A DNA stretch of 36,834 bases, from contig JAVCBZ010000107.1 in assembly GCA_030765735.1 (NCBI GenBank), positions 1 through 36,834 of the forward strand. The letters run 5' to 3'. The translations under genes were made by a program, and so were the position numbers. The notes under the pieces were generated by a model that did not search any database, was not told the origin of the DNA, and saw nothing but the letters and a program-made list of their open reading frames with translations. This DNA is from Candidatus Susulua stagnicola. GTDB taxonomy: Bacteria > Omnitrophota > Gorgyraeia > Duberdicusellales > 4484-171. Positions 1 through 36,834 of the stretch are shown piece after piece (positions within the stretch are counted from its first letter, which is position 1; the number at the start of each line of letters is the position of its first letter).

Positions 1-32
1 ACTGCGAAACCAACAAGTAATCCTAGTTTTAT

Positions 33-67
33 CCTTTTTCCTTTATCCTTCATCCTTTATCTTTTTG
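33..67. repeat. heptanucleotide tandem array downstream of purU
   Basis: Five 7-bp units in a row, variants of CCTTTAT, fill most of the short space downstream of purU. The same unit reappears in both orientations on the other side of purU at 945-1041. Nothing else is recognised in bases 1-85. Confidence 0.6.
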
Positions 68-85
68 CTATTTGTATGATTAGTA

Positions 86-937
86 TTAGTCGAAGATTAC
101 AGTCTTGTTATTGTAGACTAGTATTTTTCTTTCGAGGTGCCAGCGAAGAGCCTGACTTAATACCACCTTTTCTAGTTCTTGTCCCTTTCTTTTTAAATCT
201 TCCACAGAGTCGCGGTGACTTATTTGGGTAGTATTTTGTTCGATAATTGGGCCAGCATCTAAACTTTTAGTAACGTAGTGGCTGGTAGCACCAATAATTT
301 TTACTCCTCTTTCATAGGCTTGGTTGTAAGGGTTACTTCCAATGAATGCTGGTAAAAATGAATGGTGAATATTAATAATTCTGTTGGGAAATTGATCAAC
401 AAATTGTTTTGTCAATATTTGAGCATAACGAGCTAAAACAATAGTATCAATATTATCTTTTTTAAGCAAAGCAATTTCTTTTTTTTCAACCTTCTCTTTA
501 TTATTAACATTTTTTGGTAAATAAACAAATTTTATGCCAAAATTTTTAGCAATAGCCTTGGTCTTAGTAGTATTTCCAATAATTAAAGCTATTTGACAAT
601 TAAAATAGTTTTCTTTGTATTTTAAGAGAAGGTCGTATAAACAATGAGTTGAATGAGAGGCAAAAATTGCTATTTTGGCTGGAATATCACTAAAATGAAG
701 TTTCCAGTCCATATTGAATTTTTTAGCCAAAGATGATAATTCCTGAGTAAGCTCCTCTTTAGATAATTTAAAGCCATCTAAAGACCACTGGGCCCGCATA
801 AAAAATGTATTAAATTGGGTATCGATATGTTGGTCTGCGTGCTCTATGTTGCCGTTGTTTTGATAAATGAAATTAGTTATGGTGGCAGTAATGCCTTTTT
901 GGTCTGGACAAGAGATAAGTAAGATGGCGGTATTCAT
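86..937 (-). CDS. purU: formyltetrahydrofolate deformylase PurU
   Basis: PurU hydrolyses 10-formyl-tetrahydrofolate to formate and tetrahydrofolate, balancing one-carbon pools and supplying formate for purine synthesis; it is cytosolic. Residues 1-80 form the N-terminal ACT domain (opening with ISCPDQKGI), and residues about 85-270 form the formyltransferase-fold hydrolase domain. The HHSFLPAF segment carries the catalytic His, and the later LDAGPIIEQ segment carries the catalytic Asp. The length of 283 aa is normal for the family. The ATG is placed by the start of the ACT domain; no strong ribosome site precedes it. It lies last in the minus-strand group after hflK-hflC, separated from hflC by a repeat-filled gap, so it may not be cotranscribed. 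PurN, a homologue of the C-terminal domain, lies at 8842-9456. High confidence. Confidence 0.95.
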   Translation of the reverse strand: MNTAILLISCPDQKGITATITNFIYQNNGNIEHADQHIDTQFNTFFMRAQWSLDGFKLSKEELTQELSSLAKKFNMDWKLHFSDIPAKIAIFASHSTHCLYDLLLKYKENYFNCQIALIIGNTTKTKAIAKNFGIKFVYLPKNVNNKEKVEKKEIALLKKDNIDTIVLARYAQILTKQFVDQFPNRIINIHHSFLPAFIGSNPYNQAYERGVKIIGATSHYVTKSLDAGPIIEQNTTQISHRDSVEDLKRKGQELEKVVLSQALRWHLERKILVYNNKTVIFD

Positions 938-944
938 AAGTGCC

Positions 945-1041
945 TAAAAGATAAAGGTAAAAAGTAGAAGGAAAAAGTTGAAGATTCCAATTCAGCAATT
1001 TATTAATTAACTTAAGCCTTTATCCTTTATCTTTTATCCTT
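945..1041. repeat. inverted pair of heptanucleotide arrays between hflC and purU
   Basis: Bases 951-983 read as degenerate ATAAAGG-type 7-bp units, and bases 1017-1041 as CCTTTAT-type units, which are the reverse complement. The two arrays face each other and could pair into a long imperfect hairpin. They occupy almost all of the 107-bp gap between hflC and purU. The unit is the same as in the array at 33-67. Confidence 0.55.
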
Positions 1042-1044
1042 GTT

Positions 1045-2004
1045 TTAAGGAGAGATATCAGTTAAATATTTAAAGTACTCTCCTTCAGTAGTAAGAATAA
1101 TAGTGGTATTTTTGTCTACAGTTGCACTATAGGTTTCTAATGTTTTTAGAAAAGAGAAAAACTCAGAATCTTTACTGTAAGCATCAGCATAGATCTTAGC
1201 GGCCTGGGCATCAGCGTTACCTTTGATTTCTTGAGATTCTTTGTAAGCTAAAGATAAAATTTCCTTTAGTTCTTTTTCAGTTTTTCCTTCAACTTCAGCA
1301 CGGATGCCTCTTCCCTCTGAGCGATATTGTTCAGCAGCTCTTTTTCGTTCAGCGATCATTCGTTCATAGACATTTTGTCTTACTTTTTCAATATAATTAA
1401 CTCTTTTAATTCTTACATCAATAAGTTCAATGCCATAACGAGGACCTAAATCACTTTTTGCTTTTTTTACAATTTCTTCTCTAATTTTCTCTCGACCCAT
1501 TTTTATTGTTGCTAGGACTCCTTCGTTAATAAATTCGTCTTCCTGTCCTATTTTTTCTTTTTCAATTAATTTACGCAATCTGTTTGATGAACGTACAACT
1601 TCAAATGAATCTTGAGCAGTAACTGCATCACGGACAGCAGCATCAATTATACCATCAAGTATTGCATGAGCACCTCTTTCATTGGCAACAGATTTAAAAA
1701 ATTTCAAAGCATCAACTATTTTCCAGCGAGCAGTAGTATCAATCCAAATATATCTTTTATCTTTTGTTGGTATTTCACTAGGATATCCATCCCATTCTAA
1801 TATTCGTTTTTCAAAATAAGTAATTTTTTGAATAAAAGGAATTTTTAAATGCAAGCCAGACAAAGTTATTGGATTACCTATTGGTTGACCAAACTGAGTA
1901 ATTATTGCCTGTTTTCCTTCTTCAACAATATAGAACGGGTTACCAATTAAAATAAGTATTATAATGATAATTGGAATGATGAAGCTTAAATTTTTATTGT
2001 TCAT
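1045..2004 (-). CDS. hflC: HflC, SPFH/prohibitin-family membrane protein
   Basis: HflC pairs with HflK to build a large membrane-anchored SPFH assembly that in proteobacteria encloses the FtsH protease and modulates its proteolysis. There is one N-terminal membrane segment (about residues 8-24, mostly Ile and Leu), then the SPFH core starting with YIVEEGKQAIITQFGQ, and then a charged helical region rich in EK, ER and AE from about residue 190 to 275. The length of 319 aa is typical. The start codon overlaps the 3' end of hflK by 11 bp, so translation is probably coupled. An ftsH-like gene lies on the other side of the accessory island, at 6374-8041. Identification rests on the pairing with HflK and on domain order. 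Confidence 0.92.
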   Translation of the reverse strand: MNNKNLSFIIPIIIIILILIGNPFYIVEEGKQAIITQFGQPIGNPITLSGLHLKIPFIQKITYFEKRILEWDGYPSEIPTKDKRYIWIDTTARWKIVDALKFFKSVANERGAHAILDGIIDAAVRDAVTAQDSFEVVRSSNRLRKLIEKEKIGQEDEFINEGVLATIKMGREKIREEIVKKAKSDLGPRYGIELIDVRIKRVNYIEKVRQNVYERMIAERKRAAEQYRSEGRGIRAEVEGKTEKELKEILSLAYKESQEIKGNADAQAAKIYADAYSKDSEFFSFLKTLETYSATVDKNTTIILTTEGEYFKYLTDISP

Positions 2005-2989
2005 TTTCTAATTTTAGTAAAGGTAAAATCCCTTTTTCTTTAGGGTCAAGTATATATTTTTTACCAGCATGGGTTAATGTATCTTGCATTTTTTCTAAAT
2101 AAAGACGTCTAAGAGTTATTTCCTTAGCTTGAGCATACTCTGCATATAGAAGAAGAAATCTTTTAGTGTCACCTTGAGCTATATTAATTTTCTCAAGAGC
2201 ATATCCTTCAGCTTCTTTGACTCTTTTAAGTGCTTCACCTTTAGCTTGAGGAATTTTTTGATTGTATACTTCCCAAGCTTGGTTTTTCAATTTTTCTCTT
2301 TCTTGTTTTGCTTGGTTTACTTCATTAAAAGCTGGTTTCACTTGTTCAGGTGGATTAACATCTTGTAATTTAAGTTTAACAATTTGGATTCCAATTTCGT
2401 AAGAATCAAGAATATCTTGCATTTCTTTTTGAGCTTGGTTATTTATATCTATACGTTTAGTGGTAAGAACTTCATTGAAAGCATGATTACCAACAATTCT
2501 ACGTAGTACAGATTCTGATATATCTCTTATTGTTTTGTCAACATTTCGAACATTAAATAGAGCCATGAAAGGATCTTGTATTTTAAATTGTACAATCCAC
2601 TCTAAATCTAAAACGTTCAAATCTCCAGTAAGCATTAAGGATTCATCATCATATGATTTTTGGCTATAAACTGATTTTACACCGCTAGTTCGAGTTCTAA
2701 ACCCAAATTCACTGGTATAGACTTTTTCTACTGGCACTGGGATAGCTTTTTCAATTCCAAAAGGCAATTTGAAATGAAGGCCTGGCGAAGTGGTTTTTAC
2801 AACTTTACCAAAGCGTAGTATTACTCCTACCTCGCTGGGTTGGATAGTATAAAAAGCGCCTTTTAAAATAGAGATAACAACCAAGATGCCGATTATTAAA
2901 GGTAAAGTAGTTTTTTTAGAATTATTAAAGTTGAATTTGTTCTTCAAGCTTCTTATAATTTCTTCAGGGCTTTTTTGTTGAAAATCCAT
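1994..2989 (-). CDS. hflK: HflK, SPFH/prohibitin-family membrane protein
   Basis: HflK is the partner of HflC in the HflKC complex of the inner membrane. Residues 1-28 are cytoplasmic, about 29-48 form a single membrane segment, and the SPFH domain follows with the hallmark YTIQPSEVGVILRFGKV. The C-terminal half is a long charged helix containing EREKLKNQAWEVYNQ. The Gly/Pro-rich N-terminal extension found in many proteobacterial HflK proteins is absent; the cytoplasmic tail is short and Lys/Asn-rich. The length of 331 aa is at the short end for HflK. ATG at 2989 is the only sensible start and lies 7 nt from a good promoter -10 box, with no room for a ribosome binding site. Confidence 0.93.
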   Translation of the reverse strand: MDFQQKSPEEIIRSLKNKFNFNNSKKTTLPLIIGILVVISILKGAFYTIQPSEVGVILRFGKVVKTTSPGLHFKLPFGIEKAIPVPVEKVYTSEFGFRTRTSGVKSVYSQKSYDDESLMLTGDLNVLDLEWIVQFKIQDPFMALFNVRNVDKTIRDISESVLRRIVGNHAFNEVLTTKRIDINNQAQKEMQDILDSYEIGIQIVKLKLQDVNPPEQVKPAFNEVNQAKQEREKLKNQAWEVYNQKIPQAKGEALKRVKEAEGYALEKINIAQGDTKRFLLLYAEYAQAKEITLRRLYLEKMQDTLTHAGKKYILDPKEKGILPLLKLENEQ

Positions 2990-2996
2990 ATAAAAA

Positions 2997-3024
2997 AGTA
3001 TAGCATGTAAAGTGACTTTGGCAA
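2997..3024 (-). promoter_or_regulatory. sigma70-type promoter of hflK-hflC
   Basis: On the minus strand TTGCCA (3019-3024) is followed after 16 bp by TATACT (2997-3002), each 5/6 to consensus, with an upstream TG before the -10. The -10 ends 7 nt before the hflK ATG, so the predicted transcription start falls on or next to the start codon, suggesting a leaderless message. Confidence 0.6.
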
Positions 3025-3059
3025 GCTATTTTTTTACTATTATTTTTTGGGGTGAATTA

Positions 3060-3202
3060 GCTGTCCTTATTCCCACATAAGGTAAGATGTCAACAAAAAT
3101 AGATGTCCCTACTTAATTATGTCTTAAAAGGTTCCTGACACCGTTTTCCTACTATACTAAGTATCCCGAAGTAGGACGTCTATTATACCTAAATAGGTGT
3201 CC
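3060..3202. repeat. REP-like dispersed repeat cluster between hflK and the surface-protein gene
   Basis: This intergenic stretch is built of short motifs that recur at the other edges of the island: GATGTCCCTACTT, AGGTTCCTGACACC, AGTAGGACGTCT (3170-3181, exact copy at 6310-6321) and AAATAGGTGTCCCTATTT (palindromic at its edges, 3191-3208). No coding potential is seen. Such motifs resemble REP sequences mobilised by Y1-family transposases, but no such transposase is in the window. Confidence 0.5.
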
Positions 3203-3995
3203 CTATTTAAATTTTGCTTCCAGTATCTTAATGCGTGTATTTAAATGCTGAATATACACATGCGCCTTTTCTAATTCCTCCAAAATACCCCTTCTATGTG
3301 CTCCAATCTCAAGCATTTCTTGACCATTTTCATCAGTCTCTGTTCTAGGAACGGCCTTGAGGTGTTTATTCTGCCACATATATCCAGCATGCTTTTCAAT
3401 AGATTCCATCTCATAACCTGGCTCAAAGACATAATCAGCGTGGAGCACTCCACCACGTTGATAGATTGAGCCATTTACATCTAATTTGCCGGCAGGACTC
3501 ACCGTTCCGATGCCGACGTTGCCACCATCTCTTTGAAAAATAAGGGGATTGTTACCATAAGCGCTCTGAACTAGAAAATAAGCATTCGCCGGAGTAGCAT
3601 CGTATGTCCGCCTAACTACACCTCGATAATTGTTTCCTTGCCCTAAGGTTAGCAAACTATGCCCTGATGAATTCCCAACAGCGATTGTATTATCCGGTGG
3701 GTTTACACTAGAAATTGTATTTTCACCAACCACCAAACGTAAACTCGGACTCTCCGTCCCGATGCCGACGTTGCCTTCGACTATTAAATCAGCGGGGTCG
3801 GTAATAGTTGTTGCCGCAGAATCATAATAAGTGTCTCCTACAGCCATTTTTTTTGCCCGCATCTCATTATACACCCCAAAAGGGGCGGGATAGTAGGTGG
3901 TTATAGTGATATTTTCGGCAAAAGCGCCGGGGGTTAGGAATTAATAAAAAGAAAACCGAAAGGGGAAGAAGAATAAGAGCTTTTAATTTAGGCAT
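3203..3995 (-). pseudogene. frameshifted secreted surface/tail-fibre-like protein gene
   Basis: The ORF track starts at an internal GTG (3874), but the coding signal continues upstream in the same frame as FLTPGAFAENITITTYYP, a signal-peptide end and mature N-terminus. A strong ribosome site (AAGGAG) and ATG at 3995 begin MPKLKALILLPLSVFFLL in a different frame. Removing one base near 3935-3950 (from the TTAATT or CCCCC stretch) joins them into one protein of about 264 aa with a normal secretion signal. The body contains two GNVGIGT repeats of the kind found in tail-fibre-like and S74-related surface proteins, and ends in a short coiled coil (EELEKAHVYIQHLNTRIKILEAKF). The stop codon lies inside the repeat at 3191-3208, so the C-terminus may also have been altered. 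Either a real pseudogene or an assembly error in a short homopolymer. Confidence 0.75.
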
Positions 3996-4063
3996 CCGGC
4001 AATCTCCTTGACTATTTGGTTTTTTGGGTTCAATCCTGTTACGTTCTCATTTTTGTTTTAGTG

Positions 4064-4324
4064 TTACTTATATGTTAACGGGTATTTTTCCGGACTGGTT
4101 AAAATTTCTGTAGATAAGTCAACATCTAACTTTGGCCAGTATAGATGATGATTGTGGAATAATTTTACAGTAGTTATCGCGGATATTTTGGCATTTTTAA
4201 ACCAAGGATATTTCTTGAAAGGGAGAAAATATTCTTTTTCATTTAATAAAATCCAAAAACCATGTTCAGAAATATTAGTTATCTCTGGTTTTAAGGTGCT
4301 CTTTCCATTTTTTAATAATTTCAT
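4064..4324 (-). CDS. DUF2442 domain protein
   Basis: A small protein of 86 aa that matches the DUF2442 pattern as I know it: a beta-rich N-terminal half (ISEHGFWILLNEKEYFL), a conserved segment about residues 38-60, and a C-terminal YWPKLDVDLSTEIL. Members are commonly encoded next to DUF4160 proteins, as here, and the pair is suspected to be a toxin-antitoxin-like or regulatory module; the biochemical role is not established. The ATG at 4324 is preceded by GAGAGG and sits 50 bp inside the upstream DUF4160 gene in another frame, an unusually long overlap that implies strict co-expression. It lies in the accessory island between hflK and ftsH. Confidence 0.75.
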   Translation of the reverse strand: MKLLKNGKSTLKPEITNISEHGFWILLNEKEYFLPFKKYPWFKNAKISAITTVKLFHNHHLYWPKLDVDLSTEILTSPEKYPLTYK

Positions 4325-4523
4325 TTTTATGCCTCTCTACAGTTTTTTGTAAAAAATTTAATTGTTTTTTGGAAAGACCTGAATAATTTGCCAACGCGAT
4401 TAACGGTTCTAACCAAAACTTTGCTTCTCCGTCTGGAGAAATAACATGAATATGAACTCTCGGCTCCTCTTTGGAGAAAAAATAAAATCTATATTTTCCT
4501 TCTCTGAATACTGTAGGACTCAA
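4275..4523 (-). CDS. DUF4160 domain protein
   Basis: An 82-aa protein with the DUF4160 signature: an N-terminal SPTVFREGKYRFYFFSKEEPRVHIHV, in which the EEPRVHIHV segment is the conserved core, then KFWLEPL and a helical, Lys-rich C-terminus. The start is TTG at 4523, supported by GGAGG about 9 nt upstream; no ATG is available at the right place. It is the first gene of a two-gene unit with the DUF2442 protein. Function is unknown; the pairing and the location among mobile sequences are consistent with a selfish or stress-related module, which is inference. Confidence 0.75.
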   Translation of the reverse strand: MSPTVFREGKYRFYFFSKEEPRVHIHVISPDGEAKFWLEPLIALANYSGLSKKQLNFLQKTVERHKNEIIKKWKEHLKTRDN

Positions 4524-4644
4524 ATTAATCTACCTCCAAACAAATATATTATACCATAATTTTAAATTAAATTGCATCTTTTATTTACGGCTATTTTTTT
4601 ATATTTTTTGAAGGTGGAATGTCAATAAAAATAGGTGTCTGGGC

Positions 4645-4671
4645 AGATTCAAGTTTCTAATGCAACAGTTT
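4645..4671. repeat. left terminal inverted repeat of the IS30-family element
   Basis: 27 bp beginning AGATTCAAGTTTCTAATGCA; it pairs with 5679-5705. The transposase stop codon lies inside it. Confidence 0.8.
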
Positions 4672-5649
4672 ATAAAATACTTCATTTGGCGTATAAAAAT
4701 CATGAACCTTTCTGGGTCTATCATTTAACAACTCTTGGACCTCTTTAAGTGTCTTTTTCGATACTTTATTAAAATCTGTACCCTTTGGAAAAAATTGTCT
4801 CACCAATCCATTTGTGTTTTCGTTTGTGCCTCGTTCCCAAGGCGAATGAGGGTGTGCAAAATAAACAGTTATATCAGTCTCTTTTGTGAAAAGCTTATGC
4901 TGTGACATTTCTTGGCCTTGATCATATGTTAGTGTTCTTTTTAATCCATTAGGAAGATTACTAAATTCTTTTGCAAATGCTTTTCTAACAGATTCGGCAT
5001 CTTTAGCCTGTAACTTAACTAAAAGTGTTAAACGAGTTACACGTTCAACTAGTGTACCAATGGCAGATTTGTTCATAGTACCCACCACTAAGTCACCTTC
5101 CCAATGGCCTGGTATAATCCGATCTGCAACATCAGATGGTCTTTCTTCAATACTGAGATAATCCTGTATGGGGCATGATTTCTGACGCTCCTTCTTAGAT
5201 CTGCGGTTTTTATGATGCCTTCTCAGACATAATATAATCTCTTTTTTTAAAATGCTACGTGGCCGAACATAAAGATAGCTATAAATTGATTCATGCGAGA
5301 TGTGCATACTCATATCATTAGGATACAGTATTTTAAGTCGTCTTGCAACTTGTTCTGGAGTCCATCGCTTTTGCACTATGTGATAATGAACAAGCTTAAG
5401 TAATTTTATATTTTTATCAAGTTTTCGTTCTCTTGGATACCGATGTAGTTGCTGTTTTGCATATTCTTGACCATTTAAAGCCCTGTAGTCATTCTTGCAT
5501 GGAGATGAACGCTTAATCTCACGAGAAATAGTGCTTGGAAGTCTGTTCATTGCCGTAGCAATATTCCTGACGCTGGCACACAAAACTAATTGACGACTAA
5601 TTTCCTCACGTTCAGCAAAGGTTAATCTTATATATTTATTCATAAGCAA
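4657..5649 (-). CDS. IS30-family transposase
   Basis: A DDE transposase of 330 aa that cuts and joins the ends of the surrounding insertion sequence. Residues 1-60 form the helix-turn-helix region typical of IS30 (RLTFAEREEISRQL, then STISREIKR). The catalytic core carries GHWEGDLVVG with the first Asp (about residue 187), LTYDQGQE with the second (about 244), and SPWERGTNENTNGLVRQFFP with the catalytic Glu (about 279). The IS30 signature N-x-N-G-L-x-R-x-F-x-P-K is complete. Translation starts at MLMNKYIRLTF; the second Met, two codons in, is an equally possible start. No frameshift or truncation is seen. Confidence 0.95.
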   Translation of the reverse strand: MLMNKYIRLTFAEREEISRQLVLCASVRNIATAMNRLPSTISREIKRSSPCKNDYRALNGQEYAKQQLHRYPRERKLDKNIKLLKLVHYHIVQKRWTPEQVARRLKILYPNDMSMHISHESIYSYLYVRPRSILKKEIILCLRRHHKNRRSKKERQKSCPIQDYLSIEERPSDVADRIIPGHWEGDLVVGTMNKSAIGTLVERVTRLTLLVKLQAKDAESVRKAFAKEFSNLPNGLKRTLTYDQGQEMSQHKLFTKETDITVYFAHPHSPWERGTNENTNGLVRQFFPKGTDFNKVSKKTLKEVQELLNDRPRKVHDFYTPNEVFYKLLH

Positions 5650-5678
5650 CTCCTTTATCTGCTATTTTAACAGATTTA

Positions 5679-5705
5679 AAAGTGTTGCGTTAGTGACTTT
5701 AATCT
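5679..5705. repeat. right terminal inverted repeat of the IS30-family element
   Basis: 27 bp, reverse complement beginning AGATTAAAGTCACTAACGCA; 22 of 27 positions match the left end at 4645-4671. Confidence 0.8.
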
Positions 5706-5740
5706 CCACTGTCCCTATTTCGTCCTATTTCCCTCTATTT
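5706..5740. repeat. short direct repeats next to the IS30 end
   Basis: On the minus strand the motif GAAATAG occurs three times at 10-11 bp spacing (...GGGAAATAGAGGGAAATAGG...). The sequence lies between the IS30 right end and the stump of the HEPN gene, and resembles the AAATAGGGACA motifs elsewhere in the island. Confidence 0.5.
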
Positions 5741-5761
5741 CCCTCGCGCATCTCTTTTCAT
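5735..5761 (-). pseudogene. stump of a HepT-like HEPN toxin gene (8 codons)
   Basis: An ATG overlaps the stop codon of the MNT nucleotidyltransferase gene (ATGA) and opens a frame reading MKRDARGK before a TAG. HEPN/DUF86 toxins encoded directly after MNT antitoxins commonly start MKRD-x-R. The frame runs into the AAATAG direct repeats and the IS30 end within a few codons, so the toxin gene has been cut off by the repeat or IS. Only 27 bp remain, so the reading rests on position, overlap and four residues. Confidence 0.5.
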
Positions 5762-6045
5762 AAAAGCACTACCTGTTCTTTCAATATTTTTTCTCTAAGA
5801 AGGGGTTTGAGGGTGTCGTATTCTACCAAATCTACTTTGCACCCCACGGCCTCTTCGATTTTTTGTTTAAGCCCTACAAAACCAAGCAGGCTAATATCCG
5901 CCTTAATATCTACCAAAATATCAATGTCACTCTCTTCTCTCATCTCGCCCCGGACACATGAGCCGAAAAGGGCTACTTTTTTAACTTCATAATCCCGTAA
6001 GATTGGGAGAATTTTTCGTTTTATTTCTTCAATATCTTTTTTCAT
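5758..6045 (-). CDS. MNT-family nucleotidyltransferase, orphaned antitoxin type
   Basis: A minimal nucleotidyltransferase (95 aa) of the DNA polymerase beta fold. The catalytic pattern GSCVRGEMREESDIDILVD (GS-x-R-G...D-x-D) spans about residues 28-46 and a further VDLVEYD lies near residue 75. In MNT/HEPN pairs this protein silences the HEPN RNase by AMPylation or other NMP transfer. The usual partner would follow immediately on the minus strand, and there only an eight-codon stump remains (5735-5761). The ATG at 6045 is the natural start (MKKDIEEIKRKIL). The gene looks intact, so it is an antitoxin-type protein without its cognate toxin in this window. Confidence 0.88.
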   Translation of the reverse strand: MKKDIEEIKRKILPILRDYEVKKVALFGSCVRGEMREESDIDILVDIKADISLLGFVGLKQKIEEAVGCKVDLVEYDTLKPLLREKILKEQVVLL

Positions 6046-6061
6046 CTTTTCTTTGTTACAA

Positions 6062-6087
6062 CCCGTTGGAGAATTTTCTCTAACGGG
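6062..6087. repeat. 26-bp near-perfect palindrome upstream of the MNT gene
   Basis: CCCGTTGGAGAA and TTCTCTAACGGG form a 12-bp stem with a 2-nt centre and one G-T pair. It ends 17 bp upstream of the MNT start codon. It could be an operator for the MNT/HEPN operon or another dispersed palindrome; the sequence does not decide. Confidence 0.6.
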
Positions 6088-6241
6088 GCAAAATTATAAT
6101 TTTCGCTTATCAATTCATATTTACTAGTATATGTTAGGATGATTAAAAAGGCAAGAAAGAATATTGCCAAGTAGTGTCAAGATTTATTCGCAAATTATAA
6201 AGGTTTCTTGACGGGAAGTATTAAACGGGAGAAGTATTAAA

Positions 6242-6323
6242 GCAGGCGTTCTACTCAGGGACACTCTATTTCTGTGCAAGGGGTATTGTAAGTTTATAGG
6301 GTGTCCCTGAGTAGGACGTCTGC
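6242..6323. repeat. large inverted repeat (28-bp arms) upstream of the ftsH-like gene
   Basis: The left arm 6242-6269 (GCAGGCGTTCTACTCAGGGA...) and the complement of 6296-6323 (GCAGACGTCCTACTCAGGGA...) agree at 25 of 28 positions, with 26 bp between them. The right arm contains AGTAGGACGTCT, shared exactly with 3170-3181. It has the form of a REP pair or small MITE and marks the far edge of the island. Confidence 0.7.
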
Positions 6324-6373
6324 CATGCATAGACAAATCGGAAAATCTATGGTATCGTAAATATGGTGATTGT

Positions 6374-8041
6374 ATGACTGGAAAAAAATTAGGAAAACTT
6401 TTTAAATTACACTGGCTAAAAATCGTTTTTAGTCTTTTGATTCTTGCCTTTATCTCAGGAGTAATCTTCTTACTTATTATCGGAGTTCAGCAATTCATAG
6501 GTTTAGAGTCATTTTACAAGCGGACTACTTTAGCTAGTATTCCCTTTCAGATGTTTATGGCTATAATTACTGCTATTGCTTTTGCAAGCATATATATGGG
6601 CTTTCATTATTGGTTTATGTTTGGTGGTGGCTTAACTAAAATCGGTCAGAAAAAAATAAAGACTGCTGATGTAAATGTCAAATGGTCTGATGTGGTTGGA
6701 ATGGAGTCATCTAAACGGGAAGTTGCTGAAGTAATAAGTTTGCTTAAAGATCGAGCTCAACTTAAACGTGTTGGTGGAAGAATTATTAAAGGTATACTTA
6801 TGTCAGGACCACCGGGTTGTGGCAAGACTTATTTAGCTAAAGCCCTGGCTACTGAAACTGGTCTCCCCTTTTTAGCAACTGTTGGAAGTGAATTCATGGG
6901 CATGTTTGTAGGTATGGGTGCTGCTCGCCTAAAATCATTATTTAAAGAAGCTAGAGCATTAGCTGACCTTCATGGTGGTTGTCTTATATTTATTGATGAA
7001 ATTGATACCATAGCTCGGCCAAGGGTAGGAATTAGTGGTCTAGGTGGTGGTATGTCATACAATGCTACTGTGAATCAGCTTCTTACTGAAATGGATGGTT
7101 TGCGTCAAACTGAGAATAACATTGTAATTGTTGCTGCTACTAATGTTAATGAAAATGAATTAGATTCAGCTCTTATGCGGGCTGGTCGATTTGATCGTAA
7201 GATTTATGTAAACAAACCTCGACTTAGTGATAGAAAAAAATTATTTGAATATTATTTAGGTAAGGCTCAATCTGATCCTAAAATAGATAGCAACGTTTTG
7301 GCTAAAAGAACCATAGGTTTTTCCCCAGCTGATATTGCCAATATGGTACGTGAAGCATCGTTAATTGTTATTCGTAATAAGTGCGGAAAAATTACTTATA
7401 AAGACCTTTCTGAGGCTTATGACCGGGTAGTATTTGGTTTACAAAGTCAAATTGTTTTAAGTGACAAAGAAAAAAAGTGGACAGCTTACCATGAAGCTGG
7501 TCATGCGATTATTGCTTACCTTACTCATCCTACTGATGATGTTATAAAAGCTTCAATTGTTCCTCGTCGAGGTGCTTTAGGCTATGTTGGCCATAGGCCT
7601 AAGGAAGAAATGTATGCACCATCAAGAGAATGGTTTGTTGCCAACATTAAGACTTCTTTAGGTGGTTATGCGGCTGAGAAAACTAAATTTGGAACTACTA
7701 GCTCAGGTGTAGCCAGTGATTTTAATTCAGCTTTAAAACTTGCCCATAATATGGTTTATCGTTATGGTATGGGTGAAAGTGGTATTTTAGGTAATTTCGA
7801 TGCTTTAGTTTTTGGTCAAACTTCTCTTCTTTCAGAAGACACCAAGAGTAAGATTGATGATGATGTGCAGAAGATATTAAGAAGTTGTCTTAGTGAAGTA
7901 ACTGAGATATTAAATAATGAGAAAGAACTCCTAGAATATTTTGCAAAAGAATTACTTCAGAAGGGTGAACTTGAATATGATGAGATTGTTGAAATATTTA
8001 AAAAGCATGGCAAAGAACGTTCTGAAGATTTTTCTAATTAG
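6374..8041 (+). CDS. ftsH: FtsH-like membrane AAA+ zinc metalloprotease with minimal periplasmic domain
   Basis: A membrane-anchored ATP-dependent protease that extracts and degrades membrane and soluble proteins. Two membrane segments lie at about residues 15-38 and 57-80. The AAA+ module has Walker A GPPGCGKT (145-152), pore loop MFVGMG (about 177-182), Walker B LIFIDEID (204-211) and the second region of homology with the RAGRFDR arginine finger (269-275). The M41 protease domain has HEAGH (373-377) and the third zinc ligand in VASDF (D449). At 555 aa it is shorter than usual FtsH (about 610-650): the stretch between the membrane segments is only about 20 residues instead of about 70, so the periplasmic domain that meets HflKC is missing. 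GGTGAT precedes the ATG closely. The next gene overlaps by 35 bp. Confidence 0.93.
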   Translation: MTGKKLGKLFKLHWLKIVFSLLILAFISGVIFLLIIGVQQFIGLESFYKRTTLASIPFQMFMAIITAIAFASIYMGFHYWFMFGGGLTKIGQKKIKTADVNVKWSDVVGMESSKREVAEVISLLKDRAQLKRVGGRIIKGILMSGPPGCGKTYLAKALATETGLPFLATVGSEFMGMFVGMGAARLKSLFKEARALADLHGGCLIFIDEIDTIARPRVGISGLGGGMSYNATVNQLLTEMDGLRQTENNIVIVAATNVNENELDSALMRAGRFDRKIYVNKPRLSDRKKLFEYYLGKAQSDPKIDSNVLAKRTIGFSPADIANMVREASLIVIRNKCGKITYKDLSEAYDRVVFGLQSQIVLSDKEKKWTAYHEAGHAIIAYLTHPTDDVIKASIVPRRGALGYVGHRPKEEMYAPSREWFVANIKTSLGGYAAEKTKFGTTSSGVASDFNSALKLAHNMVYRYGMGESGILGNFDALVFGQTSLLSEDTKSKIDDDVQKILRSCLSEVTEILNNEKELLEYFAKELLQKGELEYDEIVEIFKKHGKERSEDFSN

Positions 8042-8816
8042 TTTTGTTTTATTTTTTCTTTTATCTTGTACAGTTCCTGCTACCTATTCACGTAAAAACA
8101 TTCAAAAATCATTAAAAGATATTTGTAAAAATGAATTTAACATTGAGGTTAAGGTTAGGTTCTCTGGAGAGACTATTTGGGTTTATGCTCCGCTTGAAGA
8201 ACTTATTGATTCAACTGGTCAGTGGAATAAAGAAGTTCAGGATACACGAGTAAAGATTTTTCTTGCTTTAGGGCGAGTCTTTCTAAGTATGGATAATCCT
8301 CCAAAACTTTATTGTTTATTGGCCTCAGGTATAAAGGGAACTGGTTTGGATACTTATACAATAGGATATATTCCTGATATGATTAAATTTGATTTGGGTT
8401 TTATCTCTTCAGCTGAGCGTGAAAAAAGAATTGCTTTCCTCTCTTTTCCAAACCCCAGTGCTCTTAGCGATGCTAAGGGTGAGCATATACAAGAATATGA
8501 TATATCTATTGGTGAATTCATTTCTTATTTAGTAGGTCAGAATGTTGAAGAAAAATTTCGCTCTTCTCTATTTAATAAAAGCTTTCAATTGAAAAAAATA
8601 TTTGCATATTATCGGAATAATACTTTAAAGGTAAATTTTGATATTAAAAGTATTGAGCCTCAAGAAAATTCAATTAATCCATTTGATGAAGTCAGAAAAA
8701 CTATAAAAGAAATTTTAGATATTTACAATTCCTCTTCTGAGATTACGGAGATAGAAATTAATAATTTCTCAACTGGTAAGGCTAGAGTTTATACCCCAGA
8801 AAATTTAGCCCTTTAA
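8007..8816 (+). CDS. hypothetical lipoprotein overlapping the ftsH-like gene
   Basis: Not recognised as a named family. The ORF track starts at 7941, but ATG at 8007 gives a textbook lipoprotein signal: MAKN, a hydrophobic stretch, and lipobox LLSC with Cys at residue 21. Thr at +2 suggests outer-membrane sorting by proteobacterial rules, which may not apply here. The mature part, about 249 aa, is mixed alpha/beta with no obvious repeats, catalytic motif or extra Cys clusters. It overlaps the 3' end of the ftsH-like gene by 35 bp in another frame, so the two are translationally linked. Given that the protease lacks a periplasmic domain, this lipoprotein is a plausible extracytoplasmic partner, which is inference from position only. 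Confidence 0.8.
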   Translation: MAKNVLKIFLISFVLFFLLSCTVPATYSRKNIQKSLKDICKNEFNIEVKVRFSGETIWVYAPLEELIDSTGQWNKEVQDTRVKIFLALGRVFLSMDNPPKLYCLLASGIKGTGLDTYTIGYIPDMIKFDLGFISSAEREKRIAFLSFPNPSALSDAKGEHIQEYDISIGEFISYLVGQNVEEKFRSSLFNKSFQLKKIFAYYRNNTLKVNFDIKSIEPQENSINPFDEVRKTIKEILDIYNSSSEITEIEINNFSTGKARVYTPENLAL

Positions 8817-8841
8817 TTTAAGTTTAATTTTTAAGTGTTCC

Positions 8842-9456
8842 TTAGGAAATTATTTCGACTTGCCTTCCCCTAACTTTTATTTTTTTATCCAGAATAAGTT
8901 TCAAAGCTTTGGGGTATAATTTATGTTCAAGATTGTGAACTTTTTCTTCAAGTTTTTTTTCGCTCATTCCCTTCTCTATTTTAATAGTTTCTTGTAAGAT
9001 TATTGGTCCGTGATCAATTTCTTCGTCAATGAAATGAATTGTAACCCCGGTTATTTTGCAGCCATACTCATAAGCTCTTCGGATAGCCCCAACACCTTTG
9101 AAGGCTGGCAATAGTGAAGGGTGAATATTTAAAATTTTGTTGTTAAAATTTTTTACAAAGAAAGGAGTAATAAGTTTCATATATCCGGCTAAAATTATAA
9201 GATCAATTTTTTCTTTTTTTAAAATTTCAATTATTTTTTTATCAAAGGCTAATTCAGATTTGAATTTATTAGGATCCACAAAAGTATCTTTTATATTTAA
9301 ATTGTTAGCGCGTTTGCGAACAAAAGAATTTTTTTTATCAGTGATTAAAATTTTTATTTTAGCATTTATTTTTTGTTTAGAGATTGCTTCAACTAGAGCT
9401 TGAAAATTTGTTCCATTCCCTGAGGCTAACACTGCAATATTTTTTTTCTTTACCAT
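8842..9456 (-). CDS. purN: phosphoribosylglycinamide formyltransferase PurN
   Basis: PurN transfers the formyl group of 10-formyl-tetrahydrofolate to glycinamide ribonucleotide, the third step of purine synthesis. The N-terminus has the phosphate-binding VLASGNGTNFQAL (residues 9-21). The catalytic region has NIHPSLLPAFKG, with Asn and His, and the Asp-containing IDHGPIILQ. The length of 204 aa fits the family (about 190-215). It follows rseC by 4 bp on the minus strand and so appears to be the last gene of the rnf transcription unit. It converges with the lipoprotein gene; no good terminator hairpin is visible in the 25-bp gap. Confidence 0.95.
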   Translation of the reverse strand: MVKKKNIAVLASGNGTNFQALVEAISKQKINAKIKILITDKKNSFVRKRANNLNIKDTFVDPNKFKSELAFDKKIIEILKKEKIDLIILAGYMKLITPFFVKNFNNKILNIHPSLLPAFKGVGAIRRAYEYGCKITGVTIHFIDEEIDHGPIILQETIKIEKGMSEKKLEEKVHNLEHKLYPKALKLILDKKIKVRGRQVEIIS

Positions 9457-9460
9457 TAGT

Positions 9461-9853
9461 TTAAATTTTTCGTAAAATCTTTAAATTGAATTTCTTACCA
9501 TTTTTCCTAAGCATTAATTTAACACTTACATAATAGATGCAAATTGCTAATAGAGCAATAGAAAAACTAAAAAGTTCCCCATGGCTTCTAAAGAAAACTA
9601 AGCTTGATACAAAAATCAAGGCTGGCGCAAAAAACATAATTAAGCTGGCTATAAGGGTTTTTTTCTCTTCAATACCAATTTCAACTTTATTGCCTACATC
9701 TAACTTAAGTTGATTATTTTCTAAGGTCAATGTTTCTTTACTCATGCCACAAACATCAGAGAGCTTACAACAGGAGCACATTTCTTTTTTGGTAAATCTT
9801 ACCTTAATCTTATTATCGCAGACTTCAACTATGTCGACTATTTCTTTAAACAT
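9461..9853 (-). CDS. rseC: RseC/MucC-family protein
   Basis: A small membrane protein (130 aa) of the RseC/MucC family, known as a sigma-E regulator in Escherichia coli and as a factor affecting Rnf-dependent SoxR reduction; in many anaerobes it is encoded with rnf genes, as here directly after rnfB. The N-terminal soluble part carries the family cysteines C26, C28, C29 and C35 (CSCCKLSDVC), probably a metal or Fe-S site. Two membrane helices follow at about residues 66-84 and 90-110, then a basic tail. It is separated from rnfB by a perfect short palindrome. A role in assembling or servicing Rnf is inferred from the context. Confidence 0.85.
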   Translation of the reverse strand: MFKEIVDIVEVCDNKIKVRFTKKEMCSCCKLSDVCGMSKETLTLENNQLKLDVGNKVEIGIEEKKTLIASLIMFFAPALIFVSSLVFFRSHGELFSFSIALLAICIYYVSVKLMLRKNGKKFNLKILRKI

Positions 9854-9861
9854 TATTTAAT

Positions 9862-9881
9862 GGACAGGGCAAGCCCTGTCC
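9862..9881. repeat. REP-like palindrome at the rnfB/rseC junction
   Basis: GGACAGGGC and GCCCTGTCC form a perfect 9-bp stem around AA. It begins one base after the rnfB stop codon and lies within the 28-bp gap to rseC. No T-run follows, so it is not a typical terminator; it may stabilise the upstream message or reduce downstream expression. Confidence 0.65.
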
Positions 9882-10688
9882 CTACGATATTTTTATAATA
9901 CATTTTGTTGGACATTTGCTCTTACCTTGCTCTAAACTAGTTGGATCATTTGGCTTATTGTAATTAAGCGTTGAGAGGTTGTCTTTCATTTGATAGGGAG
10001 AATTCTCTATTTTGGTGCATAAACTGCAACTAATACATCCCTTGCTACAAACTTTTTTTACTGCTAGTGCCGTCTCTTTGTTAGCACAAGCAATGTTATA
10101 GACAGGGAGGTTATTTTTAATTGGAACAAGTTCAAATAAGTTTCGAGGACAAGCTTTTAAGCATTTTCCGCAACCAATACATTTTTTAAAATCAACCTGG
10201 ATAGCTTGGTCTTTAAGCTCAAGAGCATTTGTTGGACAAACGTTTATGCAGTCACCAAGAGCTAGACAACCATAAGCACAGTCAATTACCCCACCACTTA
10301 TATTAGCAGAGCGACAGTCATTTGGACCAATATATTTTGATGATGATTTTTTTTCTTTGCTTTTTGCTGAACAATGACAGATAACTACTTGAGCGCTTGA
10401 AGAAACACAACCAGTTAGACCTAGAGCCTCAGCGATTTTTTTATTAACTTCTTCTCCAGCTGGCAAGCATCCTGAGAAGGTGCTACACTCTTTTGTTATA
10501 GTTTCAGCGTAAGCTCGACAACCGCTAAATCCACAAGCACCACAATTTAATCCTGGAAGTAATTCTAATATTTTTGTTACTTGAGGATTCTCTTTTACCT
10601 TTAATTTCTTACTTAATAAAGCTAGAAGTATTGAGAAAGCTAATCCAGTTAAACCTAAGACTATTGTTGGGATTATTATTTTACTCAT
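9882..10688 (-). CDS. rnfB: Rnf complex subunit RnfB, ferredoxin-type iron-sulfur protein
   Basis: RnfB is the entry point for electrons from reduced ferredoxin into the Rnf complex. Residues 5-25 form an N-terminal membrane anchor. A [4Fe-4S] domain follows with C49, C52, C57 and C74 (GLNCGACGFSGC), and then ferredoxin-type clusters at about residues 137-151 (CAYGC...C...CP) and 170-180 (CIGCGKCLKACP). Further cysteines at about 201-224 and near the C-terminus may bind additional clusters. The length of 268 aa is typical. It is the last rnf subunit gene in the order CDGEAB. Its TAG stop is part of a GTAGGGACAGGGC motif belonging to the palindromic repeat downstream. Confidence 0.95.
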   Translation of the reverse strand: MSKIIIPTIVLGLTGLAFSILLALLSKKLKVKENPQVTKILELLPGLNCGACGFSGCRAYAETITKECSTFSGCLPAGEEVNKKIAEALGLTGCVSSSAQVVICHCSAKSKEKKSSSKYIGPNDCRSANISGGVIDCAYGCLALGDCINVCPTNALELKDQAIQVDFKKCIGCGKCLKACPRNLFELVPIKNNLPVYNIACANKETALAVKKVCSKGCISCSLCTKIENSPYQMKDNLSTLNYNKPNDPTSLEQGKSKCPTKCIIKIS

Positions 10689-10690
10689 TT

Positions 10691-11272
10691 TTATGATGAA
10701 ATTAATCCTGAAAACCCCATAAAAATAAGGGCAAGCAGGCCAGCAGTAATTAAAGTTAATGATGCTCCTCTAAATACTTTAGGTATATTAACGTATTGAA
10801 GTTCTTCGCGGATGCCAGCCATAATTAATAGTACTAAAGAAAACCCTAGACCTCCGGAGAAACCAAAAACAACTGCTTCTAAGAATTTATAATTTCTGGT
10901 TACCATAAATAAAGCTGAACCAAGAATTGCACAATTTGTTGTAATTAATGGTAAATATATTCCTAAAGATTGATATAGAGAGCTAGAATATTTTCTTATA
11001 AACATCTCAACAATTTGGACTAATGAGGCGATAACTAAAATAAAAACCACATATTCAAGATAAAATAAACCAAATTTAACCAGAATAAGATTATAAATAA
11101 GCCAACTTATGCTAGTAGCTAAGGTCATTACAAAGGTAACAGCCATGCCCATGCCAAAGGCTGATTCAATTTTACCGGAAACTCCTAGAAAAGGGCAGAT
11201 TCCCAGGAAATAAGAGAGAACCAAATTGTTTATTAAGAGTGTCGAAACAAATATTATAATTAAATCTTGCAT
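10691..11272 (-). CDS. rnfA: Rnf complex membrane subunit RnfA
   Basis: RnfA and RnfE form the membrane core that holds an intramembrane iron-sulfur centre. The protein (193 aa) has six predicted membrane helices and the two expected cysteines, C26 in LGICPFLGVS and C114 in TTNCAILG. The ATG is fixed by the conserved N-terminus (MQDLIIIFVS...NNLVLSYFLG). No ribosome binding site precedes it; the position is filled by a dispersed repeat ending CACAGATTT, so it may depend on re-initiation after rnfE. The rnfB start follows after 2 bp. Confidence 0.95.
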   Translation of the reverse strand: MQDLIIIFVSTLLINNLVLSYFLGICPFLGVSGKIESAFGMGMAVTFVMTLATSISWLIYNLILVKFGLFYLEYVVFILVIASLVQIVEMFIRKYSSSLYQSLGIYLPLITTNCAILGSALFMVTRNYKFLEAVVFGFSGGLGFSLVLLIMAGIREELQYVNIPKVFRGASLTLITAGLLALIFMGFSGLISS

Positions 11273-11308
11273 AAATCTGTGTAATCTGTTTTTTAATCTG
11301 TGTAATCA
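11273..11308. repeat. dispersed GATTACACAGATT-type repeat between rnfE and rnfA
   Basis: On the minus strand the 13-mer GATTACACAGATT occurs twice, separated by a short A-rich spacer, and the second copy runs into the rnfA start codon. I know similar motifs as widespread intergenic repeats in unrelated bacteria. There is no coding content. Confidence 0.6.
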
Positions 11309-11333
11309 GGCATCCTATTTCTTATAGGATGCC
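11309..11333. repeat. hairpin overlapping the rnfE stop codon
   Basis: GGCATCCTAT and ATAGGATGCC form a perfect 10-bp stem with a 5-nt loop. One arm encodes the last residues of RnfE and the loop adjoins its TAG stop. No T-run follows in either direction. It may protect the rnfC-D-G-E portion of the message. Confidence 0.65.
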
Positions 11334-11902
11334 TCGATTTTGTTCATTACAGCCACTAGAAGTCCTAAAACTAAAAATGCTCCAGCTGGGAGAATCATTA
11401 TAATTAAAGGGTTATAATTTGCTGGCATTATCATTATTCCTAAAATGCTTCCAGCTCCAAAAATTTCTCGGATTGAACCTAAAATAAATAATCCCCAGCA
11501 AAAACCAAACCCCATACCTAAAGCATCACTTAGAGAGCTTCTAACATTATTTTTGGAAGCGAATGCTTCACAACGACCAAGAATAATACAATTAACAATA
11601 ATTAATGGAATATAAGGACCTAAGACACGACTAATTTCTGGGAATTGGGCTTTTAAAAATAAATCAACAATTGTAACAAAAGTTGCGATGATTACAGTGT
11701 AAACGGCAATTCGTACTTGGTGAGGAACTATTTTTTTAATTAGTGAAACTACTAATGAGGAAAAAAACAAAACAAAAATTACTGCAAGCCCCATAGAGAT
11801 GCCATTTATTGCTGAGGTAGTTACAGCTAAGGATGGACACATACCAAGGAGTTGACGAAATACCGGGTGATTTTTCCACAGGCCTTTAGTAAAATTTTTC
11901 AT
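11315..11902 (-). CDS. rnfE: Rnf complex membrane subunit RnfE
   Basis: Paralogue of RnfA and second half of the membrane core. It is 195 aa with six predicted membrane helices and the paired cysteines C22 (LLGMCPSLAVT) and C105 (IIVNCIILGRCEAF). The ATG at 11902 follows an A/T-rich leader without a ribosome site. It lies 65 bp after rnfG. Its 3' end is folded into a hairpin (11309-11333) and is followed by a repeat element, so the boundary between the CDGE and AB halves of the operon is marked by non-coding structure. Confidence 0.95.
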   Translation of the reverse strand: MKNFTKGLWKNHPVFRQLLGMCPSLAVTTSAINGISMGLAVIFVLFFSSLVVSLIKKIVPHQVRIAVYTVIIATFVTIVDLFLKAQFPEISRVLGPYIPLIIVNCIILGRCEAFASKNNVRSSLSDALGMGFGFCWGLFILGSIREIFGAGSILGIMIMPANYNPLIIMILPAGAFLVLGLLVAVMNKIEASYKK

Positions 11903-11967
11903 AATAATTATTTTCTATTTTATCTTATTTAATATTGTTTTTATATTTTCTTTTTTATTTTAAAAAA

Positions 11968-12522
11968 CTAATTCTTATTGAGAAGTTCTTTTATTTCTTT
12001 AATACGTTTATTTAAAGTATTTACTACTGCTCGCGAAGAAACCGTTGCTCCGGTAATTGCTTTTATTTGCCCTTCTCTTGGTGTATCGTTTTTTATACAA
12101 GTTATATCTTTGGTTATTGATAAATTTTTAAATTGATTTTTAAAAGGGTTTTTCTGAATTTTTGCACCAAGCCCTGGTGTCTCTAGAGATTCTACAACTT
12201 CAATACCTTTGATATATTCTAAAAGTTTATCAGTGACTACTAACATTTTTATTTTACCTTGATATCCTTGCCCAGAAGCTATAAAACCATAACCGATTAA
12301 GTTCTTGTTTTGATTGGAGAGTTTATATATTGTTTCAGTTACAATAGTTAACTCTTCTACATTTATTGCATCAGGAGCTAACATGGCTAAGGCCTTTTCT
12401 ATTCGTTTTTCTTTATTTATTTCAATTTTTTCATTAGCTAAGCCATAAACAACTGCTAGCAAAAGTCCACAGATAATACAAACTAAAGTTAATACCGAGG
12501 TTATCCTGATGACTTCTTTCAC
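11968..12522 (-). CDS. rnfG: Rnf complex flavoprotein subunit RnfG
   Basis: RnfG carries a covalently bound FMN on the outer side of the membrane and passes electrons within Rnf. The N-terminal membrane helix spans about residues 8-30. ETPGLGA (114-120) is the conserved segment of the FMN-binding domain, and TGATVSS contains the FMN-attachment threonine (T160). The length of 184 aa fits. The start is GTG at 12522, with a strong AAAGGAGGT 8 nt upstream. A flavin transferase (ApbE), required for FMN attachment, is not present in the window. Confidence 0.94.
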   Translation of the reverse strand: MKEVIRITSVLTLVCIICGLLLAVVYGLANEKIEINKEKRIEKALAMLAPDAINVEELTIVTETIYKLSNQNKNLIGYGFIASGQGYQGKIKMLVVTDKLLEYIKGIEVVESLETPGLGAKIQKNPFKNQFKNLSITKDITCIKNDTPREGQIKAITGATVSSRAVVNTLNKRIKEIKELLNKN

Positions 12523-12585
12523 TTTAACAAACCTCCTTTAAGATTTCAATGTAGACCCATAAGCCTTTTTTTAAACTAGTTGGGT

Positions 12586-13512
12586 TCATGTTCCAAATCT
12601 CCTTGGTTTGGTGTAGCGATTAATCAAAGGTGTTAAGGCATTCATAAAAAGAATTGAATACATGACTCCTTCAGGTAATCCGCCAAAATATCTTATTATC
12701 ATTATTAGTATTCCACAACCAATACCAAAGATGTATCTCCCTTTTTTAGTGGTTGGGGTGGTGACTGGATCAGTAGCCATAAAAAAAGCTCCTAATAGTA
12801 AGCCACCACTGAATAGATGAAACCAAATTGAACCCCAGCTAGGATTAATTAAATATAGAATAATTGAACTTATAGTTGTGGTAAGCAATAAACTTAAAGG
12901 GATGCGCCAGCCAGCAACTTTTCGTATTAGAAGATATAGACCTCCGATTATTAAACAAATTGCTGAAGTTTCACCTAAACTTCCAGAAACTTTACCAAAA
13001 AATAAACTTGAATTGGGTGTAATTACTTGGCTAAATTTTCTTAAAATTAGTGGAGTAGCTGAACTTATGGCATCAACTGAATTTGGTTTTATAAAAGTAG
13101 TAAGCATTTTGGGGTAAGCCGCCATAAGAAAAGCTCTGCCGATTAAGGCTGGATTAAAAATATTTGCCCCTAGACCACCAAAAATATGTTTTCCAATACT
13201 AATAGCAACTATAGAGCCTAAGCTAGCTGCATACCAGGTTACTGAAGGTGGAAGGGTAAGAGCTAGCAATAAGCCAGTTACTGCAGCACTATAATCATTT
13301 AGGGTGGAAGGCTTTTTACGCAAGAGTAAAATGATTCTTTCAGTTATCAGTGCAGTGAATGTACAATTTGCAATTAGCAGAACAGCTCTGATTCCAAAGA
13401 AATAAATTGAAGCGATTACTGCTGGTAGTAGGGCGATCATCACTTGTTTCATTAGGTAAGATGTACTTAACCTTGATTTTAAGTGAGGCGGGCTACTTAT
13501 TATTAATGACAT
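12586..13512 (-). CDS. rnfD: Rnf complex membrane flavoprotein subunit RnfD
   Basis: RnfD is the large membrane subunit, with a second covalent FMN and a likely role in ion translocation. It is 308 aa with about nine to ten membrane helices. The FMN site is SSATP (T153), and GGLGANIFNPALIGRAFLM (about 112-130) is the strongly conserved segment. The gene overlaps the 3' end of rnfC by 20 bp, showing translational coupling. Its 63-bp gap to rnfG holds the strong ribosome site of rnfG. Confidence 0.95.
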   Translation of the reverse strand: MSLIISSPPHLKSRLSTSYLMKQVMIALLPAVIASIYFFGIRAVLLIANCTFTALITERIILLLRKKPSTLNDYSAAVTGLLLALTLPPSVTWYAASLGSIVAISIGKHIFGGLGANIFNPALIGRAFLMAAYPKMLTTFIKPNSVDAISSATPLILRKFSQVITPNSSLFFGKVSGSLGETSAICLIIGGLYLLIRKVAGWRIPLSLLLTTTISSIILYLINPSWGSIWFHLFSGGLLLGAFFMATDPVTTPTTKKGRYIFGIGCGILIMIIRYFGGLPEGVMYSILFMNALTPLINRYTKPRRFGT

Positions 13513-14785
13513 AATTTTTTCCTGTTTTTATATAATGGACAATAGGTATTTTTGCCGGACAACCATAAGTACAACAACCACATTCAATACAGTCGGTAAT
13601 ATTAAATTCAGCCAAAGATGAGTAATTATTTTTTTTAATTCGTTTTACATATTCTAAAGGAAGAAGATTCATTGGGCAAGTGTCAACGCAGCGGTTACAG
13701 CGTAGACAAGGCTCCTCTTTGGCGCTATCAATTCCATCAGCTAGGAATAGAAAACCACCAGCATTCTTAAGTATTGGATAATCTAAGCTGTCGAGTGCAA
13801 TACCCATCATCGGTCCACCACAGATTATTTTTTTAGGATCTTTCCTAAATTCTAGAATTTTTTTATCAATTAACTCTTTCAAAGTTGTTCCGATTTTTAC
13901 CCAAATATTCCTTGGAGTTACTAATCCATCACCACAGAAGCTAACTAATCTTTCAATTAGAGGTTTATCAAGATAAATGGCTTGATAAATTGCAAAACAA
14001 GTGGCAACATTATGAACCAAACAACCAACATCAAGTGGTAATTTTCTAGGAGGAATTTTTTTCTTGGTTATTAGTTGAATAAGTTGTTTTTCTCCTCCTT
14101 GTGGGTAAGCAGTATTTAAGACAAAAGAGTGTATCGGAGGTAATTCAATTTTATTTGTACTGATGAAAAGATTTATTTTTTTTATTGCTTCGGGTTTATT
14201 CTCTTCAATCGCAAAGATTACTTCTTTAGGGTTAATCAATTTACAGATTAATTTAATTCCCATAAATATTTCTTTCATCTTCTCTATCATTAAGCGGTAA
14301 TCACAGGCCAGATATGGCTCACATTCACAACCGTTGATTATCAAAGTATCAATTTTCTTGGGCGGGTTTAACTTTACATGAGTTGGGAAAGCAGCTCCGC
14401 CCATACCAACTATTCCATGATTAGCAATAGTTTCTAATATTTTTTCTTTACTTAAAGATTCAATATCTTTATTATCACGGGGTAAGTATTCTTTTTCTTC
14501 ATCTTGGCATTGAATAATAATTGCTGGGGATTTTTTTAAAGTTGGGTGATACCAATTGGCGATATCAATAATCTTTCCTTTTTTTGGGGCATGCAATTGA
14601 GAGGAAATCAACCCTCGAGCATTAGCAATCACATCTCCTTGATCAACTATGTCACCTTTCTTAACACAAGGCAGTGAAGGGGCTCCAGTATGTTGAGCTA
14701 AGGGAAGATAAAGTTTAGAGGGGCTAAGAAACTTTTCACTAACTAAGTTATGCTGAGGTTCTTTATGCTCTGGTACTTTAATCAT
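13493..14785 (-). CDS. rnfC: Rnf complex NADH-side subunit RnfC
   Basis: RnfC is the peripheral NAD(H)- and FMN-binding subunit with two [4Fe-4S] clusters. The N-terminal biotin-carrier-like region covers about residues 25-100. GMGGAAFP (127-134) is the flavin/nucleotide-binding glycine motif, and NGCECEPYLACDYRLM (151-166) is a family hallmark. The cluster cysteines are C360, C363, C366 and C370 and then C399, C402, C405 and C409. The length of 430 aa matches the anaerobe-type RnfC without the long C-terminal repeat extension seen in proteobacteria. It is the first rnf gene in the order CDGEAB and overlaps the upstream MFS gene by 8 bp. Confidence 0.96.
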   Translation of the reverse strand: MIKVPEHKEPQHNLVSEKFLSPSKLYLPLAQHTGAPSLPCVKKGDIVDQGDVIANARGLISSQLHAPKKGKIIDIANWYHPTLKKSPAIIIQCQDEEKEYLPRDNKDIESLSKEKILETIANHGIVGMGGAAFPTHVKLNPPKKIDTLIINGCECEPYLACDYRLMIEKMKEIFMGIKLICKLINPKEVIFAIEENKPEAIKKINLFISTNKIELPPIHSFVLNTAYPQGGEKQLIQLITKKKIPPRKLPLDVGCLVHNVATCFAIYQAIYLDKPLIERLVSFCGDGLVTPRNIWVKIGTTLKELIDKKILEFRKDPKKIICGGPMMGIALDSLDYPILKNAGGFLFLADGIDSAKEEPCLRCNRCVDTCPMNLLPLEYVKRIKKNNYSSLAEFNITDCIECGCCTYGCPAKIPIVHYIKTGKNYVINNK

Positions 14786-16022
14786 CGGTAAATATAAATA
14801 TTGTTGATACGAAAAATCCGATTATACCAAGCGAGACTATAATTGTAAAGGGATTGAAGAAATCTGCTAGAGCAGAGCAAATAAACATTGAGATTAAAAA
14901 TCCCAAGTGAGAGGTGAATTCTAGACCACTAAATATTCTTCCTAAGACCTTTTGATCACTTTCTTTATGAATAAGTGCATTTACTCCTACAAATACCGGG
15001 GAAGTAATTATTCCAAAAATAAAAGCTAGAGTTATTGCATAAAGTGTTTGAGGGTAAGCTCGCAAAGATATAACAAAAAATATAAGATATAGTGAAGTGA
15101 ACAATAAACTCAAGTTTATAACTTTTTTTATTGAAAATTTATTGGCAATTTGTCCATAGACTAAAGAGCCTATAAAAATACCAGCACCTAAAGATACTGT
15201 AACAAATCCGAGATCGCTAGTTACTGTAGATAAAACCTCTTGAATAAAACGAATAAAAACTACATACAATCCGCCGATGTAGGAGAAGATAAAGAAAAAC
15301 ATCTTAAAGGCATATTTTGTTTCATTAGATGTAAAGATGTATTTTATCCCTTCGTGGAATTCTCCAACGAATGATTGCTTAACTTCTTTGATTACTTTTT
15401 TTCCTATATTAGTAATGTCACTAACTTTAAAGTTACTTTTTTCTTTAGTAGAAATAAGAAATATTGCTAAAGCTGAAACAAAAAAAGTTCCAGCATCCAA
15501 ACCAAAAGCACTGGTGACTCCCCACCTTTCAACAATAATCCCGCCTAAGCCAAAACCAATGATTGCCGCGATAGTAGCAGTTATTGAAATTAAAGAATTA
15601 GCCAAGAAGATATCTTCTTTTTTAGTAATTTCTGGGATAAAGGCCATTTTAGCTGGTATAAAAAATTTACCAGCACTAAATGAAAGAAAAAGGAGAACGT
15701 AGACTATAGCAAAAGCTTTTAATTTCAAGAAAAATATCGGAATTAGTAATATGAATATGCCTCTTAGGAGATCGCTAGCGTACATAGTCTTTCTTTTGCT
15801 CCAACGATCTATATAGACTCCCGATATCGGCGAAATAATGAATACTGGTATTATTGCCATGCTCATTATTAGTGCTAGATGTGAAGAAGACATTGATACT
15901 TTAGAAACTAGTCCTACTAGGGCTATTTGGGTTAGTCGATCACCAAATTGAGAAACAATCTGGCCAAACCAAAGGCAGAAAAAATTTCTTTTAGCTAGAA
16001 TTTTAAAGTATTTTGAAATCAT
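14778..16022 (-). CDS. MFS-family transporter
   Basis: A 414-aa major facilitator superfamily protein with twelve predicted membrane helices, closest in style to the MFS_3 / enterobactin-exporter-like group (N-terminal FFCLWFGQIVSQFGDRL; cytoplasmic loop PISGVYIDRWSKRKTMYASDL between helices 2 and 3). Substrate cannot be told from the sequence. The gene ends 8 bp inside rnfC, so it is cotranscribed and probably translationally coupled to the Rnf operon, an unusual companion. It follows the tRNA-Thr gene by about 50 bp in the same direction. Drug or metabolite export powered by the ion gradient is possible but is inference. Confidence 0.85.
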   Translation of the reverse strand: MISKYFKILAKRNFFCLWFGQIVSQFGDRLTQIALVGLVSKVSMSSSHLALIMSMAIIPVFIISPISGVYIDRWSKRKTMYASDLLRGIFILLIPIFFLKLKAFAIVYVLLFLSFSAGKFFIPAKMAFIPEITKKEDIFLANSLISITATIAAIIGFGLGGIIVERWGVTSAFGLDAGTFFVSALAIFLISTKEKSNFKVSDITNIGKKVIKEVKQSFVGEFHEGIKYIFTSNETKYAFKMFFFIFSYIGGLYVVFIRFIQEVLSTVTSDLGFVTVSLGAGIFIGSLVYGQIANKFSIKKVINLSLLFTSLYLIFFVISLRAYPQTLYAITLAFIFGIITSPVFVGVNALIHKESDQKVLGRIFSGLEFTSHLGFLISMFICSALADFFNPFTIIVSLGIIGFFVSTIFIFTDD

Positions 16023-16074
16023 CTTGGTTCTTTAGGCTACGTCTTTGTATCCTTCTCTTCCCTCTTATTTATTA

Positions 16075-16147
16075 AGCCGAGGGAGAGAGTCGAACTCTCG
16101 ACCTGTGCATTACGAATGCACTGCTCTGCCAACTGAGCTACCTCGGC
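16075..16147 (-). tRNA. tRNA-Thr(CGU)
   Basis: A 73-nt cloverleaf: acceptor GCCGAGG pairs with CCTCGGC, the D arm has AGCTCAGTTGG, the anticodon loop TTCGTAA gives anticodon CGT (reads ACG), and the T loop is TTCGACT. The discriminator is T, as expected for threonine tRNA. CCA is not encoded; the genome continues TAAT. Confidence 0.95.
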
Positions 16148-16316
16148 AATAATTTTGCAAACTATTAATCAGCTTCAAGCTTTAAGCTATTTTTTTAGAC
16201 GAGGTCTAAGGATATTTTTAGAAAACTATATGAATTTTAACAGAAATGATCGAACTTCTCAAGCAAATTTAATTTGTTTATTGAATTATTTGTGTTTTAG
16301 TTTATTAAAAAAGTTC

Positions 16317-16345
16317 TTGCAAGAATAATCAAAAATTGTTAATAT
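16317..16345 (+). promoter_or_regulatory. candidate promoter of the polyamine operon
   Basis: TTGCAA (16317-16322) and TAATAT (16340-16345) stand 17 bp apart, each 4/6 to consensus. The -10 abuts the annotated ATG, so transcription would begin near 16352 and the better start may be the ATG at 16355. The same CTTGCAA motif begins the candidate promoter at 18772. Confidence 0.35.
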
Positions 16346-17461
16346 ATGCCGTTTATGATTTTACCAACACCCTATTATTTAATTTATGAGCAGAAATTGC
16401 TCAAAAACTTAAAAACCATTGAGCGGATTAGGAATAATTCCGGCGCTAAATCTGTTTTAGCCCTAAAATGCTTTTCAACTTGGTCGGTTTTTCCGTTTAT
16501 GAAAAGATATATTGATGGAACAACTAGTAGCTCATTGTATGAAGCTCGCTTGGGAAGAGAGAAATTTGGCAAAGAAGTTCACGCTTATAGTGTGGCTTTT
16601 TCAACTGATGAGGTAGAAAAAGTTAGGCAATATGCTGATAAAATTATTTTTAATTCAATATCTCAATTAAAGAGACATTATAATATTGTTAAATCACTCA
16701 ACATAGGTTTGAGAATAAACCCTCAGATTAGTTTTTCACATTTTGATTTAGCTGATCCAGCTCGTAAGTTTTCAAGACTGGGTGTAGTTGATAAAAATTC
16801 TCTTTCAGAGATTGTACCACTGATTCAAGGATTAATGTTTCATTTTAATTGCGAAAATGATAATTTCAATAATTTTGTTTCCAGTGTTGACTTTATTGGT
16901 CGGGTTTATGGGGATTTATTAAAAAAAATGCAATGGGTTAGCTTAGGTGGTGGAATTCATTTCACCAAAAAAGGCTACCCAGTTAAAAAGTTGATTAAGC
17001 TATTAAAAGATTTTAGTAATAAATTTAAAGTTCAGGTTTATCTTGAACCAGGAGAAGCAATTATAACTCAGTCAGCCGAACTAGTAACTAAGGTGGTTGA
17101 TATTGTTCACAACCAGAGAAATATCGCGATTATTGACTCCTCTATTGAAGCTCACATGTTAGATTTATTAGTTTATCAGATGAATGCTAAGATAGATAAA
17201 GCTTCTGAAGGAGGAAAGTTCGAATATGTAATAGCTGGTAATTCTTGTTTAGCTGGCGATGTCTTTGGTACTTATCGTTTTAAGGCTCGTTTAAAGGTTG
17301 GAAGCATTATTAGAATTAGCGATGCAGCTGGCTATACAATGGTTAAGAAAAATTGGTTTAATGGGCTTAAAATGCCTTCGATTGTTGTAAAAAAGAAAAA
17401 TGGATCATTACGCATAATTCGTCGCTTTGAATATAAAGATTTTTTAAATAACTTATCGTGA
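16346..17461 (+). CDS. nspC: carboxynorspermidine/carboxyspermidine decarboxylase
   Basis: A PLP-dependent decarboxylase of the alanine racemase fold (fold III) that converts carboxynorspermidine or carboxyspermidine to norspermidine or spermidine, the last step of the aspartate-semialdehyde route. The PLP lysine is K41 in LALKCFSTWSVFP. TTSSSLYEARLG, HFNCEND, SLGGGIHF and EPGEA (phosphate binding) follow the NspC order, and NSCLAGDVFG near the C-terminus supplies the active-site cysteine. The length of 371 aa is typical. Neither ATG 16346 nor ATG 16355 has a ribosome site; family alignment (start near ILPTPYYLI) and the promoter position slightly favour 16355. The synthase gene follows after 15 bp. 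Confidence 0.93.
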   Translation: MPFMILPTPYYLIYEQKLLKNLKTIERIRNNSGAKSVLALKCFSTWSVFPFMKRYIDGTTSSSLYEARLGREKFGKEVHAYSVAFSTDEVEKVRQYADKIIFNSISQLKRHYNIVKSLNIGLRINPQISFSHFDLADPARKFSRLGVVDKNSLSEIVPLIQGLMFHFNCENDNFNNFVSSVDFIGRVYGDLLKKMQWVSLGGGIHFTKKGYPVKKLIKLLKDFSNKFKVQVYLEPGEAIITQSAELVTKVVDIVHNQRNIAIIDSSIEAHMLDLLVYQMNAKIDKASEGGKFEYVIAGNSCLAGDVFGTYRFKARLKVGSIIRISDAAGYTMVKKNWFNGLKMPSIVVKKKNGSLRIIRRFEYKDFLNNLS

Positions 17462-17476
17462 GGGAGGTCAAATAAA

Positions 17477-18712
17477 ATGAAAAAAAATGTATTAATTATT
17501 GGTGCTGGTGGGGTTGCCCATGTAGCTGCACATAAGTGTGCACAAAATAATCATATTTTAGGTGATATTTGCATTGCATCGCGAAAACAAAATAAGTGTG
17601 ATGCGATAATTGAGAGCATTAAACGAAAAAATAATATAAAAGATTCTAGCAAAAAAATATATTCAGCTCAGATAGATGCCTTTAATATTCCGGCTACAGT
17701 TAGCTTAATAAAAGAGACCAATTCCCAGATAGTAATAAATCTTGCAACTGCATTTATTAATATGTCGCTTCTGGAAGCTTGTATTCAAACTGGTGTAGCT
17801 TATATGGATACGGCTGTACATGAGGATCCAGACAAAACTTGTGAGAATCCACCATGGTATGCAAATTATGAGTGGAAACGCAAAGACGATTGTAAACAAA
17901 AAGGAATTACTGCTATTTTAGGTGTAGGCTTTGATCCAGGGGTTGTAAATGCTTATTGCGCCCTAGCAGCTAAGGATCATTTTGACACAATTGATACTAT
18001 TGATATTATGGATGTTAATGCTGGTGTTCATGATAAGTATTTTGCAACTAACTTTGATCCTGAGATAAATTTTAGAGAATTTGTCAAGGTTTGGACTTGG
18101 GTTGATCGAAAATGGGTCGAAAAAGACATTCACAAAATAAAGAGAACTTATGATTTTCCAGTTGTTGGTCAACAAACTATTTATTTGAATGGCCATGATG
18201 AAATTCATTCTTTGTCAAAAAATATTGATGCTAATAGTATTCAATTCTGGATGGGTTTTAGCGACCATTACATAAATATTTTTACTATACTTACAAAATT
18301 AGGTTTAACTTCAATAAAACCTGTAAAGACGGCTGAAGGAATTGAAGTTGTACCTTTAAAAGTGTTAAAAGCTATTTTACCTGATCCTCTCTCCCTCGCG
18401 CCTAATTATACTGGAAAAACTTGCATAGGTAATTTCATTAAAGGTCAAAAAGATGGGAAAAATAAGGAGATTTTTATTTACAATACCTGTGACCATCAAG
18501 ATTGTTTTCAAGAGGTTGAATCACAAGCTATTTGTTATACTGCTGGTGTTCCGCCAGTAGCTGCGGCTATACTGATTGCTGAAGGAGTATGGGATGTAGA
18601 AACTATGGTAAATGTTGAAGAATTAAACCCAGTTCCGTTTATAAACTTGCTTGATACTATGGGATTGCCAACTAAGATTCAAGAAACTGGAGTATCAGCT
18701 CTACAGTCATGA
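17477..18712 (+). CDS. carboxynorspermidine/carboxyspermidine synthase (dehydrogenase)
   Basis: A saccharopine-dehydrogenase-like NADPH enzyme that reductively condenses aspartate semialdehyde with a diamine (1,3-diaminopropane or putrescine) to carboxynorspermidine or carboxyspermidine. The N-terminal Rossmann motif is IIGAGGVAHVAAHKCAQ (residues 7-23), and the catalytic/dimer domain includes GVGFDPGVVNAYCALA (about 149-164). The C-terminal segment AGVPPVAAAILIAEG is typical of the family. The length of 411 aa is normal. A strong GGGAGG ribosome site precedes the ATG. It lies directly after nspC, and together they form a complete two-step route that does not use decarboxylated AdoMet. Confidence 0.93.
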   Translation: MKKNVLIIGAGGVAHVAAHKCAQNNHILGDICIASRKQNKCDAIIESIKRKNNIKDSSKKIYSAQIDAFNIPATVSLIKETNSQIVINLATAFINMSLLEACIQTGVAYMDTAVHEDPDKTCENPPWYANYEWKRKDDCKQKGITAILGVGFDPGVVNAYCALAAKDHFDTIDTIDIMDVNAGVHDKYFATNFDPEINFREFVKVWTWVDRKWVEKDIHKIKRTYDFPVVGQQTIYLNGHDEIHSLSKNIDANSIQFWMGFSDHYINIFTILTKLGLTSIKPVKTAEGIEVVPLKVLKAILPDPLSLAPNYTGKTCIGNFIKGQKDGKNKEIFIYNTCDHQDCFQEVESQAICYTAGVPPVAAAILIAEGVWDVETMVNVEELNPVPFINLLDTMGLPTKIQETGVSALQS

Positions 18713-18771
18713 GCTATATTTTTGCTGAAAAGATGGAGTTAACAGATAAAGACATTTATTTGAAAAAAATC

Positions 18772-18800
18772 TTGCAAATGTAATATTGTTATGCAATAAT
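18772..18800 (+). promoter_or_regulatory. candidate promoter of the SpeD-like gene
   Basis: TTGCAA (18772-18777), a 17-bp spacer and AATAAT (18795-18800; 5/6). It lies 258 bp upstream of the SpeD-like ATG, which would give a long leader containing the terminator hairpin. Confidence 0.4.
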
Positions 18801-18906
18801 AAGAAAAATAGTTAATTAAATTAGCTTTTATGCTATACAAAAAAGAAAAAACAAGATATAAGGATGGTGACGGAACGATACTCTTCTACTAGCAGTGATT
18901 ATGCAG

Positions 18907-18933
18907 AAATTCGCTTTTCTAGCGAATTTTTTT
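18907..18933 (+). terminator. rho-independent terminator or attenuator
   Basis: AAATTCGCT and AGCGAATTT form a perfect 9-bp stem with loop TTTCT, running into seven Ts. It lies 194 bp after the synthase stop and 125 bp before the SpeD-like start, so it either ends the nspC-synthase transcript or attenuates transcription into the SpeD-like gene. Confidence 0.8.
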
Positions 18934-19058
18934 GTTCAACTTACCCCCATTTTATTTCCCAAGTTAAAAAAAATATAAATCTGGTTTTTCGGTTTTTAGA
19001 ACAATATTTAGGGTCTAAAATTCTCGAGCTTGTCGAGTGTTTCAAAGGAGGTGATTAG

Positions 19059-19418
19059 ATGGCTAGCAAGATATTTGGTTATGAATTGATTATGGATCTT
19101 TATGAATGTGATAAAGATGTAATTACATCTAAGAAGAAATTAAAAGAATACGTTGATACATTATGTAAGTTGATAAAAATGAAGCAATATGGGAAAACAT
19201 TACTTCCCTATTTTGGTGAAAAAGCAGTTTATACTAAAGGGTATTCTTTGATCCAATTAATTGAGACTAGCTCTATCACTGGTCATTTTTCAGATTTTTG
19301 GAATACAGCTTATATTAATATTTTTTCTTGCAAAAAGTATGATCAAGAGTTAGCTAAGAAGTTTACTAAACAATTTTTTAAAGCTAAAAAGACAAAAGTT
19401 AGATTTATTATTCGATAA
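19059..19418 (+). CDS. divergent AdoMet decarboxylase (SpeD/SpeH)-family pyruvoyl enzyme
   Basis: A 119-aa protein with the class 1B AdoMetDC layout: GYELIMDLYECD at residues 7-18, the processing region IETSSITGHF at 68-77, and YINIFSCKKYD at 85-95. In Thermotoga AdoMetDC, as I recall it, the pyruvoyl serine, the proton-donor His and the catalytic Cys are residues 63, 68 and 83 (spacing 5 and 15). Here S71, H76 and C91 have the same spacing, with one residue inserted after the conserved Glu, so cleavage would fall between Thr70 and Ser71. The Trp-Pro-Glu after the His, which contacts AdoMet, is replaced by SDF. Pyruvoyl self-processing is therefore plausible, but a different substrate is likely. 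Perfect AAAGGAGGTGAT ribosome site. It follows the carboxyspermidine genes. Confidence 0.8.
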   Translation: MASKIFGYELIMDLYECDKDVITSKKKLKEYVDTLCKLIKMKQYGKTLLPYFGEKAVYTKGYSLIQLIETSSITGHFSDFWNTAYINIFSCKKYDQELAKKFTKQFFKAKKTKVRFIIR

Positions 19419-19478
19419 TTCTTCTTGAGTTTTCTTTTCCTTTGTGGCGTTGAGGTCTTCTAAGATTTTTAAGATCTA

Positions 19479-20570
19479 TCATCGTCGTGCTATGTTGAAG
19501 AACATTCCTAAGAGGATAAAATTAATAACAAGGCTAGTTCCACCATAGCTAAGACAAATTAAAGGAAGTCCAACTACAGGCAATATTCCTAAGGTCATGC
19601 CAACATTAATGAATATATGTAGAAAAAAGACTAAACTTATTCCCAAACAAAGGTAATATGCGAATGGATCTCTTAGCCCTTTAGCTTGTTGTAAGATTTT
19701 TTTCAAAATTAACCAATAAACTAGAAGCAAGAAAAATACACCTATGAATCCCCATTCTTCAGCTATAACAGTGAATATAAAATCAGTGTGCCTTTCTGGG
19801 AGAAAATTAAATTGATTTTGAGTACCAGCAAGAAATCCTTGACCAGTGAGTCCTCCTGATCCGATGGCAATTTTTGATTGAATTATTGTATATCCTGAGC
19901 CTAGAGGGTCAACATTAGGATTGATGAATACAGTTAATCTTCTTATTTGGTAATCTTCTAATTTTTTTAAGGCAAATGGAGACAGAATAAGACCAAGAAC
20001 AATAAGAAAAATAAAGTATCGTTTTTTTACTTTTGAGAAGAATCCTAAGCCAAAAAAGATAAAAACAATAATCAATGCTGTTCCCAAATCTGGTTGTTTA
20101 AAAATAACTAAAGCATTAAGGGTAACTAAGCAGAATGGAATAATAAAATTTTTTAAAGGTTCTCTATACTCATTTTGAGAAAAAAATCGGGCCAAAATAA
20201 TGATTATAGCGATCTTTGATATTTCTGAGGGTTGAAAAGTGATACCAAAGATTGAAATCCAACGCTGTGCCCCCATTGCAGTTTTGCCGAAAAGGTATGT
20301 TGATAACAAAAGTAATAAATTTAAAACGTAGATTACATATCCAGCATCAAAGTAAATTCGGTAATTTATTGAGGAAAAAAGTATTAATAATACCCATGAA
20401 GCGACTATCCAAATAAGTTGTTTAAAAAGTATAATATGGTTAGCGAGTTCCCCACCTTGATGAAGGCTACTATATATAGAAAAAAGGCTTAATAAATTTA
20501 GAAAAATAAGACAGATCACAATTGTTTTTAGACCAGATACTTTAGATGTTAGGATCTTTAAGTTAAACAT
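19479..20570 (-). CDS. rodA: rod-shape SEDS peptidoglycan polymerase RodA
   Basis: RodA is the glycosyltransferase of the elongasome, polymerising lipid II in complex with PBP2. The protein has 363 aa and about ten membrane helices. It carries the SEDS segments GAQRWISIFGITFQPSEISKI (about residues 100-120) and GGLTGQGFLAGTQNQFNFLPERHTDFIF (about 232-260), the latter with the catalytic-loop Asp-containing HTDF. The start lies 2 bp after the PBP2 stop, giving the classic mreBCD-mrdA-rodA order. It is the last gene of the operon and converges with the SpeD-like gene across 60 bp, where no strong terminator is visible. Confidence 0.95.
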   Translation of the reverse strand: MFNLKILTSKVSGLKTIVICLIFLNLLSLFSIYSSLHQGGELANHIILFKQLIWIVASWVLLILFSSINYRIYFDAGYVIYVLNLLLLLSTYLFGKTAMGAQRWISIFGITFQPSEISKIAIIIILARFFSQNEYREPLKNFIIPFCLVTLNALVIFKQPDLGTALIIVFIFFGLGFFSKVKKRYFIFLIVLGLILSPFALKKLEDYQIRRLTVFINPNVDPLGSGYTIIQSKIAIGSGGLTGQGFLAGTQNQFNFLPERHTDFIFTVIAEEWGFIGVFFLLLVYWLILKKILQQAKGLRDPFAYYLCLGISLVFFLHIFINVGMTLGILPVVGLPLICLSYGGTSLVINFILLGMFFNIARR

Positions 20571-20572
20571 TT

Positions 20573-22285
20573 TTATAAAAGCTCCTCTTCGTCAATTTTT
20601 TTTAAGAATTTATATACAACTTTTACCGCTTCATGGCTTGACTTTCCATTTTCTAGAAATACGCAAATAGTATAGGTTGAATTTTTATAGGGGAAATATC
20701 CAGTAAACCATCCATGTGCTTTGCCATTCGTTTGTGCTGTTCCGGTTTTACCAGAAATTTCAAAATTTAAATTTTTTAATAATGATGCTGTACCGCTTTC
20801 TTCATTAACTACGCCACGGAGACCTTTCTTAATTTCTTCAATAATTCCTTTCCTACATTTGATATAAGTTTTTGATGGTAAATCTGAAGGTAAGTTTCCC
20901 ACTTTTTTAAGGATTTTTGGTTTAACTAGATAACCATTATTTGCAAAAACGTTCATTGCCAGCATGTTGGCTATTGGAGTGACTTCCATAAAACCTTGTC
21001 CAATAGAAAAATTAACTGTATCACCAGCATACCAGTTTTGTTTTAATGTTTTTTTCTTCCAGCGCAAAGTAGGGACAAACCCTTTCTTTTCATAAGGTAA
21101 ATCGATTCCAGTTAATGATTCCAAGCCAAATTGCTTTGCTACTTTTGATAAAGCATTTGGACCTATTTTAAGGCCAAGATTATAAAAATAAGAGTTACAA
21201 GAATGCGTAATTGCTTGATATAAATTTTGTAAGCCATGAATTTTACCACATTTAAATTTTGTTGAACCAACCATGATTTTTCCTTCACAAAGGAATTTTT
21301 TGTTAGGAGTTATTTTTTCTCCATCTAAGGCAGCTAATGCTACTAAAGGTTTGAAGGTGGATCCTATTGGATAGCTTGCTTGAATAGCTCTATTAAGTAA
21401 AGGACTGGACTTATTGGTAAGAAGTTTGGAAACGTTTTTGCCGCTTATAAAACTATTAGGGTCAAAAGAAGGAGATGAACAAAGTGCCAAAATTTCACCA
21501 TTCACTGAATTCATAAGAATAATAACACCTTTCTTTTTATTCAATGCAGCAAAACCAATTTCTTGAATGCGACTATTAATAGTAAGATAAATATCTTGGC
21601 CTTTCTTAGGTCGTTTCTCTCCTAGAAATCCAACGATTTTGTTTCTTGCATTTACTTCAATTAAATCTCCGCCATCTTGGCCTTTTAAATAAGCATCATA
21701 GTATTGCTCTACACCAATAAATCCGACTCTTTCTAATGGTTTGTAACCATATTTTTTTAATTTTTCATAATGAGTTGAAGCTTTCTTAACGTAACCAATA
21801 AAATGAGCTGCTTTTTCTTGTTGAGGGTAGTAACGTTGAGGTTCAGGGCTTATTAAAATTTCATTCGTAAACTTTTCTTTTATTTGTAAAGCTGTAAGTT
21901 TATCAATATTTTTAATAATATTTACAGCGGTAAAAGGATTTTTTGAATTTCTACAATAGTTTTCTTTAATTGTTGCTAAGCTATATCCAGAAAATTTACT
22001 TAAACTATTAAATAAAGAATCCTTTTTGTTTTTGATTTGATAAGGAATAACGCTAATATTGAATACTGCGCGATCATAGGCAAGGAGATTACCATCACGG
22101 TCAAAAATTGAACCGCGAATTGCTGGGATAGGGATAAGCCTTACGTAGTTATTTTGAGCTCGTTGTCTATAGTGATTACCATTAACAACTTGATAGAAGA
22201 AAAGAACTACCATTAAAAATAAAAATCCGATTGTATAGATTTTTTTAATTCCGTCTGTGGATAAAATAAAGCTAGATTGTTTCAT
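20573..22285 (-). CDS. mrdA: penicillin-binding protein 2 (transpeptidase of the elongasome)
   Basis: A class B PBP that crosslinks peptidoglycan with RodA during sidewall growth. The N-terminal membrane anchor covers about residues 12-34. The dimerisation/pedestal domain begins at PAIRGSIFDRDG (54-65). The transpeptidase motifs are S309-T-F-K312 (SxxK), S362-C-N364 (SxN) and K513-T-G515. The length of 570 aa is slightly short of E. coli PBP2 (633). All catalytic motifs are intact. It starts 33 bp after mreD. Confidence 0.95.
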   Translation of the reverse strand: MKQSSFILSTDGIKKIYTIGFLFLMVVLFFYQVVNGNHYRQRAQNNYVRLIPIPAIRGSIFDRDGNLLAYDRAVFNISVIPYQIKNKKDSLFNSLSKFSGYSLATIKENYCRNSKNPFTAVNIIKNIDKLTALQIKEKFTNEILISPEPQRYYPQQEKAAHFIGYVKKASTHYEKLKKYGYKPLERVGFIGVEQYYDAYLKGQDGGDLIEVNARNKIVGFLGEKRPKKGQDIYLTINSRIQEIGFAALNKKKGVIILMNSVNGEILALCSSPSFDPNSFISGKNVSKLLTNKSSPLLNRAIQASYPIGSTFKPLVALAALDGEKITPNKKFLCEGKIMVGSTKFKCGKIHGLQNLYQAITHSCNSYFYNLGLKIGPNALSKVAKQFGLESLTGIDLPYEKKGFVPTLRWKKKTLKQNWYAGDTVNFSIGQGFMEVTPIANMLAMNVFANNGYLVKPKILKKVGNLPSDLPSKTYIKCRKGIIEEIKKGLRGVVNEESGTASLLKNLNFEISGKTGTAQTNGKAHGWFTGYFPYKNSTYTICVFLENGKSSHEAVKVVYKFLKKIDEEELL

Positions 22286-22318
22286 ATTCCTTTTACAAAT
22301 GTATTTTTATTGATTAAA

Positions 22319-22801
22319 TTATTGAGATATTCCAAAAGAGTGGATACATTTGTCTTTACCAATAAAATATGTTATTAAAAAGTATATTAAAAGAGACTGT
22401 ATAAGAAATTTTATCCAAAAAAATGGCAAAAATAAACTGCTACGGATAGAATTAATAATTATATGTATAATGAGAGCTAACAATACTAAAGAGTTTTTTA
22501 TAATGAAAACTCTTGTTTGTTTGCTTACAAAACGAAAATGAGAGAATAAATAATTATTTAAAAGACAGATGAGAGGAAATTCTATTAAACATATAGGTCT
22601 CATTCCAGGATTAAAAGAATCGCAAAGTAAGCCTAAAATAGCGCTTGCTCCAAGAGCAGATAATAAGTCTTCATTTAAAGAGACAAAAATAACCCCGAGG
22701 AAAACAAATTCTACGGCTAAGGAATAACCAAGAGGCTTGATTAAGTCGAGAACAAAGAGTGATGTGAGTAATGCTAAAAGCTTGGTGTTTATTTTTTTCA
22801 T
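22319..22801 (-). CDS. mreD: rod-shape-determining protein MreD
   Basis: A small polytopic membrane protein of the elongasome, connecting MreC with the PBP2-RodA synthase. It has 160 aa and about five membrane helices; sequence conservation is low in this family and the call depends partly on position. The segment LGLLCDSFNPGMRPICLIEFPLICLLNNYLF (about 55-88) follows the MreD pattern of an Asp in a membrane helix. It overlaps mreC by 4 bp (ATGA-type). Confidence 0.88.
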   Translation of the reverse strand: MKKINTKLLALLTSLFVLDLIKPLGYSLAVEFVFLGVIFVSLNEDLLSALGASAILGLLCDSFNPGMRPICLIEFPLICLLNNYLFSHFRFVSKQTRVFIIKNSLVLLALIIHIIINSIRSSLFLPFFWIKFLIQSLLIYFLITYFIGKDKCIHSFGISQ

Positions 22802-23523
22802 TTGATAATAAAAATTTTATTGAAAAAAATACTTTCAGAAGTTAATTCTACTGCTATATTGCAAAAAAGTTGGTTAGTTCTTTTTTTAATGCTTTTAACT
22901 TTACCGACTTCAATAGGAAAAGACAAGGAGTCACTTTTTACCCAAACTCTATCTCCCTTTTTAATCGTTTCTTCTTTTTCAACATAGAGAATTTCAGCTC
23001 CAGTTAGATTTCCTTTAAGTAAGCCTGAGCCAAATTTTCCCACAAATACTGATATTTTAAAGTCAGGATCATTGATTAAGAGTAGATGAGAAAAAGTTTT
23101 TTTAACTTCAGTAATTTTTCCAAGAAGTTGACCTTCTTCGTTAATGGCTAAAAGTCCTTTTTTCAAATTCATATCTTCTCCGCCATTTATTAAGAGGTAT
23201 CGTTGCCAGTTTGAAGGTGAAAAGCTTAAAACTCCTACACCGACTAAGTCTATTTTTTTACTTTCTTTAAAGTTAAGAGCTTTTTGCAAATATTCATTTT
23301 CTTTTTTTAGGTGCTTAGATTCATTAATTTTTATTTTTAAGGAAATATTTTCTTTTTTTAACTTTTCATTTTTTTGAGATATTTTTGAAGAAGATATTGT
23401 TAGCTGATGGGAGAAAAGTGAGAATAAATTACGTATAACGTTTTTAAAAGGTAGGAAAAGCAGAAAAATAACTAGAAGATAAATGACTAGGATTTTGAGT
23501 TTTGTTTTAGAAGGAAGATACAA
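22798..23523 (-). CDS. mreC: rod-shape-determining protein MreC
   Basis: MreC spans the membrane once and scaffolds the elongasome in the periplasm. Residues 9-27 form the membrane helix and about 45-85 a coiled coil rich in K, E, L and N. The beta-rich MreC domain follows, with [18 protein letters not shown] (about 98-115) and a terminal [20 protein letters not shown]. The length of 241 aa is normal without a C-terminal extension. The start is TTG at 23523, overlapping mreB by 17 bp; no ribosome site is seen, so translation is probably coupled to mreB. Confidence 0.92.
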
Positions 23524-24565
23524 GGGACAGTTTTTTTAAGAATTTAGGTTCTTCCAAAATTTTTCCTGTTCCCAAGGCAACAGCAGTTAAAGGGTCATCA
23601 GCAACAAAACAAGCTAGGCCAGTTTCCTCTGAAATTAGCCTATCCATACCTCTTAATAGAGCTCCACCACCACACAAAACAATACCTCTTTCAATTAAGT
23701 CTGCGGCTAATTCTGGAGGGGTTCGCTCAAGAGTAACTTTTGTTGCCTCAATGATTTCTCTTAAAGGTATTTCTAATGCAGCGCGTACCTCTTCAGAGTT
23801 GGCTTTAATAAATTTTGGAAGGCCAGTGATTAAATCTCGACCTCTTACCTCTATTGTTAATTCTTCATCAATAGGCCAAGCAGAGCCGACCTTTATTTTT
23901 ATTTCTTCGGCAGTTCTTTCACCAATCATAAGATTATAGTTCTTTTTCATGTGCTCAGTTATTGCAGTATCCATTTCATCTCCTCCGACTCGAATTGAGC
24001 GAGCATAAACAATACCACCTAAAGAAATTACTGCGATTTCAGTAGTTCCTCCACCAATATCAACTATCATGCTACCTTGAGGCTCAGCAATAGGCAAACC
24101 AACTCCAATAGCTGCAGCAATTGGTTCTTCTACCGGGATTACTTCTCGTGCTCCAGCACGATGAGCGGAATCTTTTACTGCTCTTCTTTCAACTTCAGTA
24201 ATTCCTGAAGGAACAGCAATCACTATTCTTGGTCCGATTAATAATCTTCGAGGATAAGCTTTTTTTATAAAGTAACGTAACATTTGTTCGGTTACACCAA
24301 AATCAGCTATAACACCATCCTTCATCGGTCTTATTGCTACTATACTTCCAGGAGTTTTACCTAGCATTCGTTTTGCTTCTTCGCCGACTGCTAAAGGAAT
24401 ACCAGTACTTTTATAAATTGCACAAACTGATGGTTCACACAATACAATACCTTCCCCGCGTAAGTAAACTAAAGTAGTTGCAGTGCCTAAATCGATACCG
24501 ATATCACTAGAGAATGCCCCCAGGAGGTTGCTGATTCGTTTAATTATTCTTAGAAAGAGGTTCAT
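23507..24565 (-). CDS. mreB: cell-shape actin MreB
   Basis: MreB is the bacterial actin that organises sidewall synthesis. The phosphate-1 loop is [15 protein letters not shown] (about residues 21-35 of the chosen protein), the phosphate-2 region is [20 protein letters not shown], and the adenosine motif is [14 protein letters not shown]. The ORF track begins at a TTG at 24607, but a near-consensus promoter places the transcript start near 24591, downstream of that codon. ATG 24565 is therefore the likely start, giving 352 aa, which fits the family (about 335-350). It begins with a short amphipathic segment [15 protein letters not shown], probably the membrane-binding helix. First gene of the mreBCD-mrdA-rodA operon. 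Confidence 0.96.
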
Positions 24566-24597
24566 TTTTTTAAAATAATTGGTTACCTGCAAGTTCA

Positions 24598-24626
24598 ATA
24601 ATAACAAAGGCTTAAAAAAATGTCAA
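24598..24626 (-). promoter_or_regulatory. sigma70-type promoter of the mreBCD-mrdA-rodA operon
   Basis: On the minus strand TTGACA (24621-24626, 6/6), a 17-bp spacer and TATTAT (24598-24603, 5/6). The predicted start is near 24591, 26 nt before the mreB ATG at 24565. Confidence 0.75.
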
Positions 24627-24629
24627 CAC

Positions 24630-24662
24630 AATTGTTATTAAACTAGCTAATTGTTATTTAAC
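24630..24662 (-). promoter_or_regulatory. paired 14-bp direct repeats upstream of the mreB promoter
   Basis: GTTTAATAACAATT (24630-24643) and GTTAAATAACAATT (24649-24662) differ at one position and start 19 bp apart, about two helical turns. The nearer copy ends 3 bp before the -35 box and the farther one overlaps the ilvD stop codon. They look like an activator site or an A/T-rich UP-type element. Confidence 0.5.
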
Positions 24663-26313
24663 TTTTAAAAACTGCACCAGTTGATGCTGAGCCAACCATT
24701 TTGCTATAACGTGACAGATATCCTGATTTTACCTTTGCTGGTAAGAGTTTCATTGTCTTTTTTCGCTTAGCAATTTCAGAGCTACTTAACTTAGCTTCTA
24801 GTTTTCTTTTAGGTATGTCAATGTTAATAATATCATTATTTTTTAAATAAGCAATTAATCCTCCGGAGGCTGCTTCTGGAGATATGTGTCCAATACAAGG
24901 ACCACGAGTTCCTCCAGAGAATCTTCCATCGGTAATTAAGGCTACGTGTTTATGTAAACCTAAACCTACAATTGCTGATGTTGGTGATAGCATCTCACGC
25001 ATGCCTGGACCACCGCTAGGGCCTTCGTAACGAATTACGACAACATCACCTTTCTTGATTTTTTTATTTAAAATTGCAATCATTGCATCTTCCTCATTGT
25101 CGAAGACTTTAGCTTTACCTGAAAATTTTAACATAGCTGAATCTACTGCTGATTGTTTAACCACAGATCCTTCAGGTGCTAGATTACCATAAAGAATAGC
25201 AATTCCTCCTTGCTTGTGATAGGCTTTGCTAAGTGGGCGAATCACGTCTTCATCTTTAATACATGCCTCTTTAGCTATTTCTTTAATTTTTTTACCACTC
25301 ACAGTATTGTTTTCATTTATCTTATTTATAAATCTTTTTAGCACTGCTGGGATTCCTCCAGCATAGTGCAAATCTTCCATAAAATAATCACCACCAGGTC
25401 GTAAATTTGAAATATGCGGGGTATCTTTGCTTATTCGATCAAAATCATTTAAATTTATTTCTACTTTTGCTTCTTTAGCAATAGCCATTAAGTGAAGTAC
25501 AGTGTTAGTTGAGCCACCTAAGGCCATATCTATTCTAATAGCATTTTCAAGAGATTTTTTATTTACAATTTTTCTAGGAGTTATGTTGTTTTTTACTAGT
25601 TCTACTATTTTTTGACCACTAGCATAAGCAATACGTATTTTTTCATTTAATACTGAGGGGCTAGTAGCACAATATGGTAGTGAAAGCCCTAAACTTTCAG
25701 TGATGCAAGCCATAGTATTGGCTGTGTAAAGACCTTGACAAGAACCAGCTGATGGACAAGCTTCGATTTCTAAAGTTTGGCGTTGGCATTCATTGATTTG
25801 ACCGGCTTTAAATCTTCCTACAGCCTCAAAAGTGTCACGGACTAATGAAAGCCTTTTATTCCCAGCATGGCCAGCAAGCATTGGTCCGGCAGTTACTACT
25901 ATAATTGGGATATTCATTCTTAGACCACCCATTATCATTCCCGGAGTAATCTTATCGCAATTAGTAAGTAAAATTAATCCATCTAAAGCATGAGCAGAAC
26001 TAACACTTTCAATTATGTCAGCAATTAATTCTCGCGAAGGCAGAGATTGGCTCATTCCTTTATGACCCATAGCAATACCATCACATATTCCTGGAACACC
26101 AAAGATAAATGGTGTACCGCCTGAAGATTCTACACCTCTTTCAATATATCTTTCTAATGTCCGCATGTTTATATGACCAGGGATGAGATCTGAAAAACCA
26201 GAAGCAATCCCGATAAAAGATTTCTTAATATGTGAGGAACTTAAACCTGTTCCATAGAGAAGCGCACGATTAGGCATCCGTTCTAAACCTTTTTTTGTTT
26301 TATCTGAAAGCAT
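24658..26313 (-). CDS. ilvD: dihydroxy-acid dehydratase IlvD
   Basis: IlvD dehydrates 2,3-dihydroxy-isovalerate and its methylvalerate homologue in valine, leucine and isoleucine synthesis. The protein has 551 aa, with cluster cysteines C119 (TNCDKITPG, where the adjacent Lys is the carbamylated metal ligand) and C192 ([15 protein letters not shown]). At the position of the third cysteine of [2Fe-2S] enzymes it has Gly46 (LIPGHI), as in E. coli IlvD, which points to an oxygen-sensitive [4Fe-4S] enzyme. The ATG at 26313 has AAAAGGAGA in front. No other branched-chain genes are nearby; upstream lie the aldolase gene and heptamer repeats. Confidence 0.96.
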
Positions 26314-26330
26314 AATTTCTCCTTTTGAAT

Positions 26331-26405
26331 TGTATTGTGTCGTGTGTATTGAGTATTGCGTAAAAAAAGAATTTCAACTCGATACTCGATACTTGATACT
26401 TGATA
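26331..26405. repeat. inverted pair of heptanucleotide arrays between ilvD and the aldolase gene
   Basis: Bases 26331-26358 contain four 7-bp units of TGTATTG type and bases 26378-26405 four of CTCGATA/CTTGATA type. The reverse complement of the first array (CAATACTCAATACA) resembles the second (CGATACTCGATACT), so they form an imperfect inverted pair with a 19-bp spacer. They fill almost the entire 97-bp gap. Confidence 0.6.
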
Positions 26406-26410
26406 CAAGT

Positions 26411-27814
26411 TTAGTCTGCTCCTTCTAATGCTCCAAGCTCTTTTCCTTCTTTTAAGAAATCTTCTTTTACTTTGTTTACCTTTACGATTTTAACATATTT
26501 GTCGACTGCTTCTTTAGTGTTTTTTATATTTAGTTTGTCAAAAAGAAAAGAAAATTCTTCTTCAAGAGTACTAGCTATTTTTTCTTTTATGTCATTTGAA
26601 AGAGAGTGAATTTCTTTTTTAAAAGGTCCAAGAGCTTTTTTTCTAGTTTTATAAATAAATTGATCATCAGTCCAATCTGGCTTTTTTTCTCCAGTGCATT
26701 CTTTGTGTAGCCAAGCATAAATTTTTTCTTTTAAGGGTATTGGCATATAATCATAAGCCATATTCTGAAATTGAGTTGCTAAATGAATTTCAGCGCAACC
26801 TACTTCAGGAAAACGATGGAATGCTTCGCTAGGCAAAGTTGAAGCTCCATGCTGAACCGCGCCACACATATTGTAGTCAACTCGAGCAATTTCAGACAGA
26901 TTAGTTAAAGTTTCAAAATCAATGCTAACTTTAGCAATTGTACCATCAGGTAAAACTACTCCGCCATGGCTTGTTCCAGTCTGGATGCTTATTTTAGAGA
27001 TACCCTTTAATGAACCGATTTCTTTTTTATAGCCATTCATAAAAGCTCTAAGCTCTTCTGGATTAGAATTCTTTCCACCAACTTCACCGATTTCTCCACC
27101 AACAGATACCTCTATACCTTGAGGTTGTAGCTTTCTTATGTGTTTTGTGAATAGAGAACAAACTTTGTAATTAAGATTTTGTTGCTCGTCTAAAGTAGAT
27201 TTATCTAAGTCAACTAAAGTAGATGAATCAATGTCAATGTTATAAAATCCAGATTCTATAGCTTCAGTGATCAATTCTTTTAAAGGATTAACCTCAGCAT
27301 CACTATCCTTTAAATAGTTAGTTGCTTTAACTTGGAAATGGTCACCTTGGATAAAAACAGGTCCAACATAACCTTCTTTCATAGCTGCTAGAAGAATAAT
27401 TGAACTATATTCTAAAGGTCTTTGGTCAGTATAGCCAATTTCACTCTTAGCAATTTCAAAAATGAATGCTCCAGCATTTATTTTATTTGCTGCCTGGTAT
27501 ATTGCTCGGACTAAGTTAAAGGTAAGAGTTCTGATATTCATTGCTGGAACAGTGAATCCTGAAACTTCTTTTCTGCCCATAGCTTCATACAAACCTTGTA
27601 TTGATGAAAGAACTGTGCCTAGTTGTTTAGCACAAGTATGGCTAACCCAGTAACAGATTTTTTTTAAATTAGTATCTTCGCTGAGGATTATTGTATCAAC
27701 TAAGTTGTTGATAACTTTCTCGCGAAAAATTTTCTCATCTTTAATTACGATTTCACCATTTTTTTCTTCAATCGCTTCATTATTCAGAAGTTCAACTTCA
27801 CTTTTGTAAATCAT
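26411..27814 (-). CDS. class II (metal-dependent) fructose-bisphosphate aldolase-like protein
   Basis: A TIM-barrel class II aldolase, probably cleaving or forming fructose 1,6-bisphosphate. The catalytic Asp and first metal ligand are D158-H159 (IQGDHFQVK), further ligands are likely E241 (VGGEIGEVGG) and H283 (TGTSHGG), and H322 lies in AVQHGAST. At 467 aa it is much longer than ordinary class II enzymes (about 280-360), with an N-terminal extension of about 80 residues and a helical C-terminal region after about residue 370. The ATG has an excellent AAAGGAGG. It lies 43 bp after a phosphofructokinase gene, the preceding glycolytic step, which supports the substrate. Tagatose-bisphosphate or a ketose-phosphate relative is an alternative. 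Confidence 0.85.
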   Translation of the reverse strand: MIYKSEVELLNNEAIEEKNGEIVIKDEKIFREKVINNLVDTIILSEDTNLKKICYWVSHTCAKQLGTVLSSIQGLYEAMGRKEVSGFTVPAMNIRTLTFNLVRAIYQAANKINAGAFIFEIAKSEIGYTDQRPLEYSSIILLAAMKEGYVGPVFIQGDHFQVKATNYLKDSDAEVNPLKELITEAIESGFYNIDIDSSTLVDLDKSTLDEQQNLNYKVCSLFTKHIRKLQPQGIEVSVGGEIGEVGGKNSNPEELRAFMNGYKKEIGSLKGISKISIQTGTSHGGVVLPDGTIAKVSIDFETLTNLSEIARVDYNMCGAVQHGASTLPSEAFHRFPEVGCAEIHLATQFQNMAYDYMPIPLKEKIYAWLHKECTGEKKPDWTDDQFIYKTRKKALGPFKKEIHSLSNDIKEKIASTLEEEFSFLFDKLNIKNTKEAVDKYVKIVKVNKVKEDFLKEGKELGALEGAD

Positions 27815-27857
27815 GTTATCCTCCTTTACTCTACCTGTTGGTAGTTGTTATATTTTT

Positions 27858-28811
27858 TTAAGTAAGAATTTTTATTAACTTATAATAGTCGTTTATTTCT
27901 ATATCTTTCGGTTTGATTGCTTCAGCTAGGGTAATTGTAGTTAATTTCCCTGCTCTTAAAGTTACACATCTATCAGTTTTCCCTGATTTTAAGACTTCGA
28001 ATGCATGATTAGCGTAACGAGCTGCAATAATCCGATCAAAAGCTGTAGGTCGACCACCACGTTGTATATGACCTAGAACTACTTCTCTCGTCTCAAGGTT
28101 AGTGAGAGTATTTATTTGTTTAGCAATATCGATAGCCTTAGCCTTTCCTTCGGCAACAATAATAATCCAACTAACTTTACCTTGGATATTTCCTTCAACA
28201 ATTTCCTCACAAATCTTTTTTATGTTAAAGCTTTTTTCTGGCAACAATACTTCTTCGCAACCACCAGCTAAAGCAACTCGCAGAGCAATATATCCACAGT
28301 CACGACCCATAACTTCAACCACAAATATTCGTTCTAAGGAAGTGGCAGTATCCCTTATTTTATCTAAAGCATCTAAAGCAACATTAACTGCTGTATCAGC
28401 TCCAATACTCATTTCTACACCGTTGACATCATTGTCAATGGTGGTAGGGATCCCTACGACTGGAATAGAGTACTTAGTGGCTAACATGTGTGCTCCAGCT
28501 AAAGAGCCATTACCACCAACAACAGCTAGGCCTTCTATTTTGTTGTCACGAAGAGTTCTTACTGCTTGGCGTTGGCCAGCTACAGTTCGAAATTGTTTTG
28601 AGCGAGCTGCTTTTAAAATGGTCCCACCTAAATTAATAATTCCTGAGACAGAACGATGGCTTAGGGGTTGTATGTCCCCTTCAATAAGGCCTTGGTATCC
28701 TCGAAATATTCCATAGACTTCGACATTACAAGCAAAAGCACTACGCACAAAAGCTCTAATAGCTGCATTTACTCCGGCACAATCACGAGTTAAGATTCCT
28801 ATTCGTTTCAT
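27858..28811 (-). CDS. pfkA: 6-phosphofructokinase with unusual nucleotide-site motifs
   Basis: A phosphofructokinase of 317 aa. The catalytic TTIDND (123-128), the substrate segment VEVMGRDCG (about 165-173) and GHIQRGG are intact. Two donor-site motifs differ from the norm: the glycine-rich loop, usually SGGDxPGMNAAIR, reads LTRDCAGVNAAIR (two residues shorter, losing the paired Gly), and GGDGS reads GGNGS (99-103), replacing the metal-binding Asp by Asn. The residue before TIDND is Thr rather than the Gly of ATP enzymes or the Lys of pyrophosphate enzymes. The phosphoryl donor cannot be assigned. The aldolase gene follows. The DNA reads cleanly in frame, so no sequencing frameshift explains the loop. 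Confidence 0.88.
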   Translation of the reverse strand: MKRIGILTRDCAGVNAAIRAFVRSAFACNVEVYGIFRGYQGLIEGDIQPLSHRSVSGIINLGGTILKAARSKQFRTVAGQRQAVRTLRDNKIEGLAVVGGNGSLAGAHMLATKYSIPVVGIPTTIDNDVNGVEMSIGADTAVNVALDALDKIRDTATSLERIFVVEVMGRDCGYIALRVALAGGCEEVLLPEKSFNIKKICEEIVEGNIQGKVSWIIIVAEGKAKAIDIAKQINTLTNLETREVVLGHIQRGGRPTAFDRIIAARYANHAFEVLKSGKTDRCVTLRAGKLTTITLAEAIKPKDIEINDYYKLIKILT

Positions 28812-28824
28812 AATTCAGAAATAT

Positions 28825-28844
28825 ACTTACCCCTTAAGGTAAGT
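28825..28844. repeat. small hairpin between ahcY and pfkA
   Basis: ACTTACC and GGTAAGT form a 7-bp stem with a 6-nt loop in the 77-bp gap. There is no T-run in the direction of transcription, so it is probably not a terminator. Confidence 0.4.
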
Positions 28845-28888
28845 TTTGATAAATTCAATAGTAATTCCTGCTTCTGGTCTTCCTGTTT

Positions 28889-30151
28889 TTAAGTTCCTTC
28901 TTGCCAACTTGAAAGATACTTTTTTTGTTCAGCAGTTAATCTATCGATTCTTATACCCATAGCCTTAAGCTTTATCTGGGCAACTTTATTATCAATAGCA
29001 TCAGGTACTTTGTAAACTTCTTTTTTTAGGTTTTTATAATTTTTAGCAATATACTCACAACTTAAAGCTTGATTAGCAAAACTTAAATCCATAACTTCAG
29101 CTGGATGCCCTTCAGCACAAGCAAGATTAACCAACCTGCCTTCGCCTAATAGATAAATTCTTTTTTTGTTTTTTAATGTGTACTCATCTATCAAAGGTTT
29201 AACTTGTTTTTTGCTTACAGCCATTGCTTGCAAGGCTTTAATATTTATTTCAACATCAAAATGGCCTGAATTACAGATAATTGCTCTATCTTTCATTAAA
29301 GGAAAGTGTTCAATTGAAAGAACGTTTATGTCTCCAGTAAGAGTGATAAAGATATTACCAATTTTTGAGGCTTCTTTTATTGGCATTACTCTAAAACCAT
29401 CCATAGTTGCTTCTAAGCCCTTTAAGTGATCAACTTCACAAACGATTACATTTGCACCCATTCCAGCTGCTTTTTTAGCTGCACCTTTTCCACACCAGCC
29501 ATAACCAATAATAACTACAGTTGTTCCGGCAATCAATTTATTGGTAGCTCTAATTATTCCGTCAAGGGTTGATTGACCAGTGCCATAACGATTGTCAAAT
29601 AAATGTTTAGTATAAGCATCGTTTACAGCAATAATCGGATACAGAAGCTTACCTTCAGCCTGCAAAGCTTTAAGACGAATTACACCAGTAGTTGTTTCTT
29701 CGGTGCTTGCCCGAGGTAATGTTACTTTTTGCCCTAAAGCTGCTCTTTTATGAATCGTTGATACAAGATCAGCGCCATCATCAAGAGTAATTTGAGGAGT
29801 TTCTTTTAGTACTGAATCAATATGGCTATAGTAAGTTTTATTATTTTCAGCATTAATTGCAAATACTTCAATACCATAATCAAGAACTAATGAAGCAGCA
29901 GTATCATCTTGAGTTGATAATGGATTAGATGCACAGACTAAAGTACGAGCCCCAGCTGCCTTTAAAGTTAAAGCTAAAGCAGCAGTTTCAGTAGTGACAT
30001 GTAGACAGGCTCCAATCGTTAAACCTTTAAGAGGTTTTTCTTTTTTAAAGCGTTCACGAATTTGTTCAAGGGCTGGCATTCGCTTTAAAGCCCATTCAAT
30101 ACGTTTTTTACCCTTTTCTCTTAAAGTTTTATCTTTTATATCGTAATTCAC
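28889..30151 (-). CDS. ahcY: adenosylhomocysteinase
   Basis: S-adenosylhomocysteine hydrolase splits SAH to adenosine and homocysteine, removing the inhibitory product of methyltransferases. The NAD-binding motif is VVIIGYGWCGKGAAKKAAGMGA (about 212-233) and the substrate region includes GACLHVTTETAAL (about 48-60). The length of 420 aa matches the short bacterial/archaeal form without the 40-residue insertion of E. coli-neighbour types. The start is GTG at 30151, preceded by AAAGGAGAG. It follows metK by 42 bp, so the AdoMet-cycle enzymes are made together. Confidence 0.96.
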   Translation of the reverse strand: MNYDIKDKTLREKGKKRIEWALKRMPALEQIRERFKKEKPLKGLTIGACLHVTTETAALALTLKAAGARTLVCASNPLSTQDDTAASLVLDYGIEVFAINAENNKTYYSHIDSVLKETPQITLDDGADLVSTIHKRAALGQKVTLPRASTEETTTGVIRLKALQAEGKLLYPIIAVNDAYTKHLFDNRYGTGQSTLDGIIRATNKLIAGTTVVIIGYGWCGKGAAKKAAGMGANVIVCEVDHLKGLEATMDGFRVMPIKEASKIGNIFITLTGDINVLSIEHFPLMKDRAIICNSGHFDVEINIKALQAMAVSKKQVKPLIDEYTLKNKKRIYLLGEGRLVNLACAEGHPAEVMDLSFANQALSCEYIAKNYKNLKKEVYKVPDAIDNKVAQIKLKAMGIRIDRLTAEQKKYLSSWQEGT

Positions 30152-30193
30152 TAATCTCTCCTTTTATTTACTTTTAGTTTAACTCTTAAATTT

Positions 30194-31330
30194 TTATTTT
30201 AAAGCACTTTTTAAAGTATCTACCTTGTTTGTTTCTTCCCAGGTAAAAAGCTCATCCTCACGACCAAAATGTCCATAAGCAGCTGTTTTTGTATATATTG
30301 GTCGTAATAAATTTAATTCTTTGATTATTCCAGCCGGAGTAAGCTTAAAAGCTTGGCGAACTGCTTTTGAAATTTTTTCTTGGCTAACTTGAGATGTTCC
30401 AAATGTATCAACATTTACCGATACAGGTTCAGCTACACCAATACAATAAGAGAGCTGTACTTCACAAGCTGTAGCAATACCAGCTTTAACAATATTTTTT
30501 GCAATATAACGAGCCATATATGATGCTGAACGATCTACTTTTGAAGGGTCTTTACCACTGAAAGCTCCACCACCATGACGAGCATATCCACCATAAGTGT
30601 CAACAATGATTTTTCGTCCGGTTAATCCAGTATCAGAAACTGGTCCACCAACTTCAAAGCGTCCAGTGCCATTAATAAAGTACTTAGTGTTAGCGTCTAA
30701 CATATCTTTGGGCACTACATGCTCAATTACCAATCTTCTAACATCATCTTGTAAAACATCCATTTTTGCCTGTTTAGAGTGGTGAGCACCAATAATTATA
30801 GCATCAATTCTTTTTGGTTTGCCATTTTGGTATTCTACTGATACCTGGGCTTTTCCATCAGGACGTAGATAATCTACTAAACCTTCTTTACGTATTTGAG
30901 CCAGTCTTTTTACTAGTTTGTGAGATAGCATGATTGGTAGAGGCATAAGTTCAGGAGTTTCATTATTTGCATAACCAAACATTAAGCCTTGGTCCCCAGC
31001 ACCACCAATATCAACACCTAAAGCGATATCAGGAGATTGCTCTTGGATAGCAGTTGTTACTCCACAGCTTTCATAGTCAAACCCTACTGCTGGATTATCA
31101 TAACCGATATCTTTTAAAAGATTTCTTACTAATTGTGGAACTGCAATATAACAATTCGTAGTTATTTCACCAGCTACCATCACAAAACCTCTAGTTATTA
31201 AAGTTTCACAAGCTACTCGACCTGATTTATCATTAGCCAATACTGCATCTAATACAGCATCAGATATCTGATCACAAACTTTATCAGGATGCCCTTCGGT
31301 TACTGATTCTGAAGCAAAATAAGTTTTCAT
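30194..31330 (-). CDS. metK: S-adenosylmethionine synthetase MetK
   Basis: MetK makes AdoMet from methionine and ATP. The signature [12 protein letters not shown] (about 116-127) and the phosphate-binding [17 protein letters not shown] (about 253-269) are complete; the N-terminus [21 protein letters not shown] is canonical. The length of 378 aa is typical. The leader has GGAG 14 nt and GGGGG 6 nt before the ATG. No SAM riboswitch or S-box is recognisable in the 91-bp upstream region, only a 17-bp palindrome. Confidence 0.97.
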
Positions 31331-31386
31331 CGTTTTCCCCCTACTCCTTTTTAAAATAATTTATATTTTTTACAAATATTCGACAA

Positions 31387-31403
31387 ATCCAATAATATTG
31401 GAT
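31387..31403. promoter_or_regulatory. 17-bp palindrome between scpB and metK
   Basis: ATCCAATA and TATTGGAT are perfect 8-bp arms around one base. It sits about 57 bp upstream of the metK start, a typical operator position. The regulator is unknown. Confidence 0.4.
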
Positions 31404-31421
31404 GAAAATAGATCTTTAATT

Positions 31422-32165
31422 TTACTCCATATCAGATGGAGATTGTACACATTGTTTTATCTCTTTTTTTTCTTCTGTGGGAGCTTCAATTTTTTCTTGG
31501 TCTATAGAAGTTTCAATTTTGTTTTCTTTTAGGGTATCTTTAATGTCATTAATCTTAGTTTCATTTTCTTTTTCAATATTTTCATCTTTGCCGATCTCAG
31601 GATCAGTTTTATTTTGAGGTTGATTATTTGTCATATCTTTTTCAGCTAAAGCCGCAAACTCTTCTAATTTTGGTAAATCCTTTAGAGTGTTGATACCAAA
31701 ATATTCTAAGAATTTTCGTGTAGTAATATAAAGAAATGGTTTTCCAACAACGTCTTTTCTTCCAGCAATTTTTATTAAACCTAACTCTGAAAGTTTTCTG
31801 ACCATATTGTCAGCGCTAACTCCACGTATAGCTTCAATCTCAACTCTCGTAGCTGGTTGTTTATAAGCAATTACTGCTAAGGTTTCCAAAGATGCTGTAG
31901 AGAGTTTTTGCTTACTTCTCTCTTGATACATCTTTTTAACCCAAGTTTCATTGTCAGGGGCTGAACACATTTGATATCCCCCAGCAACTTTAACAATACA
32001 TATTCCAGAAGATCGATTTTTGTAATCAGCTGAAAGCTCTTCAAGAGAGCTATTGATTTCTTTACGGTTAATTTCTAAAACTTCAGCAAGTTCATTAACT
32101 TCAATTGGTTTTTCGTTAATAAACAATAAAGCTTCAAGAATTGATTTTACGCTTTTTTTATCCAT
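31422..32165 (-). CDS. scpB: segregation and condensation protein ScpB
   Basis: ScpB is the winged-helix accessory subunit of the SMC-ScpAB chromosome condensin. Residues 1-160 hold the two winged-helix domains (VKSILEALLFINEKPIEVNELAEVL; LETLAVIAYKQPATRVEIEAIRGVSADNMVRKL). A hydrophilic tail of about 75 residues, rich in Lys, Glu, Asn and Thr (about 173-247), follows and makes the protein longer than many ScpB (about 170-200 aa). No scpA or smc is in the window. It follows ruvA by 13 bp, so it belongs to the ruv unit. Confidence 0.93.
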   Translation of the reverse strand: MDKKSVKSILEALLFINEKPIEVNELAEVLEINRKEINSSLEELSADYKNRSSGICIVKVAGGYQMCSAPDNETWVKKMYQERSKQKLSTASLETLAVIAYKQPATRVEIEAIRGVSADNMVRKLSELGLIKIAGRKDVVGKPFLYITTRKFLEYFGINTLKDLPKLEEFAALAEKDMTNNQPQNKTDPEIGKDENIEKENETKINDIKDTLKENKIETSIDQEKIEAPTEEKKEIKQCVQSPSDME

Positions 32166-32178
32166 CTATAGATATCCT

Positions 32179-32787
32179 TTATTTGCGTTGACGGTATATT
32201 TCATTAAGAAGTTCTTCGCTATTATCAATTTCTGGTTTTTTCTCTAATGCTTGTTTAATCATTAAATCAGCTTCAACACTTTTATATTGAAGACGTTTTA
32301 AAATTTCTTTAGCTTCGGCAACTATTTCTTTGCCTAAGTGTTTTTTGGGTAGTTGGCCTTCTTTTATTAAAGCAAACCTACCAACTTTACCTTGTAAATG
32401 AGCTATAATTTGTTTTGCTCGTTGTTTACCTATGCCAGTTAGGCTTTGCAAAAAACTTTCATCATTTTCTTCAATAGCTTGAGCAATCCTGGCTACTGGC
32501 TTATCAAAGGCTTTTAAAGCTGCTTTTGGGCCAACTCCAGACACACTTATAAATTTTTCAAAGAAATCTCTTTCAAGCTCTTCAATAAAACCAACCATTA
32601 CTGGTGTGCCTCGATTTTTATCAAGTTTAAAGTAATGGTAAATGACTAAAGCAACTTCGGAACTCTCATCACCTAATCGTTGTGATACAGTTGGTGGAGT
32701 ATTTATTTCATAAGCGATACCAGAGATATCCACTATAACTCTATTTTCTTCTTTTTTTATTAGTTTTCCTTTAACTTGGTAAATCAT
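32179..32787 (-). CDS. ruvA: Holliday junction branch-migration protein RuvA
   Basis: RuvA binds four-way junctions and loads the RuvB motor. Domain I is an OB fold (residues 1-63), domain II has two helix-hairpin-helix motifs (FISVSGVGPKAALKAF about 77-92; SLTGIGKQRAKQIIAHL about 114-130), and the C-terminal domain III that contacts RuvB covers about 153-202. The length of 202 aa is standard. The start overlaps ruvC by 17 bp. RuvB is not in the window. Confidence 0.96.
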   Translation of the reverse strand: MIYQVKGKLIKKEENRVIVDISGIAYEINTPPTVSQRLGDESSEVALVIYHYFKLDKNRGTPVMVGFIEELERDFFEKFISVSGVGPKAALKAFDKPVARIAQAIEENDESFLQSLTGIGKQRAKQIIAHLQGKVGRFALIKEGQLPKKHLGKEIVAEAKEILKRLQYKSVEADLMIKQALEKKPEIDNSEELLNEIYRQRK

Positions 32788-33292
32788 GTTTTTTAATCGA
32801 GTCTTTTATGTTTAAAAGCTTATTTAATTTTTGAGCATGTGAATAGGCAATCACTAAAGAAAAAGCATCGGCTGTATGTAAAGATTTAAATTGTTTTCCA
32901 GTTATATTTTCAGCCATTTTTTTTACTTGCTGCGAATTAGCATTACCACGGCCTAAAAAGGACTTTCGGGCTCGAGTAGGTGAATATTCAAAGAGCGCTA
33001 TTTTTTCTTGATAAGAAAGAAGGACCACAACTCCCCTTACTTGAGCTAATACTCCTAAAGTTGTTGGATGTCTATGGTGTGAATATAGTTTTTCAATAAT
33101 AATTGCTTCGGGCTTATGTTCAAGGATTTCTTTCTTTATCCCTTCAAAGATACAACCTAATTTTTGAGGAAGTTCTTGTTTTGGGTCAGGTTTTATTTCT
33201 CCTTCTTTAAGCAAGGCTACTTCCAAATTTCTTACTGTAGCGATAACATAACCACATGTTCTTAGGCCAATATCTACGCCTAGCACTTTCAT
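32771..33292 (-). CDS. ruvC: Holliday junction resolvase RuvC
   Basis: RuvC cuts Holliday junctions symmetrically. Acidic residues are D7 (VLGVDIG), the Glu of IIIEKLYSHH (about 67) and the Asp of HTADAFSL; the position of the second-last acidic residue of E. coli RuvC is His here, as I recall for Thermus RuvC. The ORF track begins at a GTG (33301) overlapping the yebC stop; the ATG at 33292 gives the family-standard MKVLGVDIG and 173 aa and is preferred. It lies in the conserved order yebC-ruvC-ruvA. Confidence 0.94.
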   Translation of the reverse strand: MKVLGVDIGLRTCGYVIATVRNLEVALLKEGEIKPDPKQELPQKLGCIFEGIKKEILEHKPEAIIIEKLYSHHRHPTTLGVLAQVRGVVVLLSYQEKIALFEYSPTRARKSFLGRGNANSQQVKKMAENITGKQFKSLHTADAFSLVIAYSHAQKLNKLLNIKDSIKKHDLPS

Positions 33293-33297
33293 AGTTA

Positions 33298-34053
33298 TCA
33301 CATCTCTTGAGCCAATTCTTCTAATACTTCATCTGGAATATCAAAGTTAGCATAAACTGTTTGAACATCATCATTGTCTTCTAGAATTTCTATTAACGAC
33401 AAAAGTGTTTTAGCTTCATTTTTACTTATTTTAAGAGTTGAATTAGGTATTTTAGTTAGTTCTTCAGATATCCATTTGATACCTTTGGTTTGAATTGCTG
33501 ATTTAACAGCTTCAAAATTTTTAGGTTCAGTAAAGACCTCATAGTTTTTATCACCAGTTTTAACATCATCAGCCCCAGCATCTACTGCTATTGAGAATAA
33601 TTCGTCTTCATCAATTGCAGCTTTATCAATTAAAACATAACCTTTAGATGTAAAAATCCAAGCTACGCTTCCAGCTCCAGCCATATTTCCTCCCTTTTTG
33701 GAGAAAATATTACGAATTTCTGCTGAAGATCTATTTTTGTTATCAGTTAAAGTTTCAACCAGGATAGCTATTCCTCCTGGACCATACCCTTCAAAAGTAC
33801 AACTCTCATATGTTACACCGGGAAGCTCCCCAGTACCTTTTTTAATGGCCTTAGAGATATTATCCTTAGGCATATTAGCTTCATTAGCTCTACCAATAGC
33901 GGTTCTTAAGCTAGGATTAGTATCAATGTTTCCACCACTGCTTTTTGCGGCAACAGTGATTTCCCTAATTAATTTTGTAAAAATACGTCCTCTTTTGGCA
34001 TCAGCAGCACCCTTTTTATGCTTAATACTTGCCCATTTGGAATGTCCACTCAT
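33298..34053 (-). CDS. yebC: YebC/TACO1-family protein
   Basis: YebC-family proteins were long listed as transcription regulators and are now also linked to helping ribosomes through difficult proline-containing stretches. The N-terminus MSGHSKWASIKHKKGAADAKRGRIFTKL is the family hallmark, followed by NMPKDNISKAIKKG and YEGYGPGG-like TFEGYGPGGIAILVE (about 83-97). The length of 251 aa is typical. The promoter-proximal gene is not obvious, as the RNase H-like gene precedes it by 21 bp. A GGAGGTAG-type ribosome site lies before the ATG. Confidence 0.96.
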   Translation of the reverse strand: MSGHSKWASIKHKKGAADAKRGRIFTKLIREITVAAKSSGGNIDTNPSLRTAIGRANEANMPKDNISKAIKKGTGELPGVTYESCTFEGYGPGGIAILVETLTDNKNRSSAEIRNIFSKKGGNMAGAGSVAWIFTSKGYVLIDKAAIDEDELFSIAVDAGADDVKTGDKNYEVFTEPKNFEAVKSAIQTKGIKWISEELTKIPNSTLKISKNEAKTLLSLIEILEDNDDVQTVYANFDIPDEVLEELAQEM

Positions 34054-34074
34054 CTCCTACCTCCTTATTCCTCT

Positions 34075-34470
34075 TTAAATTAAAAAACCACTAGCTTGTT
34101 TAGCTAATTCATCGGCTTCTTGATTATTTTCTCTACCAATATGAGTAATTTCAAAACTATCTAACTTTGAGATTAAATTTTTAGATAATACAAAAAGTGG
34201 ATAAATATTTTGATTCTTCACTTTATAATTACCTTTGACCTGTTCACAAATTAATTTACTGTCAGAAAATACTTTAACTTTTTTTTGATTTTCCTCAATA
34301 GCATCAATTAAGGGAAAAATTAATGCCATATATTCGGCAAAATTATTTGTTTGTATTCCAAGATAAACACTTCTTTTTTTTAAAAGCTTATTGTTTTGAT
34401 AAATCAAATAACCAATACCACATTTTCCAGGATTACCAATTGATGATCCATCAACATAAATATCTATCAT
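34075..34470 (-). CDS. RNase HI-like ribonuclease
   Basis: A 131-aa RNase H-fold protein that would degrade RNA in RNA-DNA hybrids. The four acidic residues are D7 (YVDGSSIGNPG), E46 (NNFAEYMAL), D70 (FSDSKLI) and D120 (NNQEADELAKQA). It lacks the basic handle region of E. coli RNase HI and resembles the stand-alone short type found in Gram-positive bacteria and archaea. It overlaps the zinc-ribbon gene upstream by 4 bp, a pairing I recall as frequent in bacteria. Confidence 0.9.
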   Translation of the reverse strand: MIDIYVDGSSIGNPGKCGIGYLIYQNNKLLKKRSVYLGIQTNNFAEYMALIFPLIDAIEENQKKVKVFSDSKLICEQVKGNYKVKNQNIYPLFVLSKNLISKLDSFEITHIGRENNQEADELAKQASGFLI

Positions 34471-35192
34471 TCTTGGATGTCCTCAGGTATATAAAGTATC
34501 CGTACGCAACTTTCACAAATTGCTAAATGCTCTAACATCTTTATTTCATTTATTTTTTGATGATTAAGTCTCATATGACAAGCTCCACAACCATTTCCTT
34601 TAACTGGAACCAATGCTAACCCCTTACGGGAAACTAATAAGCGTTCATAATCGCTTAAAATTTTCTTATCTATTCCTTCAGCAATTACTTTTCTTTTGTT
34701 GTTAAGGTTACTAATATCAATTTCAGCATTTTTAACACTTTCAGTAAGCTTTACTTCTTGATCTTTAAAGGATTTTTCTTCTTGCCCTAAAGCTTCTTTT
34801 TGCTCAGTGCATTCTTTTGTTGCTTCTTCTAGCGATTCCATAATTATTAGGATAGCTTCTTCAATTGTCAGCATATCAGCCTTATTCGATCCAATTGTAG
34901 TGAGCATAGCCTGATAATCTTTGTTACTTTTTAATTGGTAAAGTTGAGTTTGAAGTTTTTTAAGTTCTCCTTCTTTAGTGGCTAATTCCAGTTCCTTATC
35001 TTTTTTTTCTAATTGTAATTTTTTAAATTTTTCCTCAGCAGTAGTAAAATTCTTGCTCATTTCTTCAAATTCTTCTTTTATTTTCTCTAACTGAATTGGT
35101 AAAGCTTTATCTTTGTCTTCTTGTAATTTATAGATTTTAGTATCGATTTCTTGCAATTGAACTAATTGTCGAAGTTCTTTTTTTAAATTCAT
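34467..35192 (-). CDS. coiled-coil zinc-ribbon protein
   Basis: A 241-aa protein with a long antiparallel coiled coil (about residues 5-175, rich in E, K and L) and a C-terminal C4 zinc ribbon: CGACH (about 200-204) and CESCVRIL (about 227-234). This is the architecture of the C4-type zinc-ribbon / CT398-like family. A Chlamydia member was reported to contact sigma-54 and flagellar proteins, but the general function is not established. Encoded first in the unit leading to the RNase H-like gene (4-bp overlap). Nucleic-acid binding through the coiled coil and ribbon is possible. Confidence 0.87.
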   Translation of the reverse strand: MNLKKELRQLVQLQEIDTKIYKLQEDKDKALPIQLEKIKEEFEEMSKNFTTAEEKFKKLQLEKKDKELELATKEGELKKLQTQLYQLKSNKDYQAMLTTIGSNKADMLTIEEAILIIMESLEEATKECTEQKEALGQEEKSFKDQEVKLTESVKNAEIDISNLNNKRKVIAEGIDKKILSDYERLLVSRKGLALVPVKGNGCGACHMRLNHQKINEIKMLEHLAICESCVRILYIPEDIQE

Positions 35193-35302
35193 ATAGTATT
35201 TTGTTTTTTTAATTGCTATTGGTTATACATAAGCACACACAAATAAATTCAAACCAGCAATCCCTATAGTCTATTACGTACTTTTCTAAATAAAAATAAC
35301 CG

Positions 35303-35376
35303 TGGGCCTGCAGGGATTTGAACCCCGGACCAATTGATTATGAGTCAACTGCTCTAACCAACTGAGCTACAGGCCC
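35303..35376 (-). tRNA. CAU-anticodon tRNA, probably tRNA-Ile2
   Basis: A 74-nt cloverleaf: acceptor GGGCCTG pairs with CAGGCCC and the discriminator is A. The anticodon loop CTCATAA gives CAT. The anticodon stem GTTGA/TCAAT, with a terminal G-T pair followed by TGGTC, resembles E. coli ileX more than elongator metT, so the C34 is probably modified to lysidine to read AUA. Elongator Met is the alternative. It is not the initiator (no C1:A72 mismatch, no GGG/CCC anticodon stem). CCA is not encoded. Confidence 0.85.
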
Positions 35377-35496
35377 AACTCAAATTTTAAATTTTAAGGA
35401 TTAAGCTATAAACAAAACCCAAATTGTACTAACAAATCGCACCTATTATATAGACAAAAGGTGAGAAAATCAAGAGTTAATCTTTGGGCAGATAAA

Positions 35497-35814
35497 TTAA
35501 ATGTATGGTTGGATAAATTTCTCTAAATCTTGTTTGCTCATTACACCAACACGCTTGCTCATTACCTTACCAGACTTAAACAACATGATAGCAGGAATGC
35601 TCATAATTGTATATTCTGTAGCAATTTCAGGAGCTTCATCAACATTCAATTTACAAACCTTTATTTTACCATTGTAATCCTTAGCTATTTCCTCTAGATG
35701 TGGTGTAATCTTTTGACAAGGACCACACCAAGGGGCCCAAAAATCTACTAAGGCAGGTATTTTGGAATCAATAATTTCGTTTTTAAAATTAGTAGTAGTG
35801 ATATTGATTTCCAT
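35497..35814 (-). CDS. trxA: thioredoxin
   Basis: A 105-aa thioredoxin, a general cytosolic protein disulfide reductant. The active site is WAPWCGPCQK (C30, C33), with the cis-proline in MSIPAIMLF (about 72-80) and the buried Asp in VDFWAPW. The length is standard. It stands alone between tRNA and the small Lys-rich gene; no thioredoxin reductase is in the window. Confidence 0.96.
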   Translation of the reverse strand: MEINITTTNFKNEIIDSKIPALVDFWAPWCGPCQKITPHLEEIAKDYNGKIKVCKLNVDEAPEIATEYTIMSIPAIMLFKSGKVMSKRVGVMSKQDLEKFIQPYI

Positions 35815-35834
35815 GAAATGCCTCGCTTTTTTAA

Positions 35835-35855
35835 TTAGTTGTTAGTAATTAGTAA
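35835..35855. repeat. heptanucleotide tandem array upstream of trxA
   Basis: Three 7-bp units TTAGTTG, TTAGTAA, TTAGTAA in the 51-bp gap between the small Lys-rich gene and trxA. The period is the same as in the arrays at 33, 945 and 26331 but the sequence differs. Confidence 0.45.
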
Positions 35856-35865
35856 TTTATTTTTC

Positions 35866-36180
35866 TTATTTTATTTTGTTGATATCCTTATCTAAGCTTT
35901 TAATTTTTTTAATCAATGAAGATATTTTACGACTAGCACTCCACTTAGTTGTTGACGTTGATGATACTGCTTTACCTAAGTCGTAATAATTTTTTTCTCT
36001 TTTTAAATAGAGAGACAACTTTTTAGTTTGAGCAGCACCTTTTACTGAAAGTTTTTTAAGATAGTCTTCACTTTTTGATAGCATTTTTTTTGCATTGTCC
36101 ACACCTTTATCTAATTCCTGTTTTGCTTGTGGCCACAATTTGTCTAAAGCTTCTTTTAAAGTTTCCTTTTTTTTAGCCAT
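35866..36180 (-). CDS. small lysine-rich hypothetical protein
   Basis: Not recognised. The 104-aa protein is almost entirely helical and about one quarter lysine (opening MAKKKETLKEALDKLWPQAKQELDKG), with no Cys, no signal peptide and no membrane segment. The middle (about 40-65) reads SVKGAAQTKKLSLYLKREKNYYDLG, and the C-terminus is again amphipathic (ISSLIKKIKSLDKDINKI). Overall it resembles small helical proteins of the apolipoprotein or phasin kind, or a DNA- or envelope-associated protein, but no function is claimed. It lies upstream of trxA. Confidence 0.7.
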   Translation of the reverse strand: MAKKKETLKEALDKLWPQAKQELDKGVDNAKKMLSKSEDYLKKLSVKGAAQTKKLSLYLKREKNYYDLGKAVSSTSTTKWSASRKISSLIKKIKSLDKDINKIK

Positions 36181-36235
36181 AAATCCCCCTTTTTTAAATT
36201 CCCCTCTTTAAAATTATTTTTTATTTAAATTATAT

Positions 36236-36834
36236 TTATACCTCAGGTTTAGTTTTTGATATATGTGCTATTTGGGAAAAAATATCCGTAAAAAGACCTT
36301 CTCGATATGCTTCTAGAAATACATCAACGACTTTAGGGTCGAATTGTGTTCCTTTACCATTTTTAAGTTCAAGTAATGCTTGGTGTTGGATTAAAGCTTT
36401 TCGGTATGGGCGATCAGTAATCATAGCATCAAAGGAGTCAGCAACTCTTATTATTCTAGCTAAAATGTTTATTTCGTTTTCTTTTTTACCTTGAGGATAT
36501 CCAGTTCCGTCATAGTTTTCATGATGATATAATATAGCATCAAGCATTACTTTTCCAAACCATTTTTTCATTGGTTTAAGTATTTTAACTGAATCAACTG
36601 GATGTTCCTTAATTTTAGTAAATTCTTCTTTATTTAAAGGACCATTTTTCTTAAGTATACTATCAGGTGTGTTAATTTTGCCAACATCATGAAATTCAGC
36701 TGCATAATATAAGATTATTTCGCCGTAAGGAATCTTATCTAATTCAGATTGCAGCTTTTTACCCATAATCATAGAAAACTCTTCAACTCTGTGAGAATGA
36801 CCTCGAGTATAGGGATCTTTTTCTTCTAGCCGAT
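36236..36834 (-). CDS. HD-GYP domain phosphodiesterase (5' end outside window)
   Basis: HD-GYP domains hydrolyse the second messenger cyclic di-GMP or related dinucleotides. The ORF track starts at an internal ATG (36772), but the frame stays open to the window edge and reads LEEKDPYTRGHSHRVEEFS, the normal beginning of an HD-GYP domain, so the CDS is partial. Metal ligands and motifs: HSHRVE, FHDVGK (HD), the HPVDSVKIL helix, then HHENYDGTGYP (the GYP signature) and VADSFDAMITDRPYR. The N-terminal sensor or receiver domain, if present, lies beyond the window. No partner diguanylate cyclase is visible. Confidence 0.92.
   Translation of the reverse strand, partial: RLEEKDPYTRGHSHRVEEFSMIMGKKLQSELDKIPYGEIILYYAAEFHDVGKINTPDSILKKNGPLNKEEFTKIKEHPVDSVKILKPMKKWFGKVMLDAILYHHENYDGTGYPQGKKENEINILARIIRVADSFDAMITDRPYRKALIQHQALLELKNGKGTQFDPKVVDVFLEAYREGLFTDIFSQIAHISKTKPEV

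Follow-up and report, generated by a model that had tools for sequence, protein, structure and literature searches.

The window analysed here, that is, the whole stretch of 36,834 bases, is an entire contig of an Omnitrophota genome bin (1.1 Mb, 94% complete). It carries hflC and hflK, an inserted island, a gene encoding an FtsH-like protease and, overlapping the end of the latter, a gene encoding a lipoprotein (Table 1). The protease has the features of FtsH and other M41 membrane proteases, including two N-terminal transmembrane helices, an AAA+ module with Walker A and B motifs, pore loop and second region of homology, and an M41 domain with HEXXH and a distal Asp. Its product matches the Pfam models AAA (2.3e-35), AAA_lid_3 and Peptidase_M41 (5.6e-44). 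Walker A, Walker B (FIDEID), the pore motif MFVG, RAGRFDR, HEAGH and the third zinc ligand all align to solved FtsH structures, among them T. maritima 2ce7 (E = 5e-97). The initial annotation had described the AAA+ and M41 motifs as intact, which these matches and alignments bear out, and judged by its motifs the protease is catalytically intact. The two membrane helices, AAA+ module, lid, M41 domain and full set of motifs are shared with canonical FtsH (E. coli, T. maritima; TIGR01241). The TIGR01241 score is 453 bits, below the 600-bit equivalog cutoff for canonical FtsH.

Table 1. Features of the window and of the related loci (L numbers).
Feature	Position	Strand	Remark
hflC	1045..2004	-	Band_7 match
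hflK	1994..2989	-	Band_7 match; adjoins short ftsH divergently in nine relatives
Insertion (island) between hflK and short ftsH	3161..6321	.	bounded by 21-nt direct repeats (86%) at 3161 and 6301
Island: S74-like VGIGTxSP-repeat protein	3203..3874
Island: IS30-like transposase	4657..5649
Island: MNT-like nucleotidyltransferase	5758..6045
Short-loop FtsH-like AAA+ M41 metalloprotease, 555 aa	6374..8041	+	orthologs in 60/60 loci
First transmembrane helix, residues about 17-38	6422..6487	+	sequence, alignment, helix in AlphaFold model
Short extracytoplasmic segment, residues about 39-58	6488..6547	+	conserved LESFYRxxxLAxxPxQ
Second transmembrane helix, residues about 59-82	6548..6619	+	sequence, alignment, AlphaFold model
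Walker A GPPGCGKT, residues 145-152	6806..6829	+	in 50/51 single-unit relatives
Zinc-binding HEAGH, residues 373-377	7490..7504	+	in 51/51 single-unit relatives
Candidate third zinc ligand Asp449 (SGVASDF)	7718..7720	+	aligns with T. maritima FtsH SGAAND; column invariant
Overlap of protease and lipoprotein genes, 35 nt	8007..8041	+	54/60 relatives overlap, by longest ORF
Lipoprotein of undescribed family, 269 aa	8007..8816	+	mature part of two alpha-beta-beta-alpha-beta-beta units
Lipobox cysteine Cys21 (LLSC)	8067..8069	+	invariant column
Fused double proteases	L035:5974-9030 (-); L046:6290-9355 (+); L051:9723-12743 (-); L052:2182-5208 (-); L053:5576-8614 (-)
Lipoproteins with TPR array	L037, L045, L047, L049, L052, L053, L055, L057, L061, L067

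The folded periplasmic domain of canonical FtsH, about 70 residues long, is absent from the window protease. A second, full-length ftsH was found in the same genome (L001 276-2156, minus strand, 626 aa). Its helices are about 70 residues apart, as are those of the further canonical Omnitrophota FtsHs inspected, whereas about 20 residues separate the two helices of the short FtsH, in agreement with the initial annotation. The Pfam FtsH_ext model also fails on canonical Omnitrophota FtsH, so the loss of the domain is read from length and not from FtsH_ext. In the AlphaFold model, which is of moderate confidence here (pLDDT 68), the N-terminus is a helical hairpin (residues 3-42 and 46-82) with no outside domain. 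The complete short proteases of relatives keep HEXXH and have two helices 14 to 28 residues apart, with one exception, in which one helix alone passed the hydrophobicity cut. The LESFYRxxxLAxxPxQ motif is present between the helices in many of the short FtsHs, and this segment is better conserved than the helices on either side (mean distance 0.61 vs 0.78 and 0.76).

The lipoprotein gene starts at an ATG at 8007, inside the protease gene, as the initial annotation had placed it. The longest frame begins at 7941 (TTG); the start at 8007 was chosen since it agrees both with the relatives and with the signal peptide. The gene overlap makes translational coupling likely. The product has a signal peptide with a lipobox cysteine, as expected of a bacterial lipoprotein. 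It had been described as belonging to no recognised family, and indeed no relative was found among Pfam, NCBIfam or PDB sequences. The fold of the mature part is confidently predicted (pLDDT 91.6), in the order helix-strand-strand-helix-strand-strand; after a spacer this order is repeated. A structure search against the PDB gave no credible full-length match, and a viral structure library gave none. The sole PDB match with E < 0.001 was SAM synthetase, which at a TM of 0.25 and an rmsd of 19 Å is not a real fold match. The weak matches include BON and ring-building proteins (DolP, OsmY, CdsD), which like the lipoprotein consist of repeated small alpha/beta units. These matches are, however, non-significant (E 0.01-0.1, TM about 0.2), and neither a sequence relation nor a Pfam BON match was found in the lipoprotein. 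The possibility that the lipoprotein is a relocated FtsH periplasmic domain was rejected, as hhalign with 15 canonical periplasmic domains gave probabilities of 0.3-1.6%.

In ten of 60 loci the lipoprotein is extended by a TPR array, to a total of 511-719 aa. LapB, the TPR adaptor of E. coli FtsH (PMC13333357), is likewise a membrane-anchored protein with TPRs. The LapB repeats are cytoplasmic, whereas the Omnitrophota lipoprotein is extracytoplasmic and its N-terminal part is unrelated.

The pairing of the two genes was followed across the phylum. A single-sequence search finds the lipoprotein in 133 of 195 relatives, and a profile search finds it in 322 of 384 Omnitrophota genomes. The initial annotation had held that a lack of this adjacency in relatives would refute its proposal, and the adjacency proved to be conserved throughout the phylum. 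A protease lies directly upstream of the lipoprotein in all 29 of the first relatives' loci, and a short-loop FtsH does so, on the same strand and in the same order, in 60/60 Omnitrophota loci. Another 30 loci were drawn largely from other families and classes; the short-loop FtsH is upstream in 29 of them, and the exception stops at a contig edge. Since dozens of genomes share both the short loop and the gene pairing, neither is a matter of chance. The pair is joined in all 60 loci and usually overlaps, which suggests that the short FtsH and the lipoprotein work as one unit. A paper describing the pair was not found in open PMC texts. Overall, this variant of the FtsH system is real, well conserved and, as far as the open PMC literature shows, undescribed.

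The purN and rnf genes lie downstream of the pair, in convergent orientation, in most of the 60 loci (8842-14785 in the window). The same order of short ftsH, lipoprotein, purN and rnf occurs in a locus labelled Planctomycetales (L101), which is probably a mislabelled Omnitrophota bin. Farther along the window (16346-18712), adjacent genes read from their sequence as a putative carboxynorspermidine decarboxylase and a saccharopine-dehydrogenase-like protein (polyamine synthesis).

In the 195 genomes, the presence of the lipoprotein and that of at least two M41 genes agree in 186 (136 with both, 7 with the lipoprotein only, 2 with the M41 genes only and 50 with neither), with a Fisher p of 3e-36 that ignores shared ancestry and is inflated for that reason. 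Both M41-only exceptions (G036 and G068) have a diverged lipoprotein gene directly after the short ftsH. The seven lipoprotein-only genomes carry just a weaker-scoring M41 of the short type, as they would if the canonical copy were missing from the bin. Nearly complete genomes are among those without the pair, which indicates that the module is lost as a unit. In the window's family alone, ten genomes have one M41 gene and all ten are without the lipoprotein; with such losses within single families, the link is seen repeatedly despite shared ancestry.

In a tree of the AAA and M41 domains, all short FtsHs fall into one clade (support 100), whose stem measures 1.77 changes per site and which lies apart from canonical Omnitrophota FtsH and from T. 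maritima FtsH. The short FtsH thus has an ancestry separate from that of canonical FtsH. The clade includes both halves of fused double proteases of about 1,010 aa, found in five loci (Table 1) and in part of L033, which contain two AAA-M41 units and a single membrane hairpin, with no linker helix evident. Their N halves group with the lineage of the window and their C halves with another lineage of short FtsHs. A second, divergent FtsH beside a core copy is also known from Pseudomonas aeruginosa clone C (PaFtsH2, PMC10850787). PaFtsH2, in contrast, was acquired horizontally and keeps its periplasmic domain, and no lipoprotein partner is described there.

On the other side of the short ftsH lie the island and hflKC. 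Nine genomes of the window's family have hflK head-to-head with the short ftsH, with a gap of about 140-200 bp where measured, compared with 3.4 kb in the window. The hflKC/ftsH neighbourhood is therefore the older arrangement, into which the island was inserted. No further repeats of the island end sequence were found genome-wide. A 28-nt inverted repeat, with its arms 26 nt apart, lies just upstream of the short ftsH (6242-6323) and is absent elsewhere in the genome.

In the FtsH-HflKC holoenzyme of E. coli (PMC12048511), as is proposed here, FtsH has extracytoplasmic partners, and hflKC adjoins the short ftsH in the window's family. The E. coli partners dock on the periplasmic domain, where HflK Arg191 contacts FtsH residues 62-64; in the short FtsH this domain is absent, the unrelated lipoprotein does not re-supply it in sequence, and the partner would be the lipoprotein itself. 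The initial annotation had reasoned from HflKC, which normally meets FtsH through the missing domain. This argument loses its force, as 92 of the 195 genomes have a clear HflK, which shows no association with the pair (70 with both, 73 with the pair only, 22 with HflK only, 30 with neither; p = 0.42), and canonical FtsH is available to serve HflKC. Such a phyletic pattern argues that HflKC is dispensable for the short FtsH. No hflKC was seen beside the pair outside the window's family. Within that family, given the divergent neighbours in the nine relatives, an HflKC tie is possible, and hflK is to be regarded as a neighbour of the short ftsH rather than a demonstrated member of the module.

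Taken together, these features fit a separate lipoprotein acting as an extracytoplasmic partner, with which the conserved adjacency is consistent. We lean, by a small degree, towards a vertically inherited two-gene module of the Omnitrophota, in which a second FtsH paralog has its own lipoprotein as a partner supplied in trans. The bare helical hairpin would anchor the cytoplasmic AAA+/M41 unit, and the two proteins would be made together from their overlapping, probably translationally coupled genes. In the inner membrane the short FtsH presumably assembles into a hexamer. The lipoprotein may be placed outside, at or near the protease, and may physically interact with it as a receptor, adaptor or lid in the place of the periplasmic domain. 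The substrates of the pair may be envelope or membrane proteins not handled by the housekeeping FtsH. A broader reading, plausible though somewhat short of an even chance, is that the whole phylum has an FtsH system in which a separate, structurally unrelated lipoprotein has taken over from the lost extracytoplasmic part and, in trans, gates the hexamer or feeds it; fused double proteases and lipoproteins with a TPR receptor would be variants of this system.

The main rival is that the lipoprotein is mainly a client or product of the short FtsH, which degrades or matures it or its precursor, that coupling balances the dose of the two, and that the lipoprotein acts elsewhere, for example in the outer membrane. 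In E. coli, Asp at position +2 retains a lipoprotein in the inner membrane, and a lipoprotein lacking it goes to the outer membrane. The +2 residue of the lipoproteins studied here is mostly not Asp, which counts against the partner reading and in favour of a client located elsewhere. In 53 of 58 relatives, however, no LolA could be detected, and the E. coli sorting rule is therefore not applicable to these lipoproteins. (The five genomes with a detectable LolA are among relatives G000-G059.) Coevolution between the loop and the lipoprotein was likewise no better than elsewhere, which suits the client explanation. The partial distance correlation was 0.056, compared with a mean of 0.038 (sd 0.104) for other windows of the protease, and 100 of 499 permutations were as high. 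The loop correlation being no higher than that of other protease parts, the test gives no hint that the two proteins meet at the loop, and direct contact of the lipoprotein with the LESFYR segment is only a guess. Obligate pairing suits a partner and a substrate alike. On the other hand, a protease kept for a single lipoprotein would be unusual, and the TPR arrays of some lipoproteins resemble interaction modules. We consider the client relation unlikely.

A shared operon for regulation only, with each gene acting on its own (both might, for instance, belong to an envelope stress response), appears less probable still. Both products are indeed envelope proteins, but throughout the phylum the pair stays together amid changing neighbours, and the protease and the lipoprotein are lost together, which is stronger than usual operon conservation. 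Finally, the pair and HflKC might form one complex in which the lipoprotein replaces the FtsH periplasmic domain as the docking part for HflKC, a proposal that the position of the known HflK-FtsH contact and the nine divergent neighbours would favour but which is very improbable in view of the 73 genomes having the pair without a clear HflK, the restriction of the arrangement to one family, the canonical FtsH at hand and a lipoprotein without homology to the domain it would replace.

The partner reading, if correct, gives the undescribed lipoprotein family a likely function through its pairing. It might also be the first case in which a cytoplasmic AAA+ protease is linked to a lipoprotein that serves as its dedicated partner on the far side of the membrane. 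The fused double proteases offer a natural way to probe the construction of the hexamer. The Omnitrophota, which are tiny and uncultured, keep an old domain-less FtsH paralog beside a normal FtsH, and thereby provide a natural test of the role of the periplasmic domain.
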